From contig NZ_JARJNS010000004.1 in the NCBI RefSeq assembly GCF_030143245.1, positions 1 through 64,000 of the forward strand: a stretch of 64,000 nt of DNA, given 5' to 3'. This DNA comes from Rhabdaerophilum sp. SD176. GTDB taxonomy: Bacteria > Pseudomonadota > Alphaproteobacteria > Rhizobiales > Beijerinckiaceae. The notes beneath the pieces are model-generated. The model had not been told where the DNA came from. It was given only the letters and a program-made list of their open reading frames with translations, and made no database searches. This document shows, one piece after another, positions 1 to 64,000 of this stretch (within the stretch, counting starts at the first letter, position 1; each line of letters begins with the position of its first letter). The position numbers and the translations under genes are program-made.

Positions 1-60
1 CAGTCCGTCCTCAGCAGGGCCGGACTCTAACTCCATGTGGAGGAAAATCTCAGTGGCAGG
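1..60 (+). mobile_element. Possible right end of an insertion sequence cut by the window edge
   Basis: The first bases read as the tail of an open frame ending in SRAGL-stop. A short AT-richer stretch follows (about 30-60) that resembles the right terminus of IS3-family elements from memory. No second end or target duplication can be seen because the element would lie outside the window. The identification is a guess; what supports it is the short truncated frame and the IS relic 2 kb further on. Confidence 0.22.
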
Positions 61-241
61 TCACAACGCACAAGCTCCTTTGGCGCCTCTCAAGGATCGA
101 GGGCCACTTCTCAACGTCGCCGGAACCCGCTAACCCGATGTGGACTCTTATTGATGAGGGTTGAGGAGCAAGCTCGCGCCGCAGAACGGGCAATGTCTGC
201 CTCGTTGTGCGTCTGACTGGACCGGGAGAGGGGGAGCGAGC

Positions 242-2089
242 ATGATAACGCGCGGTATCCGGGCGATGCTTGCCAAAAGTGATCCTTGGCGCTTTTGGCC
301 GCTCAACCGTCTGTGGCCAGACAGGGCAGTGCGCGAAGAGACCGAAGCCTTCCTGCGCCATGTATACAATCTTGCGCGTTTGGTTAGCCCGGGGCCATGC
401 CAACCGTTTCCCTGGGAGCGGCATCTTCACCCAGCCTCTCAACAAAGCCGCCAGACCGGTTCTTCTGAACATTGTCTCATTAGCTTTCTTGTACCAATCT
501 ACAACACAAAGCCTGAATACCTGGTTGATCTCGTCAACTCGCTCGCAGTCCAGCAGCCAGCGCCGTTCGAACTCGTTCTGTCCGACGATGGCTCAACCGA
601 TCCGGATACACTGGCGAGCCTTCTGGCGCTTGAAGCCATCGACTGGATTCGGATTGTCCGCCATCCCAATGGCCATATTTCCAAAGCCAGCAACCGTGCG
701 CTTGCGGTGGCGCGCGGCACGTGGGTTGGATTGATCGATCACGACGATGCGCTCTTCCCCTATGCCGTAACCCAGATCCTTGCCCTCCTTGAGGCCGATC
801 CTGACGCTGCGCTCATTTATACCGATGAGGTCATTGCGGATGCACGCCTTTGCCCTCGGGGCTTGATGCTCAAGCCGGCCTGGGATCCGGTCCTCTTCAG
901 CGGGGTCAATTATACCAATCACCTGACGCTTTATCGCCGCGATCGACTTGAAGCGCTGGGGGGATGGCGTGAGGGTTTCGAGGGGTCGCAGGATTATGAT
1001 CTGATGCTCCGCTATACGAATGGGCTCCCCGAGCGTGCGATCCGGCATCTTCCCTACCCGGCCTATCTTTGGCGCCGGGATGGAGAAAGCTATTCGGCCC
1101 GCTTTCTCGACGGGGCAACCGAACGCGCGCGCCGCGCGCTCGCCGAGCATTATGCACCACGCTTTCCCGGCATTACGGCAGGGCCAGCCTTGGTATCCGA
1201 TCTCCACCGGATCAATTTTCAATGCGCCATGACAAGCTGGCCGCGCATTTCCATCATCCTGCCCAACAAGAACAGCCCGGCTCTTGTGAGCCAGGTTCTC
1301 TCCGGTCTTTTTGAACAGACAGATTATCCGGATTTTGAAGTCATCATTGTCGACAATGGCAGCGATGATCCGAAAACACTTGCGCTCTATGCCCAATATG
1401 CGGATCAGCCCGGCTTCGTCCTTGATCAGGAGACCCGCGCGTTCAATTTCTCCTATGCGGTCAATCGCGGGATCGAACGGGCCAGCGGCGAGCATATCCT
1501 TCTGCTCAACAACGATGTTGAAATTCTTGAGCCGGATTGGCTCAAGGAAATGGTGGCGTGTCTGAATTTCCCGGATGCGGGTATTGTGGGCGCCAAGCTT
1601 CTTTACCCCGATCGAACGACGCAGCATCTGGGCGTGATCGCTGGCTATGGATCCTATGCCGGCCATTGGTATCTGGGGCAGCAGGAAGACTTTTATGGTC
1701 CGATGAACCGGTTTTCGGTTCGTCAGAGCCTCGAGATCGTCACAGGCGCCTGCTTTCTCATTGCCCGGCGCTGTCTTGACCAGATTGGCGGGTTTGACGA
1801 GGTCGCCTTTCCCATTGCCTATAATGATGTCGATTATTGCCTCAGGGCCAGAAAGGCCGGCTTTCGGGTGATCTTTACCCCCTTCGCCTGCCTCATCCAT
1901 CATGAATCAGCGAGCCGGGGGAGTGACGAAACCGCTGAGAACCGCGCTCGATTTGAGCGCGAGAAGGCCGCCCTTGAAGCCCGCCACCAAACCTCCCGCT
2001 ACCTCGATCCTGCACTCAATCCCTGGTATTCTCGAACCCATTCCGTGCCTCAACTCGTCTTTCAGGAACGGCTGGCGAAGCCAAAATGA
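242..2089 (+). CDS. Two-domain family 2 glycosyltransferase
   Basis: Predicted cytoplasmic glycosyltransferase of about 615 aa with two tandem GT-A (GT2) domains. Domain 1 starts near residue 80 with an ISFLVPIYNT strand, then SDDGS and an IDHDDA acidic motif. Domain 2 starts near residue 333 with ISIILPNKN, then VDNGSDD and LLNNDVE. Such double GT2 proteins add successive sugars to O-antigen, capsule or surface glycans; donor and acceptor cannot be read from sequence. The frame is open from 161, but the ATG at 242 follows a purine-rich GGGAGAGGGGGAGCG and removes an implausible Cys/Arg-rich leader, so I prefer it. Codon use is AT-richer than in the genes beyond 10.7 kb. It lies between a possible IS end and an IS1380 relic, so horizontal acquisition is likely. 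Confidence 0.85.
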   Translation: MITRGIRAMLAKSDPWRFWPLNRLWPDRAVREETEAFLRHVYNLARLVSPGPCQPFPWERHLHPASQQSRQTGSSEHCLISFLVPIYNTKPEYLVDLVNSLAVQQPAPFELVLSDDGSTDPDTLASLLALEAIDWIRIVRHPNGHISKASNRALAVARGTWVGLIDHDDALFPYAVTQILALLEADPDAALIYTDEVIADARLCPRGLMLKPAWDPVLFSGVNYTNHLTLYRRDRLEALGGWREGFEGSQDYDLMLRYTNGLPERAIRHLPYPAYLWRRDGESYSARFLDGATERARRALAEHYAPRFPGITAGPALVSDLHRINFQCAMTSWPRISIILPNKNSPALVSQVLSGLFEQTDYPDFEVIIVDNGSDDPKTLALYAQYADQPGFVLDQETRAFNFSYAVNRGIERASGEHILLLNNDVEILEPDWLKEMVACLNFPDAGIVGAKLLYPDRTTQHLGVIAGYGSYAGHWYLGQQEDFYGPMNRFSVRQSLEIVTGACFLIARRCLDQIGGFDEVAFPIAYNDVDYCLRARKAGFRVIFTPFACLIHHESASRGSDETAENRARFEREKAALEARHQTSRYLDPALNPWYSRTHSVPQLVFQERLAKPK

Positions 2090-2094
2090 TCCGG

Positions 2095-2655
2095 CATCTC
2101 CGGAAAAAGGGCCCTGTTCTTGACCGGAAGCGAGCGGACGGCACCCGGTGAGGCAAGATGTGTCTCAGCTTGATTGTCGCGCGACACCCGGCATGTTCTC
2201 CAGCCGAGGCGAGGGGAGATTGGATCGCCAGCGCCGCACCGCTCTCCGGCAGGTGGGCGCGGGCGAGCTTCAGGGCGAGGTCGGTGCGGAACGTATCCAA
2301 GATCATCGACAGCCTCTGAGCCTGAGGCCATGGCGAGTGAGCCTGAGGCTATGGCGAGTGAGCCTGAGGCTATGGCGAGTGAGCCTGAGGCTATGGCGAG
2401 GATCCGCGCCAGCGCAATCCGGGGGAGCGGGTGCACGAAACGGACCGGATCGCGCCGAGCGGGGATCGCGGCCCCAAGCCGCTCGGCAATGCCCATCTGC
2501 CGTGCGGCCGCCGCCAGAAGCATGGCGCCCCGATCTGAAGAATGTCTGTTACCATCAAAAGTGGCGGTGATTTTCCGCCCGGCGACGGCTGGATAAGCAA
2601 AGGAAAGACCTGTTTCGTTGGTTATCGCAGGTATCGTCTTGCGAAGGTGGCGCAC
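2095..2655 (-). pseudogene. Decayed IS1380-family transposase fragment
   Basis: On the minus strand the frame from 2655 reads like the N-terminus of an IS1380-family transposase. It has ITATFDGNRHSSDRGAMLL, then a stretch with RRDPVRFVHPL, then ARILAIASG. The frame is then lost: the expected continuation (DTFRTDLALKLARAHLPESG) is found in another frame from about 2305 downwards. Only about 150 of the usual 400-plus residues survive, and the C-terminal catalytic part is absent. An in-frame 21-bp tandem repeat has expanded the LAIASGS segment. Upstream (2656-2710) the noncoding sequence may be the left IS flank. This is a dead relic next to the glycosyltransferase. The family call rests on remembered family motifs, not a search. 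Confidence 0.7.
2318..2400. repeat. 21-bp tandem repeat, four units
   Basis: The unit gagcctgaggctatggcga + gt occurs four times head to tail (2318, 2339, 2360, 2381). The first unit has a C for T and the last diverges at its end. On the minus strand each unit encodes LAIASGS inside the IS1380 transposase relic, so the array looks like slippage within a dead gene. Confidence 0.9.
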
Positions 2656-2925
2656 ATCGGACCAGTGTGAACAGCCAAATCCGGTGCGATATCAGAGCGT
2701 TTTCCTAGATCCGTTAACCTCAGATAACCCGTTATGAATAAGAACGTCTAAGAGAACCGGTCCAACTTCAACATAGCCCATGTTCAGGCCGACAGGCCTT
2801 GCGCGATCGTGAGAAGCTCTCAAAAGTCGAGAAAGAATGATGCCACCATCGAGGGTGTTGCATTTTTCATTTCTGAAGAGTTGATCAGATGAAAGGCGTA
2901 ATGATAGACCTTGTAGAAGAGTTGG
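2656..2925. other. AT-rich intergenic region before the metzincin gene
   Basis: No gene is visible. The left part is probably the noncoding end of the IS1380 relic. The right part (about 2700-2925) is AT-rich with several T and A runs and is the likely promoter region of the following secreted metzincin. I could not fix a -35/-10 pair with confidence. Confidence 0.4.
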
Positions 2926-4434
2926 ATGGAGTTTTTTATGGATAGCTCAGCTTGCCTATCCTGTGCGGGGTTTTCCGATGCGCCGAAACCCGTGCAGGGC
3001 GGCGCCGGGGCTTATGGCCTGGATATGCCTGCTGGCCCGCCCTCGGTAGGCGTCCTCGCTTTGACCTCGCCCGGCTTTTCCTTGCGCTGGAACATTGAAG
3101 CGCCGCTGGGCACGCCAACCTTCGTTACGTACAGTTTCAGCAATGCGAGATCATCGTACAGCAATTTTTTCGACAGTCAGAGCTTCGCGAGCTGGCTTCC
3201 GGATCAGAAAGGTCATGTCCGACAGGCTTTTGATCTCTGGGCTGCGGCCAGCGGGATTGTGTTCCTCGAAGTACCAGACGAGGAGATCGGTCAGATCCGG
3301 GTGTCACTCGTCGATCTGACCGGTCAGTTCAACGCCGTTGGACAACCGTTGAGCGGCTATGCCTACAGGCCTTCCCTGATCAATGCCGACAACGCCACAC
3401 GGGTCGACTATGACACGCTTGGCGGCGATATCTTCCTCAACAGCGCCTTCTACGCCAATAACGCAACGGCTTTCACGCCGGGCCAACGAGGATTTTCGAT
3501 CCTTTTGCATGAGATCGGTCACGCGATCGGGTTCAATCATCCCTTTGACGGCATGCCGCGGAGCGACCCTACTCTGGACAATGGCCGTTATACTGTCATG
3601 TCCTATAATCGTCCCGACGATACCCTTGCATTGGGATCTCTCGATATCGAAGCGTCTCGCCTCTATTACGGGGCGTCGGATCGCGATTATCTGTGGGATC
3701 CGACAAGGCTCGTGCTGACCCAATATGGCACCGAGGGCAACGATGCCTTGATGGGGACCGAGCTTGATGACCGCTTCGAAACATTTGGCGGCGACGACCA
3801 GATTTTCGGCGGCCCCGGGAATGACTGGATCTATGCAGGCTACGGAAACGATCGGCTGAGCGGCGGCCCCGGCGACGACATTCTGGACGGGGCTTGGGGG
3901 CTCGATGTTGCGGTCTTCCCGGGGCCGCGCGAACGGTATCTCCTCGCCTCCACGCCGACGGGGATTGAGGTGCGGGACACCATCGCATCTGGTGAAGGCG
4001 TTGACCAGTTGGCCTCGATCGAGCGGCTGCACTTCAAAGATGGCATTCTTGCCTTTGATGCCGAAGGCAATGCCGGACAGGTTTTCCGGCTCTACCAGGC
4101 CGCTTTCGGGAGAATGCCCGATACGCCGGGGCTTTCTCACAATATCCGGCTTGCGGATCAGGGGGTGAGCCTCGACCAGCTTGCAGCTGCGTTTCTGGGG
4201 TCGCCGGAATTTGGCAGGATTTACCCAAATTGGCTTTCCGATACTGTCCTTGTCGATCAATTGTATCTCAATGTTCTCGATCGTCGGGCTGATGCTGCTG
4301 GGCTTGCCGGATGGCTCGAGCGGCTGGAGGAGGGGTCCTGGACACGCAGCGAAATGCTGATTGGGTTCTCCGAAAGCCCGGAAAACATCCAGCGGCTGGC
4401 CAGCATGATCGGCGAAGGGATCTGGATGGTCTGA
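2926..4434 (+). CDS. Secreted M10-like metzincin protease with RTX repeats and DUF4214
   Basis: Putative extracellular zinc protease of 502 aa. The metzincin zinc motif HEIGHAIGFNH is at about residues 195-205, and the Met-turn follows at TVMSYN (Met about 225). Residues about 266-326 carry RTX-type GGxGxD nonapeptides (GGDDQIFGGPGND, GNDRLSGGPGDD), which bind calcium. The C-terminal 110 residues are a DUF4214 domain ending in GFSESPENI, shared with two nearby proteins. There is no N-terminal signal peptide; RTX proteins of this kind are exported by type I secretion through the C-terminus, but no exporter is in the window. A second in-frame ATG at 2938 with GGAG before it is an alternative start. 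Serralysin-like function is inferred; the substrate is unknown. Confidence 0.88.
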   Translation: MEFFMDSSACLSCAGFSDAPKPVQGGAGAYGLDMPAGPPSVGVLALTSPGFSLRWNIEAPLGTPTFVTYSFSNARSSYSNFFDSQSFASWLPDQKGHVRQAFDLWAAASGIVFLEVPDEEIGQIRVSLVDLTGQFNAVGQPLSGYAYRPSLINADNATRVDYDTLGGDIFLNSAFYANNATAFTPGQRGFSILLHEIGHAIGFNHPFDGMPRSDPTLDNGRYTVMSYNRPDDTLALGSLDIEASRLYYGASDRDYLWDPTRLVLTQYGTEGNDALMGTELDDRFETFGGDDQIFGGPGNDWIYAGYGNDRLSGGPGDDILDGAWGLDVAVFPGPRERYLLASTPTGIEVRDTIASGEGVDQLASIERLHFKDGILAFDAEGNAGQVFRLYQAAFGRMPDTPGLSHNIRLADQGVSLDQLAAAFLGSPEFGRIYPNWLSDTVLVDQLYLNVLDRRADAAGLAGWLERLEEGSWTRSEMLIGFSESPENIQRLASMIGEGIWMV

Positions 4435-4656
4435 GGCGTTCACCGCGCTCGGTAGGGCACGAAAAGCCTTGAAAGCAACCCGGCCCTCAGGCAAGAACGC
4501 ACCAGGGGATGAACGCTTCATCTTTGCTTTCGCGCTGGCGGGCCTGCGACCTGGCATCACGTCCCGTTTCCCGATCATGAGCCGGCGCCAGGGTCAGGGA
4601 TGGTCATCGCGCCGGAATGCTCAATGCGCCCGGCGTTGTGGTTCAAGAGGTGATGT

Positions 4657-5577
4657 ATGTCTTTTCTGGAGCGCCTGTTTTTCTGGCAGTCTCAAGATCG
4701 GTTGCCGGATGGGCTCGAAAGGGCTGAAAAAAAGGCCAGCCTTGACGAGTATGTCACGAGCTTTCCCAATCACCAGAATGCCATCAATTGTCTTCCAGGC
4801 TGGAATCAGGCTTTTCCGTCCGAACTGGGTCTGAATGCGGGCCAGCAGCACCTTTATGCGGATCCGCGGGTCCTCTGGGCGCTCGAGCAAATGGGGATTG
4901 TCGAGGGCAAGCGGGTACTGGAAATCGGCCCGCTGGAAGCCGGGCATACCTATCTGATTGATCGGCATCATCCGGCTACGCTTCACGCGATCGAGGCCAA
5001 CAAACTCTCCTTCCTGCGCTGTCTTGTGGTCAAGGAAATCCTCAAGTTGCAGCATGCCGAGTTCTTTCTTGGCGATGCACAGCTCTGGCTTGAACAGACC
5101 GATCATGCTTATGATCTCATTCTGGCCTCGGGTGTGCTGTACCATATGCAAGAGCCTTTGCGTCTGCTTCAGGCGATGGGCGCGCGGTCCAATAATCTTT
5201 TCCTCTGGACCCATTATGCCGATGATGAGGCAATGCCGCCTGGTGATCCGCGTCGCGGAGCCTTTGTCGGGGATCCGGAAGTCCAACTTTTCGAACATCA
5301 CCCGGTGACCATGCATCGGCGATCCTATCTGGGCGCCTGGAAGAACAAGGCCTTTTGCGGCGGCATGCATGATCTTCACCGTTGGGTCGAGCGCCGCGAT
5401 ATTCTTAAGGTTCTCGAACTCATGGGCTTTGACGATATCCGGATCGGCCTTGATGAACCCGATCACCCCTATGGTCCGGCATTTTCACTTTTTGCTCGCC
5501 GATCGATCCCGGCGCTCACTCCTGCCTCAGAGCGGCACGCCCTTCGCGAGGACCACTTGAAAAGCCCGGATCGGTAA
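4657..5577 (+). CDS. Class I SAM-dependent methyltransferase
   Basis: Cytoplasmic protein of 306 aa with a Rossmann methyltransferase core. Motif I is VLEIGPLEAGH near residue 88, an acidic HAIEAN follows strand 2, and YDLILASGVLYHM is the motif IV-V region. The layout resembles the DUF1698/CmoB-like group, but the substrate cannot be assigned. AGAGGTG lies shortly before the ATG. It sits between two secreted-protein genes in the AT-richer island, near a glycosyltransferase, so methylation of a surface glycan is possible. That role is inference from position only. Confidence 0.75.
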   Translation: MSFLERLFFWQSQDRLPDGLERAEKKASLDEYVTSFPNHQNAINCLPGWNQAFPSELGLNAGQQHLYADPRVLWALEQMGIVEGKRVLEIGPLEAGHTYLIDRHHPATLHAIEANKLSFLRCLVVKEILKLQHAEFFLGDAQLWLEQTDHAYDLILASGVLYHMQEPLRLLQAMGARSNNLFLWTHYADDEAMPPGDPRRGAFVGDPEVQLFEHHPVTMHRRSYLGAWKNKAFCGGMHDLHRWVERRDILKVLELMGFDDIRIGLDEPDHPYGPAFSLFARRSIPALTPASERHALREDHLKSPDR

Positions 5578-5593
5578 GGTCCGGTGCGGTGGA

Positions 5594-7051
5594 TCATCCC
5601 AGCCATATGCCGATTGAAATCGCGGGAGCGACATTGCTAATGTTCTCCGGACTTTCGGAAAAGCCAATCAGCAGGGTCGTCCGGGTCCAGGATCCGTCGT
5701 TCAGCCGGCCCTGCCAGCCCTCTAGGCCGGCCGGATCGGCATCGCGGCCCAGCACATTGCGGTAGAGCGCGTTGATATAGGCATTGTCGGTTGGACTGGC
5801 GCCATATTTTTGTTGAAATTCGTTCGAGGCGAGGAAGGCTGCTGACATGTCCGTCAGGGTCAAACCGCCATCGACCATTCCAATATTGTGTTTGAGGCCC
5901 GGGGTATCGGGCGTGCGTGCAAAGGCCGCCTGGTAAAGCCGATAGACCTGACCGGCCGTACCGCTCGTATCAAAAGCGAGAATCCCATCGGAAAATTGCA
6001 GGCGTTCAATCGCCGTAAGCTGATCGGTTTCTGTGCCTGGGCCTGTCACTGTTAGGGTATTGCTGGCGCCGGGCATGACCACGACGCTGCTCCGGGGCAG
6101 CGCATAGACAATGGTATCAAGATCACCCAATCCGTCGAAACGGTCGTCGCCGGCGGTCGCATGGAAGACATCGCGCCCTGCCGTTCCCGTTGGTCCTTGG
6201 ATTTGTGTCGCATCGAAGTCGAGCTTGGCGTTACTGGTCCCCATAATCAGGGACGCGGACATGCTTTGCTTGAGGCCGTTACCCGAGACCGTGACGGTGT
6301 AGGTGCCGGCAGGCAAGGCCAGCTGATAGCCTCCGGATCCGAAGGTTGTCGTTGTATAGCTCCCGTTTGTCCCCTGTACGGAAACGGTGAGATTGCCTAA
6401 TCCCTCCCCAGAATCGTAGAAGCGGTCGCCATCCGCATCGCCAAAGACCACGCCGACGAGCTGGGTGCTGTAGTTGAAACGATTCCCGAAGTTTTGGGTG
6501 GAGACCAGAGGACCAACCTGGGTTCCGGCAGTGACCTCCGGGGTGATATCAAGTCCCACTTCCGTGTAGCTCGCGCTGAGAATGGTCTGACGGTGCCCGG
6601 CCGGGCTTTGCATACCGCCATCCGGTCCGCCCCAATCGATGATGTAGGCTGCATGGATCTCGAGGACATCCGAGCCATAAGCATAGATGTTTTCACCCAC
6701 CGCACGCCAATTCGCATAGCCGGCATCGACCACCCTTTGGGATAAGGCGCTTTCGCCGGGGAGTTGGTGAGATTGGGTATCGGTGGCGATCATGCGCGCC
6801 GAATGGGCTTCAGCTGCGCTCGCCAGGGCATCGTTCCAAGCAAGCGGGGCAACGGCGCTGAAGGCTGCCATCCGCTGAGCGAAGAGGTTGACATCGACCG
6901 AGAAGAAGCGGATTGCACTGGTGATATCGGCATTGGCCCCGGTTCCGGTCGCAAAATCAGTGATCAGTCTTGCTGCCTCTCCTTGTGGATCGAGCCGGGC
7001 CCGATTGATCCATTCAAGCAGTTCCTGTTCCTCATTGGTCGGCTGCGCCAT
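5594..7051 (-). CDS. Secreted CAP/SCP-domain protein with DUF4214 C-terminus
   Basis: Protein of about 485 aa. Residues about 5-180 form a CAP (SCP/PR-1) domain with AAEAHSARM and AVGENIYAYG, which contain typical conserved His and Glu residues. A carboxypeptidase-regulatory or SdrD-B-like beta domain follows (GDADGDRFYDSGEGLGNLTV, then LPAGTYTVTVSG). Next come a short RTX-like remnant (GRDVFHATAGDDRFDG) and a DUF4214 module ending GFSESPENISNVAPAI. The ATG at 7051 has AAAGGTGGCAAC just upstream; the ATG seven codons earlier lacks such a site. No signal peptide is seen, so export is presumably type I. The C-terminal module is very close to that of the M64-like peptidase next door. Confidence 0.85.
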   Translation of the reverse strand: MAQPTNEEQELLEWINRARLDPQGEAARLITDFATGTGANADITSAIRFFSVDVNLFAQRMAAFSAVAPLAWNDALASAAEAHSARMIATDTQSHQLPGESALSQRVVDAGYANWRAVGENIYAYGSDVLEIHAAYIIDWGGPDGGMQSPAGHRQTILSASYTEVGLDITPEVTAGTQVGPLVSTQNFGNRFNYSTQLVGVVFGDADGDRFYDSGEGLGNLTVSVQGTNGSYTTTTFGSGGYQLALPAGTYTVTVSGNGLKQSMSASLIMGTSNAKLDFDATQIQGPTGTAGRDVFHATAGDDRFDGLGDLDTIVYALPRSSVVVMPGASNTLTVTGPGTETDQLTAIERLQFSDGILAFDTSGTAGQVYRLYQAAFARTPDTPGLKHNIGMVDGGLTLTDMSAAFLASNEFQQKYGASPTDNAYINALYRNVLGRDADPAGLEGWQGRLNDGSWTRTTLLIGFSESPENISNVAPAISIGIWLG

Positions 7052-7349
7052 GTTGCCACCTTTTCTGGTCAATGGGCTCGGAACGAGTGGAGACGCGATG
7101 AACAGCCGACCGGGAAGCGACGATCCCAGTGCGCATGCTTCGGCTCGATAGCGATGATGCGACGCCCAAACCCCTCCTCTGTCAATCGGTGATGCAGAGT
7201 GTCGTTTATCGAGGCTTAGCCCATCTTTTCCGATTGTTCATCTGATCAGACAGGTTCAAGATCCCAGCCGGCTCTTTGGGAATAGGGCTGCCCGTTGTTT
7301 CTGGGGCTTCCTGAGGCGCCTTGCCGGCATAGGCGTGCACATGTGCTGA

Positions 7350-9038
7350 TCAGCCAAGCCAGATTCCGTTCGCAATTGCGTTGGCGACGTTTGAGATGTT
7401 TTCCGGACTTTCGGAAAATCCGAGCAACATTGTCGTCCTAGTCCAGGACCCATCATCAAGCCGGCCTTGCCATCCGGAAAAACCGGAGGGGTCGGGAGCG
7501 CGTCCGAGCACATTCTGGTAGAGAGCAGTAATGTAGCTCGAATCGGAGGGATCGGCCCCATATTTCTGGTCGAATTCTGCCGAGGCAATGAAGGCAGATG
7601 CCATCTCCTGGATTGTCAGGCCGCCATCGACTAGGCCAACATTGTGCTTAAGCCCCGGGGTGTCCGGTGTGCGGGCAAAGGCAGCCTGATAAAGTCGGTA
7701 AACCTGCCCGGCATTGCCGGGAGTATCAATCGCAAGGGTGCCATCGGAGAATTGCAGGCGCTCGATTGCGGTCAGTCGGTCAATCCCGTCGCGGCTGATG
7801 GTCTGGTCGGTCACCAGCCAGTCGGTGCCGATCGTTCCGAGCGAATATTCTGCGCGGGTGCTTTGAAAGATTACGGTGTCACGGCCCGCGGCCCCGTCGA
7901 AAGTTTCCGATGCGCTGGTCGAGCGGAACACGTCATTGCCCGGCGTCGTGTAGTTGGGCGCGCGCGTCAGGGTGACAGTCCAGTTTACGGTCTGTTCGAG
8001 GCTGAAACGGTCCAGTCGTACCCAATCGGTCGTGTCATAAGCCCGGGCCGAGACAGTGAAGGTCCCAACCCCCAGCCCCAGCTCCGACATGGTAGCCTGG
8101 GTGGCATTGCTTCTCGTTAGCACGCCGTTAACGAACCAATCGACCTTGATGATCTCACTATCGACCGGTGTCACCGAGAGGAGGGGAATATCGGTCACCG
8201 CTGCCTGACCTTGATAAGCGTAACTATCCAGCGGATCGACATATTTGTAGAATTCCAGAACGAAAGCCTCACGCGAGACCGCGTCGAACGGTTGGTTCAG
8301 CACACGCATCTTCGACAATTCAGATGGCCGGTAAATGCCCTGTTCGTAATAGCCGCCGCCCTCGTAAACACCGATTTGCCCCACCAGATCGGGACGGAGA
8401 TATTGGCTGATGCCGGCTTGCTCATAGCCCATCCAATGGCTCCATTTGGCGCCGGTTGGGTCCGTGGTGATGTTCACTTCGGCCGGCTCGGCGCCGGTAT
8501 AGCGCGAGGTGATGCCGCCATATTCATCCGCGAGCCCAACGAAGGAATGGCCGACTTCATGCAGCGCAATTTCCAGCGCTTCGGGATTGCCGCCGGCATA
8601 GGTGGCGAAATAGCCGCCACCGCCGCCATATTTCGTTTCGTTCACGGTTACAAACCGCATATCTGCGGCGATGCCTGTGCCCGACAACGCGGCATTCATC
8701 ACCGAGCCTGCGGTTGTATCGTTGATATAGAGCAGGCGGTCGGTCGCGCCGTCGAAATTGTAGGTTGCACCCAAAGCGGTGTCACGCACTGTGCCCGAGG
8801 CGGGATCATCCGCGCCGGACTGCGCCGAGACAACATCCACCAGATGGATGTTGAAGAATTTCTCGTAGCGGCCAAAGGGTTGTGAAAGGATGCTGTCATT
8901 GAAGAGGTAATTCACCAGCGATTGCGCATGGTTGGTATAGGTGGTAGCGATTTCCCCGGCCGTGTAGCCATCGCCCAGGAAGATCATGTCAATCCGGTTG
9001 CTGGCAGCGCCAGTATTGACGATGGTTCGAACTGCCAT
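7350..9038 (-). CDS. M64 (IgA-type) metallopeptidase with RTX remnant and DUF4214
   Basis: Putative secreted peptidase of 562 aa. The N-terminus (ASNRIDMIFLGDGYTAGE) and the zinc motif HEVGHSFVGLADEY near residue 160 match peptidase family M64, named for Clostridium ramosum IgA protease. After about residue 370 comes a linker with RTX-like GNDVFRSTSASETFDGAAG, then a DUF4214 domain ending GFSESPENISNVANAI. The gene starts 9 bp after a small secreted-protein gene and is probably co-transcribed with it. The substrate need not be immunoglobulin; M64 proteins are common in environmental bacteria. Export through the C-terminal module is inferred. Confidence 0.87.
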   Translation of the reverse strand: MAVRTIVNTGAASNRIDMIFLGDGYTAGEIATTYTNHAQSLVNYLFNDSILSQPFGRYEKFFNIHLVDVVSAQSGADDPASGTVRDTALGATYNFDGATDRLLYINDTTAGSVMNAALSGTGIAADMRFVTVNETKYGGGGGYFATYAGGNPEALEIALHEVGHSFVGLADEYGGITSRYTGAEPAEVNITTDPTGAKWSHWMGYEQAGISQYLRPDLVGQIGVYEGGGYYEQGIYRPSELSKMRVLNQPFDAVSREAFVLEFYKYVDPLDSYAYQGQAAVTDIPLLSVTPVDSEIIKVDWFVNGVLTRSNATQATMSELGLGVGTFTVSARAYDTTDWVRLDRFSLEQTVNWTVTLTRAPNYTTPGNDVFRSTSASETFDGAAGRDTVIFQSTRAEYSLGTIGTDWLVTDQTISRDGIDRLTAIERLQFSDGTLAIDTPGNAGQVYRLYQAAFARTPDTPGLKHNVGLVDGGLTIQEMASAFIASAEFDQKYGADPSDSSYITALYQNVLGRAPDPSGFSGWQGRLDDGSWTRTTMLLGFSESPENISNVANAIANGIWLG

Positions 9039-9047
9039 GGCCCGATC

Positions 9048-9380
9048 CTATTGACCAGCGGGAGGGGATGGGGGCACCGGAATTCGAGCGGTACCCGGGG
9101 AGAAATTGGTTTTTGCGGCCTCGACGAAACCGCACAGGGTCTCGCCACCAAGGGTCACGCAGATCCGGAGCCAGCCAGGCGCCACAGGCTCCACCGCGCG
9201 GAACCGTGTTCCTGCGGGCAGAATGGCGATTGGCCCAGGCAGTGCCTGCCCGGTCAGAGCATCATCCGGCAGGCGGCTATAGACGCGCGTTGGGGAAAAC
9301 GCGCGAACGTCGAGGGCTGCGGCATAACCCGCCATGGTGACCAGACCTATCCATCCGATGAGCGCCGATTTTCCAATCAT
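9048..9380 (-). CDS. Small secreted SH3-like protein
   Basis: Protein of 110 aa with an N-terminal signal peptide (GKSALIGWIGLVTMAGYAAA) and a compact mature part. The segment ILPAGTRFRAVEPVAPGWLRICV resembles a bacterial SH3-like fold, and two Cys (CVTLGGETLC) could form a disulphide. A proline-rich tail ends the protein. It directly precedes the M64-like peptidase gene (9-bp gap), so an accessory or inhibitor role is possible but unproven. No Shine-Dalgarno is obvious. Confidence 0.6.
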   Translation of the reverse strand: MIGKSALIGWIGLVTMAGYAAALDVRAFSPTRVYSRLPDDALTGQALPGPIAILPAGTRFRAVEPVAPGWLRICVTLGGETLCGFVEAAKTNFSPGTARIPVPPSPPAGQ

Positions 9381-9435
9381 CGACCATGGTCTGGATATTC
9401 ACCTGCCGCGTCAAGCCATTGTGGGCGGTAAACCT

Positions 9436-10233
9436 TCAGGAACCCATCCCGCCAAAATTCAGTGTGCCACCCTGATTGAGGAATTCGAGGTCCAGTTCGC
9501 CCTTCTGGTTGACAGGAACGCGGGCCTCGTGGGCCGCGTGAAGCTCGGCCAGTCGAGCGAGATCGGGCAAATTTTGCATCGACATCAGCTGAGCAAAGGC
9601 GAGCAAGAGCGCACCATCCGCCCGCAATTGGCCAAAGGTTTCCCCAGGTAATTGGGAGAGCAGCGTCTCATTGATCCGATAAAGCCCAACAATATTCTCT
9701 GAACGATCTCTGATCGTGAGCTGGATCGGCCATGGTTCGAGCAGCCCATGGGAATGCAACGTCGCCATAGCACGTTGGGTCGCCTGCTCAGCATGGTCGA
9801 GCTCGATCAGAAAGTTCAGGACCTCGCCGAGAAACGGGGCTGGCTTATCGTCAACAAAAAAGGCTTCACTTGCCCCTGTCTTTGACTGGGCCAGCCCCTC
9901 TGGCTCAAGAATCATCAGGATTTTCTGTTGATCCTGGCTATGGCCTAGCGCGAAGGGATAGCTGCGAAGACGGGCTGGAACATAGCGCCCTAGCCAGCGC
10001 CCATCCGGGGCCACCAGAAGACTTTTCCCGACATGGAGACCCGCGACGGCCACAGGTCGGAACGTTTCTCCATCCGCGACAAAGGCAATAGGAAGGTTGG
10101 CTTGTGCCCGCGCGATCTCGGAGACGACAAGGGGTATGAGGGCCGATTGGGCCGCCCGGGACAAATCGCTGGGGCGCTGCCAGAACAGATGAGCGTGGCG
10201 TTGGCGCGAAATCGGGACAAAGCTCGATGACAT
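9436..10233 (-). CDS. SapC-family protein
   Basis: Protein of 265 aa matching the SapC family (PF07277 type). Diagnostic stretches are FVPISRQRHAHLFW, ALIPLVVSEIARA, GLHVGKSLLVAPDGRWLGRYVPA and RSYPFALG. The family is named after a gene in the Campylobacter S-layer secretion locus; its biochemical role is unknown. There is no signal peptide or membrane segment. It heads a minus-strand cluster with the SH3-like protein (55-bp gap) and the M64-like peptidase, which fits a link to export of surface or secreted proteins. Type I exporter genes are absent here. The start has no clear ribosome site. Confidence 0.8.
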   Translation of the reverse strand: MSSSFVPISRQRHAHLFWQRPSDLSRAAQSALIPLVVSEIARAQANLPIAFVADGETFRPVAVAGLHVGKSLLVAPDGRWLGRYVPARLRSYPFALGHSQDQQKILMILEPEGLAQSKTGASEAFFVDDKPAPFLGEVLNFLIELDHAEQATQRAMATLHSHGLLEPWPIQLTIRDRSENIVGLYRINETLLSQLPGETFGQLRADGALLLAFAQLMSMQNLPDLARLAELHAAHEARVPVNQKGELDLEFLNQGGTLNFGGMGS

Positions 10234-10704
10234 GATGAACCATTGCGGTTTGGTCGGCAGGATTGCTGACCACGTCTTTGGCTTGATCCAGTACCTGCTG
10301 CCCCTGTGTCAAGACATGGCAGGCGGCAGTCGATGGTTCTTGCTTTTGCGTGACGGCCAGCCTTCGCACCACCTAGAGGCTCGATATTTCAAAAAGCGTT
10401 TGAATGGCTCACGGGGACAAGCAGTTCGAGATCCCAGCAAGGGGTGCAAAAAGGCAGGTTCGAGCGCCATTCCCGGCGAAACAGCCTTGCAGGCCAAGAT
10501 GTGGGTATATCTGTCGCGATGGCTCAATTGGCGCTATGCGCAGCAGAAATGGCATAGCAGCCGTCTTCGGAGGATATCCGTATTGGGGGCTGCGCGCCAA
10601 TAGGGGCTGGGCCTTGCCGATGGCAAGGCCAAATCCCGAGCGTGACCATTAGACTTGGTCGGTCTTACCCTCCATCCGTGATTTCGTGCGGGCTAGCTGG
10701 CGCG
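10234..10704. other. Gene-free boundary between AT-rich island and GC-rich backbone
   Basis: I see no convincing gene here: the short open frames on both strands lack ribosome sites and recognisable protein features. Base composition shifts from the AT-richer left block to the GC-rich right block across this stretch. It probably contains the promoter of the SapC cluster and the downstream region of the oxoamine synthase gene. Confidence 0.45.
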
Positions 10705-12054
10705 TCACCTGCGCTGCGAAACCTGAGCCGACAGGATGGCCTTCACCGAGACATCGCGGATCTCGTCCAACGTGGCGGCGACGGCCTCGACAGCCCCTGC
10801 AATCTGCGCCTCGCTATGGGTGGCGTTGATGAAGAAACGCAGCCGTGAGGACTTTTCCGGCACGCCGGGCGGAAGGATCGGGAAGGCGTTGTAGCCCTTG
10901 CCCTTCAGCCGTTCCGAGAGCACCAGCGTCCGCGCCGTCTCCCCCACGATGACCGGGATCACGGCATAGCCCCAGGCCCCGCCGGTATCGAGGCCTTTGG
11001 CCTTGGCGAGGCGCAGGAAGAGCTGGCTGTTCGCCTGCAGCTTCGCCACCCGCTCCGGCTCGCGGTTCATGATCTCGAGCGCCTTGGCCGAGGCGGCGGC
11101 GTTGGAGGCGGGCATGCCCACGGAATAGACGAAGCCGGGAGCATGGCATTTCAGCAGGTCGATGACGATGGCATTGCCGGCGACGTAGCCGCCGCAACCC
11201 ACCAGCGTTTTCGACAGCGTGCCGAACCAGAGATCGACCCCGGCCGGATCGACATTCTGGTGCTCGAAAATGCCCCGGCCACGCGCGCCGAGCACGCCGA
11301 GCGCATGGGCATCGTCCATCATCAGCCAGCAGCCGAATTTCTTCTTGAGGGCGACGAGGCGGGCCAGATCCGGCCCGTCGCCATCCATCGAGAACAGGCC
11401 CTCGGTGATGATCATCGCCCGCTCGAAACGATGCCGCTCGCTGGTCAGCAAGGTCTCCAGCGCATCGAGATCGTTATGGGCGAAGTTCCGCCGTGTCGCG
11501 CCGGAAAGCTGCGCGCCGACGACGATGCAATTATGGCTCAGCACATCGTGGAAGATGATGTCCTTCGGCCCCATCAGGCTGGCAATCGTCGAGACGCCGC
11601 CGGCATGGCCGGAATTGAACGCCACGCAATCCTCGGCCGCGTAATTCTCGGCCAGAAGCCGCTCGAGATGGCGATGGATCGACCGTTCTCCGGCGCTGAT
11701 CCGGCTGGCGGAAACGGAGGTGCCGAATTCTCGTGTTGCTTCTTCCGACGCCGCGACAATCTCGGGATGGCCGTTGAGGCCGAGATAGTCATACGATGCG
11801 AAATTGGTGAGCTTGCGTCCCTCGAGAATGGTCTCGGCCCCGGCGCGCACGTCATGCTGGCGGTAATAGGGCACTTCCAGCCGCGCGAATTTGGCGAATT
11901 CGCGCTGGAAGGTGATCTGCTGGTATTGCGGCAGCGAGTCGAAACGCGTGTCGTAGTTGCGCTCCGGCAGGTCCGGGCGAGCCGTGGTGGCAGAGGGCGC
12001 CTTGCGCATCATCGACAAGAGCGCGTTGACGTCTTTTCCACCCGCTCCGCTCAT
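10705..12054 (-). CDS. Alpha-oxoamine synthase (PLP), probable polyketide-offloading enzyme
   Basis: Fold-type I PLP enzyme of 449 aa in the alpha-oxoamine synthase family (KAS/BioF, ALAS, serine palmitoyltransferase). Key stretches are FASYDYLGLNGHP, FNSGHAGGVSTI, DDAHALGVLG and FGTLSKTLVGCGGY, where Lys near residue 280 should bind PLP. These enzymes join an amino acid to an acyl thioester with loss of CO2. An N-terminal extension of about 60 residues precedes the core. It lies immediately after a thioesterase-less polyketide synthase, so by analogy with fungal fumonisin synthesis (Fum1/Fum8) it probably releases the ACP-bound chain as an aminoketone. Classical biotin or haem roles look less likely given this neighbour. 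The amino acid used is unknown. Confidence 0.88.
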   Translation of the reverse strand: MSGAGGKDVNALLSMMRKAPSATTARPDLPERNYDTRFDSLPQYQQITFQREFAKFARLEVPYYRQHDVRAGAETILEGRKLTNFASYDYLGLNGHPEIVAASEEATREFGTSVSASRISAGERSIHRHLERLLAENYAAEDCVAFNSGHAGGVSTIASLMGPKDIIFHDVLSHNCIVVGAQLSGATRRNFAHNDLDALETLLTSERHRFERAMIITEGLFSMDGDGPDLARLVALKKKFGCWLMMDDAHALGVLGARGRGIFEHQNVDPAGVDLWFGTLSKTLVGCGGYVAGNAIVIDLLKCHAPGFVYSVGMPASNAAASAKALEIMNREPERVAKLQANSQLFLRLAKAKGLDTGGAWGYAVIPVIVGETARTLVLSERLKGKGYNAFPILPPGVPEKSSRLRFFINATHSEAQIAGAVEAVAATLDEIRDVSVKAILSAQVSQRR

Positions 12055-12085
12055 GGTCCTTTTCCACCCGCTCCGCTCATGGTCC
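12034..12085. repeat. 26-bp tandem duplication at the PKS/oxoamine synthase junction
   Basis: Two exact 26-bp copies (12034-12059 and 12060-12085) lie head to tail. Each carries an ATG followed by A. The first, overlapping the PKS stop as ATGA (12080-12077), starts MSGAGGKGP and stops at a TGA that overlaps the oxoamine synthase ATG (12054-12051). The two genes are thus linked through a 9-codon mini-gene by two ATGA overlaps. Confidence 0.9.
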
Positions 12086-15000
12086 GCGCCGGCCTCCCGC
12101 CATTTTCAGTTTCTGCGAAAGGGCTTCCGCCTCCTCGCTGGTGATGTTGCCGCCATGCAGGCCCGACATGGCCAGCGCGATATTCCCGCCCGTATCCGCG
12201 GCTTCCTCGTCACCCCCGCCGCCACCGCCGAGGCTGGTATGGATCATTGCCGCGATATCGCCGAGCCGGCGATCGCCCGCGCCGACCAGTGGCACATCGG
12301 TGCCGCAGAGCCGCTCGATCGAGAGCTGGAGCTCAAGCGCCATCAGCGAATCGAGGCCCAGCTCGCCGAGCGGACGGCTGACATCAATCTGCTCTTCCGG
12401 CATCCGCAGGATATGCGAGATCTCGCGCTTGAGCGCACCGACGATGATCGTGATCGCCTCGCTCCGGCTCTTGCCCTCGATCGCGGTGACGAGATCGCCT
12501 TCCTGCTCGCCATCTTCCTCGCGCCGGGCGAGGCCGAGGCCGGCAAAGGCGGGGCTGTTGATCAGGCGGAGCTTTTCCGCCGCCGCACCGGGCGAGATAT
12601 TGGTGTAGAACTGCATCGGCCCAACCTCGTTGCCGAGCACCAGCAGCCGGCCGAGATGCGCGAGGCTCTCGGCGGAGGAGATGCCGACCACGCCCGTCGT
12701 GCGCCGCAGGCGGCGGCCGAGCTGCTTGTCCCGCGCGATGATGCCGACATCGGAAATCGCGCCCCAGCCGACGGCAAGTGCCGGCTTGCCCTGGTGGCGC
12801 CGCTCGCGGGCAAAGCCTTCGAGCCACGCATTCGCGGCCACATAGGCGCCCTGGCCGGGGCTGCCGATCACCGTCGTGGCCGAGGAATAGACCACGAAGA
12901 AGTCGAGGGGCTGGCCGGAAGTTGCAGCGTCGAGATGACGCGCGCCGTCGATTTTCACCTTGAGCACCGCCCTGAGGCGTTCCGGAGTCAGGCCGCTGAT
13001 CATCCCGTCATCCAGCAGCACGGCGGCATGGATCACCCCGCGGAGCGGCCCGTGGCGCTCGGTGATCTGCCGGACAAGGGCGTCCACAGCCTCGCGGTCC
13101 GAGACATCGAGCGCGACGATCTCCACCGTCACGCCGCGGGCACGAAGCGTTTCGACCTCGCTTTCGAGGCCCTCCTCGACGCGGCCGCGCCGCGAGGCCA
13201 GCACCAGCGTGCCGGCACCCTTGCCGGCCAGCCAGCGGGCAGTCGCGAAGCCGAGGCCGCTGGTGCCGCCAACGACAAGATAGGCGCCGGGCTTTGCCCG
13301 GAACTGCAACCCGGTGATCGAACGGCTCGCCAGCTTCGAGGGGCGGACGACGATCTTGCCGACATGTTCGGAGGCCTGCATCAGCCGGAACGCGGTGCCG
13401 ACATCCTCACCCTCGAAGACCCGATAGGGCAGGGGCTTCAGCGCGCCGGAGGCGAACTGCGCCGAGATGGTCTTCATCATCGCCTCGACCAGCGGCCGGT
13501 CATGCGCCAGCAATTCATCGAGATCGACGCCGTAATAGGCGATGTTCCGCACGAACGGCCGGAGGCCGAGCTGGGTGTTGTCGAGGTAGTCGCGCTTGCC
13601 GAGCTCGACGAACCGCCCGAACGGCTTGACCAGCCGGAAGCTCGCCACCATGGCCGGGCCGGCCAGCGAGTTGAGGACCACATCGACGCCGCCGAGCGTG
13701 TTGCGGATAACCTCCGCGAACCGCTCCTGCCGGGAATCGAAGGTCAGGTCCGCCCCCATGGCACGGGCAATGGCGCGGCGCTCCTCGCTGCTCGCTGTCG
13801 CAAGCACGCGGCTGCCGGCCTGTTTCGCGAACTGGATCGCCGCCAGCCCGACGCCGCCCGCCCCGCCATGGATGAGCACGTCATCCCCGGCGGCGATCTG
13901 CGCGCGCTTGACGAGCGCGAACCAGGCGGTCGCGAAGGCGACGGGAATCGTCGCTGCCGCCTCGAGACTCACGCCTTCCGGCACCTTGAAGAAATGCCAG
14001 GCCGGCGAGACGAGATGCGAGGCAAAGGTATTCGCCGCAAAGCCCATCACCGCATCGCCGACGCGGAGATCGGTGACGCCCGCGCCGGTACGGGTCACGA
14101 TGCCGGAGCATTCGAAGCCGAGCGCGGCCGCCGTGAGGCCGGCGCCCAGGAGGTCATCATCGAGAATGCCGAGGCCGACAAGAATGTCGCGGAAATTCAG
14201 CCCGACGGCCGCAACTTCGATTTCGATTTCGCCAGCGCCCGGTGCCTGCCGCGTCTCGCGCAGCCAGGTGAAACTGTCGAGGCGGCCGGCCTGCTCGAAT
14301 TTCAGGACGCTGCGCTCGTTCTCGCCAAGGCGCGCCGGCGGGCAAAGGTTCCGCCGCATCCGGATGGCCTTGAGCCCGTCCGCGCGCACCACAACCTCCA
14401 GTTCGCCGCCCGAAAGGCCAAGCAGGGCTTCCATCTGCGCGCCGGCATCCGGCAGCGCCGGATCGAAATCGGCAAGCCGCAGGTCGACCGTCGGGAATTC
14501 GTTGATCGCCACGCGCAGGAAGCCACAGAGGCTGCTGGCCGTGGCGGCGGGAACGGCATCATCGTCATGCGCGCCCTGCGTGCAGATCGTGACGCGGATG
14601 CCCGTATCGAGCGGTTCCAGCGCCTCGGCGATCCGCTTGAGCGCCTCGAGATGCGTGGCGACGCGCTCGACCGCATCGGCCCCGTCAAGGCTGACCGGGT
14701 AGACAAGATGCGGCGGCAGGCGTTTTTCCTGCGCCAGTTGGGCGAGGCGCTCGCCCAGATTCTTATCCGCCGCGAGCATCAGGTCGGCGCCGCGGGCAAG
14801 GGCCTTGTCGAACGGGGTGAGGCCGGAAACGACCACCGCATAGGCCGTGCTCGAAACGTCGCGCGCAGGCGCCGGAACCTGTCCGGTGATCAGCCCGCCG
14901 AGGCCGTCGCTGGTCGGCCGCGTGGCGAGCGTGACAGCGCCGAATCGCTCCAGCGCCTCGCGCGTGCGTTCCGGCGAAGGTGTGCGCGGCAGGCCCGCCT

Positions 15001-18000
15001 CACCCTTGCCGGCCGGCGTGAACCAGCCGGCCCAGAGACCAAGCAGGAAATCCAGCGTCGCATCGGCACCCGGCTGCGCCACGAGCACGGTTGCATCCGG
15101 GCGGAGCACGCCGCGCAGCGAAGCGGAAATGCCGTCCTCGCCGCCGAGCGGGGCCGAGGCCACGCCGGCCAGCACGTCAAACCCGACCGGCGAGGTCAAA
15201 TGCAGCGCATCCTCAAGATTGAGGAATTCGATTTCCGGATCGACCTTGCCCATCAGGCGGGCATTGTCGATCGCCTTGCGGTTCTGGGCAACGAGCGTCA
15301 CCTCGATCACGCTGGCCCGGACCAGTGGCATCACCGCCGTCAGGAGGCCGGCGCTCCAGGGCTCGACCGCGAGCACGCGCAGCTTCCGGGCGGCCTGGCC
15401 AGCCATCGCCTCCAGTGCATCGCGAAGGGCAATAAGCGCGGGATGGACGAGCAGGCCGGATGTCTCGATCTGGTCCCGTGCGGAAGGCGGCACGGCAAGC
15501 CGGCCACCCTGCCGGATCAGCCGTTCGGCATGCGCCAGCGCCTGCGCCGCAAGGCGGATCTCGAGATTGGCATCGGCGAAATTCGTGACCAGCGTGGTCA
15601 GGACCTCTTCGGCCGGCGGCAGCGGGTTTTCCGCCACCAGAACGCCGCCCTGGACGAGCCCGAACCCTTCGAGGATCACGCGCGCGGCCTCAAGCAAGGG
15701 CACTGCATCCTCGGCGACTTGGCCACCGGCCACGAGGCCGGCCGGGTCAAGCTTGCCGTCGGGCGCAAGTCCGATCGCGATGCGGTGGGCGAGCGAGACG
15801 GCGAAGGCCCGGGCAATGAGCCAGGCCGGTGGCACCTCGCGGTCATCCGTATTGTCGTTCGAGGCTGCCTCGGCCTTGGCCAGGCGGGCCAGCGCGCCTG
15901 CGGGCAGGGTGATCGGCAGCGCTTCGACCCGGAAGGTGCGGTCGGCGGTCGTGGCCTGACCGAGATAGAGCGCGCGCAGTACCGCCGCCTCGACGAAGGC
16001 GACAACCTCGCCGGCTTCATCCATCAGCGTGATGGCCACGGTCTTGAACCGGTCGGTCTCGTGGGTCAGCCGCGTGATGGACTGGCGGATCGGCACGCCA
16101 TGGCGCCAGACCCGGATACCTCGGAAGCGGACCGGAAGATGCGCTTTTTTTTCGCCTTCCTTCTGCGGCCGCGCGATGAACAGGCCGTGGAAAGAGGCAT
16201 CCAGCGAAACCGGGTTCAGCACTTGGCGGTCCGCGAACGCCCCGAGGCCCATCTCGTCGGGCAGGCGAAGCTGCGCATGGGTGGTGATGTCGTCACGTTC
16301 GGAGGCCGTGACAAGCTGGAACATGGGGCCGTAATCGAGGCCCGCCAGCGTTGCTTCGGCATAGACCTCCGCCGGCGTATCCCGAAAATAGCCTTCGCCG
16401 TGTTCCGGCCCGGGCAGCGGTGCCACGACCGGCGTGGCGAGCGGCTCGATCCGGCCGCGGGCATGAAGCACCCATTCCTGCGCGGAAAAGCGCTTGCGGC
16501 TCCAGACCTCGATCGTATTCGTGGCCTCGGAATAGCGGGTCGAGATCTCGCGGGTCTCGTCCTGCGCGATGGCGAGGGCGCGGAGCACATCGAATTCGGC
16601 CATCTGCAGCGGTCGCTCGCCGAAAAGGTCACGTCCCGCCGCCAGCGCCATCTCGATCAGCCCTGCCGCAGGGACGATCACCCCGCCATCGACGCGATGA
16701 TCATCGAGATAGGGCACGATGGCTGGGTCAAGCAGAGCGCGCCATTCCGGAGAGCCGTCGGCCATCCGGGCGCCGAGCAGCGGATGCCGCGCGTCCGAAT
16801 GGTTGAGCTTGCCAAACGCGTTGACATGTTCCGACGTACCCGGAAGCTGATAATCCTGCCGCTGAAAAGCATAGCCGGGCAGTTCGGCCATGCGCACCGG
16901 ACGCGGCCCGAACACCGCCTCGCGGTCGACATGCGCGCCATGGGCGATCAGCCGCGCCACGACGAGCGCGACCGGGTCGAGCCGGTCTTTCTGCGACAGG
17001 CTGGCCAGTGTCTCGCCGGCGCGGCCGGCATCGCGCAGGGTTTCCGCAATCGGGCCCGTCAGGATGGCGCGGGGGCCGATCTCCAGATAGATCTGCCCGT
17101 CCTGCGGCGCAGCGGCCAGCAAGGCCTGCATGAAGCGGACCGGTCGGCGGATATTCTGCCACCAATACTCGGCATCGAGCGTTTCGCCGGCCTTCACCTC
17201 GCCGGTGACAGTCGAGCAGAAGGGAATCGCGGTCGCACGCGGGGAAAGCCCCGCGAGATCGGCCACCATGGCCGGCCCGATCGAGTCCAGCACCGAGGAA
17301 TGGAACGGATAATCGATATCCAGCGCCACCGTGGCCACACGGGCGGCACGGCAATGCTTGGCGAAGCTCTTCAGCAGGTCTGCCGGGCCGGAAACCGTTG
17401 TGGAGGTGCCGCTGTTATAGGCGGCGATCTCGATCGCCTCGGCGCCGAAGGCCTGCAGCAGGCGCTCGACCTGCGGCGCCTCTGCCGCCACGACCATCAT
17501 CCGGCCGAGGCCGCGCACCTTTTCCTGATGCTTCGACCGCAGATAGATCAGCCGCACCGCCTCGGCGCGGGTCAGCGCGCCGCTGGCTTCCGCCGCCGCG
17601 ACCTCGCCGACCGAATGCCCGAGCACCGCGGCCGGGCGGATGCCTGCCTCGCCGAGGCAGCCGGCAAGCGCGGATTGGATCGCATAGATAAGCGGCTGGG
17701 CAATCGAGGTCTGCTCGAGTTCTGCTGCCGGGATCGGGGTGGTCAGCTTATCGGTCAGCGACCAGCCCGAAAGTGGCTGGAACAGCGCATCGATCGTCGC
17801 GATCTCGGCCCGGAAACGCGCATTGCCGGCATAGGCGGCATGGCCCATCTCGGCATGTTGGCTGCCGTTGCCAGAAAAGACGAAGACGACTGGCGCATTG
17901 GCAGAAGCCGCCTGACCGAATGCATGGCTGGCAGGATCAGCCTGTCCATCGGCAAACTGGCGCAACGCGTCGGCGGCATCCTGGCCGTCGACCAGCGGCA

Positions 18001-19480
18001 CAACCAGCCGCGCCTTCAGCGCGTCGCGGCCATGGGCTAGCGTCGCAGCAGCAAGCCCGGCATCGAGCCCGGCTTCAAGGACACCGGCAAGCCGATCTGC
18101 TTGCCGGGCGAGGCTTTCCCGGTCGGCAGCCGTCAGCATGAGATGGGTGGCCCGGCTGGCCCCGGCCGCAGCAGCAGGCGGCGCGGCCTTGACCAGCACA
18201 TGCGCATTGGTGCCGCCGAACCCGTAATTGCAGATCGCGGCGTAATCGGCGCCGTTTTCGAGCGTCAGCGGCCGCGCAGCCGCATTCGGCTCCAGATTGA
18301 GCGCTTCGAAATCGATCATCTCGTTGGTCTGGTCGAGGAAGAGCGACGGCGGCAGCAGGCGATGTTCCAGCGCGAGGATCGACTTCAGCAGCCCGGCCAG
18401 CCCGGAGGCGGCTTCGAGATGGCCGATATTCGACTTCACGGACCCGACGGGTAGCGGCGTCTTGCGCTTCTGCCCGAGCGACTGGCCGATGGCATTCGCC
18501 TCGATCGGATCGCCCACCTTGGTGCCGGTGCCATGCGCTTCGACAAAGGCAAGTTTTTCCGGCGAAACGCCGATATCGGCGTAGAAACGGTCGATCAGGT
18601 CGCGCTGGCCCTCGATCGAGGGCAGCGAGATGCCGGTCGTCCTTCCGTCCGAATTGACGGAGGCCCCGACCACGAACCCGCGGATCCGCTCACCCTTGGC
18701 CATCGCATCGGCTTCGCGCCGCAGCACGAGGACGACAGCGCCTTCGGACCGGACATAGCCGTCCGCCTTGGCGGAGAAGGGGCGGGAAAGGCCTGTTGGC
18801 GAAAGCATGCGCGCCTGGCTGAACCCGATGAAGGGAACGGGCGAGAGCAGCATGTTGACGCCCGCGACAACGGCGAGGTCAATCTTGCCTTCCTCGAGCG
18901 CGTCGGTCGCCTGCTTCAGCGCGACGAACGAGGAGGAGCAGGCGGAATCCAGCGTGAAGCTCGGTCCCTTGAAATCGTAGATGTAGGAAATGCGGTTTGA
19001 CAGCACAGCCAGCGAATTGCCGGTCATGAAGTGGCTTTCCATCACCGCCGGATCGAGCGACGCCGTGCCCTGGTAATCCACCATCGACGCGCCGACATAA
19101 ACGCCGACCTGCGTTCCCGCGACGCTCGATGCGGGAATGCCGGCATCCTCGAGCGCTTCCCAGACCACTTCGAGCAGCAGGCGCTGCTGCGGGTCCATCT
19201 GCTGCGCTTCGCGCGGCGAGACGCCGAACGGCGCCGGGTCGAAGCCGAGCGGGTCATCAAGATAGCCGCCGGCGAAGGTATAGGCGAATCCGGGTTCGGG
19301 ATTGCCCGGGCGCAGGAAACGCTCGACGCTCCAGCGATGGTCGGGCTGGCGCCGCACGGAATTGCGGCCCTCGACCAGCATCGACCAGAACTCGGCAACC
19401 GACGATGCGCCGGGCAAACGGCAGGCAGCACCGATGATTGCGGAGTGGGAGGATTTGCGCTGTGACGTCATCAACCACAT
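12077..19480 (-). CDS. Single-module highly reducing type I polyketide synthase
   Basis: Cytosolic megasynthase of 2467 aa. Domains in order are: KS (about 10-430, active Cys181 in DSACSSSF, His in EAHGTGT and NIGHLEA); AT (about 530-830, GHSVGE near 620, YPFHS suggesting malonyl specificity); DH (about 890-1160, DDHRVDGG near 927 and a later LDASFHG); a degenerate methyltransferase (about 1370-1500) without a glycine-rich SAM loop; ER (about 1740-2050, GGAGGVG near 1872); KR (about 2065-2270, GGTSGLG, later YSS and GAYVAAN); and ACP (GLDSLMAL, Ser near 2377). There is no thioesterase or reductase. With one complete reducing module it probably works iteratively and makes a saturated chain, which the coupled oxoamine synthase would release. 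ATG at 19480 or 19471 are possible starts. No phosphopantetheinyl transferase is in the window. Confidence 0.95.
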   Translation of the reverse strand: MWLMTSQRKSSHSAIIGAACRLPGASSVAEFWSMLVEGRNSVRRQPDHRWSVERFLRPGNPEPGFAYTFAGGYLDDPLGFDPAPFGVSPREAQQMDPQQRLLLEVVWEALEDAGIPASSVAGTQVGVYVGASMVDYQGTASLDPAVMESHFMTGNSLAVLSNRISYIYDFKGPSFTLDSACSSSFVALKQATDALEEGKIDLAVVAGVNMLLSPVPFIGFSQARMLSPTGLSRPFSAKADGYVRSEGAVVLVLRREADAMAKGERIRGFVVGASVNSDGRTTGISLPSIEGQRDLIDRFYADIGVSPEKLAFVEAHGTGTKVGDPIEANAIGQSLGQKRKTPLPVGSVKSNIGHLEAASGLAGLLKSILALEHRLLPPSLFLDQTNEMIDFEALNLEPNAAARPLTLENGADYAAICNYGFGGTNAHVLVKAAPPAAAAGASRATHLMLTAADRESLARQADRLAGVLEAGLDAGLAAATLAHGRDALKARLVVPLVDGQDAADALRQFADGQADPASHAFGQAASANAPVVFVFSGNGSQHAEMGHAAYAGNARFRAEIATIDALFQPLSGWSLTDKLTTPIPAAELEQTSIAQPLIYAIQSALAGCLGEAGIRPAAVLGHSVGEVAAAEASGALTRAEAVRLIYLRSKHQEKVRGLGRMMVVAAEAPQVERLLQAFGAEAIEIAAYNSGTSTTVSGPADLLKSFAKHCRAARVATVALDIDYPFHSSVLDSIGPAMVADLAGLSPRATAIPFCSTVTGEVKAGETLDAEYWWQNIRRPVRFMQALLAAAPQDGQIYLEIGPRAILTGPIAETLRDAGRAGETLASLSQKDRLDPVALVVARLIAHGAHVDREAVFGPRPVRMAELPGYAFQRQDYQLPGTSEHVNAFGKLNHSDARHPLLGARMADGSPEWRALLDPAIVPYLDDHRVDGGVIVPAAGLIEMALAAGRDLFGERPLQMAEFDVLRALAIAQDETREISTRYSEATNTIEVWSRKRFSAQEWVLHARGRIEPLATPVVAPLPGPEHGEGYFRDTPAEVYAEATLAGLDYGPMFQLVTASERDDITTHAQLRLPDEMGLGAFADRQVLNPVSLDASFHGLFIARPQKEGEKKAHLPVRFRGIRVWRHGVPIRQSITRLTHETDRFKTVAITLMDEAGEVVAFVEAAVLRALYLGQATTADRTFRVEALPITLPAGALARLAKAEAASNDNTDDREVPPAWLIARAFAVSLAHRIAIGLAPDGKLDPAGLVAGGQVAEDAVPLLEAARVILEGFGLVQGGVLVAENPLPPAEEVLTTLVTNFADANLEIRLAAQALAHAERLIRQGGRLAVPPSARDQIETSGLLVHPALIALRDALEAMAGQAARKLRVLAVEPWSAGLLTAVMPLVRASVIEVTLVAQNRKAIDNARLMGKVDPEIEFLNLEDALHLTSPVGFDVLAGVASAPLGGEDGISASLRGVLRPDATVLVAQPGADATLDFLLGLWAGWFTPAGKGEAGLPRTPSPERTREALERFGAVTLATRPTSDGLGGLITGQVPAPARDVSSTAYAVVVSGLTPFDKALARGADLMLAADKNLGERLAQLAQEKRLPPHLVYPVSLDGADAVERVATHLEALKRIAEALEPLDTGIRVTICTQGAHDDDAVPAATASSLCGFLRVAINEFPTVDLRLADFDPALPDAGAQMEALLGLSGGELEVVVRADGLKAIRMRRNLCPPARLGENERSVLKFEQAGRLDSFTWLRETRQAPGAGEIEIEVAAVGLNFRDILVGLGILDDDLLGAGLTAAALGFECSGIVTRTGAGVTDLRVGDAVMGFAANTFASHLVSPAWHFFKVPEGVSLEAAATIPVAFATAWFALVKRAQIAAGDDVLIHGGAGGVGLAAIQFAKQAGSRVLATASSEERRAIARAMGADLTFDSRQERFAEVIRNTLGGVDVVLNSLAGPAMVASFRLVKPFGRFVELGKRDYLDNTQLGLRPFVRNIAYYGVDLDELLAHDRPLVEAMMKTISAQFASGALKPLPYRVFEGEDVGTAFRLMQASEHVGKIVVRPSKLASRSITGLQFRAKPGAYLVVGGTSGLGFATARWLAGKGAGTLVLASRRGRVEEGLESEVETLRARGVTVEIVALDVSDREAVDALVRQITERHGPLRGVIHAAVLLDDGMISGLTPERLRAVLKVKIDGARHLDAATSGQPLDFFVVYSSATTVIGSPGQGAYVAANAWLEGFARERRHQGKPALAVGWGAISDVGIIARDKQLGRRLRRTTGVVGISSAESLAHLGRLLVLGNEVGPMQFYTNISPGAAAEKLRLINSPAFAGLGLARREEDGEQEGDLVTAIEGKSRSEAITIIVGALKREISHILRMPEEQIDVSRPLGELGLDSLMALELQLSIERLCGTDVPLVGAGDRRLGDIAAMIHTSLGGGGGGDEEAADTGGNIALAMSGLHGGNITSEEAEALSQKLKMAGGRRGP

Positions 19481-19771
19481 TCACTCATGGCCAAACGCCC
19501 GGAAACTTCCGGTCGGGGGCGATTATAAAGATTCACTACAGCCAATTCGGAATTACCGTGCATTTGTCAACCATCGCTTGACCGAATGCGGGCGCCTCTT
19601 GTGGGTGAAGCGGTGCGCCGAGGGAATGTATGCCGGCTCTTTCCTGAACAATTCCATGCCAGCCCGAGGTTTCGACTGCGCCGGCAGCAGGTCGACGGCG
19701 GAAGAATTGCCGGGCGACCGCCAAAGAACAGGGAAGTCGCCTGGCAAACGAGTTGTGCGTTATCGCACAGT

Positions 19772-20788
19772 TCAGGATGGCGCGAAGGGCGATTGTCGAT
19801 ACCATTCGACGAAGCGGGCGATGCCGGTGGCAATCGGCGTGTCCGGCTCGAACCCGGTCAGCGCCTGGAGCCGGCTGACATCGGCATAGGTGGCCGTGAC
19901 GTCGCCCGGCTGGCGCGGCAGCGCCCGGCGGATCGCCTTCCGGCCGCAGGCCTGTTCGATGGCGGCGATAAAATCCGACAGGCGTTCCGGCCGGTGGTTG
20001 CCGATATTCAGGATGCGGTGCGGGCTGGCCGCGCCCTCGCGCACCGGAGGTTTGTCAAGCAGCAGCCGGATGGGCGTGACGATATCGTCAACATAGGTGA
20101 AGTCCCGCTGCATGCTGGCTTCATCATAGACATCGATCGGCCGCCCCGCGAGGATCGCCTCGGTGAACTTCCACAGCGCCATGTCCGGCCGGCCCCACGG
20201 GCCATAGACCGTGAAGAAGCGCAAACCCGTGAGGGGAATGCCGAAGAGATGGGCGTAGGTTTCGGCCATCAGTTCGTTCGCGCGTTTGGTGGCGGCATAG
20301 AGCGAGACCGGGTGGAGAACCGGGTCCTCCTCGCTGAACGGCACCTTGGTGTTCGCGCCATAGACCGAGCTGGACGAGGCATAGAGGAAATGCCGCACGG
20401 GCACATGCCGCGCCGCTTCCAGCAGCGAGAGGAACCCGTCGATATTGGCGCGCGTATAGGCGAACGGGGCGTCAAGCGAATGCCGCACGCCGGCCTGCGC
20501 GGCGAGATGCACCACCGAATCGGGCCGGAATTCCTCGAAAATCCGGCGGATGCCGCCCACATCCTCGATGCCCATCCGCTCGAAGGAAAAGCCGTTCCGC
20601 CCCTTCAGGGTCTCAAGCCGGGCTTCCTTGATGGCAGGATCATAATAGGCATTGAGATTGTCCACGCCCAGCACCTGGCATCCGGCATCAAGCAGGGTCC
20701 GCGTCTGGTGCATGCCGATAAACCCGGCCACGCCGGTCACCAGTACGCGTCGGGGCAGCGGAGAAGAAGACGGGGCACCAGAATTCAT
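19772..20788 (-). CDS. NAD-dependent epimerase, UDP-glucuronate 4-epimerase-like
   Basis: Short-chain dehydrogenase-type sugar nucleotide epimerase of 338 aa. The NAD motif is [10 protein letters not shown], followed by [19 protein letters not shown], typical of UDP-glucuronate 4-epimerases that make UDP-galacturonate for capsule or LPS. The catalytic pair is in [11 protein letters not shown] (YxxxK), and a Ser cluster ASSSSVYG precedes it. It is divergent from the GDP-fucose synthase gene, which also supplies surface-glycan precursors. The 290 bp between it and the PKS start hold no clear gene. Exact substrate specificity is inferred from similarity only. Confidence 0.85.
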
Positions 20789-20952
20789 CCCCCGTCTCTA
20801 GCCAAGCCCCCGGCTGGCAGCAAGCCAGCTTCGCCGCCCCCCGCTGCAAGGGGGGGTGGCAATTCCGCTGCTTTTGGTGTTTTACGCTGGATGCAAGGAG
20901 ATGGGTCGAACTTTTCCCGATTGCGGGGTCCAGCCGTTCGGCCCGAGACAGG

Positions 20953-21903
20953 ATGAGTGCCAGTTTTGATCTCAAGGATCGTCGGATCTTCGTTGCCGGC
21001 CATCGCGGCATGGTTGGCAGCGCGATTGTCCGCGCGTTGCGCGAGCGGGGCATTGAGCCGCTGACAGCCGACCGCGATGTGCTGGATCTCGAGCGTCAGG
21101 CCGAGGTGGAAGCCTGGCTTGCGGCCAACCGGCCCGAGGTGATCATCCTCGCGGCGGCCAAGGTCGGCGGCATCCATGCCAACAACAGCTTCCCGCGGGA
21201 TTTCCTTTACCGGAACATGATGATCGCAGCCAACGTGATCGATGCCGCCTACCGCAACGGCGTGAACAAGCTGCTCTATCTCGGCTCTTCTTGCATCTAC
21301 CCGCGCGAGGCGCCGCAGCCGATTCCGGAAACCGCCCTGCTGACAGGAACGCTTGAGCCGACGAATGAATGGTATGCGATCGCCAAAATCGCAGGGATGA
21401 AGCTGACCCAGGCCTATCGCCGGCAATGCGGCGCCGACTACATTTCGCTGATGCCGACCAACCTGTACGGCAAGGGCGACAACTACCACCCGGAAAACAG
21501 CCATGTGATCGCCGCCCTGCTGCGCCGCTTTCACGAGGCGAAGGCCGGAAACGCGCCTGCGGTCACGATCTGGGGCACTGGCACGCCGCGCCGCGAATTC
21601 CTCTATGTCGACGATTTCGCCGAGGCCGCCCTCTTCGCGCTGGAACGGCATTCTTCTGAGGACTTCATGAATGTCGGCACCGGCCAGGACCTGACAATCG
21701 CCGATCTCGCGCGCGAGATTGCCGGCGTCGTCGGCTTCACGGGCGAGCTGGTCTTCGATACGTCCCGCCCGGATGGCACGCCCCGCAAGCTGCTTGATGT
21801 CTCCCGCATCAAGGCGTTGGGCTGGCAGGCCCGCACGCCGCTCCGCGAGGGGTTGCGGATCGCCTATGCCGATTTCCTCGCCGGCGGCGGGCGGAACCAC
21901 TGA
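20953..21903 (+). CDS. fcl: GDP-L-fucose synthase
   Basis: Bifunctional 3,5-epimerase/4-reductase of 316 aa that converts GDP-4-keto-6-deoxy-mannose to GDP-L-fucose. The cofactor motif is [11 protein letters not shown]. Family-specific stretches are [34 protein letters not shown] (catalytic Tyr and Lys) and [19 protein letters not shown]. The length is normal for Fcl/WcaG. No GDP-mannose dehydratase partner lies in the window. It is transcribed away from the epimerase gene and convergently with epmB. Confidence 0.94.
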
Positions 21904-21923
21904 GGGCACAGGTTAGGGGAGCC

Positions 21924-22964
21924 TCACCCCTCCGGATAGCGATGCACCTGCCCGTGCGAATCCCGCACCAGAGCGATGCCGCCCTCCCGCCCGATCACGG
22001 CATCCGGCCCGATTTCCACCTTGCCATGCCCGCCCGGCAGGTCGAGCACATAGGCCGGCAGGCCGGGGCCGGAAATCCGGCCGCGCAGCCGCCCGTAAAG
22101 CGCCTGCCCCTCGGCAAGGCTCATCCGGAAATGGCCCGTACCGGGCGCAAGATCGGGATGATGCAGGTAAAGCGGCACGATGCGATGGGCGAGCATGGTG
22201 CTGAACAGGTCGAGCAACGCCTCCTCGCTGGCATTGACGCCCTTGAGCAGCACGCTCTGCCCAAGGAGGACGATTCCGGCGGCATGGAGCCGCGCCAGAG
22301 CGGCCGCTGCCTCCGGCGTGAATTCCCGCGCATGGTTGGCATGCACGGCGACGTAATTGGCCTTGCCGGAAAAGGCGAGGGCGGAGGCGAGGTCCGCAGT
22401 GATCCGCCCCGGCGCCACCACCGGTACCCGGCTGTGCCATCGCACGAGCCGGATATGCGCAAGCGGCGCAAGCCTTTCACCCAGCGCGCGGATGCGGCGG
22501 GCCGAGAGCATCAGCGGATCGCCCCCGGTGACAATCACTTCCCGCACGGCAGGCTGGGCGGCGAGATAGGCACCGATCGTGTCAAGCTCGCCCGCGTTAA
22601 GATTGCCATGGCCCGCCGGGCCGACCATCTCGCGGCGGAAGCAGAACCGGCAATAGACCGGGCAGCTATGCGTGATCTTGATCAGCACCCGGTCGGGATA
22701 ACGGTGGACGAGCCCCTTCACCGGCGAATGCGGGTGATCGCCGATCGGATCGGCGCTCTCTTCTGGAAGCGTCACCGCCTCTTCCGGCCGGGGCAGGAAC
22801 TGCCGGCCGATCGGATCCTCCGGGCTCTCGATCAGTCGCGCCATATCCGGCGTGACGGCCACGGCGTAGCGCTGCGCCACCGGCGCCAGAGCCGGCACGG
22901 CATCGGCGGGGATGAGCCCCGCCGCCGCGAGATCCCCGAGCCGCGTCAGCGAGCGGGCGCTCAT
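21924..22964 (-). CDS. epmB: EF-P beta-lysylation protein EpmB (lysine 2,3-aminomutase-like radical SAM)
   Basis: Radical SAM enzyme of 346 aa. The cluster motif CPVYCRFCFRRE near residue 103 has the CxxxCxxC that binds the 4Fe-4S/SAM centre. The KamA-like pattern VIVTGGDPLML follows. EpmB converts (S)-alpha-lysine to (R)-beta-lysine for EF-P modification. The start overlaps the stop of epmA in an ATGA, so the two are translationally coupled. The length fits EpmB rather than the longer catabolic lysine aminomutases. The EF-P gene lies just beyond epmA on the other strand, which makes the assignment firm. Confidence 0.93.
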   Translation of the reverse strand: MSARSLTRLGDLAAAGLIPADAVPALAPVAQRYAVAVTPDMARLIESPEDPIGRQFLPRPEEAVTLPEESADPIGDHPHSPVKGLVHRYPDRVLIKITHSCPVYCRFCFRREMVGPAGHGNLNAGELDTIGAYLAAQPAVREVIVTGGDPLMLSARRIRALGERLAPLAHIRLVRWHSRVPVVAPGRITADLASALAFSGKANYVAVHANHAREFTPEAAAALARLHAAGIVLLGQSVLLKGVNASEEALLDLFSTMLAHRIVPLYLHHPDLAPGTGHFRMSLAEGQALYGRLRGRISGPGLPAYVLDLPGGHGKVEIGPDAVIGREGGIALVRDSHGQVHRYPEG

Positions 22965-24007
22965 GCCTCGCCCTCCGGAAAGGGCCAGGGCGTGAAGATC
23001 ACCCCGGCCACATCCTCAGCGCCCGTTGCCAGCATGGCCAGCCGGTCGAAGCCGAGCGCGATGCCCGATGCCGGCGGCATATCGGCAAGCGCGTCGAGAA
23101 AATCCTCGTCGAGCGGGTAGCTTTCGCCATAAAGGCGCTCCTTCTCCGCCATATCGGCCTCGAACCGGCGGCGCTGCTCGGCGGGGTCGGTCAACTCGCC
23201 GAAGGCATTGGCCAGCTCGACGCCGCAGGCATAAAGCTCGAACCGTTCCGAAAACCGCGGATCATCCGGGCAGGGGCGGGCGAGGGCGGCTTCCGAAACC
23301 GGGTAGCGGTCGAGGATCGTTGCCCGGCCGAGGCCGAGATGGGGCTCGATCCGCTCGCTGATGACCCGGCTGAACACATCGGTCCAGCCATCATCGGGCG
23401 CGATCCGCAAACCGATGCCGCGCGCGGCCTCGGCAAAGCCGTCGCGATCCGCGAGATGGGCATCAAGGTCGATCCCGGCATGGCGCTCGAACGCTTCGCT
23501 CACGCTCAGCCGTTCCGGCTCGATCCGGGGATTGCAGGACTGGCCTCGATACTGAAACAGATCCTGCCCGCCGATCTCCGTCGCGAGGCGTAGGAGATCA
23601 GCACAATCCGCCATCAGCGCCGTGTAATCCTCGCCGCTGCGATACCATTCGAGCATCGTGAATTCCGGCGCATGCAGCCGCGAGGCCTCGCGCGCCCGGA
23701 AAACCGGCGCGAACTGGTAGATCCGCCGCTCACCAGCCGCGAGCAGCTTCTTCATCGCGAATTCCGGCGAGGTGTGCAGGTAACCCTGCTGCGGCACGTC
23801 GCCCGACGCCAGCCAATGCGCCTCGAAAGCATGCAGATGCGTTTCGTTCCCGGGCGAGACCTGCACGATCCCGGTTTCGACCTCGAGGAAATCCCGCGCA
23901 TCGAAATGCGCCCGGATGGCAGATTTCAACCGCGCGCGCCGGACGAGGCGATCGCGCCTCCGGGCATGGTGTGGGGCGCGCCAGAACGGGTGAACGGGTG
24001 ACATCAT
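22961..24007 (-). CDS. epmA: EF-P lysine lysyltransferase EpmA (PoxA/GenX)
   Basis: Class II lysyl-tRNA synthetase paralogue of 348 aa without an anticodon-binding domain. It ligates beta-lysine to a conserved lysine of EF-P. Visible stretches are [45 protein letters not shown] and [10 protein letters not shown] (class II motif 2), and the C-terminal [10 protein letters not shown] (motif 3). The first ATG (24007) or the next codon ATG (24004) may be used. It is the first gene of an epmA-epmB operon divergent from efp, with under 200 bp between starts. Confidence 0.94.
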
Positions 24008-24193
24008 GCGGGAGGACGGCGCCCTTGCCGGATTTTCATGAGGCCGGTGGCTTGGCCTTTCGATGCGAATTGGCTATGCAGCGCCACGAAATTCATTTGG
24101 AACAGGTCCGGCCCGGCGTCAAACGCGCGCTGCGCTTCCTGTGCCGTTTCCCTGAACCTGCGCCTTTCGCGCGTCAAGAAACCGAGGAAAAAC

Positions 24194-24763
24194 GTGGTCA
24201 AGGTCATCGCCTCTTCCATCCGCAAGGGCAATATCATCGAGCTCGAGCATGGGCTTTATTCGGTCATTTCCGCCGAGAGCTTCTTCCCCGGCAAGGGCAC
24301 GCCGACGACGCAGATCGACTGCCGCCGCCTCTCGGACGGCGTGAAGACGCAGGTTCGCTATCGCACGACGGAGCAGGTCGAGAAGGCCTTCGTCGAGGAC
24401 AAGGACTATACCTATCTCTATGGCGACGATGACGGTTTCACCTTCATGGACCAGGAGAATTTCGAGCAGGTCATCGTCCCGAAGGACGTGATCGGCGATC
24501 AGGCCGCCTATCTCCAGGAGAGCATGGTCGTTCGTCTTGGCCTCTATAACGGCGTCGCGGTCACGGTTATCCTGCCGCAGCGCGTCGTGCTCGAGATCGT
24601 CGAGACCGAGCCGGTGACGAAGGGCCAGACGGCCTCCTCCTCCTACAAGCCGGCCATTCTCTCGAACGGCGTCCGCACCGCCATCCCGCCGCATGTCACC
24701 GCCGGCACGCGCGTCGTCATCAACACGGAAGACGGTTCCTACGTCGAACGCGCCAAGGATTGA
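24194..24763 (+). CDS. efp: Translation elongation factor P
   Basis: EF-P of 189 aa, the usual length, which rescues ribosomes stalled at polyproline. Three beta-barrel domains fit the sequence: KOW-like start ([19 protein letters not shown]), middle OB, and C-terminal OB ending in [15 protein letters not shown]. The modification site is Lys34 in FFPGKGTP, as in E. coli numbering. The open frame extends upstream to 24038, but the GTG at 24194 gives the family N-terminus and has GAGGAAA just before it. Together with divergent epmA-epmB this forms a complete beta-lysylation set apart from EpmC hydroxylase, which is not seen. Confidence 0.95.
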
Positions 24764-24958
24764 GGGATCGGGCAGCCGGCAAGGGCGACAAGGCAGCAGG
24801 GATAAGGCCGGCACCTTCCCGCTGCTCCCTTCCCATTGCCTGCTGCCATCCCCTCAACCTCCCGTTAGCCAAGGCCGAAACCTCTCCCTCTCCGTTCAAC
24901 CTGCCTTAGGACCTTCTCCCTAACGTCCGCCACGGGTGGGCGATCGAAGGGAAAGACC

Positions 24959-27232
24959 ATGGCGGATGAAGCGATGACCACGGGCAGCGGTGCGGCCGCA
25001 CGGCCGGGTTCCGGGCCGGCACGCGCGGCGATGACGCTGGCGGTCTTCACCCTCGCCATCTTCACCTCGGCCTTCCTGCTTTTCGCCATCCAGCCGATGT
25101 TCACCAAGATGGTGCTGCCGCTGCTCGGCGGTTCGCCCTCGGTCTGGTCGGTGGCGATGGTCTTCTTCCAGGCGCTGCTGCTGGCGGGCTACCTCTATGC
25201 CCATCTGCTCACCACGCGTCTCTCGCCGCGTGTCGCGGCCTTCGTGCATCTCGGCCTGATGGCGGTCACGCTCCTCGCCCTGCCGATTGCCATTTCCGAC
25301 CGTCTCGGCGCGCCGCCCAGCGAGGGCCAGGCCCTCTGGCTGATCGGTCTGTTCCTCGCCTCGGTGGGTCTGCCCTTCTTCGCGATTGCCGGCAATGGCC
25401 CGCTGCTGCAGGCCTGGTTCGCCCGCACCGGCCACCCGCATGCCAATGACCCGTATTTTCTCTACGGTGCCTCGAATCTCGGCTCCTTCGCCGCATTGCT
25501 GCTCTATCCCGTCGCCATCGAGCCGCTGCTCAACCTCCGGTCGCAGACTTTGGGCTGGTCCGCCGGCTTCGTGCTGCTGGCCGGGCTGATCGGCCTGGCC
25601 GCGTTGCGGCTTGGCACCGTGACGCCCTATACCCGCGCCGAGACCGAGGCCGCCGTGGCGGATCGCCCCGGCCTGCGGACCATTCTCGCCTGGATCACCC
25701 TGTCCTTCATCCCCTCGGGCCTGCTGGTCGCGGTGACCGCGCATCTCTCGACCGATGTCGCCGCCGCACCCTTCATGTGGGTCATGCCACTGGCGCTGTT
25801 CCTGCTGACCTTCGTCCTGATCTTCCGCGACCGGCCGCTGGTGCCGATGGTGGCGGTGGAACGTATCCTGCCCATTCTCGCGGCGGGGCTTGTGCTCTTC
25901 TCCTATTTCGGCAGCCGGGTCTTCCTGCTGGTCTTTGCGGTCCATATCGCCTTCTTCTTCGCGGCGACGCTGGTCTGCCATGCCCGGCTCTACGCGGCCC
26001 GTCCCTCCGCCCGCCATCTCACCACCTTCTATCTCTGGATGAGCTTCGGCGGCGTGCTGGGCGGCCTGTTCTGCGGGCTGATCGCGCCGGTCATCTTCGA
26101 CCGGATCATCGAATATCCGCTGCTCGTCATCGCCGCCGTGCTGGCCCTGCCGGCGCTCGGGCAGATCAGCCGCACGGCCCTGCTGCGGCAGGTCATCCCG
26201 GTCCTCCTGCTCGGCGCGGTCTATCTCGCGGCGCTTTTCGTCATCGCCAGCCAATGGGGCACAGAGATCGGCCCGGTCATGCCGGCGATCTTCGTCGTCT
26301 CCGGCTTCTTCTGCCTGATCGCCTATCGCCGCCCGGCCATCGTCGCAGCCATGCTGCCGATCCTGTTCATCGCGCTGAACGTGATGCAGCAGGTCGTCAA
26401 CCAGCGCGAGCACGAGCGCTCCTTCTTCGGGGTCCACAAACTGGAAATGCGCGAGAACGGCCAGCTCCGCATCCTCTCGCATGGCACGACCGTCCATGGC
26501 GCGATGCGCATCCGCAATGCCGATGGCAGCCCGGTGACCGGCCGGCCGCAGCCGCTCACCTATTATCATCCCGAAGCGCCGATCGCCGAAGGGCTCCGCG
26601 CCGTCCCGACCCGGCCGGAAGGCCGCCGCATCGGCGTGGTCGGCCTCGGTGCCGGCGCCCATGCCTGCAACGGCGAGGCGTCTGATCGCTGGACCTTCTT
26701 CGAGATCGATGCTGCCGTCGTCCGCATCGCCCGGGATCCGCGCGAATTCCGCTTCCTCTCGGAATGCGCGCCCGCTTCCCGCATCGTCCTCGGCGATGCC
26801 CGGCTGACTTTGGTCAACGAACCGAAAGCCGCTTTCGACAGCCTTCTGATCGATGCCTTCTCCTCCGATTCTATCCCCACCCACCTGCTGACGCGCGAGG
26901 CCCTTGCGCTCTATCTCGACCGGCTGGCGGAGGATGGTGTGCTGACGATCCACATCTCGAACCGCCATCTCGAGCTGGAAAGCGTCGTCGCCGCCCTGGC
27001 ACGGGATGCCGGCGCCGTGGCGCTGTACAAGGCCGATCCCGGCGAGGGCCGCCCGACGCTGGAGGCGCGCATCCCCTCGATGGTCGTGGTCATGGCGAAA
27101 TCCGCCGCACCGTTGAAGCCCTTCGAGGCGATCGAGGGTTGGCGGCCGATCCAGGATCGCGGCGTCGCCGTCTGGACCGATGACTTCTCCAACATTGTCG
27201 GTGCGCTGATCCGAAATTATCGCCGGCAGTGA
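24959..27232 (+). CDS. Fused membrane/spermidine synthase-like protein
   Basis: Large protein of 757 aa. The N-terminal roughly 500 residues hold many hydrophobic segments, about 12 predicted by eye, beginning with LAIFTSAFLLFAIQPMFTKMVL, typical of fused MFS/spermidine synthase proteins. The C-terminal part is a Rossmann methyltransferase-like spermidine synthase domain: IGVVGLGAGAHACNG, then WTFFEIDAAVVRIARD, and LLIDAFSSDSIPTHLLT. Whether it makes polyamines is doubtful; members of this family are mostly uncharacterised. GAAGGGA precedes the ATG. It follows efp on the same strand after about 195 bp and probably has its own promoter. Confidence 0.88.
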   Translation: MADEAMTTGSGAAARPGSGPARAAMTLAVFTLAIFTSAFLLFAIQPMFTKMVLPLLGGSPSVWSVAMVFFQALLLAGYLYAHLLTTRLSPRVAAFVHLGLMAVTLLALPIAISDRLGAPPSEGQALWLIGLFLASVGLPFFAIAGNGPLLQAWFARTGHPHANDPYFLYGASNLGSFAALLLYPVAIEPLLNLRSQTLGWSAGFVLLAGLIGLAALRLGTVTPYTRAETEAAVADRPGLRTILAWITLSFIPSGLLVAVTAHLSTDVAAAPFMWVMPLALFLLTFVLIFRDRPLVPMVAVERILPILAAGLVLFSYFGSRVFLLVFAVHIAFFFAATLVCHARLYAARPSARHLTTFYLWMSFGGVLGGLFCGLIAPVIFDRIIEYPLLVIAAVLALPALGQISRTALLRQVIPVLLLGAVYLAALFVIASQWGTEIGPVMPAIFVVSGFFCLIAYRRPAIVAAMLPILFIALNVMQQVVNQREHERSFFGVHKLEMRENGQLRILSHGTTVHGAMRIRNADGSPVTGRPQPLTYYHPEAPIAEGLRAVPTRPEGRRIGVVGLGAGAHACNGEASDRWTFFEIDAAVVRIARDPREFRFLSECAPASRIVLGDARLTLVNEPKAAFDSLLIDAFSSDSIPTHLLTREALALYLDRLAEDGVLTIHISNRHLELESVVAALARDAGAVALYKADPGEGRPTLEARIPSMVVVMAKSAAPLKPFEAIEGWRPIQDRGVAVWTDDFSNIVGALIRNYRRQ

Positions 27233-27238
27233 AATTCC

Positions 27239-27257
27239 CCGGGCCGGAAAGGCCCGG
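27239..27257 (+). terminator. Possible weak hairpin terminator
   Basis: A perfect 7-bp stem (CCGGGCC/GGCCCGG) with loop GGAAA begins 7 bases after the stop of the fused spermidine synthase-like gene. No T-run follows, so it may be an incomplete intrinsic terminator or an mRNA-stabilising hairpin. Confidence 0.35.
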
Positions 27258-27318
27258 ATGCGTTGCCCCGCTCCGGTCCGCCGGCTAACGTGACGCCAGT
27301 CAGGCAGGGGAGCGGGCT

Positions 27319-27934
27319 ATGGATCGGACAACAGGACAGGCCCTGCGCCTGCCAATTCTGGCTTGCGCCTTTGGCCTCGCGGCTGGCGCGGCCCTTGCGC
27401 AGGCCCCGGCAGCGCCGGCGAAGGTGGATCTGAAACTGTTCGACCGCGCCGAGATCGACCGCTCGAAAGGCTGCCCGCCCCGCCAGTATTCCCGCGCGGC
27501 TGCGCAACGAGGCGATCAAGTCCATCGGCTGCAATGACAAGCTGACGCGCCTGCCCGTCACCGGCTATTCGCTGAGCGAGGAATCCGCAATCTGGGAGAT
27601 CACCTGCAACGAATATGCGGGCGATACACCCTCCAAGATCTTCGTGCTGGTCTATACGCCGGATCCGGGCAAGCAATACACGATCCTCAAGCCGCCGATC
27701 CCGAAGGGCAAGCAGCGCCAGGGCAACATCGCCGAATTGCTGGATGTGAAATGGGACATGCGGGCGCGGATTGTCACTGCCACCTATGTCGAGGGAAATG
27801 GCGCCTGCGGCATGTATGAGCGGCAGCAACTGGCCGAAGACGGCACCTTCGTGCTGCTGGAATACCGCGAGAAGATCGAGTGCGGCGGGAAACCGATGAA
27901 GCCCTCGGATTTTCCGCTGATCTACCGCCGGTAA
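27319..27934 (+). pseudogene. Frameshifted secreted DUF1176-like gene
   Basis: The frame from 27319 begins with a good signal peptide (LPILACAFGLAAGAALAQ) and reads to a stop at 27537. The downstream half of the protein is in the +1 frame, running through SIPARLRNEAIKSIGCNDKL to FPLIYRR at 27934. The break lies in the C-rich run near 27478-27486: removing one C joins both parts into about 204 aa. The C-terminal part (ARIVTATYVEGNGACGMYE, then IECGGKP) looks like DUF1176. Because only one base is at issue, a sequencing or assembly error is as likely as a true mutation. The final stop abuts the sugar kinase stop. Confidence 0.75.
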
Positions 27935-28873
27935 TCAGCCCATCGCCTGCCGCACCGTGGCGGCATCGGGGATCGGCGCCACGGCGCCGTAACCCTCGGT
28001 CGAGAGCGCCGCAGCGACACCGGCATAGCGTGCGGCCTCAGCGGGCGAATCCCCCGCCACGAGCCGGGCCACGAAGGCCCCGCCGAAGCAATCGCCGGCG
28101 CCCGTCGCGTCGATCGGCGTGCAGCGATGCGGTGGCACCCGGTGGCGCGCCCGGGCATCCGCCACCAGCGCCCCCTCGGCGCCGAGCTTGAGCGCGACAA
28201 GCTTTGCCCCGCGGGCGAGGCACCAGTCGGCCAGCGCATCCGGATCGGTCAGGCCGGTAATCGCGACGATGTCGTCATAGCTCGGCAGGACGAGGTCGCT
28301 CAGCCCGATCACATCGGTCATGATCGCGCGGGCCCGGTCCTTCGACCAAAGCTTCAACCGGAGGTTTGTGTCGAACGAGACAAGGCAGCCCGCCGCCCGG
28401 GCGGCATGGATGGCGGCATAGGCGGCATCGCAGGCGCTGTTGGAAATGGCGAGCGAGATGCCGGAGAGATGCAGCGCCTTTGCGCGGGCGATCGCCTCGG
28501 CCGGCACGTCATCCGGGCCATAGAGCGACGCGGCGGAGCCGGCGCGGGCGAAGGAGAATTCATGCCCGTTCGGCCCATGCGTGACGAAATACATCCCTGT
28601 CGGCGCGGAAGGATGCTCGCGGACGAGGCTGTGATCGACGCCCTCCGCATCCCAGAGCGTCCGCAGCATCCCGGCATTCGCATCGCGGCCGAGCGCGCTG
28701 ACATAGCCTACCGAGGCGCCCTGCCGCGCGGCGGCAATGGCGAAATTCGAGGTATCGCCGCCGAAACCCTGCAGGAAATTGCGGCCATCGCCGCCCTTGA
28801 CCTGATTGAACTCGATCATGGGCTCGCCCATGGCGAGAATGGCGAGAATGGCGGGGTAGGCGGGCGAGGACAT
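27935..28873 (-). CDS. PfkB-family sugar kinase, 2-keto-3-deoxygluconate kinase-like
   Basis: Ribokinase/PfkB-fold kinase of about 312 aa. The N-terminal signature GRNFLQGFGGDTSNFAIAAA binds sugar, and DATGAGDCFGGAFVA near the C-terminus carries the anion hole and catalytic Asp. The overall pattern is closest to 2-dehydro-3-deoxygluconokinases (KdgK), but other keto sugars are possible. The start is uncertain: ATG at 28873 gives a 14-residue leader before MGEPMIEF, while the ATG at that point (about 28831) would give the more usual N-terminus. The frame stays open far upstream antisense to other genes, which is an artefact of GC-rich DNA. Confidence 0.85.
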   Translation of the reverse strand: MSSPAYPAILAILAMGEPMIEFNQVKGGDGRNFLQGFGGDTSNFAIAAARQGASVGYVSALGRDANAGMLRTLWDAEGVDHSLVREHPSAPTGMYFVTHGPNGHEFSFARAGSAASLYGPDDVPAEAIARAKALHLSGISLAISNSACDAAYAAIHAARAAGCLVSFDTNLRLKLWSKDRARAIMTDVIGLSDLVLPSYDDIVAITGLTDPDALADWCLARGAKLVALKLGAEGALVADARARHRVPPHRCTPIDATGAGDCFGGAFVARLVAGDSPAEAARYAGVAAALSTEGYGAVAPIPDAATVRQAMG

Positions 28874-29035
28874 GACAGGACAACCGGTGCGGGAGAAACG
28901 GAGCGGGATAACCGTGAACAGCCGCCAGACCGGGTGGAAAGACGACGCCAAGGCTTTTATGCGTATTGGAAACGCGATGAAAGGGCCCGGCAGCAAGAAT
29001 GACCGGCCTGAACCCGCCAATCCCGGGAGAAGACG

Positions 29036-30046
29036 ATGATGAACGATCCGGTCCTTGTTGAGGTCACGCGCGGCGGCATCCCCGAATCGGTGCATCGCGG
29101 CGCGCTGGCTGTGCTGGATGCGGATGGCGCGGTGGTCATGGCGCTGGGCGATATCGACCGGCCAGTTTTCCCGCGCTCGGCCGTGAAGGGCCTCCAGGCC
29201 CTGCCGCTGATCGAGACCGGCGCCGCCGACCGCTTCGGCCTCAGCGAGGCCGAACTGGCTCTGGCCTGCGCCTCGCATTCCGGTGAACCGGGACATGCCG
29301 AAACCTCGGCTTCCGCCATTGCCAAGGCCGGGCTCGAGGTCACCTGTCTCGAATGCGGCGCGCATTGGCCGATGGGCGAAAAGGCGGCCCGCGCGCTGGC
29401 GGCCGCCGGCGGTCAGCCCTCCGCGCTGCATAACAACTGCTCCGGCAAGCATGCCGGCTTCCTCTGTGTGGCCGTGGCCGAAGGCAAGGACCCGAAGGGC
29501 TACATCCAGCCTGACCACCCCGTCATGCAGGCGGTGAGCGGCGCTTTGGGCAGCATGACCGGCTATAACCTGCGCAACACGGCACGTGGTGTCGATGGCT
29601 GCTCGATCCCGACTTATGCCATTCCGCTGCGCAACCTCGCCCGGGGCTTCGCACGCTTCGGCACCGGCCATGGCCTCGGCCCCGAACGCGCCCGCGCGGC
29701 AGCCCGGCTGCGCGCGGCGGTCGCGAAGGAGCCCTTCATGGTTGCCGGCACCGACCGGTTCGACACGGTGGTGATGTCGGCGCTCGGCGCGCGCGTCTTC
29801 ATGAAAACCGGGGCGGAAGGCGTCTATTGCGCCGCGATCCCCGAGCTCGGCTACGGCATCGCGCTGAAGATCGATGACGGTGCCGGCCGCGCGGCCGAGA
29901 CCGTCATGGCCGCCCTGCTGCGCCGGTTCCTGCCGCTCTCGGAGGCCGAGGTGCGCATCGTCCTGCCCCGGACCGACCTCGTGATGAAGAACTGGAACGG
30001 CATCGAGGTTGGCCGGATGCGCCCGGCGCCGGTGCTCGTCGCCTAG
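29036..30046 (+). CDS. Class 3 (Rhizobium etli-type) L-asparaginase
   Basis: Asparaginase of the PF06089/AnsA type, 336 aa, hydrolysing L-asparagine to aspartate and ammonia. Counted from this start, the residues known in R. etli ReAV fall at the same numbers: Ser48 and Lys51 (PRSAVKG), Ser80 (CASHSGE), and zinc ligands Cys135, Lys138 (NNCSGKHAG) and Cys189 (GVDGCS). A later Lys257 (FMKTGAEG) may be the second catalytic lysine. This exact register supports the ATG at 29036, which also has GGGAGAAG upstream. The lack of a signal peptide suggests a cytoplasmic enzyme. Its 3' end overlaps the convergent pyroglutamyl peptidase gene by 4 bp. Confidence 0.92.
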   Translation: MMNDPVLVEVTRGGIPESVHRGALAVLDADGAVVMALGDIDRPVFPRSAVKGLQALPLIETGAADRFGLSEAELALACASHSGEPGHAETSASAIAKAGLEVTCLECGAHWPMGEKAARALAAAGGQPSALHNNCSGKHAGFLCVAVAEGKDPKGYIQPDHPVMQAVSGALGSMTGYNLRNTARGVDGCSIPTYAIPLRNLARGFARFGTGHGLGPERARAAARLRAAVAKEPFMVAGTDRFDTVVMSALGARVFMKTGAEGVYCAAIPELGYGIALKIDDGAGRAAETVMAALLRRFLPLSEAEVRIVLPRTDLVMKNWNGIEVGRMRPAPVLVA

Positions 30047-30672
30047 CGTCGCGCCCGCCCGATCTCGGCCCCGACCAGAGCCGTGATCGCGCGGATCATC
30101 GCCGGCAGGGTTGGCCGAGGCTCGTGCCGGCGCTGACCTGCCTTGCCGGGCAGGGGGATATGCACAAAGACCACGCGCGTTTCCCTCGGCATGGCGCCGA
30201 GCATCCACCAATAGGCGGCGTTGCAGACATAGCGCCCGGCATCGAGCGAGGTCCGGGCCGGAACGCCGGCCCGGCGGAGATCCCGCACCAGGGCGGCCCC
30301 GGCATGGCGGCCCGGGCGGATCGTCTCCGCGCCCGGCTCCAGGAGCCGCCGGTTGACTTTCCGTCCGGATACATCCCGCGCCGTTGCGGAAACGCGGTTG
30401 CGCGCCACCATCTCGACCCGCAGCCGCTGTGAGCGCGCCGCTACGCCGAGCATGATGACAAAGGCCGGCGGTGCAGAGGCAAAGGCCTTGATCCATCCGA
30501 GAACAACCCGGTAATCCGTGGGAAAGGGCACGCCCTCCACCTGCCATCCCAGCCGCGCCCAGCGCCCTGAACGGGTGACCGCCTCGGCAATCACCCCGCT
30601 CGGGTTGTGTGGCACACCCGGGAATGGCCCGAACCCGGTAACCAGTGCACGCAGCGGTCTCGCCTTCTTCAC
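30043..30672 (-). CDS. Pyroglutamyl-peptidase I (C15)-like
   Basis: Cysteine peptidase of about 209 aa that removes N-terminal pyroglutamate. The family start ALVTGFGPFPGVPHNPSG is present, and the triad is complete by eye: Glu87 (RVEMVARN), Cys150 (DAGRYVCNAAYWW) and His171 (VFVHIPLPG). I place the start at the GTG 30672 because AAGGAGAGGCCC precedes it; an ATG 45 bp upstream has no such site. The gene converges on the asparaginase gene with a 4-bp overlap of 3' ends. Confidence 0.85.
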   Translation of the reverse strand: MKKARPLRALVTGFGPFPGVPHNPSGVIAEAVTRSGRWARLGWQVEGVPFPTDYRVVLGWIKAFASAPPAFVIMLGVAARSQRLRVEMVARNRVSATARDVSGRKVNRRLLEPGAETIRPGRHAGAALVRDLRRAGVPARTSLDAGRYVCNAAYWWMLGAMPRETRVVFVHIPLPGKAGQRRHEPRPTLPAMIRAITALVGAEIGRARR

Positions 30673-30928
30673 GGGCCTCTCCTTGTTTTGGCCGGATTTT
30701 GCCGGCACCAGCGGCACCGGGGGTGAAGCTGCGGCACGTATTTACCAATCCTCAACCTTTGCCCTCCTAGTTCCTTCTCGGGCCAGCTGATCGCGAGCCT
30801 CTGAAAACGATCGTAAAATCATAGGCTTGATGCCAAAGGCATCATCTGGCGCAGTCTGCACGAGGCCAAGCCGCAGCACAACCGGCAGGAGTGACCCCGC
30901 TCCGGCACGAAAGCACAGGGAACCAAGG

Positions 30929-31942
30929 ATGCGCCCGCCCGCCATCGCCATCAGCCGCGCCTCATCCGGCCCCTCGCGCCGGCGCGTTGTGCTGGCCGGC
31001 CTGCTGGGCCTGCCTTTGGCCGGCTGCTTCGGGCGCGGCACGCCGATGGAGGCGCGCGCCGGTGCGGAAACCCTCTCGGCGGATCCGGTGCTCCATGTTG
31101 TCACCACCCGCAGGCTGGTGAAGGGCGGCGAGAAATCTCCGTTCTTCGATGCCACCCGTGCCGGCCTTTCCTATGCCCGTGCCAGCCTCTCGGCGCCCGA
31201 TGGCTCCGTGTTCGGCCAGCTCAATGCACTGGTCAGCCATGAATTCGCCGTCCGCCGCGTGGAGCCGCAGGGCGGAGCGGCCGCGGCCACCTTCGCCGAG
31301 GCCTTGCGCGGCCGCGACACGCTGCTTTTCGTCCATGGCTACAACCAGACCTTCGAGACCGCAGGCCGCGATATCGCCCAGCTCTCTCAGGGAATCGGCT
31401 TCCGTGGCAATACGGCCCTGTTCTCGTGGCCCTCACGCGGGGGCCTGCTCGATTACGGCTATGACCGGGAATCGGCCCTGCTCGCGCGCGACCCGATGGC
31501 CGAGATTCTTGCCACCCTGCTGCAGGACGAGTTCGGTGCCCGGCTGCATCTGGTCGCGCATTCCATGGGCACGCTCGTCACGCTTGAAGCGCTGCGCATC
31601 TATCGCGACCGCTTTGGCGACAAGGGCCTCGACCGCGTCGGCGCGATCGTGCTTGCCGCGCCGGATGTTGATGTCGATGTGTTCAAGGCGGGGTTGCAGC
31701 GGCTGGGCCCCTGGCGTGACCGGATGACCATCATTACCGCCACGAACGACCGTGCGCTGGATCTCTCGCGCCGCCTGGCCGGCAATGACCGGGTCGGTGC
31801 GCTGCCGCGCGCGGCCCTGGCCGATACCGGCGTCCGGGTGATCGACGCGACCGATTTCGCCTCGGGGTTGATCCGCCACGATGTGTTCGTGGCCAATGCC
31901 GATGTCAGGGCGGCGATCCGCCGCGCCATCGAGCGCGCCTGA
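30929..31942 (+). CDS. Lipoprotein-like alpha/beta hydrolase (DUF900)
   Basis: Alpha/beta hydrolase of about 337 aa. The N-terminus has twin arginines and a hydrophobic stretch ending in a lipobox (RRRVVLAGLLGLPLAGC), so the protein is probably exported and lipidated. The hydrolase core has LLFVHGYNQTFETA (oxyanion region), VAHSMGTL (nucleophile Ser), APDVDVDVF (possible acid) and a late IRHDVF (possible His), the DUF900 pattern. The frame is open from 30827, but the ATG at 30929 puts the signal sequence at the N-terminus. Substrate unknown. Confidence 0.82.
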   Translation: MRPPAIAISRASSGPSRRRVVLAGLLGLPLAGCFGRGTPMEARAGAETLSADPVLHVVTTRRLVKGGEKSPFFDATRAGLSYARASLSAPDGSVFGQLNALVSHEFAVRRVEPQGGAAAATFAEALRGRDTLLFVHGYNQTFETAGRDIAQLSQGIGFRGNTALFSWPSRGGLLDYGYDRESALLARDPMAEILATLLQDEFGARLHLVAHSMGTLVTLEALRIYRDRFGDKGLDRVGAIVLAAPDVDVDVFKAGLQRLGPWRDRMTIITATNDRALDLSRRLAGNDRVGALPRAALADTGVRVIDATDFASGLIRHDVFVANADVRAAIRRAIERA

Positions 31943-32058
31943 CCGCCGGACAGGGTTAACAGACTTTTACCCTTTGTCCGGCAATACATTAGCGATCCCA
32001 CAAGCTATCTCGCTTACAAATTTAGACAAATGCATGTCTAACTTGAGCAATCGGCGCA

Positions 32059-32589
32059 ATGTACTACCTCGACCGGGAAGCCCTGACACGGAACAGCACA
32101 GCCGGACGATCGCTGGGATTGTCGGTTCCGGCGCTTCTGCTGCTCTTTTTCGTGTTGTCGCTGGCACCGGGCATGACCAAGGGAACGGTTATCGGTCATG
32201 AATTCGGGACGGCCGCGATGATCGGCCCCCTGCGTCTGCCCTTGATCCGGCCGGTCTATCTGAAGGCGGGCGAAACCCTGCGTTTCGAATATTCTGCGAC
32301 GATCCGCTCCGGGCATATCATTGTGACCAGCCGGTTCGGCCGCAACCTCCTGGACGTGCTGACGGCGGATCCCGACGATCCGGCGCTCTCCGTTTCGGCC
32401 ACGCAGAGCGGATCCACCCGGTTCACGGCGGCGAGAACAGGCTATTACCTGTTCTGGCCCACCATTCGTGAAACGGGCGGCTATCGCCGCGACTGCCGCG
32501 AACCCTACACGGCCTTCTGGCGGGCCCTCATCAACGAGAAGACCGATTGCGCCACCTACAATGTCAGCTACTCGATCCGCTGGTCTTGA
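32059..32589 (+). CDS. Hypothetical membrane-anchored protein
   Basis: Protein of 176 aa that I do not recognise. One hydrophobic segment (LGLSVPALLLLFFVLSLAPG, residues about 19-38) anchors an otherwise soluble, beta-rich C-terminal domain with three Cys (DCREP, DCATYN). The preceding 110 bp are AT-rich and may be a promoter. No Shine-Dalgarno is clear, so an upstream start is possible. The gene is followed directly by the 112-bp repeat array. Confidence 0.6.
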   Translation: MYYLDREALTRNSTAGRSLGLSVPALLLLFFVLSLAPGMTKGTVIGHEFGTAAMIGPLRLPLIRPVYLKAGETLRFEYSATIRSGHIIVTSRFGRNLLDVLTADPDDPALSVSATQSGSTRFTAARTGYYLFWPTIRETGGYRRDCREPYTAFWRALINEKTDCATYNVSYSIRWS

Positions 32590-32624
32590 GGAGTCCGCTG
32601 GCGAACGGTCGAGGGCGCCCCCGA

Positions 32625-33008
32625 GCCGTCAGACGAACTGGCTGAGCCCCGGGATCGCGCCGACGATGGCGCCCGCCATAGCGGTTGCCGGAGGCAAGCC
32701 ACGTCACATAACGGCGATGGGTGCCGGCGCCCTCGAGCCGTCAGACGAACTGGCTGAGCCCCGGGATCGCGCCGACAATGGCGCCCGCCATAGCGGTTGC
32801 CGGAGGCAAGCCGCGTCACATAACGGCGATGGGTGCCGGCGCCCTCGAGCCGTCAGACGAACTGGCTGAGCCCCGGGATCGCGCCGACAATGGCGCCCGC
32901 CATAGCGGTTGCCGGAGGCAAGCCGCGTCACATAACGGCGATGGGTGCCGGCGCCCTCGAGCCGTCAGACGAACTGGCTGAGCCCCGGGATCGCGCCGAC
33001 GATGGCGC
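32625..33008. repeat. 112-bp tandem repeat made from the 3' end of the adjacent gene
   Basis: Four homologous units start at 32625, 32737, 32849 and 32961, an exact 112-bp period. The last unit contains the final codons and stop of the DUF2267-like gene; the other three are copies lying downstream of it. Units 2 and 3 are identical by eye and unit 1 differs at a few bases. On the minus strand each downstream copy has an ATG opening the 16-residue frame MAGAIVGAIPGLSQFV, which repeats the end of the parent protein. Confidence 0.92.
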
Positions 33009-33351
33009 CCATCGTGTCCTCGCCGGCCTTTTCCTGGCCATAGGCGAACACTTCCTTCGAGAGGGCGGTGATCTGGCCCATGCCGATGCCGGCGCTCATG
33101 AGCTGCTGGCCGAGCGCCATCACGCCGCCGCCCTGGCCCATCATGTTCATCAGCCCGCCCATCAGGCCGCCGCTTTCGCCGGAATTCGCGGCAGCCAGTT
33201 CGGCTGCGCCCGGCATGGCGGCCATCATCTGGCTGATTTCCTCGGCCGGGCCGTTCTTCTGCAGGAAGCTCAGGATCATGCCGACAGCCTGCTGCGCCAT
33301 CGCCGGTTCCAGTCCGACATTGGTGGCCACACGGTTGATGAGCTCGTCCAT
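32965..33351 (-). CDS. DUF2267-like conserved protein
   Basis: Small protein of 128 aa from the ATG at 33351, which has AGGGAGAGACC before it. It is mostly helical, with MDELINRVATNVGLEPAMAQQAVGMILSFLQKNGP at the N-terminus, a Gly/Met-rich middle (GGLMGGLMNMMGQGGG) and the ending IPGLSQFV. This pattern is common to DUF2267-type proteins of Rhizobiales, whose function is unknown. Its last roughly 45 bp plus the following 67 bp have been copied three more times downstream, so any natural 3' processing or terminator signal may also be repeated. Confidence 0.8.
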   Translation of the reverse strand: MDELINRVATNVGLEPAMAQQAVGMILSFLQKNGPAEEISQMMAAMPGAAELAAANSGESGGLMGGLMNMMGQGGGVMALGQQLMSAGIGMGQITALSKEVFAYGQEKAGEDTMGAIVGAIPGLSQFV

Positions 33352-33467
33352 GGTCTCTCTCCCTGTCACCGGCCCTTGCCGGATTCGCTCCCGCGGGATT
33401 ACGACAGAGCAGGTTGGCTGGCAAGCGGATTTAGTTTAGCCGTGAACCATTCTCCGGCGGCTGGCCC

Positions 33468-34313
33468 CTATTTGTCGGAAAAGAAAACATTCGGCCGCGG
33501 TGTCGCCCTGGCTTGTCTGCCGCTGCGGACCATGGCGAGGAATTCCGCCGTCACCTCGCCGATAAGCCGGCCGACGGCCGGGTTGCGTCGCCCGCCGAGA
33601 TCGAAATGCGTGGCATCCGTGATCACGGCGAGCCGCTTGCGGCCGGGCGGCAGGCCTTCGAAGGTGCTGAGCCGGTTCTCGTAGCCGCCGCCTTCGCCAT
33701 CATCCCGCGTGCCGGTGATCATCAGCACGGGCTTGCGGATGCCGGCCATGGCGCCTTTCGGAAAGAGCATCGAGTTTTCTCCTGCCGGCGATACGGCAAT
33801 ATAGGCATCGAACCGGTCAGCCCCCTTGGTGCCGTTCCGGTTGTTGGCGCCGGCTTCGAGCAGGACGGTTCGGGCGCCCATCGAATGCCCCGCCAGCACC
33901 TTGAACGGCACGGCGCATCGCTGGGTCTCCGTTGCGAGGATGGCGGTCACATCCGCCTCCCGCGCGCCGAGCAGGGCCGGGTTGGCGGCGAGATCGAGGA
34001 TCCGCTCGCGCGGGCGCCCGGAGCCGATCGAGCTGACCAGCGCTCTCGGGCCCGATTCGGCATGGCTCGGCACGATCACGCGGTACCCGGCGCGGTTGAG
34101 CGCCTCGGCCAGTTGCGGGTTGCCCTTGGCATTGCCGCCGAACCCGTGTGAGACGATGGCCAGCGGCGCACAGCCCGGGGCATCGAGCACGCGGGCCTCG
34201 ATCCGGGCGCCATCGGCACGGAGATAGGCGCTTTGCGGCTCAGCCTGGGCTGCGCCGGTGATGGTGGCAAGAAAGATCGCGAAAAGGGCGGCTTGGCGGG
34301 TGTTACGTGTCAT
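33468..34313 (-). CDS. Secreted alpha/beta hydrolase (dienelactone hydrolase-like)
   Basis: Protein of about 281 aa with a cleavable signal peptide (RQAALFAIFLATITGAAQA). The hydrolase core has LAIVSHGFGGNAKG (oxyanion loop), LAGHSMGARTVLLEAG (nucleophile Ser), ITGTRDDGEGG (probable acid) and DATHFDLGG (probable His). It resembles the predicted dienelactone hydrolase/lipase group. An ATG 21 bp further upstream (34334) is an alternative start. It is divergent from the HerA-like ATPase gene. Confidence 0.82.
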   Translation of the reverse strand: MTRNTRQAALFAIFLATITGAAQAEPQSAYLRADGARIEARVLDAPGCAPLAIVSHGFGGNAKGNPQLAEALNRAGYRVIVPSHAESGPRALVSSIGSGRPRERILDLAANPALLGAREADVTAILATETQRCAVPFKVLAGHSMGARTVLLEAGANNRNGTKGADRFDAYIAVSPAGENSMLFPKGAMAGIRKPVLMITGTRDDGEGGGYENRLSTFEGLPPGRKRLAVITDATHFDLGGRRNPAVGRLIGEVTAEFLAMVRSGRQARATPRPNVFFSDK

Positions 34314-34491
34314 TCCGGTCTCGCTGCTGGACATTCCCTGATCCCCGCACGAACCTTGCCTGCGCAATCCGAGCGGCTGGATGGAGAGGAGATGACAATC
34401 CGGAAAGGAATTGCATCCCCGAGGCCTTTTCGCCGGCCGCGAGTTCCGGTTATAGCGATGAGGGTTAACGATCCTTTTTGGAGAACGCGCC

Positions 34492-36029
<1,538 letters not shown>

Positions 36030-36030
<1 letters not shown>

Positions 36031-36053
36031 GCCTCTTCCCCCGGGAAGAGGCC
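36030..36053. terminator. Strong hairpin between convergent genes
   Basis: A perfect 11-bp stem (GGCCTCTTCCC/GGGAAGAGGCC, 2-base loop) lies immediately after the ATPase stop and before the end of the convergent paralogue operon. There is no T-tract on either strand, so intrinsic termination is uncertain. Confidence 0.45.
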
Positions 36054-36100
36054 GACGATGCGTCGCATCGGCGGGTGAGGGTGCACCCCCGCCCGCGGGC

Positions 36101-36532
36101 TCACTCCGACTTCGGCGCGGACGAAGGCGCCCAGACAGTGATCTCGGCATCGATCAGCTTGATCTCGCCATCGGCGAAGACGATGCCGAAACGCGTGCGC
36201 ATCAGTCCCTCGCCCTTGCCGGGCGCTTCATAGAGCACTTCCGATGCCGCGATCTGCCTCTGGTTGCAATGGTATCGCGGATTATTGTAGCTGAACCCGC
36301 CCCGGATGGTCGTGCCCTGCAGGGAGATCTGCCCCTGCGCCGGCGGCTCGATTACGGTCAGTCTTATCTCGCCGATCGGCGAGCAATCCCGCAACACGTG
36401 ATAGGCGACATAGACCCGCACCGTCTCGCCGGGCAGCACCGAGCGCACCACTTTCTCCGGCTCGGCGGACTGGCCGGGCAGGGCAAGCAGCAGGGCCGGC
36501 AGTATGAGGGCCAGCAGGCGCCGGGCCCTCAC
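36101..36532 (-). CDS. Secreted paralogue C of a three-gene family
   Basis: Predicted secreted protein of about 143 aa; I know no family for it. The signal peptide is RRLLALILPALLLALPGQSA. The mature part has a DCSPIGEIRL segment, a CNQRQI segment and a late FGIVFADGEIKL. These three positions (DC, CxxR, F-x-D-G) recur in the two genes upstream. The start is a GTG whose GTGA overlaps the stop of the preceding gene, so they are coupled. The last of three in a minus-strand operon. Confidence 0.72.
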   Translation of the reverse strand: MRARRLLALILPALLLALPGQSAEPEKVVRSVLPGETVRVYVAYHVLRDCSPIGEIRLTVIEPPAQGQISLQGTTIRGGFSYNNPRYHCNQRQIAASEVLYEAPGKGEGLMRTRFGIVFADGEIKLIDAEITVWAPSSAPKSE

Positions 36533-36966
36533 GGGGCATCCTCCGGCAATTGCGGCGCCGGCCGGAGAATCCGGATCGTGACCTTGTGGTTCCACACCGT
36601 CCCGTCCTTGAAGATCACGGCGAAGCCGAACCGGTCCTGCCCGTTCTGGCCGGCCCGGCTGGCATAACGAATATCGAGCGAGGGCACGCGGCGGCTGCCG
36701 CATTTCCGCATCATGCCTTCATCGTCGGCGTCGATGAAATCCTCGACCGGCATGGCATCGACCTCGCCCATCGCGGCCGACAGGGTCACGACCATGCGGA
36801 TCGGCGCGGTCTGGGTGCAGTCATCGTTGAGATGCCAGACATTCTGCACCCGGATCTCCTGCCCGGCCACGGCATGCAGCGCGAGCGTCCTCTCCTCGAT
36901 CAGGCCCAGGCTCGAGCCCAGAGAGAGCAGCAGGTTCGACAGGATCTCGGCCGCCTTGTCCGCCAC
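36529..36966 (-). CDS. Paralogue B of a three-gene family
   Basis: Protein of about 145 aa from a GTG that begins 7 bases after the upstream stop, with GGTAGGTG before it. It shares with its neighbours LALHAVAGQEIRVQN, a DDC segment, a KCGSRR segment and FAVIFKDGTVWNHKVTIRI. Its N-terminus (ILSNLLLSLGSSLGLIEERTLA) is less clearly a signal peptide than in the other two. A longer frame from 37050 overlaps the gene upstream and is unlikely to be used. Function unknown. Confidence 0.68.
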   Translation of the reverse strand: MADKAAEILSNLLLSLGSSLGLIEERTLALHAVAGQEIRVQNVWHLNDDCTQTAPIRMVVTLSAAMGEVDAMPVEDFIDADDEGMMRKCGSRRVPSLDIRYASRAGQNGQDRFGFAVIFKDGTVWNHKVTIRILRPAPQLPEDAP

Positions 36967-36973
36967 GAGGCAC

Positions 36974-37375
36974 CTACCAGACCTTGATCTCGACCTGGTA
37001 GGTCTCGGCCGTGCCGTCGTAATAGACGAGCAGGAACCGGAACCGGTCAACGCCCTTGAAGCCGGACTTGGCCTTGTAATAGGCGCCGATCCCCCGCGAG
37101 CGGCGTTCGTTGCATGGCGCGCGCGGATTATCCGCCTTGTAGGACGTGAAAATATCGACCGGCCGTTCGGTCAGCTTGCCATGTCGCGGTGCTTCGATGA
37201 TCCCGACCCGCGGCCCGGAGCGGGGCAGGCAATCCCGGGCGAGGCTGATTCCGTTTGTGACCTGGATCTCCTGGTCGCCCACGGCATTGAGCGAGAGCTT
37301 CCTCGGCTCCTCCGCCATGGCGAGGCCGATCCCCGCAAGCCACAGCATCCCTTGAACCAGAAACCAGCCGCGCAT
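36974..37375 (-). CDS. Secreted paralogue A of a three-gene family
   Basis: Secreted protein of 133 aa with signal peptide GWFLVQGMLWLAGIGLAMA. The mature part shows LSLNAVGDQEIQVTN, RDCLPRSGPRVGII, CNERRS and FLLVYYDGTAETYQVEIKVW, in the same order as in the two following genes. The spacing of four cysteine, arginine and aspartate features suggests one beta-sandwich domain. It is the first gene of the three-gene operon and is divergent from the LysE-family exporter. No known function. Confidence 0.72.
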   Translation of the reverse strand: MRGWFLVQGMLWLAGIGLAMAEEPRKLSLNAVGDQEIQVTNGISLARDCLPRSGPRVGIIEAPRHGKLTERPVDIFTSYKADNPRAPCNERRSRGIGAYYKAKSGFKGVDRFRFLLVYYDGTAETYQVEIKVW

Positions 37376-37515
37376 TGTGATCCGCCCCCCGACGAGACCT
37401 CAGGATTTGGCAGGGCGCGGGGCAAGTCAAGCGTTCCGCCGCCTCGAATCGGGGAAAGCCGGCGCCGGGCATATCCGGTCTGGTCTTTTCCGCCCCGGGC
37501 GTGTAGCAGGCCGGC

Positions 37516-38130
37516 ATGCTCTCTCCTTTCCTCTCCGGCTTTCTCATCGGCGGCGGGTTGATCATCGCGATCGGCGCACAGAACGCCTTCATCCTCCGGC
37601 AGGGCATCCGGCGCGAGCATGTCTTCCCGCTGGCGCTGATCTGCTCGCTCTCCGATGCGCTGCTGATCGCGCTCGGCGTCGCCGGGCTCGGTGCGCTGAT
37701 CCAGCTTGTCCCCGCGCTGCTGGTCGGCGTGACCGTGTTCGGCATTGCCTTCCTGCTCTGGTATGGCTGGAAGGCGGCCCGCCGGGCCCTCGCGCCGCAG
37801 GCGATGGAAGTGGGCGAGGGCGGCCCTGTCCCGCTCGGCGCGGCCATCCGCACCTGCCTCGCGCTGACCTTCCTCAACCCGCATGTCTATCTCGACACGG
37901 TGATTCTCGTCGGTGCGCTGGCTGCTCCTTATTCCGGCCTGCCGCGCCTCGCCTATGCACTCGGAGCCATGTCGGCATCCTTCGCCTGGTTTTTCAGCCT
38001 CGGCTATGGGGCCCGCGTGCTGACGCCGGTTTTCCGCAAACCGGTCGCCTGGCGCATCCTTGATGCATTGATCGCCTTGGTCATGGTTTCGATTGCGGGG
38101 AAGCTGGCGCTCTGGCTATTCTCGCGCTGA
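37516..38130 (+). CDS. LysE/ArgO-family amino acid exporter
   Basis: Inner-membrane protein of 204 aa with about six hydrophobic segments. The family motif GAQNAFILRQGIRREHV follows the first segment, and LALTFLNPHVYLDTV is the second conserved stretch. Members export basic amino acids such as arginine or lysine; which one is moved here cannot be read. It is followed on the same strand by an M20 peptidase after 47 bp, so release of amino acids from peptides and export could be linked, though this is inference. Confidence 0.9.
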   Translation: MLSPFLSGFLIGGGLIIAIGAQNAFILRQGIRREHVFPLALICSLSDALLIALGVAGLGALIQLVPALLVGVTVFGIAFLLWYGWKAARRALAPQAMEVGEGGPVPLGAAIRTCLALTFLNPHVYLDTVILVGALAAPYSGLPRLAYALGAMSASFAWFFSLGYGARVLTPVFRKPVAWRILDALIALVMVSIAGKLALWLFSR

Positions 38131-38177
38131 ACCTTCGCGCCCCGGAGGCGCACCCCCTCCTCAGAACGAGACCCCTC

Positions 38178-39572
38178 ATGAATGCCCATGCCCTTCCGCT
38201 CGATGCCATCCTGGCTCGGCTGGACCGCGACCTCGACACCAGCCTCGAGCGCCTCTTCACGCTGCTGCGCTTCGAATCCGTCGGCGCGGATTCGGCCTAT
38301 GATGCCCAGACCCGCGCCTGCGCCGACCATCTGGTGAAGGACCTGCAATCCCTCGGCTTCGAGGCTTCCGCCCGGCCGACCCCCGGCCATCCGGTAGTGG
38401 TCGGCCATCGCCGCCGGCCCGGCAAGCCGCATGTACTGTTCTACGGCCATTACGATGTCCAGCCGGTCGATCCGATCGAGCTCTGGGAGGATCCGCCCTT
38501 CGCCCCGAAGGTCAAGGAGCTCGAGCCGGGCCGCAAGGTGATCACCGGGCGCGGCGCTTGCGACGACAAGGGCCAGGTCATGACCTTCCTCGAGGCCTGC
38601 CGGGCCATCATCGCGGAAACCGGCGACCTGCCGATCTCGCTCTCGGTGATGATCGAGGGCGAGGAGGAGAGCGGCTCGGTCAACCTGCCGCCCTTCCTCG
38701 CGGCCAACAAGGACGAGTTCAAGGCCGATATCTGCATCGTCTGCGATACCGGCCAGTGGGACCGCAACACGCCGCAGATCACCTCCTCGCTGCGCGGGAT
38801 GCTCTATGAGGAGATCATCATCAAGGCGGCCGACCGTGACCTCCATTCCGGCCATTTCGGCGGCACGGCGCAGAACCCGATCCATATCCTCTCGCGCATC
38901 ATCGCCTCGATGCATGATGCCCAGGGCCGGATCCAGGTGCCGGATTTCTATGTCGGCGTGCATGACACCGGCGCCAACCGGCTGGCGCAATGGGAAGCGC
39001 TCGGCCTGACCGAAAGCGAGTTCCTCGGCCAGATCGGGCTGAAATATGCGTCCGGCGAGAAGGACCGTACCCTGATCGAGAAGATGCAGTCGCGCCCGAC
39101 CTGCGATGTCAACGGCATCTGGGGCGGCTATACCGGCGAGGGCACCAAGACGGTCATTGCCAGCGAGGCACGGGCGAAAATCTCCTTCCGCCTCGTCCAT
39201 GACCAGGACCCCGTGGCGATCCAGAACAGTTTCCGCGCCTATGTGGCGAGCCAGGTTCCGCCGGATTGCTCGGTGGAATTCATCGGCTACAAGGGCAGCC
39301 GCGCCACCCAGGTGCGCGAGGAAAGCCCCGAGCTGAAAAAGGCCACCGATGCCCTGCGCGCCGAATGGGGCACCGAGCCGGTGGTGCTCGGCGCGGGCGG
39401 CTCGATCCCGATTGTCGGGGATTTCAAGCGCGTGCTCGGCCTCGATGCGCTGCTGATCGGCTTCGGGCTGGATGATGACCGCATCCATTCGCCGAACGAG
39501 AAATACGATCTCTCGAGCTTCCACAAGGGCCAGCGCAGCTGGGCACGGATCATCGCCGCGTTGGGGGCGTGA
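38178..39572 (+). CDS. M20-family metallodipeptidase
   Basis: Cytoplasmic zinc peptidase of 464 aa. Metal-binding stretches are FYGHYDVQPVDP (His and Asp), GRGACDDKGQ (bridging Asp) and IEGEEESGS (Glu pair, general base). The lid/dimer domain has DLHSGHFGG. The length and spacing fit the M20 dipeptidase/ACY1-like group rather than DapE. It probably shares a transcript with the upstream exporter. Specificity is unknown. Confidence 0.92.
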   Translation: MNAHALPLDAILARLDRDLDTSLERLFTLLRFESVGADSAYDAQTRACADHLVKDLQSLGFEASARPTPGHPVVVGHRRRPGKPHVLFYGHYDVQPVDPIELWEDPPFAPKVKELEPGRKVITGRGACDDKGQVMTFLEACRAIIAETGDLPISLSVMIEGEEESGSVNLPPFLAANKDEFKADICIVCDTGQWDRNTPQITSSLRGMLYEEIIIKAADRDLHSGHFGGTAQNPIHILSRIIASMHDAQGRIQVPDFYVGVHDTGANRLAQWEALGLTESEFLGQIGLKYASGEKDRTLIEKMQSRPTCDVNGIWGGYTGEGTKTVIASEARAKISFRLVHDQDPVAIQNSFRAYVASQVPPDCSVEFIGYKGSRATQVREESPELKKATDALRAEWGTEPVVLGAGGSIPIVGDFKRVLGLDALLIGFGLDDDRIHSPNEKYDLSSFHKGQRSWARIIAALGA

Positions 39573-39576
39573 GGGC

Positions 39577-40248
39577 CTACGCCGCCTCCAGCCCGGCGAG
39601 CCCCTGCCGCACCGCGACCGGCGGGAAGGCGGGATATTCCTCCGGCTGCCCGGTCCGGTTGATCCAGAAGGCGCGCCAGCCGCAGGCGCTGGCGCCGGCC
39701 ACATCCCAGCGGTTCGACGAGGCGAAGGTGATCTCCCCCGGCGCGCCGGCGCCGGCCTCCCGCGCCGCATGGGCGTAAACATCGGGATGCGGCTTGAAGC
39801 AGCCGACCGGCTCCACCGTCACGACCCCTGCGAGCAGAGGCCCGATCCCCGCTGCCGCCACCGCCGCATCGATCATCCCGCGCGTGCCGTTGGTGAAGAT
39901 GAAGGCGCGATGCCCGCCCGCTTGCAGCGCCTGCAGCAGCGGGGTTACGTCCGGGTAGGCATCGAGCCGTTGATAGGCCGCCAGCAGGCTTTCACGCAGC
40001 GCCGGATCGGCAATGCCATGCCGGGCCAGTGCGAAATCGAGCGCGGCGGCGGTCAGGGCGGCGAAATCCGCCGCTGCGCCGCCGGCCTTGCCCATCAGGC
40101 TGAGCGTCCAGGTATATTCGAGCTGCTTCGCCCGCCACATCTGGCTGACGGGCTCGGCCTTCGGACCGAGCGTGCTGCCGGCTCTTGCCACGGCGCTGTG
40201 GACATCGAACAGGGTTCCATAGGCATCGAACATGAAAATGCGGGACAT
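39577..40248 (-). CDS. Haloacid dehalogenase type II-like hydrolase
   Basis: HAD-superfamily enzyme of 223 aa. Nucleophile Asp8 is in FMFDAYGTLFD, motif II is FTNGT, Lys in GCFKPHPDVY is motif III, and SNRWDVAGASACG matches the (S)-2-haloacid dehalogenase pattern. GAGGAAACG lies just before the ATG. Dehalogenase activity is the family prediction; similar proteins may be phosphatases. It converges on the M20 peptidase gene, 4 bp apart. Confidence 0.88.
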   Translation of the reverse strand: MSRIFMFDAYGTLFDVHSAVARAGSTLGPKAEPVSQMWRAKQLEYTWTLSLMGKAGGAAADFAALTAAALDFALARHGIADPALRESLLAAYQRLDAYPDVTPLLQALQAGGHRAFIFTNGTRGMIDAAVAAAGIGPLLAGVVTVEPVGCFKPHPDVYAHAAREAGAGAPGEITFASSNRWDVAGASACGWRAFWINRTGQPEEYPAFPPVAVRQGLAGLEAA

Positions 40249-40388
40249 CGTTTCCTCGTGATCTTTTGTTTCGCGCTTGAACGGCAGGAGAAAAAAATTC
40301 TGCCAAGCCCCCCTGCGCGGATTGACCGGTCCGGGGGGAGACTATCGAATGCCGGCTTAAATCCAATTCCTCTCTTCCGGAGTGCAGC

Positions 40389-41243
40389 ATGGCCTGGTCG
40401 GAAACCTGGACCTTTTTCAACGGCGACTGGCACGAGGGCAACCCGCCCATCCTCGGCCCGCGCAGCCACGGCTTCTGGCTGGCTTCCTCGGTCTTTGATG
40501 GCGGCCGGGTCTTCGAGGGTCGGATGCCCGATATCGAGCTGCACGCGAAACGGGTAATCCGCTCTGCCGCCGGCATCGGACTCAACGCGCCGGTCGATCC
40601 GGATACGATCATCGGCCTCGCCCATGACGGGGTGAAGAAATTCGCGCCGGGCACCGCGCTTTATGTTAAGCCGATGATCTGGGGCGAGGGCGACAAGGGC
40701 TCCGCCATCCTGCCCGATCCGGATGATTCGCGCTTCCTGCTCTGCCTTTTCGCCGCGCCGATGCCGGAGCCGAAGGGCGGCTCGATCACGCTGTCGCCCT
40801 TCCGCCGCCCGACCATCGAATGCATGCCGACCGATTCGAAGGCCGGCTGCCTCTATCCAAACAATGCCCGCGCCCTGCGTGAGGCCAAATCGCGTGGCTT
40901 CGACAATGCGCTGGTGCGTGATTTCCTCGGCAATGTCGCCGAACTCACCACCGCAAATGTCTTCATGGCCAAGGATGGCGTGGTCTACACGCCGGAGGCG
41001 AATTCCTCCTTCCTCAACGGCATCACGCGCCAGCGCGTGATCCAGCTCCTGCGCGACAGCGGCGTGACGGTGGTCGAGAAATCGCTGACCTATGCCGATT
41101 TCGAGGCAGCGGACGAGATCTTCCAGTCCGGCAATTACGCCAAGGTCCTGCCCATCACACGGATCGACAGCCGCGATCTCCAGCCCGGCCCCTTTTTCGC
41201 CAAGGCCCGCGAGGCCTACTGGGCCTACGCGCATGGCGGCTGA
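40389..41243 (+). CDS. Branched-chain aminotransferase-like protein
   Basis: Fold-type IV PLP aminotransferase of 284 aa. Family stretches are DGGRVFEGRMPDIELHAKRV, IRSAAGIG, TDSKAGCLYPNNARALREAKSRG (candidate PLP-lysine region) and NVAELTTANVFMAKDG. It is similar to IlvE, but shorter than housekeeping IlvE and with a somewhat altered lysine region, so D-amino-acid or aminodeoxychorismate-type substrates are possible. GGAG precedes the ATG. It is followed 10 bp later by a drug/metabolite transporter, suggesting co-transcription. Confidence 0.85.
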   Translation: MAWSETWTFFNGDWHEGNPPILGPRSHGFWLASSVFDGGRVFEGRMPDIELHAKRVIRSAAGIGLNAPVDPDTIIGLAHDGVKKFAPGTALYVKPMIWGEGDKGSAILPDPDDSRFLLCLFAAPMPEPKGGSITLSPFRRPTIECMPTDSKAGCLYPNNARALREAKSRGFDNALVRDFLGNVAELTTANVFMAKDGVVYTPEANSSFLNGITRQRVIQLLRDSGVTVVEKSLTYADFEAADEIFQSGNYAKVLPITRIDSRDLQPGPFFAKAREAYWAYAHGG

Positions 41244-41253
41244 GGCCTGAAGG

Positions 41254-42168
41254 ATGGCCGACCCGTATGAACCGCCACAGCAGAGCAAGCCACTGGCGCT
41301 TGCGCTGCTGGTCATCACGACGGTTCTCTTCGCCGTGGGCGATACGATCGCCAAGCTGGCGGTCACCACCGTGCCGCCGGCGCAGATCCTCTTCGTTCGC
41401 TGCGTGATCGTTGCGGGGCTGACTGTTCCCTATGTCTGGTGGCGGCTCGGACCCGAGGCTTTCCACAGCGCCCATCCGAAGGCGCAGATCTTCCGGGGGG
41501 TGGCGATCCTCGCGTCCTCGCTGCTTTTCGTCAGCGGCCTCTCCTACCTGCCGCTGGCGGATACAAGTGCGATCAACTTCATCTGGCCGGTGCTGATCAC
41601 CGTGTTCTCGGTGATCATCCTGAAGGAGCAGGTCGGCCTGCGCCGCTGGTCTGCCACGCTGGTTGGCTTTGCCGGAATGCTGCTGATCATCCGGCCGGGC
41701 ACCAGCGCTTTCCAGATAGCCGCCCTGCTGCCGATCGGCGCGGCGATCGCCTGGTCGATGGCGGCCGTCGTTACCCGTTCCGTCTCCTCGAAGGACCGGG
41801 CCGAGACCACCCTCGTCTGGACCAGCCTGACCATGCTGGCCGGGGCCTGCCTGATCATCCCCTTCTACTGGACCAATCCGACGCCGAGGGAGTGGCTGTT
41901 CATGGTGCTGATCGGCCTGATTTCCGTGGTCGGTCATTCGATGCTGGTCTTCGCCTATGAGCGCGCCACGGCATCCTTCCTCGCGCCCTTCGCCTATATC
42001 CAGCTGATCTGGGCCACCCTTCTTGGCTATCTCGTCTTTGGCACGCTGCCGGATCGATGGATCGCCGCCGGCTCGGCACTCATCGTCGCCAGCGGCGTCT
42101 ATACCGTCCATCGCGAGCGGGTGCGTTATCGCGAGCGGATGCGCAGCCTCGCCGCAACCCGGGAATGA
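41254..42168 (+). CDS. DMT/EamA-family transporter
   Basis: Inner-membrane protein of 304 aa with about ten hydrophobic helices forming two EamA repeats. Repeat 1 starts at LALLVITTVLFAVGDTIAKLA, with RCVIVAGL; repeat 2 starts at IGAAIAWSMAAVVTR. Such carriers export amino acids or metabolites. It directly follows the BCAT-like gene (10 bp). A structured RNA and an intrinsic terminator lie downstream of its stop. Confidence 0.9.
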   Translation: MADPYEPPQQSKPLALALLVITTVLFAVGDTIAKLAVTTVPPAQILFVRCVIVAGLTVPYVWWRLGPEAFHSAHPKAQIFRGVAILASSLLFVSGLSYLPLADTSAINFIWPVLITVFSVIILKEQVGLRRWSATLVGFAGMLLIIRPGTSAFQIAALLPIGAAIAWSMAAVVTRSVSSKDRAETTLVWTSLTMLAGACLIIPFYWTNPTPREWLFMVLIGLISVVGHSMLVFAYERATASFLAPFAYIQLIWATLLGYLVFGTLPDRWIAAGSALIVASGVYTVHRERVRYRERMRSLAATRE

Positions 42169-42244
42169 CGGGCCGGGATTGTGCCAAACTGAACCACGGC
42201 CCGGCGCGGCACCTTACGGCTCCTTAAAGCGGGCCTGCTAAGAC

Positions 42245-42353
42245 GGGTCTCGTGGCTTCGGGGCTCACGCCCCCCAAACGAATTCCCGGTGCCACCAAAG
42301 GTTCGAGACCCTTTGACGATTGGCCGCGACCTTCCCGGGTCGCGGCCTTTCTC
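42245..42353 (+). ncRNA. Candidate structured RNA (or structured 3' UTR) ending in a terminator
   Basis: An 8-bp perfect outer helix (GGGTCTCG 42245-42252 with CGAGACCC 42304-42311) encloses TGGC/GCCA pairing and a GGGGC-TCAC-GCCCC hairpin (42260-42273). A strong intrinsic terminator follows. It does not match tRNA, SRP RNA or tmRNA by eye. It could be an sRNA, or only the 3' UTR of the transporter gene. Confidence 0.4.
42322..42353 (+). terminator. Rho-independent terminator
   Basis: A perfect 10-bp GC-rich stem (GGCCGCGACC/GGTCGCGGCC) with a 6-base loop is followed by TTTCTCGTT. It ends plus-strand transcription from the transporter operon or the structured RNA, before the convergent DUF305 gene. 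Confidence 0.82.
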
Positions 42354-42368
42354 GTTCCGGAGCGGGGC

Positions 42369-42800
42369 TTACTGCCCCTTCTTCTTCAGCCAGTCGCGCA
42401 TGAAGGCAATTTCCTTCTCCTGCGCGGCGATGATCTCCTCGGCGAGCTTGCGCGTCTCCGGGTCCTTGCCATGGGCCAGCACCACGCGCGCCATGTCGAT
42501 CGCGCCCTGGTGATGCGGGATCATCCCCTTGATGAAGTCGATATCCGCATCGCCGGAGAAGCGGATATCCATGTCCTTGTGCATGCGGTCATTGGCTTCA
42601 CGGAAGGCCTTGGTCGAGGCCGGCTCGTTCCCGGCAGGGCGGCCCTGCTGGCCATGTTGACCGTGCTGGCCGTGCCCGCCGCCGGGCATGGCGCCCGGTC
42701 CGGGGCCGTGATGCCCGCCGTGATGGCCGCCATGCGGCTGGGCGGAAGCGGACAGGGTGAAGAGGGCCAGCACGCAGCCGGCAAGAAGTGTCGTTTTCAT
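42369..42800 (-). CDS. Secreted His-rich DUF305 protein
   Basis: Protein of 143 aa with a signal peptide ([18 protein letters not shown]). A His/Gly-rich linker ([14 protein letters not shown] and several HGQ) follows. The DUF305 domain has [34 protein letters not shown] and [13 protein letters not shown]305 proteins are often found with copper resistance genes, so periplasmic metal (copper) handling is likely but inferred. AGGAGA precedes the ATG. It is probably co-transcribed with the His-rich gene upstream (48-bp gap). Confidence 0.88.
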
Positions 42801-42848
42801 GAAAATCTCCTGATCGATAAGGGAAGCAGCCGCGCAAGGGCGGCGGGA

Positions 42849-43280
42849 TCAGGCTCGGAAGCGGGGCGGGCGTTCCTGCCGGGGCGGCGCGAGCCCCTCG
42901 CCCGGGGGCATTTCCGCCGGGCGGAGCGCCTCGATGGCGAGGCTGTGCGGCGCCGGAACATCTACAGGCCGGACGGGAACCACCATGCCGGCAGTCGCGC
43001 AGTGCAGGCTGGCATGGCCCGGCTTGCTTGCCGGAGCCGGAGGTTCCGGCAGGTCGGAGTCCGGTGCAGGGTCAGCCGGTGGGTGGTGATGCGGCCCCTC
43101 TGCGGCCGGGAGCGCATGGCCGGGCGCATGGCTCTCCGCGTCATGGCAGGGCGGCGCCGGCTCGTTGAGGCTGGATGCGGCATGAACAGGCCCGGCTATC
43201 ATCAGCCCGTGCAGCCGCATCGGCAGCGCGAGCGCCAGCACCAGCAGGATCAGCATCAGGGGGCGAATGCGCAACAGCAT
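42849..43280 (-). CDS. His/Pro-rich secreted or membrane-anchored protein
   Basis: Protein of about 143 aa from ATG 43280, with one hydrophobic segment (LMLILLVLALALPMRLHGL) and a Pro/His-rich remainder (CHDAESHAPGHALPAAEG, HHHPPADP, HCATAG). The His and Cys content and its place upstream of DUF305 suggest metal binding; its pattern is like small copper-locus proteins, but I cannot name a family. The frame is open far upstream antisense to another gene and the start is therefore uncertain. Confidence 0.6.
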   Translation of the reverse strand: MLLRIRPLMLILLVLALALPMRLHGLMIAGPVHAASSLNEPAPPCHDAESHAPGHALPAAEGPHHHPPADPAPDSDLPEPPAPASKPGHASLHCATAGMVVPVRPVDVPAPHSLAIEALRPAEMPPGEGLAPPRQERPPRFRA

Positions 43281-43432
43281 CCCATAAAGATGGGGGAGGA
43301 GCGGGCGGACTGCAAGTTTCGGGCGCCATGCCTCTTCACCCTGTTTCGAGAATCCGGCAGGAGAGAGCAGCAATCCGGCCCGGATCGGGTGATGTTCGGC
43401 TATGATGCCGGCAATCGAACAGGATGGATGAC

Positions 43433-43738
43433 ATGACGACATTTCGTTCCATTGCGCTCGCGCTGGCTTTTGCCGGGTTTGCCATTCCGGCTGCAGCCTG
43501 GTCTCCGCCCTCGGTCGGCACCGCCTGTTCCGGCACGCGCGGCGGCGGCCCCGAGCGGGCGGCCATTGCCGGGAACTATCTCGGCGGGCGGGCGCTCCGC
43601 CACGGCATGGTCGATCGCAAGAGCTTCCAGGGCTGCTTCCGGAGCGCCGATGCCTGCGAGCGCTGGCTGGCCGGCAAGGCCCGGCATTTCCCGCTGCAGC
43701 CGGGCTTCGCCACCTGCACCCGCGTTGTCCTTCGCTGA
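43433..43738 (+). CDS. Small secreted hypothetical protein
   Basis: Protein of about 101 aa with a signal peptide (SIALALAFAGFAIPAAA). The mature part holds four Cys (TACSGT, GCFRS, DACERW, ATCTRV), probably two disulphides. An ATG three codons earlier (43424) is also possible; AGGATGG lies nearby. No family recognised. It converges on murJ. Confidence 0.6.
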   Translation: MTTFRSIALALAFAGFAIPAAAWSPPSVGTACSGTRGGGPERAAIAGNYLGGRALRHGMVDRKSFQGCFRSADACERWLAGKARHFPLQPGFATCTRVVLR

Positions 43739-43759
43739 GTGGTCCTGCGCTGATCGGCC

Positions 43760-45265
43760 CTACCGGAGCCGGAGCGGTACCTTCGCCACGACAAAGGCGA
43801 GCGCCACTGCACTCGCATAGAAGATCGCCCCGATCACGGCGATCACCGGCAGCCGTGCCAGCGGTGTGAAGCTGGCATAGGCCCTGTCTGCCGCAACAAG
43901 CATCCCCGCCAGCAACACGGCGCAGACCGCAAGCGCCAGCGCGGCGCGGCCGACCCTCCGGTCCGGTGCGGCCTTGCCCTGCCTTTTCGCCAGCACGAAC
44001 AGGATGCCGAAATTGACGATGGCGCCGATGGCTGTGGCCAAAGCGAGGCCGGCCGCACCGAGCCGGTTCCACAGCACCAGCTTGATGAGAAGGTTGAGGC
44101 CAATCGCCGTCAGCGAGGCATAGAGCGGCGTTTTCGTGTCGCCGCGTGCATGGAAGCTCGCCACCATCGAGCGGATGCCCACAATCGCCGGCAGCCCGAC
44201 CGCATAGGCCGCCAGCACCGCCGCCGTGGCTGCGCTGGCGCTTGCATCGAAGGCGCCGCGCTCGAACAGGGCCGCCACGATCACCTCGGGGATCGCGAGG
44301 AACCCCGCGAAGAACGGCGCGGCCAGCAGCCAGCTCAGCACCAGCGCGCGGTTCTGTTGGGCATGGGCCTCGTCGGTCCGCCCTTCAGCAATCAGGCGGC
44401 TCATCTCCGGCAGCAGCACGGTGCCGGCGGCGATGCCGATCACCCCGATCGGCAGCTGGTAGAGTCGGTCGGCGTAATAGAGCGCCGAGGCTCCGCCCTG
44501 CGGCAGGAAGGTAACGAGGATCGTATCGGCGAACATCGCGATCTGCACGCCTGCCGCCCCGATCACCGCCGGGCCGAAGGCGCGGAAGAAACCGCGCACA
44601 TCCGCGTCGAGTCTCGGTCGCGCCGGCCAGGCGATCAGCCCGGCCCGCCAGGCGGCGAAACCGAGCAGCATCGTCTCGAGGATGCCGGCGAGCAGCACGC
44701 CCCAGGCAGCGGCATGGGCGAGGGTGGTGAAGGCCGCCCCGGCGAGCAGGGTCGAGATCATCGCGAGGTTCAGCAGGACCGGCGCCGCCGCTCCGGCAAC
44801 GAAACGCTTCTCGGCATTCAGCACGCCGGTCCAGAGCACGACCAGCGTGATCAGCGCGAGATAGGGGAAGGTGATCTGCGTCAACTCGGTCGCCAGCGTC
44901 ATCGCGCCGGGCCGACCGGCAAAGCCCGGCGCCAGCAGCCCGACAAAGCCCGGCGTGAAGGCAAGGACCAGACCGAGCAGCAGGAGCTGCGTGACCAGAA
45001 CGAGGCTGAGGATCCGCCCCTGGAACAGGGCTGCGGCCGCCTCGCCGGCCTGCGTGCGGATGCGGGTATAGGCGGGGATGAAGGCCGTGGAGAAGGCGCC
45101 CTCGGCGAAGATCGCCCGGAAATGGTTCGGCAGCCGGAACGCGACGGCAAAAGCATCCATCAGCAGGCCCGCCCCGAGCACCCGCGCGAGCAGGATATCC
45201 CGGAGGAAGCCGGTGACCCGCGAGAGCAGGGTCCAGGCCCCGACGGAAAGGAAGGCGCGGATCAT
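43760..45265 (-). CDS. murJ: Lipid II flippase MurJ
   Basis: Polytopic inner-membrane protein of 501 aa with about 14 helices, translocating lipid II for peptidoglycan synthesis. The N-terminal signature WTLLSRVTGFLRDILLARVLG, then DAFAVAFRLPNHFRAIFAEGAFSTAFIPAY, is diagnostic. Length is normal. It lies 21 bp after the GT2 transferase gene and is probably in the same transcript. It belongs to the same cell-wall theme as the class A PBP at 61-63 kb, though they are not linked. Confidence 0.95.
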   Translation of the reverse strand: MIRAFLSVGAWTLLSRVTGFLRDILLARVLGAGLLMDAFAVAFRLPNHFRAIFAEGAFSTAFIPAYTRIRTQAGEAAAALFQGRILSLVLVTQLLLLGLVLAFTPGFVGLLAPGFAGRPGAMTLATELTQITFPYLALITLVVLWTGVLNAEKRFVAGAAAPVLLNLAMISTLLAGAAFTTLAHAAAWGVLLAGILETMLLGFAAWRAGLIAWPARPRLDADVRGFFRAFGPAVIGAAGVQIAMFADTILVTFLPQGGASALYYADRLYQLPIGVIGIAAGTVLLPEMSRLIAEGRTDEAHAQQNRALVLSWLLAAPFFAGFLAIPEVIVAALFERGAFDASASAATAAVLAAYAVGLPAIVGIRSMVASFHARGDTKTPLYASLTAIGLNLLIKLVLWNRLGAAGLALATAIGAIVNFGILFVLAKRQGKAAPDRRVGRAALALAVCAVLLAGMLVAADRAYASFTPLARLPVIAVIGAIFYASAVALAFVVAKVPLRLR

Positions 45266-45286
45266 CGGCGCCGCGCTCCCGGCGGC

Positions 45287-46306
45287 TTAGCCGGCCGGAG
45301 GCCCTGCTTCAGGCTGGCTGCCTGTGGCCTGTGCCCGCGATGCGCCGGCCTCCCTCGATCCATGCCGCCCTCCGACCTCCTCCGCCACGATATAGAGTGG
45401 CCGCCGTTTCACTTCGGCGAAGATTCGGCCGACATATTCGCCGATCACGCCGAGAAACACGAGTTGAATGCCGGAAAAGAACATCACCGAGACGATCAGG
45501 CTGGGGAAGCCGGGCACATCCACGCCCAGCACCATCGTGCGCAGCAACATGGTGATCGCGTAGGTGAAGGCGAAGATCGAGATGCCGAGGCCGATATAGG
45601 TGGCGAGCTTAAGCGGCAGGGTGGAGAAGGAGGAGAGCCCGTCAAAGGCAAAGCGCGTCAGCTGGCGGTAGCCCCATTTCGAGGTGCCGTGCAGCCGCTC
45701 CTGGACTTCGAAGGGCACGCCGATGGATTTGAACCCCACCCAGGCATAGAGTCCCTTCGAGAACCGCGCCCGCTCGCCGAGCCGGCGCAGGGCCTCCACC
45801 ACCTTGCGGTCCATCAGGCGGTAATCGCCTGCGCCCGGCGGCAGCGGAGTCTCGCCGAATCGCGAGAAGAGCGTGTAGAATTTCTCGGTCATCCAGCGGC
45901 GGATCGGCCCGTCGGTCGACCGGTCGACGCGCTGGCCATAGACCATGTCATAGCCCTCGCGCCATTTCGCCACGAAGGTCGCGATTGTCTCCGGCGGATG
46001 CTGGAGATCGGCATCGATCATCACCACCGCCCGGCCATGAGCATGGTCAAGCCCCGCGGCAAGCGCGATTTCTTTGCCGAAATTCCGGCTGAAGGAGACA
46101 GCCCGCAGGCGGCTGTCCGTTTCGGCGGCACGGCGGATCCGGGCCAGTGTGTCATCCTGCGAGCCGTCATCGACGAAGATGATCTCGAAACTCGCGACAC
46201 AGCCTTCCAGCACCGGCACCAGCGCGCCGACCAGGGCCTCGATATTCTCGCCCTCGTTGAAGACGGGAACCACAACCGACAATTCGGGATGGACGCGATG
46301 CGGCAT
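45287..46306 (-). CDS. Polyprenyl-phosphate glycosyltransferase, GtrB/ArnC-like
   Basis: GT2 enzyme of about 339 aa. The catalytic part begins LSVVVPVFNEGENIEAL, with VDDGSQDDT and MIDADLQHPPE (DxD metal site), and the C-terminus has two membrane helices (YIGLGISIFAFTYAITMLL and IVSVMFFSGIQLVFLGVIG). Such proteins load a sugar on undecaprenyl phosphate. The ATG at 46306 gives the family N-terminus; an upstream ATG (46408) would add an unlikely Arg/Pro-rich leader. It precedes murJ and is divergent from a YdjC deacetylase gene, which suggests lipid or cell-wall glycan modification. Confidence 0.9.
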   Translation of the reverse strand: MPHRVHPELSVVVPVFNEGENIEALVGALVPVLEGCVASFEIIFVDDGSQDDTLARIRRAAETDSRLRAVSFSRNFGKEIALAAGLDHAHGRAVVMIDADLQHPPETIATFVAKWREGYDMVYGQRVDRSTDGPIRRWMTEKFYTLFSRFGETPLPPGAGDYRLMDRKVVEALRRLGERARFSKGLYAWVGFKSIGVPFEVQERLHGTSKWGYRQLTRFAFDGLSSFSTLPLKLATYIGLGISIFAFTYAITMLLRTMVLGVDVPGFPSLIVSVMFFSGIQLVFLGVIGEYVGRIFAEVKRRPLYIVAEEVGGRHGSREAGASRAQATGSQPEAGPPAG

Positions 46307-46397
46307 GCTCGGACTCAGGTTGACGACAGGACGGCTTTCCGCCGGCGCGCAGGCAGGGTAAGCCCCTGATGCCGGCCGGCATTCCCCTGTTACTCGC

Positions 46398-47258
46398 ATG
46401 GGCCGCATGAATGGAAGCTTGATGGTGCCGCTTGTTCTCTGCGCCGATGATTATGCGATGACGCCCGCCGTCAGCCGGGGCATCCTCGCGCTGCTGGAAA
46501 CCGGGCGGATCACCGCCACCGGCGCCATGACCAACCGCCCCTCCTGGCCCGAGGCTGCGCATGATCTTCGTGCCCTTGCCGGCACGGCCGATCTCGGCGT
46601 CCATCTCTCGCTGACCTGCGGCGAGACCCTGACCGACGGCGCGGGCTGGGCCGCCAACCGCGCCCAGCCGAAACTCCCCGCCCTGCTGGCCCGGGGGCTT
46701 TCCGGCACACTCCCGCTCGACGCGATCATGCGCGAGATCGAGGCCCAGCTCGACGCTTTCGAACAGGCCATGGGCATGCGCCCGGATTTCATCGACGGCC
46801 ACCAGCATGTCCATGCGCTGCCGGGCATCCGCCGTGCGCTTCTGGCCGTGCTGGCGCGGCGCTATCCAGGCCACGAACCGTGGATCCGCGATCCCGGCGA
46901 CAGCCCGGGCGCCATCCGCGCCCGCGGCCGTTTTGCCCGCAAGGCGCGGCTGCTGGCCTTGCTCGCCGGTCCATTCGGCCGCCGGATGGCCGAGGTGGGC
47001 TTCCGCCTCAACCGGGGCTTCGCCGGCTATTCCGCCTTTGATCCCGCGGCCGATTATGGCGCTGACTTCGCGAGCTATCTCGTCGCGCCCGGCCCGGCGC
47101 ATCTCGTCATGTGCCATCCCGGCGAGGTGGATGACGCCCTGCGCGCCCTCGACCCGGCCACCGACAGCCGGCTGACCGAACTCGCCTTCTTCCGTTCGGA
47201 CCGCTTCAGCGAGATCTGCGCCGTTGCCGGGATGCAGCCCTCGCGGATGGCAGGGTAG
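46398..47258 (+). CDS. ChbG/HpnK (YdjC) family deacetylase
   Basis: Carbohydrate or hopanoid deacetylase of up to 286 aa. Metal-binding motifs are LCADDYAMT (Asp pair), LGVHLSL and FIDGHQHVHALPG, and a late CHPGE. The family includes ChbG (chitooligosaccharides) and HpnK (hopanoids). The ATG at 46422 has GGAAG just upstream and is an alternative start giving a tighter N-terminus. It is divergent from the polyprenyl glycosyltransferase gene, in line with removal of an acetyl group from a lipid-linked sugar (inference). Confidence 0.88.
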   Translation: MGRMNGSLMVPLVLCADDYAMTPAVSRGILALLETGRITATGAMTNRPSWPEAAHDLRALAGTADLGVHLSLTCGETLTDGAGWAANRAQPKLPALLARGLSGTLPLDAIMREIEAQLDAFEQAMGMRPDFIDGHQHVHALPGIRRALLAVLARRYPGHEPWIRDPGDSPGAIRARGRFARKARLLALLAGPFGRRMAEVGFRLNRGFAGYSAFDPAADYGADFASYLVAPGPAHLVMCHPGEVDDALRALDPATDSRLTELAFFRSDRFSEICAVAGMQPSRMAG

Positions 47259-47337
47259 GGGCCTCGCCCGCGCCCCATGACAAGGAGGGGCAAACCCGCC
47301 ACGCTCTCCGGGTGATTCCCTCGCCTCCGGAAACCCC

Positions 47338-47694
47338 ATGCCCGTCACAATCAATCCCGCCTATCTCTGGCCGATCCTTCTGCTGCTGGCCTCGAATGTC
47401 TTCATGACCCTCGCCTGGTATGGCCATCTGAAATTCAAGACGACAGCCCTGCCGGTCGTGATCCTTGCCAGCTGGGGCATCGCCTTCATCGAATATTGCC
47501 TCGCCGTGCCAGCCAACCGGATGGGCCATGCGGTCTATTCGGCGGCGGAACTGAAGACGATCCAGGAAGTGATCACGCTGATCGTCTTCGCTGGATTTTC
47601 CGTCTTCTTTCTCGGCGAGAAGCTGACGCTGAACCACGGGATCGGCTTCGCGCTGATCTGCGCCGGCGCCTGGTTCGTATTCCAGGCAAAATAG
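47338..47694 (+). CDS. DMT-like DUF486 membrane protein
   Basis: Small inner-membrane protein of 118 aa with four hydrophobic segments, starting YLWPILLLLASNVFMTLAWYGH. The ASWGIAFIEYCLAVPANR segment is typical of DUF486. Function unknown; the fold is like half of a small multidrug transporter. It is on the same strand as the deacetylase gene, 80 bp downstream. Confidence 0.85.
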   Translation: MPVTINPAYLWPILLLLASNVFMTLAWYGHLKFKTTALPVVILASWGIAFIEYCLAVPANRMGHAVYSAAELKTIQEVITLIVFAGFSVFFLGEKLTLNHGIGFALICAGAWFVFQAK

Positions 47695-47801
47695 CGCACA
47701 GCGCACCCTTCTCCGCCAAGGGGAGGATTGCGGCCCGCCCTTCAGGGCTGTTAAGGGAAGCCATCGCCGGAATCGTTCGGCACGCGGTGAGGAGACGCAT
47801 C

Positions 47802-48023
47802 ATGAGCCAGATTTTCGACCGGCCCAAGGAAATCATCGACTATTGCCTTAAGCCGCTGAACCTGCCGAAGGAAGACGCGACCTACCAGGAGGTCTATCGC
47901 CGCCTCGAGCATGTCATCAAGACCTATCAGGTCCAGATGATGAAGGCGAAAGCCCCGGTTGCGGTGGATTTCTCGCAGATGCGCACCATCACGATCAACG
48001 AGGACGCGCACGGCCACGATTGA
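47802..48023 (+). CDS. Small conserved-looking hypothetical protein (73 aa)
   Basis: Short protein (73 aa) starting MSQIFDRPKEIIDYCLKPLN, with GTGAGGAGACGCATC upstream as a good ribosome site. It is charged and helical with no signal peptide. I know no function. It is followed by a bidirectional terminator and converges on the superoxide dismutase gene. Confidence 0.7.
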   Translation: MSQIFDRPKEIIDYCLKPLNLPKEDATYQEVYRRLEHVIKTYQVQMMKAKAPVAVDFSQMRTITINEDAHGHD

Positions 48024-48093
48024 GGCCTGGCTCCGTCGGGCCGAACGCCAGGTGCTGATCATGGCGCAATGCCGCGAATTCCTGACGGACAGC

Positions 48094-48118
48094 AAAAAGG
48101 GGCCTTGCGGCCCCTTTT
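48094..48118. terminator. Bidirectional rho-independent terminator
   Basis: A-run, 6-bp stem GGGGCC/GGCCCC with TTGC loop, then TTTT. It works for both the small plus-strand gene and the convergent superoxide dismutase gene. Confidence 0.88.
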
Positions 48119-48143
48119 CCATGACGGGAAAGAGCGAAAATGC

Positions 48144-48743
48144 TCAGGCCGTCGCCTTGGCGTACATTTCGGCCACGTATTCCCAGTTCACCAGATGCTC
48201 GACGAAGGCCTTGAGGTAGTCCGGCCGGCGGTTGCGGTAATCGATATAGTAGGAATGCTCCCACACGTCGCAGCCGAGGATCGGCGTGGCGCCCTGCACC
48301 AGCGGGCTCTCGCCATTCGCGGTCTTCATGACGACGATCTTGCCGTCCTTGACGGCAAGCCAGTTCCAGCCCGAGCCGAACTGGGTGATGCCGGCCTGGA
48401 TGAAGTCTTCCTTCATCTTCTCGACAGAACCGAGATCCTCGATGATCTTCTTCTCCAGTGCACCCGGAATGGCGCCGCCGCCATTCGGCTTCATCCAGTT
48501 CCAGAAATGGATGTGGTTGTAATGCTGGCCCGCATTGTTGAAGAGGCCGGCATTCTTGCCGAACGAGCCCTTCACGATCTCCTCGAGGCTCTTGCCCTCG
48601 AATTCCGAGCCCTTCAGCAGGTTATTGCCGTTGTTCACGTAAGCCAGGTGATGCTTGTCGTGATGGTATTCCAGCGTCTCCTTCGACATATACGGCTGCA
48701 GCGCGTCATAGGCGTAGGGGAGGTCGGGAAGCGTGAAGGACAT
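48144..48743 (-). CDS. sodB: Superoxide dismutase [Fe/Mn]
   Basis: Iron/manganese superoxide dismutase of 199 aa, cytosolic, dismutating superoxide. Start MSFTLPDLPYAYDALQPYMS with GAGGAAC upstream fixes the N-terminus. Metal ligands are His in YHHDKHHLAYV, His in HYNHIHFWNW, and Asp and His in CDVWEHSYYIDY. The GGGAIPGALEKKI region is typical of alphaproteobacterial SODs. Fe versus Mn preference cannot be decided by eye. Confidence 0.95.
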   Translation of the reverse strand: MSFTLPDLPYAYDALQPYMSKETLEYHHDKHHLAYVNNGNNLLKGSEFEGKSLEEIVKGSFGKNAGLFNNAGQHYNHIHFWNWMKPNGGGAIPGALEKKIIEDLGSVEKMKEDFIQAGITQFGSGWNWLAVKDGKIVVMKTANGESPLVQGATPILGCDVWEHSYYIDYRNRRPDYLKAFVEHLVNWEYVAEMYAKATA

Positions 48744-48982
48744 GGGTGGGTTCCTCGAACATCTGAATCCGGTCAAGCCGGCCGCGATCGGCCGCGCTGC
48801 CCTCATGTAAGTCGACCGTAGCAGAAGGGCAATCGCTCCGTTGCGGGGAAATCGGGCCAGACGAACAGTGGATAGCCGCGAAGTGGCTGTCCAACCGGTT
48901 GATATTTGCTCCTTCTTCGCGGAATGTTTACCTTGGCCTGTCGTTCTGGATGGAATTCAGGCCGGTACATAAAGGCGAGCCG

Positions 48983-49975
48983 ATGATTTTCGCGATTTTC
49001 CTGGTCGCTGCCCTTCTTGTCCTCGGCGGCGTCCTGGGCCTCGTCAGCGCCCTCAATCTGATCCCGACCGATCTCGGCCTCGTACAATTCCAGGCGGGGA
49101 CAATTGCGCTGGTCGCCGGCATGGTGACATTGGCGATCGGCTTCTCCACCCGTGCGCTTCTGGCAGCCCTGCGACGGGTCGCGACCCCGCATGCCCTCGC
49201 CGCGTCGCTGGATGAACGGCCCCGCATGCCGGAGCCTGCGATCGAACCGCCACCGCTTGGCGGGCATGAGCCGGCCATCGCCGCCGGCATGCTGGCAACC
49301 GGGGCCGCGGCCGGCGCCGCTTTTGCCGCCCCGTCCGGGCCGGAACCGCTGCCGCCGGCACCGGGTGAAATCCTTGTCGATCCCGCATTCGACCTGCCGC
49401 CGGTTGCCCTGCCGGAGGGGCAGGATCCCGGCGCCCCGGCCGCGCCGCAGGAAGACAGGCCTGTCGAGCCTTTGCCCGAACCTCAACCTGCCGACATGCC
49501 GTTGGCCATCGACATTCCTCTGGCCGAGTTGCTGCCGGCCGAGCCCATCGCAGGGCCGGAGCCGGTGACGCCGTCGGTTCTGCCGGGCCTGGCGCCCATT
49601 CCCGCGCCGCCTGACCTGATGCTGCAGGCCATTCCCGAACCGCCGGTCCTCTCGATCGAGCAGGAGATCCGCGCCCAGCTTGGCCGGGCCCCGACCCCGG
49701 AACCCGGGCCGGCCCCGATGCCTGAATCGCCGGCTGAACCGGAAGCCGCGCCGGCCCCCGGCCTTATCGCCGATGCCGATCTCGCCGCCCTCGAGGACGG
49801 CCGGCCTCCCCTCGCGCCGCTTGAGACGCTGGAAGTCGTCGGCGCCTACGATTCGGGCGGCACGCGCTTCACGATGTATTCGGATGGCTCGGTTGTGGCG
49901 GCGGGCCCCGAGGGCGAGACCCGCTATCCAACGTTGCAGGATCTGCGCCGCCATCTCGACCAGCTCGCAGGCTGA
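48983..49975 (+). CDS. Pro/Ala-rich membrane protein of unknown function
   Basis: Protein of about 330 aa. Two membrane segments lie at the N-terminus (IFAIFLVAALLVLGGVLGLV and AGTIALVAGMVTLAIGF), then about 230 residues of Pro/Ala/Glu-rich disordered linker. The C-terminal 45 residues (VVGAYDSGGTRFTMYSDGSV, then TLQDLRRHLDQ) form a compact conserved end. The ATG at 48983 has AAAGGCGAG before it; an upstream ATG (48899) would add 28 residues without a better site. It is divergent from sodB. Function unknown. Confidence 0.8.
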   Translation: MIFAIFLVAALLVLGGVLGLVSALNLIPTDLGLVQFQAGTIALVAGMVTLAIGFSTRALLAALRRVATPHALAASLDERPRMPEPAIEPPPLGGHEPAIAAGMLATGAAAGAAFAAPSGPEPLPPAPGEILVDPAFDLPPVALPEGQDPGAPAAPQEDRPVEPLPEPQPADMPLAIDIPLAELLPAEPIAGPEPVTPSVLPGLAPIPAPPDLMLQAIPEPPVLSIEQEIRAQLGRAPTPEPGPAPMPESPAEPEAAPAPGLIADADLAALEDGRPPLAPLETLEVVGAYDSGGTRFTMYSDGSVVAAGPEGETRYPTLQDLRRHLDQLAG

Positions 49976-50028
49976 GCTGCCCCTCACGAGGCGCTTGGTG
50001 CCAACCTCTCGCCGGCGGGTGAGGGGGC

Positions 50029-52143
50029 TTAGCCCGACCCCGCTGCCAGCCCCGTCACTTCCAGCGCAAAGGCGAAAACCCGCGCGATATCGTCGAGCTG
50101 TTCGAACCGCCCCGATGAGCCGCCATGGCCGGCGCCCATCTGCGTGTAGAGCAGCACCGGCCCGCCGCCGGTCATCGTCGCGCGCAGGCGGGCGACGAAT
50201 TTCGCCGGTTCCCAATAGGTGACACGTGGATCGGTCAGGCCGCCGATCACCAGCATGGGCGGATAGTCCTTCGCGGCGATGTTGTCATAGGGCGAATAGG
50301 CCCGCATCGCGTGGAAGGCAGCCTCGTCGGTGATCGGGTTGCCCCATTCCACCCATTCCGGCGGCGTCAGCGGCAGGCTCGGGTCGAGGATCGTGTTGAG
50401 GCTGTCGACGAAGGGAACATCGGCGATGATCCCGGCGAATTTCTCGCCCGCGAGATTGGCGACGCCACCCATCAGCATCCCGCCTGCCGAGACCCCTTGC
50501 GCCACGATCCGCTTCGGCGCGGCATAGCCTTCCGCGACGAGGAATTCCGCGACCGCGATGAAATCGGTGAAGCTGTTGATCTTTTTCTCGCGCTTCCCCT
50601 CGCGGTACCAGCGGAAGCCCTTCTCCGTGCCGCCCCGGATATGGGCGATCGCATATATGAAGCCGCGATCGACGAGGCTCAGCCGCTCGGTCTCGAAATC
50701 GGCATCCATCGCATAGCCATAGGCGCCATAACCGTAGAGCAGGGCCGGGGCCGTGCCGTCAACCGGCGTGTCCTTCCGCCGGAGGATGGTGACGGGCACG
50801 GTCTCGCCATCCGGCGCGGGGGCGAAAACCCGCTCGGTCACATAGACGGCGGGGTCATGGCCGGAGGGCACATCCTGCACCTTCAGCACCGTCTCGGCCC
50901 CGGTGGCGAGATCGAGATCGAGCGTCACTTCCGGGTCGACCGGCGAGGAATAGGCCAGCCGCAGGATGTTGCTCTCGTATTCGAGGCCCACCGTCGCAGC
51001 GATATCGCCGATCGCCGCCCGGGGCGCCAGCACACGTTCGGCACCGGTCTCCCAGTGGCGGATATGGATGCGCGGCCCCTCCTCGCCGAGGCTCGACCAG
51101 ATCAGCCAGTCCTTCAGCACATGCACGGAAAGCAGCATCCGGCCTGGCGTTTCGGGCACCAGCACGCGCGCCCGCTCGAGATCGGTCTCGCCGACCGGCA
51201 GCGCGACGATCCTGAAATCCGCCGCCCCGCCATGGTTGGTGCGGATGATCAGATCGCCGGCATGGTGGTCGATCTCGTATTCCACGCCCTGCACGCGCGG
51301 AAAAACCGGCACCGGAACTTCGCCCGCATCGTCAAGATCGAGCAGCAGCACCTCGCTCGTCTCGTGGTCATGGATCGAGATGAAGCCGTAACGGTCATCC
51401 TGCGTGACATCGAGACCGACGAACCAGCCCGAATCCGCCTCGCGGTAGATCTCGACATCGTCGCGCTGCTTCTCGCCGAGGCGATGCCGCATCACGCGGT
51501 AGGGCCGCTGCGAGGAATCCAGCTCGATATAATAGAAGAAACGGCCGTCGCGGCCCCAGACCACCTCGCCATTGGTCCGCGAGATGCGGTCGCGGTCGTT
51601 GCCGGTGGCGAGGTCCCGCACGCGAAGGACGTAGCTTTCAGAGCCGGTTATGTCCGCCGCCCAGACCATCAGCCCGTGATCGGGCGAGGGCTGGGTGGCG
51701 CCGATATCGAAGTAATCGACATCGCGCGCCTCCTTCGACCCGTCGAGCAGGATCTGCTCGCGGCGGGACCCGATCTTCCGCCGGCAGAAGACCGGATATT
51801 GCTGACGCTTCCGGAAGCGCTCGTAATAAAGCCACTCGCCATCCTTCATCGGCGGCTCGGCCTCATCCTCGCGCATCCGGCCGCGCATTTCCGCCATCAG
51901 GTCCTTCTGCAGCCCGGCCAGCGGTTTGAAGGCCTCGCGGGCGAAGGCATTCTCGCGCCGGAGATAGGTGCCGATCGCCGGCGGAACGCGCTTGGGGTCC
52001 TCGATCACCGCCTGCCAGTTCCGGGCGCGGAGCCAGGCATAGTGATCCACCAGCGTCACGCCATGCACCACGCGTTTCACCGGCTTGCGGGCAGCCATCG
52101 GCGGCTGGCGGGTGAGATGGGCGAAAGGCGGCAGGCGAGACAT
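50029..52143 (-). CDS. ptrB: Oligopeptidase B (S9 prolyl oligopeptidase family)
   Basis: Serine peptidase of 704 aa cleaving after basic residues in short peptides. An N-terminal beta-propeller is followed by the alpha/beta hydrolase domain. The active Ser is in VAQGVSAGGMLMG near residue 554, the Asp in GGLTDPRVTYWEP near 637 and the His in GAGHGGSSGRF near 677. IAHIRGGTEKGFRWYREGK is the family signature. The ATG at 52143 has GAGGATTC upstream. The msrB gene is 80 bp upstream on the same strand and may share its promoter. Confidence 0.93.
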   Translation of the reverse strand: MSRLPPFAHLTRQPPMAARKPVKRVVHGVTLVDHYAWLRARNWQAVIEDPKRVPPAIGTYLRRENAFAREAFKPLAGLQKDLMAEMRGRMREDEAEPPMKDGEWLYYERFRKRQQYPVFCRRKIGSRREQILLDGSKEARDVDYFDIGATQPSPDHGLMVWAADITGSESYVLRVRDLATGNDRDRISRTNGEVVWGRDGRFFYYIELDSSQRPYRVMRHRLGEKQRDDVEIYREADSGWFVGLDVTQDDRYGFISIHDHETSEVLLLDLDDAGEVPVPVFPRVQGVEYEIDHHAGDLIIRTNHGGAADFRIVALPVGETDLERARVLVPETPGRMLLSVHVLKDWLIWSSLGEEGPRIHIRHWETGAERVLAPRAAIGDIAATVGLEYESNILRLAYSSPVDPEVTLDLDLATGAETVLKVQDVPSGHDPAVYVTERVFAPAPDGETVPVTILRRKDTPVDGTAPALLYGYGAYGYAMDADFETERLSLVDRGFIYAIAHIRGGTEKGFRWYREGKREKKINSFTDFIAVAEFLVAEGYAAPKRIVAQGVSAGGMLMGGVANLAGEKFAGIIADVPFVDSLNTILDPSLPLTPPEWVEWGNPITDEAAFHAMRAYSPYDNIAAKDYPPMLVIGGLTDPRVTYWEPAKFVARLRATMTGGGPVLLYTQMGAGHGGSSGRFEQLDDIARVFAFALEVTGLAAGSG

Positions 52144-52223
52144 CGGCGAATCCTCATCAATCCGCGCGCATCTAGCCGGATTCCCGGACCGGGCGATACG
52201 GGGGAGGGACAGGTGAGGAGGCC

Positions 52224-52634
52224 TTACTCCGCCGGATCGGCGCGGAAGGTGAAGGCCGCGCCGTTGGTGCAATAGCGCCGCCCGCTCGGCTTCGGGCCAT
52301 CCGGAAAGACATGGCCGAGATGGCCATCGCAGACCGCGCAGCGGATCTCGATCCGCCGCATCCCGTAGGACCGGTCCTCATGATAGCTCACCACACCCTC
52401 CTCGACCGGCTCGAAGAAGCTCGGCCAGCCGGTTCCGGATTCATACTTGCTGTCAGTGCGGAACAGGGCGGTGTCGCAACCCGCACAATGGAAGGTTCCG
52501 GTGCGCTTTTCTTCGAGGAAAGGTCCGGTGAACGCGCATTCGGTGCCATGCTCGCGCAGGACGCGGTATTGCTCGGGTGTCAGCAGCGCACGCCACTCCG
52601 CTTCGGACTTGATCACCTTCTGAATTGCTTTCAT
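52224..52634 (-). CDS. msrB: Peptide-methionine (R)-S-oxide reductase MsrB
   Basis: Repair enzyme of 136 aa that reduces methionine-R-sulfoxide. Zinc cysteines are C50, C53, C99 and C102, and the catalytic Cys122 is in [10 protein letters not shown]. Family stretches are [12 protein letters not shown] and [10 protein letters not shown]. Residue C33 (TECAFTGPF) may serve as the resolving cysteine. It is divergent from mucR across a 330-bp AT-rich region that contains a CRP-type palindrome. Confidence 0.95.
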
Positions 52635-52764
52635 CCCACCGCTCCGTGCTTACGTAAGGCCAAAATGGGCCACGCAACTTGAGACAGCAAGTGTACAAAC
52701 GACAATGTGAACTGTGAACCGGCTTCACCTTCTCTGGGAAACCATGATGCCCGGGTGAAAATTA

Positions 52765-52780
52765 TGTGATATTTATCACA
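52765..52780. promoter_or_regulatory. CRP-type palindrome TGTGA-N6-TCACA
   Basis: TGTGATATTTATCACA is a perfect inverted repeat matching the CRP half-sites exactly. It lies about 130 bp upstream of msrB and 185 bp upstream of mucR, in an AT-rich stretch unlike the flanking genes. A CRP/FNR-family regulator is the likely ligand; which one binds in this organism is unknown. Confidence 0.6.
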
Positions 52781-52851
52781 AACCGCTTGCAACTATCCGA
52801 AAATATTGCTGAAAGAAAATTGAACGGCTGGAATCCTCGAATCGAGTGTTC

Positions 52852-52865
52852 GCAAGATATCTTGC
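52852..52865. promoter_or_regulatory. Perfect palindrome upstream of mucR
   Basis: GCAAGATATCTTGC is a perfect 14-bp inverted repeat about 100 bp before the mucR start, next to a CTCGAATCGAG half-symmetric element. It could be an operator, perhaps for MucR autoregulation or another regulator. No expression data support this. Confidence 0.4.
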
Positions 52866-52964
52866 TTTACGACTAAGGTATCACCATTTTCAACCGTTGG
52901 CCCGAAGAAAAACAAGGAATAGGGTGGTACGATCTGCCCGGCCATAAGAGAAGGAAATATGCTC

Positions 52965-53381
52965 ATGGCGAATACAATCGAACAGGGTGATCTGATCGAA
53001 TTGGCGGCAGAAATCGTATCTGCCTATGTCAGCAACAATTCCGTGCCCGCTTCGGATCTTCCGAGCCTGATCAACGAGGTTTACACTGCGCTGACGCGGG
53101 TGGGCACGCCGATCATCGAGGTTGCGGCCGAGCCGCTTAAGCCTGCCGTTTCTGTCAAGAAGTCGGTGAACAACGACTACATCATCTGCCTGGAAGACGG
53201 GAAGAAGTTCAAGTCGCTGAAGCGCCATCTCCGCACGCAGTACAACATGTCGCCCGAGCAGTATCGCGAGAAGTGGGGCCTCCCGGCCGACTATCCGATG
53301 GTGGCGCCGAACTACGCGGCAGCCCGGTCGCGGCTGGCGAAGGAAATGGGCCTCGGCCAGCAGCGTCGCCGCGCGCGCTGA
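52965..53381 (+). CDS. mucR: MucR/Ros-family transcriptional regulator with altered zinc finger
   Basis: DNA-binding regulator of 138 aa. The N-terminal part ([27 protein letters not shown]) mediates oligomerisation, and the C-terminal Ros domain ([20 protein letters not shown]) binds AT-rich DNA. Classic Ros fingers use C-x2-C-His-His; here the second Cys is Asp (CLEDG) and the last His position is Gln/Tyr (LRTQYN), as in zinc-independent rhizobial Ml proteins. The family controls exopolysaccharide, motility and cell-cycle genes in Rhizobiales. AAGGAAA before the ATG at 52965 favours this start over an ATG 6 bp upstream. It is followed by an intrinsic terminator. Confidence 0.93.
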
Positions 53382-53432
53382 GGTTTCGCGCGGCTGCCGC
53401 GCTTGCGAGGGACATGGTCCAGAAGCCGGAAA

Positions 53433-53456
53433 GGCGCCCTGCGGGGCGCCTTTTTT
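53433..53456 (+). terminator. Rho-independent terminator after mucR
   Basis: A perfect 7-bp stem GGCGCCC/GGGCGCC with loop TGCG is followed by TTTTTT. It lies about 50 bp after the mucR stop. Confidence 0.9.
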
Positions 53457-53661
53457 GTGCCTTGTCATGCGCCCGATTGCTTGCCGGTTTCTTCTCCGCA
53501 TGTTCCGGCCTGTTCTGTGTCCTGGCAGGCACTGTCCACAAGGCAAACGAAAGCGGGGAATTCTTTTTTTCGGTCCGGATGCCGGGCCCGTTTCAGCATT
53601 GAGCTTCGCCCCGGCCGGGCCCTAGCCTTCGCGCGGGGAGATTGGTTGCGGAGCAAGCATA

Positions 53662-54105
53662 ATGGAGCAATTATCCAGTATTTCCATAATATTCGGAAAC
53701 TTTAACTTAATGGAACCGCCGAGCCGTCGCCGGCCCGTTCCCCTCGCGGATGATCCTTCCGGGCGCTGTGTCGGGGCCCTGCAGCGCCAGATGCAGCAGC
53801 AGATCTGCCGTGCCTCGGCCGCAGCATGGAGGGGGGTTCCCGCTTCGGCGCTCCTGCGGCCGGAGCGCAACGCGGCCGCCATCGTGCAGGCGCGGCACAC
53901 GGCGATCTATCTCGCCCATGTCGTTTTCGGCTGCTCGTTGACCCGCGCGGGCGCCATGGTCGGCCGCGACCGCACGTCGGCGCGCCATGCATGCCTCAGG
54001 ATCAAGGAGCGGCGCGAGCATCCCCGGGTCGACCGGGCACTCGATGCCCTCGAGGCGGCCATCGGCATCTGGTTCCGCACCTTCGGCACGGGAGACGCCT
54101 CATGA
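53662..54105 (+). CDS. DnaA domain IV-like helix-turn-helix protein
   Basis: Protein of up to 147 aa. Its C-terminal half (IVQARHTAIYLAHVVFGCSL, then GRDRTSARHACLRI) matches DnaA domain IV, which recognises DnaA boxes, without the AAA+ ATPase domains. It probably binds DNA without hydrolysing ATP. Start choice is uncertain: 53662 has GGAG 8 bases upstream, while the ATG at 53710 gives the more typical N-terminus and the intervening DNA is AT-rich like a promoter. Its stop overlaps the next gene in ATGA, so the two are coupled. Such pairs are seen in Rhizobiales. The target is unknown. Confidence 0.82.
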   Translation: MEQLSSISIIFGNFNLMEPPSRRRPVPLADDPSGRCVGALQRQMQQQICRASAAAWRGVPASALLRPERNAAAIVQARHTAIYLAHVVFGCSLTRAGAMVGRDRTSARHACLRIKERREHPRVDRALDALEAAIGIWFRTFGTGDAS

Positions 54106-54941
54106 CCCGGCTCGGTGAACCGCCAGCCCGCAACAAACCCGGCCGCCCCGCCATGCCCCGGATCCGGCCCGCGCCGGAGCCGGACCCGCGCGAAACGGCC
54201 CGCCTCCTTGAGCGGCTGGCCGAGCCCGGCATGTGCGTCGAGGCGCAACGCGGCCGGCTCGTCTTCCGCGACGAGCGCCGTCGCGTCTCGCTGGCCAGCC
54301 GCTTTCCGGCCAGCCTGCTCGCGCCCCTGCTTGGAGCCGGCGCGATCCGCGCCCTGCCCGGAGGAGGCCATGTCATCACGCCGGAAGGGCGCGCGCGGCT
54401 GAAACGCGAGGCGGCCGGTGATGTGGCGGCCCAGCACCGGGAGATCATGTTCCGGCCTGAACCCGCCCTTGCGGGGCAGATCGTCGCCGTCAACCTGCGG
54501 GAGGATCCGCTGCAGATGCTCCGGCGGCAGCGCCAGGTCGCCCATCTCGTCGGCCCTGCGGAAATCGAGGCCGGGCTCCGCCTGCGGTCGGATCTGCGCC
54601 TCGCCGGCACCATCCCCGCCGTCACGATGGACTGGACGCGTCCGGCCGTCGATGGCTCGGGCGGGGAGGGGCTGGCCGAGGCCGATCGCGTGGTGGCGGC
54701 GCGGCAACGCGTCGACCGCGCCCTCAGGGCGGTGGGGCCGGATTTCTCGGGCATCCTCGTCGAGATCTGCGGCTTCGGCAAAGGCATGGAAACGCTGGAA
54801 CGGGAACAGGCGCTGCCGGTCCGCTCCGGCAAGATCGCGCTGGCCTTCGCGCTCCGTGTTCTCGCCCGGCATTACGGGCTCGAAAACCTGGCAACGGGCC
54901 TCCGGGCCGGCCGCATCCAGGCGGTGACCCTCGGCGGGTAA
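54102..54941 (+). CDS. DUF6456-type protein
   Basis: Protein of 279 aa, coupled by an ATGA overlap to the preceding DnaA-like gene. The N-terminal 90 residues are basic and might contact DNA. The C-terminal region (ADRVVAARQRVDRALRAVGPDFSGILVEICGFGKGMETLE, given here as a position guide near residues 187-230) matches the DUF6456 pattern of Rhizobiales. It ends with RIQAVTLGG. Function unknown; the fixed pairing with a DnaA domain IV-like protein suggests a joint DNA-binding role. Confidence 0.8.
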   Translation: MTRLGEPPARNKPGRPAMPRIRPAPEPDPRETARLLERLAEPGMCVEAQRGRLVFRDERRRVSLASRFPASLLAPLLGAGAIRALPGGGHVITPEGRARLKREAAGDVAAQHREIMFRPEPALAGQIVAVNLREDPLQMLRRQRQVAHLVGPAEIEAGLRLRSDLRLAGTIPAVTMDWTRPAVDGSGGEGLAEADRVVAARQRVDRALRAVGPDFSGILVEICGFGKGMETLEREQALPVRSGKIALAFALRVLARHYGLENLATGLRAGRIQAVTLGG

Positions 54942-54949
54942 CTCGCCGC

Positions 54950-55369
54950 TCAGGTGGCGCGGCCGGCTTCGGCCTTGATCCGCGCCACCATCGAGGCGAG
55001 GCCGTTGGCACGCTGCGAGGTCAGGTGCTCGCGCAGCCCGATCTCGGCGAAGAAGGCCTGCGCATCGGTCGCCGCGATTTCGTTCGGCAGCCGGTTCGAG
55101 AACATCGCAATCACAAGCGCGACCAGCCCCTTCACGATCAGCGCATCGCTGTCGCCCCGGATGGCGAGGCGCCCGGTTGCAGCGTCACGGTCCATCATCA
55201 GCCAGACCTGGCTCGCGCAGCCGGGCACCTTGAAGGCGTCGGAATAGGCTTCCGCCGGCAGGGCGGGCAGGGATTTGCCGAGATCAATCAGGTAGCGGTA
55301 GCGATCATCCCAATCATCAAGAAAGGCGAGATCGTCGCGGATGGTCTGGAGCGCGGGCGGGGTATCCAT
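54950..55369 (-). CDS. sufE: SufE-family sulfur acceptor
   Basis: SufE of 139 aa, which accepts persulfide sulfur from SufS and passes it to SufB for Fe-S cluster assembly. The active Cys51 is in FKVPGCASQVW. Other stretches are YLIDLGKSLPALP and LTSQRANGLASMVARI. No other suf genes are nearby. It lies 31 bp after a DUF5330-like gene, probably one transcript, and converges on the DUF6456 gene. Confidence 0.93.
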   Translation of the reverse strand: MDTPPALQTIRDDLAFLDDWDDRYRYLIDLGKSLPALPAEAYSDAFKVPGCASQVWLMMDRDAATGRLAIRGDSDALIVKGLVALVIAMFSNRLPNEIAATDAQAFFAEIGLREHLTSQRANGLASMVARIKAEAGRAT

Positions 55370-55400
55370 GCTGGTCAGGTGTCGCGTGGTGGCGGGAAGG

Positions 55401-55742
55401 TCAAGCCCCTTTTCGCGCCGGATGCGGCCCCGGCCGGCGCGGCGGCAGCGGAATCCCTTCGACGATCCGGCGCTCGGGCGCAGTTTTCGCCGGGGGCTCG
55501 GGGCCGGCGGGGGGCGTAGCAGGCAGGGAAGGCACGGAGACAGCCGCAGCGGGCGCGAGCGCCGTGCCGGCCTGCCGGGCGAGCTCGGTGCAGAGCAGTG
55601 GCTTGTCCTGGCACAGGGCAATGGCCTGGCCAGGCAATTGCCCGGCAGCCGCGCGCAGCTCCGAGCCCGCCTGCCGGCGGTCCTCCGCCGGAACCGTCAC
55701 ATAATAGAGCGCCGCAATCGCCAAGGTGGCACGCCAGAACAT
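55401..55742 (-). CDS. Small DUF5330-like protein
   Basis: Protein of 113 aa with a hydrophobic N-terminus (FWRATLAIAALYYVTVP) and a conserved centre with two Cys (IALCQDKPLLCTELARQAG), typical of DUF5330-type Rhizobiales proteins. The C-terminus is Pro/Arg-rich (RRIVEGIPLPPRRPG). Function unknown. The 294 bp upstream (55743-56036) hold no gene; they contain the divergent promoters of this operon and the kinase-like gene. Confidence 0.68.
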   Translation of the reverse strand: MFWRATLAIAALYYVTVPAEDRRQAGSELRAAAGQLPGQAIALCQDKPLLCTELARQAGTALAPAAAVSVPSLPATPPAGPEPPAKTAPERRIVEGIPLPPRRPGPHPARKGA

Positions 55743-56036
55743 GGTGCATCTCCCAATCCCGCTTCTGGCATAAGGCAGGGACCTCGCAATTCTGTTGGCA
55801 ATTTTCGTCGAATTTTATCGATCCGGCGTTCTGCGCGGAGCCGCAACGCTTTTGAGCCTGGCAGCGCGGATCTGGAGAGAGCTTGTTCACCATAGTCGCG
55901 GAAAGGCCGGAGCCCCGGCGTCTCCGGGCCCGAAACCGGGGCTGCAGCACGCTGCATCTTAGCACCCGTTTAAGACCGCCCGACGCATGGTTGGGGTTGG
56001 GGAAAAGGACCAAACAGAACGGGACGTGACGGGCCG

Positions 56037-57677
56037 ATGACGATCGACTGGACCCAGACCTTGATGGGCGCCTCCGCCCTTGCCAGCCATGGCCGGTCGG
56101 GCATGGCTGCGGCTCTGGCCGGGCGGCGCCTTCTGGGGGTTCTCGCCGGATCGCTGGCCATGGGTCTCTCGCTCGCCACCTTGCCCTTCCGCGGCCTCGG
56201 CGCCGTCCTGCCGGAATGGATCGGCCTCAGCGGTGTCCTCGCGGCCTCAGTTTGCGGATTCGTGCTCCTTTCGCGCGAGCGTCCATTGGCCCGGCTGGCC
56301 GGCCTGTTCAGCGGGTTGCTCGTCCTGCCTTTCGCTGCCTTTGCCGGGGCCGGGCTGCCGATCCTCGCGCTGCTCTCGCTGCTGGCTGCCGCCCTCGGGC
56401 TGGCCGACTGGCTCGCGCTCCGGAACCGCCCGGTGCCGGCGCGCGCCATTGCCGGCATTGCGGTGCTCGCGACCATTGCCTGCTTCCTGCAGGGCCCGCT
56501 TGATCTTGCCGCCGTGGCCCCGGCCATCGCGATGACAGTACCGCTTGCTCTGGGAGCCTTCCGGCAGCCGGCTGCAGAGCCTGCCGCCGCCGAGCCGGAC
56601 CCGCGCCGCCGGCTTGGCCGCCTCGAGGCCCTCAATGGCCTGCTTCTCCGCGGCGGCGCCCGGCAGATCCTCGTGGTGGATCAGGTGGGCGCGCTGGATG
56701 CCGAGGGCGAGGCGCCGTTCCGCCGGCATCTGCTGGAAACGCAATTCCCCGAACGCTCGGTTGTCGCAGCGACGCTGATCGCCGATCGCGTGCCGCTGCT
56801 TCAGGCCCTGTCCCGCGCGATCCACGAGGACCGGACGACGGAAGGCCTTGTCTTGCGACTCCGCCGTGACCCGGCCGGTGCAGGCTTCCCGCTGCCGCCG
56901 CGTTATGATCGCTATTCCTGCATGGTGGCGCCGCTGCCCGGCGAGCCGGGCCTCGCGGTCTTCCTTTACGAGCCGGCGGAGAGTGTTGCGGCCGAGCCTT
57001 CGCCCGCCCGCAGGGGCGATCCGGCCCTGCTGTCACGCGCACTGCATGACAGCGTGGCCCCGTTCAATGCCGGCCTCGGTTTCCTCGAGATGCTCGCCGA
57101 CCCACGCCTTGCCCCGCGTGACCCCGCCACCTCCCGGGATTTCGCCGCCGAGGCCCACAAGGCGATCGGCGAGGCCCATCGCAACACGCATCTGATGGGC
57201 CGCTGGCTGCGCGCCCTTCAGGATGGGCCGGACGAACAGGCCGATATCCTGCCGCACCGCCTGCTCTCCGATGCGATCCGGGTGCTCAACCTGCGGGAAG
57301 CGCAGGATCGCGGCCTGCTCGCCGTGACGGCGCCGGCGGGCCTGCCTGCCGCGCGGCTGCCGCTGCCGGCTGCGCGCTTCGCGGTGGAAATCATGCTGCG
57401 CCGTGCCATGGGCCGTGAAGGCGCGCGCCTCGAATGGCTGCGGGACGGCGCCGACCTGCTGGTCACCTGCCACGCCCCGCCGACGGATGAAGCCCCGATG
57501 GTGGATCCGTTCGAGGCGGCCCTGTGTGAGGCCCTGGCCGGCGAAAGCGGCATCGGGTTCTCGGCTTCAGGCGGGCGGGACCTGACCTTGCGCTTCGCCG
57601 GCGCCTATGCCGGGCGACTGCCGGTGGCGACCGGCCACGAGACCATTGGGAAAGAGCCGATCCGCATCGCGGGATGA
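56037..57677 (+). CDS. Membrane histidine-kinase-like protein with degenerate ATPase domain
   Basis: Protein of 546 aa. The first 180 residues carry about six membrane segments (LLGVLAGSLAMGLSLATLPF and later). Next comes a soluble region, then a DHp-like segment SRALHDSVAPFNAGLGFLEM near residue 340 with a His that matches the phosphoacceptor position. The C-terminal part has the order of a HATPase domain, but no clear N, G1 or G2 box. It is probably a pseudokinase or degenerate sensor kinase, as seen for some cell-cycle regulators of alphaproteobacteria. It is followed 24 bp later by a peptidoglycan-binding protein gene. Role unknown. Confidence 0.75.
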   Translation: MTIDWTQTLMGASALASHGRSGMAAALAGRRLLGVLAGSLAMGLSLATLPFRGLGAVLPEWIGLSGVLAASVCGFVLLSRERPLARLAGLFSGLLVLPFAAFAGAGLPILALLSLLAAALGLADWLALRNRPVPARAIAGIAVLATIACFLQGPLDLAAVAPAIAMTVPLALGAFRQPAAEPAAAEPDPRRRLGRLEALNGLLLRGGARQILVVDQVGALDAEGEAPFRRHLLETQFPERSVVAATLIADRVPLLQALSRAIHEDRTTEGLVLRLRRDPAGAGFPLPPRYDRYSCMVAPLPGEPGLAVFLYEPAESVAAEPSPARRGDPALLSRALHDSVAPFNAGLGFLEMLADPRLAPRDPATSRDFAAEAHKAIGEAHRNTHLMGRWLRALQDGPDEQADILPHRLLSDAIRVLNLREAQDRGLLAVTAPAGLPAARLPLPAARFAVEIMLRRAMGREGARLEWLRDGADLLVTCHAPPTDEAPMVDPFEAALCEALAGESGIGFSASGGRDLTLRFAGAYAGRLPVATGHETIGKEPIRIAG

Positions 57678-57701
57678 ACGGGATCGACGGGGGTGGTGAC
57701 C

Positions 57702-58520
57702 ATGAAGCAACGGAACCGGGCCCAGGAACGCCGGATGCCGGAAGACGAGGATCGGCCGCGCCGCGCGCGCCGTCGCCTTGTCACGGGCGGCCGTGTCGTG
57801 GCGGCCCTGGCTTGCCTGTTCGGCGGTACAATCATCGTGAATGCGGTGATGATGCAGAGCGAGAAGCACCCGACGCCCTTGTTCCGCAACGCCATCCGCG
57901 AGGCCGAATCCTTCCCCGCGCCGCCCCTTCGGCCGGAACCGGCGCCCCGGCAGGCAGCCCACACCCAGCCGGCCGCCCCGCTTGCGCGCCCGGCCCCGGC
58001 TCCGGCGGCGCCTGTTGCCGCGAAGCCCCCCGAAGTGCCGCCCGCCGCCACCCCCTCCGATCCCCTGCTCGCGGATATCCAGCGTGAACTCGCCCGTCGT
58101 GGATTCTACAAGGGCGAGGCGCATGGCCGCCCGGGCACGGCGACGACACAGGCGATCCGCGATTACCAGTTCTCCCAGCGCGTTCCGGTCGATGGCCGCC
58201 CGAGCGAGGCCCTGCTGAAGGACCTGCAATCCGCCTCGCGCGCAGCCATGCGCGACGAATTGTCCGACCTTCTGAAGCGCAACGGCACCGAGCGCCCCGC
58301 CGCCGCCGAGGACAGGCCCAGCCGGACTGTGTTCGACGTCCAGCGCGCGCTGAACAAGGCCGGCTATGGCCCGCTGACCGAGGATGGCCAGATGGGCCCT
58401 TCCACCCGCAACGCCCTGGCCAAATTCGAGGCCGATCGCAAGCTGCCACCCCGGGGCGAGCCGAAAGGCCCGGTTCTCAAGCTGCTTGCCTCGACCACCG
58501 GCATCCCCATCAGCCCGTAA
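57702..58520 (+). CDS. Peptidoglycan-binding domain protein with two PG-binding repeats
   Basis: Protein of about 272 aa. One membrane segment (VVAALACLFGGTIIVNAVMM) follows a charged N-terminus, then a Pro/Ala-rich linker. Two PG_binding_1-like repeats follow: DIQRELARRGFYKGEAHG with a TTQAIRDYQ segment, and FDVQRALNKAGYGPLTEDG with a STRNALAKFE segment. It anchors in the inner membrane and reaches the cell wall. A GTG 9 bp upstream (57693) is an alternative start. It is the middle gene of a likely three-gene operon with the kinase-like gene and DUF1491. Confidence 0.82.
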   Translation: MKQRNRAQERRMPEDEDRPRRARRRLVTGGRVVAALACLFGGTIIVNAVMMQSEKHPTPLFRNAIREAESFPAPPLRPEPAPRQAAHTQPAAPLARPAPAPAAPVAAKPPEVPPAATPSDPLLADIQRELARRGFYKGEAHGRPGTATTQAIRDYQFSQRVPVDGRPSEALLKDLQSASRAAMRDELSDLLKRNGTERPAAAEDRPSRTVFDVQRALNKAGYGPLTEDGQMGPSTRNALAKFEADRKLPPRGEPKGPVLKLLASTTGIPISP

Positions 58521-58521
58521 G

Positions 58522-58875
58522 ATGCGGCTGACGAGCGAATTCTTCGTCTCCGCCTATCTCCGCCGCACCGCGATCGAGGGGGCGTTCGGCGCGCTGCGCC
58601 GCCGGGGCGGGGCAGAGGCCGGTACGGTTTTCGTGGTGGTCGACCATCTCGACGGCACGGCAGCGCTGTACGGCCCGGCCCCGATGTCGAGCTATGCCGG
58701 CAAGCCCGAGGACAGGGTTTTCACCCGGCTCCATGCCGCGCCCGTCCTGGAGCGGCCGGCCGTCGAGGCCAGGCTGGAGAAGGAAATCCGCTTCGATCCG
58801 GATTGCTGGATCGTCGAGATCGAAGACCGGCAGGGCCGGCACTTCCTCGATCCGGTGATCGAGCCCGGAGGCTGA
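58522..58875 (+). CDS. DUF1491-family protein
   Basis: Protein of 117 aa, one base after the preceding stop. It begins MRLTSEFFVSAYLRRTAIEG and has GTVFVVVDHLDGTAALYGPAP and FDPDCWIVEIEDRQGRHFLD, the DUF1491 pattern of alphaproteobacteria. It is predicted soluble and cytoplasmic. Function unknown. Translation is probably coupled to the gene upstream. Confidence 0.88.
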   Translation: MRLTSEFFVSAYLRRTAIEGAFGALRRRGGAEAGTVFVVVDHLDGTAALYGPAPMSSYAGKPEDRVFTRLHAAPVLERPAVEARLEKEIRFDPDCWIVEIEDRQGRHFLDPVIEPGG

Positions 58876-59007
58876 TCCCCGCTGGAGCGGCCCGTTTCGG
58901 CACGCCCCTTAATCACCTCTTAAGACATTGCCCGCAATTTCCTCTGGGAAGGGTTGATTCGACGCCGCCAGCCGGCGTGCGGCTTCCCTTCCGAAGGAGT
59001 TCTGGCC

Positions 59008-59205
59008 ATGGGCGAACTGATCCGCTTCCGGCCTCGTCATGGGGCCAAACCGGGCATGCTGCCGGCGGGTGAACCGCTGCGCAACGACGGCACCGGCGCG
59101 ACCATCCTGCTGTTTACCGGCGTTCGCTACGAACGTCACGACGACCCCCCTGCTCACGCCCCCAAAAACCAGAGCCCCCGCTCCGGCCGGCGCAAGCGCG
59201 CGTAA
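59008..59205 (+). CDS. Small hypothetical protein (65 aa)
   Basis: Short basic protein starting MGELIRFRPRHGAKPGMLPA. GAAGGAG lies 9 bases before the ATG, a good ribosome site. A hydrophobic core ATILLFTGVRYE suggests a beta-strand pair; the tail is Arg/Lys-rich (RSGRRKRA). It is like small alphaproteobacterial proteins of unknown function. Confidence 0.6.
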   Translation: MGELIRFRPRHGAKPGMLPAGEPLRNDGTGATILLFTGVRYERHDDPPAHAPKNQSPRSGRRKRA

Positions 59206-59342
59206 CCCTGCGTACCCCGTTCCCGCCCTGAGCCCGCTTGCCGGCGCGACAGGGAAAGCCCAACCGCATGCGCGCGGTGGGCCCGCCCTCGCGCGTGCTG
59301 CCGCACGCCCGGCCCGGCGCGGCCTGCTGGCGAGGAGGCCCG

Positions 59343-60209
59343 ATGCAGCCTGTTTCCGCCCCGATCTTCCGCCTTGTCCGCACGTCCGGCCTTGCCGTGA
59401 CGCTCGCGCTGCCGCTTCTTGCCTGCATGCCGACCACGGGCGATTTCGGGCGGCCGCAGCAGGGCTTCACCAATGACGTGCTGCTGCCCTTCACCGGCAC
59501 GGTCTCGGCGCGGATGCGGGGCGAGCCCTCGTCCTTCTATGCCTATACCGAGGACGAGAAGGAACTCCGCAACCGCGCCTGGAATTTCCTGATGCCGGAG
59601 ACCGATGCCCCGCGCGGCACCTGGCAGGAACGCAACCTCGCCTTCCACCGCGTCATCCCGCCGCGCGAGCATGATGTGACCCTGTTCCACCGGACGATCA
59701 TGGGCGGCCCGCAATTCGGTGCCCGGAACGATTCGCCGATCCTGCGCCGCATCAGCAATCCAGGCCATGCCTTCTCATCACTCGTCTCGCGCTACAACCG
59801 TGTGAAAGACACGATCGCCGCCGATCACGCGCTGGTGCCGCATTTCCGGCTCGTCGCCTCGCAGGTCATCCAGGCCGACCATGTCCGGGCGCGCAGCCTC
59901 GGCCATGTCGGCCATCTGACGGAGGAGCAGCGCAACGAGGCGCTGGAGCGCATCTGCGAGAACGCGCTGATCATCGCCCGGGTGAACTGGTCCTTCTATG
60001 ACCGCGCCGCGCAATACCGCTATTCGCTCGAACATCTCCTCGTCGAGGGGCCGGAACGCGAGGCCATCCCCTCCGAACGCACGCTGATGGCCTTCGAGGC
60101 CGATATCGGTCGCCTGACGAAGAGCGCGATGCAGATCCCAGGCCATTGCCTGCGCGAGGTCGAGATGCCGCCGGTGCTGACGCCAAGGCCGCTCGTCCGC
60201 AAGGGCTGA
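59343..60209 (+). CDS. Predicted lipoprotein of unknown function
   Basis: Protein of about 288 aa with a lipoprotein signal (SGLAVTLALPLLAC, Cys as lipidation site). The mature part is polar and helical, with WNFLMPETDAPRGTWQERNL and FYDRAAQYRYSLEHLLVEGP. GAGGAGG lies just before the ATG at 59343, although the frame is open from 59238. No family assigned. It is convergent with the DUF1254-like gene, 3 bp apart. Confidence 0.75.
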   Translation: MQPVSAPIFRLVRTSGLAVTLALPLLACMPTTGDFGRPQQGFTNDVLLPFTGTVSARMRGEPSSFYAYTEDEKELRNRAWNFLMPETDAPRGTWQERNLAFHRVIPPREHDVTLFHRTIMGGPQFGARNDSPILRRISNPGHAFSSLVSRYNRVKDTIAADHALVPHFRLVASQVIQADHVRARSLGHVGHLTEEQRNEALERICENALIIARVNWSFYDRAAQYRYSLEHLLVEGPEREAIPSERTLMAFEADIGRLTKSAMQIPGHCLREVEMPPVLTPRPLVRKG

Positions 60210-60212
60210 CGG

Positions 60213-60761
60213 CTAATCCGGCAGCCTCTCGCTTTCGCAACGGGCGGCACGCAGCACCTCCTGCGCTCGCGCGCGGCTGCTCGGCCGGTCGACGAAGACC
60301 TTCAGGATGGCCAGGCCCGTGAGATGGCGGGCGGGCATGCGGATTTCCTCGATCGCCTGTTCCTCGTCATCGAGCAGAGTGATCCGGTCGAGTTGGGCCT
60401 GTGTCGCCACCACAAGGTCGAGGCTGCCGCCGGTGGCCGCCCGGTCGGAGACGGAAGCGTAGATGCCGCGATGCCGCTCGGCGAGGCTGATCGAGAGGAA
60501 CGTCTCGGAGAGTGGTACGCGCAGCCGCACGGGGCCGGCGGAGAGGTCGTAATGACAGACCGCCATCGCCACGGCCGGGTCGACAAAGGGCAGGCCCTTC
60601 AGATCCTCCGCCTCGATCAGCGCGATCATGTTCGTGGCGGCGCCGCGCTCGAGCCGCGAGAACACATCGTCCTTCGTGCCGAATGGCAGGATGAACAGGC
60701 TGATGATATGCGCCAGCGTCGCCATCAGCACGAAGACCAGGGCCAGCAGCGAGACCGGCAT
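60213..60761 (-). CDS. DUF1254-like membrane-anchored protein
   Basis: Protein of about 182 aa with one N-terminal hydrophobic segment (LLALVFVLMATLAHIISLFIL) and a soluble domain like DUF1254 (AMAVCHYDLSAGPVRLRVPL, then FLSISLAERHRGIYAS). The ATG at 60761 overlaps the stop of the DUF1214 gene as TGATG, so they are translationally coupled. A GTG 9 bp upstream is also in frame. DUF1254 and DUF1214 usually occur together in single proteins; here they are separate genes. Function unknown. Confidence 0.75.
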   Translation of the reverse strand: MPVSLLALVFVLMATLAHIISLFILPFGTKDDVFSRLERGAATNMIALIEAEDLKGLPFVDPAVAMAVCHYDLSAGPVRLRVPLSETFLSISLAERHRGIYASVSDRAATGGSLDLVVATQAQLDRITLLDDEEQAIEEIRMPARHLTGLAILKVFVDRPSSRARAQEVLRAARCESERLPD

Positions 60762-61339
60762 CACGGGCACCGGATCCGGCTGAGCCGGGGGATTGTGCGC
60801 GGATCAAGCTGCGTCGCCGTCGCGGCGAGGGGCGTCTCGTAAAGCCGGATGATGATCTGGATATCCTGCTCCGGCCGGCCGGTCGGCAGCCAGTTGCCCG
60901 GCAGCGGCTCCGGCCCGATCTCGATCGTGAACGGACCTTCGGCAGGCCGGATGATCTCGGCCGAGGTGAAGCCATGTCGTTCAGCCAGGTTCGGCACCAG
61001 CCGGCCGGCCCCGTCGACCAGCGTCACAGTCCAGTAGCGCGCAGTCGGGAAAGGCGCCCAGAGCCGGTATTCGCAGCGCGAGGACAGGGTCTTGCCGTCG
61101 CTGTCCGCCCGGGCCCGGAGGGCAAAGCCTTCGCCGGCGGCAAGCGGCAATTCGCCCTCGTAGAACATCCGCGCCCGCGCGTAGGGGTCGATCTCCGGCG
61201 CGCCCTGACGGGGCAGGAACAGCCAGCCGCCGGTCAGCGCATGCGGGAAGGCTGTCGGTCCGGCCACGGCGAGGAAGGTCAGGGCTCCGCCGCTGGCCAG
61301 CCCCGCCAGGGCCACGATCAGGAGAAGCAGCAGGCGCAT
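60761..61339 (-). CDS. DUF1214-family protein
   Basis: Protein of about 192 aa with an N-terminal membrane anchor or signal (LLLLLIVALAGLASGGALTF). The soluble part has ARMFYEGELPLAAGEGFALRA, then CEYRLWAPFPTARYWTVTL and LPGNWLPTG, the DUF1214 pattern. It lies between the PBP gene (16-bp gap) and the DUF1254-like gene (TGATG overlap), so all three probably form one transcript with a possible cell-envelope role. Confidence 0.82.
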   Translation of the reverse strand: MRLLLLLIVALAGLASGGALTFLAVAGPTAFPHALTGGWLFLPRQGAPEIDPYARARMFYEGELPLAAGEGFALRARADSDGKTLSSRCEYRLWAPFPTARYWTVTLVDGAGRLVPNLAERHGFTSAEIIRPAEGPFTIEIGPEPLPGNWLPTGRPEQDIQIIIRLYETPLAATATQLDPRTIPRLSRIRCP

Positions 61340-61355
61340 GATCCGGGGGCGGCCC

Positions 61356-63545
61356 TCATGAACGCGGGGCGGGCATGGTGCCGAGGCCGGAAACCGGCCC
61401 GGCCGGCTTGTCCTCACCGGCCGCCTCGATCTCCCGCAGGACGGACTTGCCGCGCGGCGAGAGCCGGTAGAGCCGCCCGGCCTGCGGCAGGTTTGCTTCC
61501 AGCGCGCCGGCCAGTTCCGCGAGCTTCGGATCGCGCACCGGCTTGTCCTCGTCGCCGAGGCCGACAATGTTCTGCGCGTCGATATCGAGATGGGCGAAGG
61601 CCATGGCCTGCTGGAACAGCATGGCCGGCAGCGAGCCGCCGGTCATGTTGTTGGTGGCGGTATAATCGTCATTGCCGAACCAGACGGCGGTGGTGAAATT
61701 GCCCGAATACCCGACGAACCAGGCATTGCGGTATTCATCGGTCGTGCCGGTCTTGCCGGCGGTGGGAACGCCGGGCAAAGTCGCGCGCCTTCCCGTCCCG
61801 GCCGTGACGACCTGGCGCAGCATGCGGTTCATGTCGAGCGCGACATAGGCGGGGATCACCTGCGGCCTTTTCTCCAGGTCCTGCTCGGCGCGGTAGATCA
61901 CCTCGCCGGCGGGGGTGGCGATCTCGCGGGCGACATAGGGTTTTGCCAGCCGGCCACCATTGGCGAAGGCGTTGAACCCGGTCGCCATGTCCACCACCGT
62001 CACCTCGCTGACGCCCAGCGGCATGCCGGGAATGTCGCGCACCTCGTTGGAAAAGCCCACCTTGCGCAGCACATCATGGACACGCGCGCGCCCGGCCTTG
62101 TGGTTGCCCTTGCCGAGCTTCTCGTTCAGCTGGATCGGGATCGTGTTGATCGACTTGGCCAGCGCCACGATGGCCGGCATCGAGCCGGCATAGGAGCGGC
62201 CGTAATTCTGCGGGCACCAGGGCCGGCCGATATTCACGCAGGTCGGCCGGTCGACAACGATGCTGTCCGGCTTGATCACGCCGTCATGCAGTGCTGCTGC
62301 ATAGACAAAGGGCTTGAAGGACGAGCCCGGCTGCCGCATCGCCTGCACGGCCCGGTTGAACTGGCTCTGCCCGTAATCCCGCCCGCCCACCATGGCGCGC
62401 AGCCCGCCGGTATGGTCGAGCATGACGAGCGCCGCCTGCTTGACCTGGTAATTCGGCCCGTGTTGGCGCAGGATCGATTCCGACGCCCGCTCGACATGCT
62501 TCTGCAGGCCGGGGTCGATCGTCGCCCGGACGATCAGCGTCCGGTGATTGCCGAGCTTGCCCGCGGCTGCGAGCTGCTTGATTTCCTCGAAGCCGAAATC
62601 GAGCGCATAATCCGCGATATTCTGGTTCGCCCTTTCCACCGGCGTTGCCGGGTTGCGCAAAGCGGTGGAAACCTGGCCCTGCGTCAGGAAGCCGGCCTCG
62701 ACCATATTCGAGAGCACATCCGCCGCCCGGGCGCGCGCTGCCGGCAGGTTCACATTCGGCGAGAATTTCGACGGCGCCTTGAACAGCCCGGCAATCATCG
62801 CCGCCTCGGCGAGGGTCAGGTCCCGGACATCTTTGCCGAAATAATGCTCGGCGGCGGATTGCACGCCGAACACGCCATTCCCGAGATAGGCCCGGTCCAG
62901 ATAGAGCTTCAGGATCTCGCGCTTGGAAAGGCGTGATTCCAGCCAGAGCGCGAGGAAGGCTTCCTTGATCTTGCGCTCGAGCGAGCGCTCGTTGTTCAGG
63001 AACAGGTTCTTGGCCAGCTGCTGGGTGATGGTCGAGCCGCCCTGCACCACGCCGTTGGCCCGTGCATTTGCCACGACCGCGCGGAAAAGCCCCTGCGGAT
63101 CAATGCCCCAATGCTCGTAGAAGCGGCGATCCTCGGTGGCGAGCGCCGCCTTGACGAGATGTTCCGGCAAATCCTCGATCGCGATTGCCTCGCTGTGCAG
63201 GATGCCGCGCTTGCCGATCACCGCGCCGGTCTGGTCGACGAAGGTGACTGCGAGGTCCTGCTGCTTCAGCCAGTCATCCTCGTTCACAGCCCTGAATGCG
63301 GGTTTTGCCAGCGCTGTCATGAAGATGCCGCCGATGAGGCAATAGGTCAGGGCTTCGCAGGCCACCGTCACCGCCACCCGCCCGCCGGGTGAGGGTTCCA
63401 GCCGGTCTGACGCATGCCGGATGCGCCACAGCCCCTCCTTCACACGCTCGCCGAGCCGGTGCAGGGCATCTTCCAGCCAGGCATCGGCATCGCGCAGGCG
63501 GCGCGCCAGCTTTTCCCAGGTGGAGAGAGTGCGGAACTCGGTCAT
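61356..63545 (-). CDS. Class A penicillin-binding protein (PBP1a-like)
   Basis: Bifunctional peptidoglycan synthase of 729 aa. One membrane anchor near residue 65 is followed by a GT51 transglycosylase domain with ALATEDRRFYEHWG (catalytic Glu) and GGSTITQQLAKNLF, then a transpeptidase domain with SxxK in PGSSFKPFVYA near 407, SxN in AKSINTIP and KTG in AGKTGTTDEYR near 596. An N-terminal cytosolic extension of about 50 residues is longer than in E. coli PBP1b and could bind partners. The family start lacks a strong ribosome site. It is the first gene of an operon with DUF1214 and DUF1254-like genes. Confidence 0.95.
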   Translation of the reverse strand: MTEFRTLSTWEKLARRLRDADAWLEDALHRLGERVKEGLWRIRHASDRLEPSPGGRVAVTVACEALTYCLIGGIFMTALAKPAFRAVNEDDWLKQQDLAVTFVDQTGAVIGKRGILHSEAIAIEDLPEHLVKAALATEDRRFYEHWGIDPQGLFRAVVANARANGVVQGGSTITQQLAKNLFLNNERSLERKIKEAFLALWLESRLSKREILKLYLDRAYLGNGVFGVQSAAEHYFGKDVRDLTLAEAAMIAGLFKAPSKFSPNVNLPAARARAADVLSNMVEAGFLTQGQVSTALRNPATPVERANQNIADYALDFGFEEIKQLAAAGKLGNHRTLIVRATIDPGLQKHVERASESILRQHGPNYQVKQAALVMLDHTGGLRAMVGGRDYGQSQFNRAVQAMRQPGSSFKPFVYAAALHDGVIKPDSIVVDRPTCVNIGRPWCPQNYGRSYAGSMPAIVALAKSINTIPIQLNEKLGKGNHKAGRARVHDVLRKVGFSNEVRDIPGMPLGVSEVTVVDMATGFNAFANGGRLAKPYVAREIATPAGEVIYRAEQDLEKRPQVIPAYVALDMNRMLRQVVTAGTGRRATLPGVPTAGKTGTTDEYRNAWFVGYSGNFTTAVWFGNDDYTATNNMTGGSLPAMLFQQAMAFAHLDIDAQNIVGLGDEDKPVRDPKLAELAGALEANLPQAGRLYRLSPRGKSVLREIEAAGEDKPAGPVSGLGTMPAPRS

Positions 63546-63699
63546 GCGTCAGACGTCAGGGGCCAGGCATCCGGGCTGCGGCACCCGGTAGGGACAGGGT
63601 ATCGTCAATATTCGAATGTTCCCATAACACAGCGTCGCAAGCGCGTCCAAAACGAGGCGCACCCTTGACGGCCCCGGCCCGGCTTGCACACAAGAACGA

Positions 63700-64000
63700 A
63701 TGACCGAGCCGCCGCCTTTCTGGAAATCCAAGACGCTCGCCGAGATGGATGCGGCCGAGTGGGAAAGCCTGTGCGACGGCTGTGGCCGCTGCTGCCTCAT
63801 CAAGATGGAGGATGAGGATACCGGCCGGTATTATTTCACCGACGTGGCCTGCCGCCTCTTCGACGAGGCCAGCTGCCGCTGCCGGGATTACGCCAACCGT
63901 GACCGCGAGGTGCCCGATTGCGTGCGCCTGACGCCGGACAATGCCGGCAGCTTCGGATGGATGCCGCCGAGCTGCGCCTATCGCCTTCTGGCGGAAGGGA
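63700..64000 (+). CDS. YcgN-family cysteine-cluster protein, partial at window end
   Basis: N-terminal 100 residues of a YcgN/UPF0260 protein; the gene runs past the right edge. It starts [20 protein letters not shown] and shows the cysteine cluster CDGCGRCC and a later [17 protein letters not shown] with CVRLTP, a probable zinc or iron-sulfur site. The family function is unknown. It is divergent from the penicillin-binding protein gene. Confidence 0.9.

Follow-up and report, generated by a model that had tools for sequence, protein, structure and literature searches.

A reducing polyketide synthase and its partner alpha-oxoamine synthase in Rhabdaerophilum sp. SD176 point to a probable acylated sphingoid lipid of the cell envelope, likely tied to an exported polysaccharide

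The window, by which we mean the whole stretch of 64,000 nucleotides analyzed here, holds a polyketide synthase (PKS) gene followed on the same strand by the gene of an alpha-oxoamine synthase (AOS), with two sugar-nucleotide genes on the other side of the PKS:

10705..12054, minus strand: PLP-dependent AOS, 449 aa; PF00155; Lys282 is the PLP site by homology
12033..12085, minus strand: PKS–AOS junction, with a 26-bp tandem duplication and a 9-codon mini-ORF between the PKS stop and the AOS start
12077..19480, minus strand: reducing type I PKS of iterative type, 2467 aa, KS-AT-DH-ER-KR-ACP, without a release domain
18341..19441, minus strand: KS domain, aa 14-380; PF00109/PF02801; DSACSS, HGTGT, NIGHLEAASG
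16931..17887, minus strand: AT domain, aa 532-850; PF00698; GHSVGE, YPFHS
15971..16786, minus strand: DH domain, aa 899-1170; PF21089/PF14765
13346..14239, minus strand: ER domain, aa 1748-2045; PF08240/PF00107/PF13602 (ADH_N/ADH_zinc_N)
12752..13288, minus strand: KR domain, aa 2065-2243; PF08659; LDD motif
12248..12433, minus strand: C-terminal ACP, aa 2350-2411; PF00550; LGLDSL
19772..20788, minus strand: NAD-dependent sugar-nucleotide epimerase/dehydratase, upstream of the PKS; adjoins the PKS in several genus mates too
20953..21903, plus strand: GDP-L-fucose synthase, a polysaccharide precursor gene (502.8 bits, cut-off 500); close to the PKS in several genus mates as well

The PKS open reading frame is intact. 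With its domains assigned by Pfam (E ≤ 0.001), the ACP is the last of them and is followed by just 56 residues of tail; at the same threshold the protein has no thioesterase, terminal reductase or condensation domain, which bears out the sequence-only reading of a synthase that ends in an ACP without a release domain, and no methyltransferase domain was detected either. The motifs found comprise the Cys/His/His of the KS, the GHSVGE of the AT, the nucleotide-binding motifs of the ER and KR, the KR Tyr and the DSL of the ACP. A regular expression for the DH His motif had no match in the PKS; H928 and P937 of the DH are invariant in a 14-sequence alignment.

The next gene is an AOS (PF00155), as had been read from the sequence. 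The protein shows 45–50% identity to the PKS partners from the Pseudomonas, Sinorhizobium, Shinella and Paraburkholderia plasmid loci and from Planktothrix and, judged by sequence, belongs to the same PKS-linked family as the partners of S. meliloti (RkpG position) and the Pseudomonas plasmid. Residues Y88, S117, S281, V312-G313 and F408 are common to 89/89 AOS sequences, a count that takes in 79 of the 80 AOS of our named scan (the best 80 of 536 confirmed relatives), those being long enough. The best solved relatives are the serine palmitoyltransferases (SPTs) 3a2b and 8guh, and the AlphaFold model has a mean pLDDT of 85.4. The AOS family is common to this enzyme and bacterial SPT; however, the three NCBIfam SPT equivalogs score 280/640, 254/500 and 174/670 bits, all under the curated cut-off, the Asn of the SPT motif SNxYLG is a Tyr in 89/89 PKS-linked AOS, and the acyl donor here would be the PKS-bound ACP.

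The two genes had been described as joined by ATGA overlaps, which holds for the PKS stop, lying in an ATGA at 12080, but not for the AOS start: the first ATG opens the 9-codon mini-ORF. The stop of this mini-ORF overlaps another ATGA, and it is the ATG there (12054) that starts the AOS. This is because 26 bp are tandemly duplicated (27 nt identical at offset 26), shifting the AOS start 26 nt downstream. An identical duplication is found in the relative G012 (locus L044), and G013 (L045) has a plain 4-nt overlap. Junctions could be read at both ends in 68 of the 80 named loci (best 80 of 536 relatives); since the overlap is exactly 4 nt in 47 of these 68, the ATGA-type overlap is not due to chance.

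A search for the PKS–AOS pair across genomes, proposed as a check on the original observation, recovered a PKS at 77 of the 80 named AOS loci (best 80 of 536 relatives), and in 55/55 where at least 19 kb of the named locus was available; at L090 and L121, named AOS loci with upstream DNA, none was seen. PKS and AOS diverge together: their distances correlate with r = 0.936 (69 pairs, 0/2000 permutations), the PKS being long enough for this test in 64/80 named loci (best 80 of 536). On a Planktothrix plasmid the two are fused in one protein. A similar fusion considered for G081 (a 2716-aa open frame) was rejected, as the PKS frame ends at L041:11091, ahead of the AOS match. G006 has a PKS fragment without an AOS.

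Contig C18 of the same genome carries a tight run of genes for a P450, an LpxL-like acyltransferase, a polysaccharide exporter and a short-chain dehydrogenase/reductase (SDR), with a KpsS-like gene after it. The pair is on another contig than this run, and were the two contigs end to end, at least about 57 kb would still separate them. The candidate SDR (C18:554765-555577) reaches 110 of 400 bits with the ketodihydrosphingosine-reductase model, far under its cut-off; beside the pair, a tblastn search of the window and L043 with four SDRs matched nothing but the KR of the PKS itself. Relatives of the C18 SDR adjoin the pair in other genomes. Among 17 genomes of the genus, two of them only 78–83% complete, the P450, the LpxL-like acyltransferase and the SDR occur together in 12/12 with the AOS and in 0/5 without it, a split that may stem from descent within the genus; G108 has the SDR and lacks the AOS. 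In 7/11 genus mates the P450 and acyltransferase are on the same contig as the pair, and in G013 the P450, LpxL-like acyltransferase, SDR, pair and an ABC polysaccharide exporter form one 35-kb cluster. Further afield, some or all of the three tailoring genes adjoin the pair in Rhizobium oryziradicis, Bosea and a Beijerinckiaceae MAG, and the rhizobial-type locus of a Shinella plasmid (L145) has a P450 relative of 57.5% identity near its PKS–AOS pair, so the P450 is not counted as special to the window's branch. The PKS, AOS, SDR, P450 and LpxL-like acyltransferase may make up a lipid module in Hyphomicrobiales, of which our literature searches found no description.

A second set of genes concerns polysaccharide export. 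The genome's KpsS/RkpJ-like protein (PF05159, 247.9 bits) is 41% identical to that of S. meliloti and, at 226 bits, stays short of the 600 set as cut-off for the NCBIfam equivalog of KpsS. Among the 55 long loci of the named set (best 80 of 536), 25 have KpsS-like genes and 25 have LTA-synthase-like genes. In 4 of the 12 AOS-positive genomes of the genus no KpsS was found at E ≤ 1e-30 (one of the four, G008, has a weak PF05159 protein), so a capsule-anchor role may not be general. A search around the pair in the window turned up no capsule genes; in G013 and other genus mates, ABC permease, ATPase and KpsE-like proteins are encoded in the vicinity of the pair. The models that fit the G013 exporter ATPase best are of TagH/Wzt type and not KpsT, and the present genome encodes only a 44% relative of it, on contig C1. 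For RkpI-like proteins, which belong to the alkaline phosphatase/LTA synthase superfamily, tblastn gave no match at 1e-6 in L042, the window or L043, and two proteins of the genome in which PF00884 was detected matched none of four reference proteins by BLASTP at 1e-3.

PKS–AOS pairs are already known in bacteria, and what the relatives add here is a tie between the pair, tailoring enzymes and capsule genes. Neither this capsule tie nor the latter half of the pathway, encoded on another contig, was visible to the sequence-only reading. That reading called such loci little described, which no longer holds given the long-known rkpA/rkpG genes of the capsule (K-antigen) region of S. meliloti and the 6,101 homologous PfSgaAB clusters counted in 2025 (PMC12134224). 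PfSgaAB of Pseudomonas fluorescens makes C24–C28 sphinganines, with PfSgaB condensing acyl-CoA and L-serine, and also yields compounds assigned as phosphoglycerol sphingolipids; these were studied as free lipids, with capsule not mentioned (PMC12134224). As here, PfSgaAB(C) of strain MYb115 has an iterative type I PKS adjoining an AOS; its KDSR-like SDR belongs to the system, whereas the candidate SDR here is in the genome but not adjacent to the pair. The AOS is 50% identical to that of a Pseudomonas plasmid; this plasmid, on which the steps in locus tag between PKS, AOS and SDR agree with the ones printed for MYb115, serves as a stand-in for the MYb115 sequence. In contrast to that system, no LTA-synthase-like or GNAT gene was found in the window, and this genome has the P450 and LpxL-like acyltransferase in addition.

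The rhizobial rkp-1 region (RkpA, G, H, I, J) and, by description, the Burkholderia wcb cluster likewise have a PKS–AOS pair, and rkpA/rkpG look like another case of the sphinganine-type pair. This genome shares with rkp-1 an SDR (39% to Shinella) and the KpsS/RkpJ-like protein, and with the Shinella rhizobial-type locus a P450. However, the PKS-AOS-SDR-RkpI-RkpJ operon is not matched: the SDR and RkpJ-like genes are on another contig, no RkpI-like gene was found in the stretches searched, and the rkp-1-type PKS has only 35–37% identity to that of the window. The fungal Fum1/Fum8 system also has the same make-up, namely a reducing PKS without a release domain, off-loading by an AOS, and an SDR and a P450 in the pathway, though here in a bacterium; Fum1 carries a methyltransferase domain, and in place of the ester side chains of fumonisin we find an acyltransferase and polysaccharide genes. 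The Fum1/Fum8 parallel, already drawn from the sequence, is strengthened by the SDR and P450 co-occurring with the pair.

While the domain make-up, pairing, co-divergence, co-occurrence and gene neighborhoods are read directly from the sequences, the pathway that we propose leans in part on homologues. Briefly, the PKS would assemble a long, reduced acyl chain tethered to its C-terminal ACP and, lacking a release domain, would pass it to the partner AOS. The AOS would condense the chain with an amino acid, L-serine most likely, in a decarboxylative reaction that gives a 3-ketosphinganine-like base. Such aminoketone release and a sphingoid-like product, foreseen in the sequence-only reading, are well supported by homology to PfSgaAB (PMC12134224); serine as the likely amino acid, and the chain length, we infer. 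The SDR encoded on C18 may then reduce the ketone, the P450 may oxidize the chain and the LpxL-like acyltransferase may acylate it, in whichever order, with the resulting ceramide-like or acylated sphingoid lipid going to the envelope, where it would most likely be the terminus on which the ABC-exported polysaccharide is built, as the KpsS-like protein and exporter suggest. The probable product is a PKS-derived envelope lipid with an oxidized and acylated sphingoid base, which likely forms the lipid terminus of a polysaccharide that the cell exports.

Several other readings deserve weighing. That the AOS is a housekeeping enzyme of biotin, heme or threonine metabolism with a PKS for a chance neighbor is scarcely credible: its top NCBIfam model is indeed bioF, but at 349 bits against a cut-off of 426, and with none of the AOS models listed does it reach the cut-off; the genome has two further AOS genes, each for a 5-aminolevulinate synthase (ALAS) above cut-off, BioB is absent above cut-off (35.8 vs 225 bits), and the PKS linkage is conserved as described. 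BioF, Kbl and ALAS were rejected on these grounds. In the same pathway the AOS might instead take alanine or glycine, and the base would then be of the 1-deoxy or 1-desoxymethyl type, as in fumonisin; alanine is the substrate of fungal Fum8. Y88 and S117, which lie in the substrate pocket, are among the positions where the family departs from ALAS, so the AOS sequence does not by itself reveal the amino acid. Nevertheless, this variant appears improbable, as the window and Pseudomonas plasmid enzymes differ at just 4 of 35 printed positions (89, 94, 121 and 397), all variable across the family, and PfSgaB strongly prefers L-serine to alanine and glycine (PMC12134224).

A more serious competitor, if still an unlikely one, is a free membrane sphingolipid of the PfSgaAB type without polysaccharide attachment, the nearby capsule genes merely reflecting the clustering of envelope genes. 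It would accord with the sphinganines of PfSgaAB and its compounds assigned as phosphoglycerol sphingolipids, and with the four AOS-positive genomes lacking a KpsS at the above threshold. Against it, the KpsS-like genes of the 25/55 long loci (best 80 of 536) lie within 10 kb, where about 0.3 would be expected by our own arithmetic (one KpsS per 4-Mb genome placed at random), and rkpA/rkpG sit in a capsule region. Finally, the product might be no structural lipid but a small molecule secreted from the cell, like fumonisin; this would draw on the same enzyme types, PKS, AOS, SDR and P450, which in fumonisin synthesis are Fum1, Fum8, Fum13 and Fum6. Fum13 is named in the PfSgaAB paper too (PMC12134224). 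We regard this as very improbable, given that the genes around the pair in relatives are those of polysaccharide synthesis and export and that the presence of an LpxL-like acyltransferase suggests a lipid that is acylated.

If true, the envelope-lipid reading would join the bacterial PKS-derived sphingolipids with a long-standing puzzle, the presence of a fatty-acid-synthase-like PKS in the capsule clusters of rhizobia (rkp) and Burkholderia (wcb), two literatures without mutual mention where we searched, and the capsules of many proteobacteria would end in a sphingoid lipid. More tentatively, the SgaAB and RkpA/RkpG pairs might be one family, whose original job was to supply a sphingoid anchor replacing (lyso-)phosphatidylglycerol on ABC-exported capsules. 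The rhizobial/Pseudomonas branch might use an LTA-synthase-like enzyme to add phosphoglycerol, producing a lyso-phosphatidylglycerol mimic for KpsS; in the window's branch the LpxL-like acyltransferase and the P450, the latter also present in the rkp-like locus of Shinella, might produce a hydroxylated, ceramide-like version.

The proposal that a reducing type I polyketide synthase (PKS) ending in an ACP, with no release domain, is followed by an alpha-oxoamine synthase (AOS) gene is borne out by these features of the window:

12077-19480, minus strand: PKS of 2467 aa in a single open frame, with KS, AT, DH, ER, KR and ACP domains
10705-12054, minus strand: PLP-dependent AOS of 449 aa, the next gene after the PKS
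12033-12085: PKS/AOS junction, with a 26-bp tandem duplication and a 9-codon mini-ORF between the two genes

The domain search found no release domain in the PKS, and the ACP, its last domain, is followed by a further 56 residues. The ATGA junction claimed by the sequence-only reading is present, in a form altered by the tandem duplication: the first ATG opens the mini-ORF, and the real AOS start at 12054 lies in a second ATGA, which overlaps the mini-ORF stop. The duplication is common to the window and the relative G012, and absent from another, G013. The PKS is preceded upstream by a sugar-nucleotide epimerase gene and a divergently oriented gene for GDP-L-fucose synthase. Directly downstream of the pair is a gene for a SapC-family protein (9436-10233), in place of which G013 has another gene, together with genes for polysaccharide export; also clustered downstream of the AOS are genes for RTX-repeat, CAP and M64 peptidase proteins (2926-4434, 5594-7072, 7350-9038), each with a terminal DUF4214 domain.

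The alternative that the AOS is a biotin or haem enzyme was rejected. Its score stays under the cut-off for each of the AOS models listed by NCBIfam, the best being bioF (349 of 426 bits), and it reaches 280 of 640 bits against the serine palmitoyltransferase (SPT) model. The genome (99.29% complete) has only two other AOS genes at E <= 1e-5, both 5-aminolevulinate synthases (ALAS) over the cut-off, and its BioB match falls short (35.8 of 225 bits); taken together, these observations rule out a housekeeping AOS. With two ALAS, no BioF among its AOS matches and no BioB over the cut-off, the organism may lack biotin synthesis of its own. The best solved relatives of the AOS family, using a profile built from 13 members, are SPTs. 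Y88 is present in 89/89 AOS compared, with Asn there in both ALAS of the same genome; S117, S281, V312-G313 and F408 are likewise common to all 89, and both ALAS differ at these positions.

The search for the pair across genomes, suggested in the sequence-only reading, recovered a PKS at 77 of the 80 AOS loci analysed (the best 80 of 536 relatives in named genomes), including all 55 that span 19 kb or more. Among the three others, L067 is truncated at the AOS; L090 and L121 extend 1.1 and 2.0 kb upstream, respectively, and no PKS was found there. The two genes overlap by exactly 4 nt in 47 of the 68 readable loci from this set. Distances between the PKS proteins correlate with those between the AOS proteins (r=0.936, a value reached in 0/2000 permutations) over 69 pairs, of which 64 come from these named loci, four from plasmid loci and one from the window. 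A natural PKS-AOS fusion of 2532 aa, whose sole annotation is type I polyketide synthase, occurs on Planktothrix agardhii plasmid p3 (L144:5605-13203). In an AOS tree with the two ALAS genes as outgroup, the window groups with its genus mates, and next (support 1.0) with R. oryziradicis, Bosea and a Hyphomicrobiales MAG. The types from rhizobia and from Pseudomonas/Paraburkholderia branch at a greater distance, still inside the PKS-linked group, and several inner nodes have low support. The pair is an instance of a bacterial PKS/AOS sphingoid system of a type already known, supplemented in its branch by an LpxL-like acyltransferase and a P450.

In P. fluorescens MYb115 (PMC12134224), PfSgaA (PKS) and PfSgaB (AOS) produce sphinganines of C24-C28, and other compounds found there were assigned as sphingolipids with a phosphoglycerol group. 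PfSgaB catalyses the condensation of acyl-CoA with L-serine, which it strongly prefers to Ala and Gly; PfSgaC, a short-chain dehydrogenase/reductase (SDR), is the proposed keto reductase, and 6,101 homologous clusters were counted. On the capsule side, S. meliloti rkpA/rkpG are described as part of the rkp-1 K-antigen capsule region, to which Burkholderia wcb clusters are reported homologous (PMC7902896, PMC3908369), E. coli KpsS as adding the first Kdo onto (lyso-)PG (PMC7694667), and RkpF as the capsule ACP, in a 2022 paper on the ACP used by SPT (PMC9386255). The strings 'rkp', 'capsul' and 'polysaccharide' are absent from the main text of PMC12134224, 'polyketide' and 'sphing' from a 2025 review of capsule attachment (PMC12220298), and 'rkpA' and 'rkpG' from PMC9386255. 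Titles and abstracts, in a coverage mostly outside subscription journals, yielded no work joining the PKS-sphingolipid and capsule fields.

In a record labelled S. meliloti pSymB, the gene order is PKS-AOS-SDR, an unannotated ORF and a capsule gene. We assign the rkp names there by position, and take the unannotated ORF to occupy the expected place of rkpI. In strain Ak57 this ORF has 512 codons (L141:16286-17824) and shares 61.6% identity with a protein of Shinella in which Pfam finds a Sulfatase domain, of the alkaline phosphatase/LTA-synthase type. A Pseudomonas plasmid has the order PKS, AOS, PhyH, capsule gene, GNAT, LTA synthase, SDR, capsule gene; its PKS/AOS/SDR locus-tag steps agree with the printed steps of MYb115, suggesting that the two share this gene order. 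A phosphoglycerol-headed sphinganine would resemble lyso-PG, and we infer that such mimicry is its purpose. A possible role as capsule anchor is the most interesting reading of the pair, and is directly testable.

Another contig of the genome, C18, carries the following genes:

C18:551026-552561: P450, conserved from about residue 41
C18:552569-553453: LpxL-like acyltransferase
C18:553531-554760: Wza-type exporter
C18:554765-555577: SDR
C18:557535-558836: KpsS-like gene, after the SDR

The first four form an apparent operon, each successive start lying 8, 78 and 5 positions past the preceding end. Motifs are intact in the P450, acyltransferase and SDR; the last reaches a sub-cut-off 110 of 400 bits against the NCBIfam ketodihydrosphingosine reductase, one of many SDR models matched.

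Within a set of 120 genomes, 17 of them from the genus, presence was called at E <= 1e-60 for the AOS and P450, 1e-25 for the LpxL-like gene and 1e-35 for the SDR. At these limits the AOS is found in 12/17 genus genomes; all 12 also have the P450, LpxL-like gene and SDR, and the five without the AOS match none of the three (Fisher 1.6e-4, uncorrected for descent). KpsS was found in 8/12 as against 0/5. Among all 120 genomes, the LpxL-like gene was found only in those 12. At E <= 1e-100 the P450 is restricted to 16 genomes, all with the AOS; weaker matches (1e-60 to 1e-68, ~30-35% identity) occur with and without it alike. The SDR was found in 16, one of which (G108) lacks the AOS. In 7/11 AOS-positive genus mates (G001, G004, G008, G013, G014, G015, G016) the AOS lies on one contig with both the P450 and the LpxL-like gene, within ~46 kb at most; in the remaining four they are on different contigs. 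The G013 cluster runs from GDP-fucose synthase, epimerase, PKS and AOS through KpsE-like, ABC permease, KpsE-like and TagH/Wzt-type (NCBIfam) ABC ATPase genes to a GMD-like gene, further genes including a glycosyltransferase, then KpsS-like, SDR, exporter, LpxL-like and P450. The P450 of G008 (G008:C27:13531-14917) is reported in two parts, which overlap and are read in different frames.

In other named lineages, too, relatives of the C18 genes are found no more than 10 kb from the pair: SDR and P450 in Bosea and in two MAGs labelled Acetobacteraceae and Roseomonas; LpxL-like, P450 and KpsS in R. oryziradicis; SDR, KpsS, LpxL-like and P450 in a Beijerinckiaceae MAG; and SDR, LpxL-like, P450 and exporter in a Rhizobiales MAG. 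The 55 long loci (from the best 80 of 536) include SDR in 35, KpsS and LTA-synthase-like in 25 each, exporter in 18, KpsC in 12, ABC ATPase in 11, P450 in 5 and LpxL-like in 3, a tally of recurrence rather than unbiased enrichment, since the reference proteins were partly drawn from such loci. Neither P450 nor LpxL-like gene was found in nine named Rhizobium/Sinorhizobium-type loci. One of six plasmid loci, that of Shinella, has a P450 (L145:1-928, cut by the stretch end; 57.5% to the C18 P450) near a PKS-AOS pair accompanied by an RkpI-like gene. The P450 therefore extends beyond the window's branch, while the LpxL-like gene was seen in neither the six plasmid nor the nine Rhizobium/Sinorhizobium-type loci.

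Elsewhere in the window, the coding signal of a 757-aa ORF (24959-27232) is strong, and Pfam gives no match to it at 1e-5. Beside an elongation factor P gene, 21924-24763 encodes radical SAM and lysyl-tRNA-synthetase-type proteins, EpmB-like and EpmA-like, respectively, from their Pfam domains, which look like an EF-P lysylation set.
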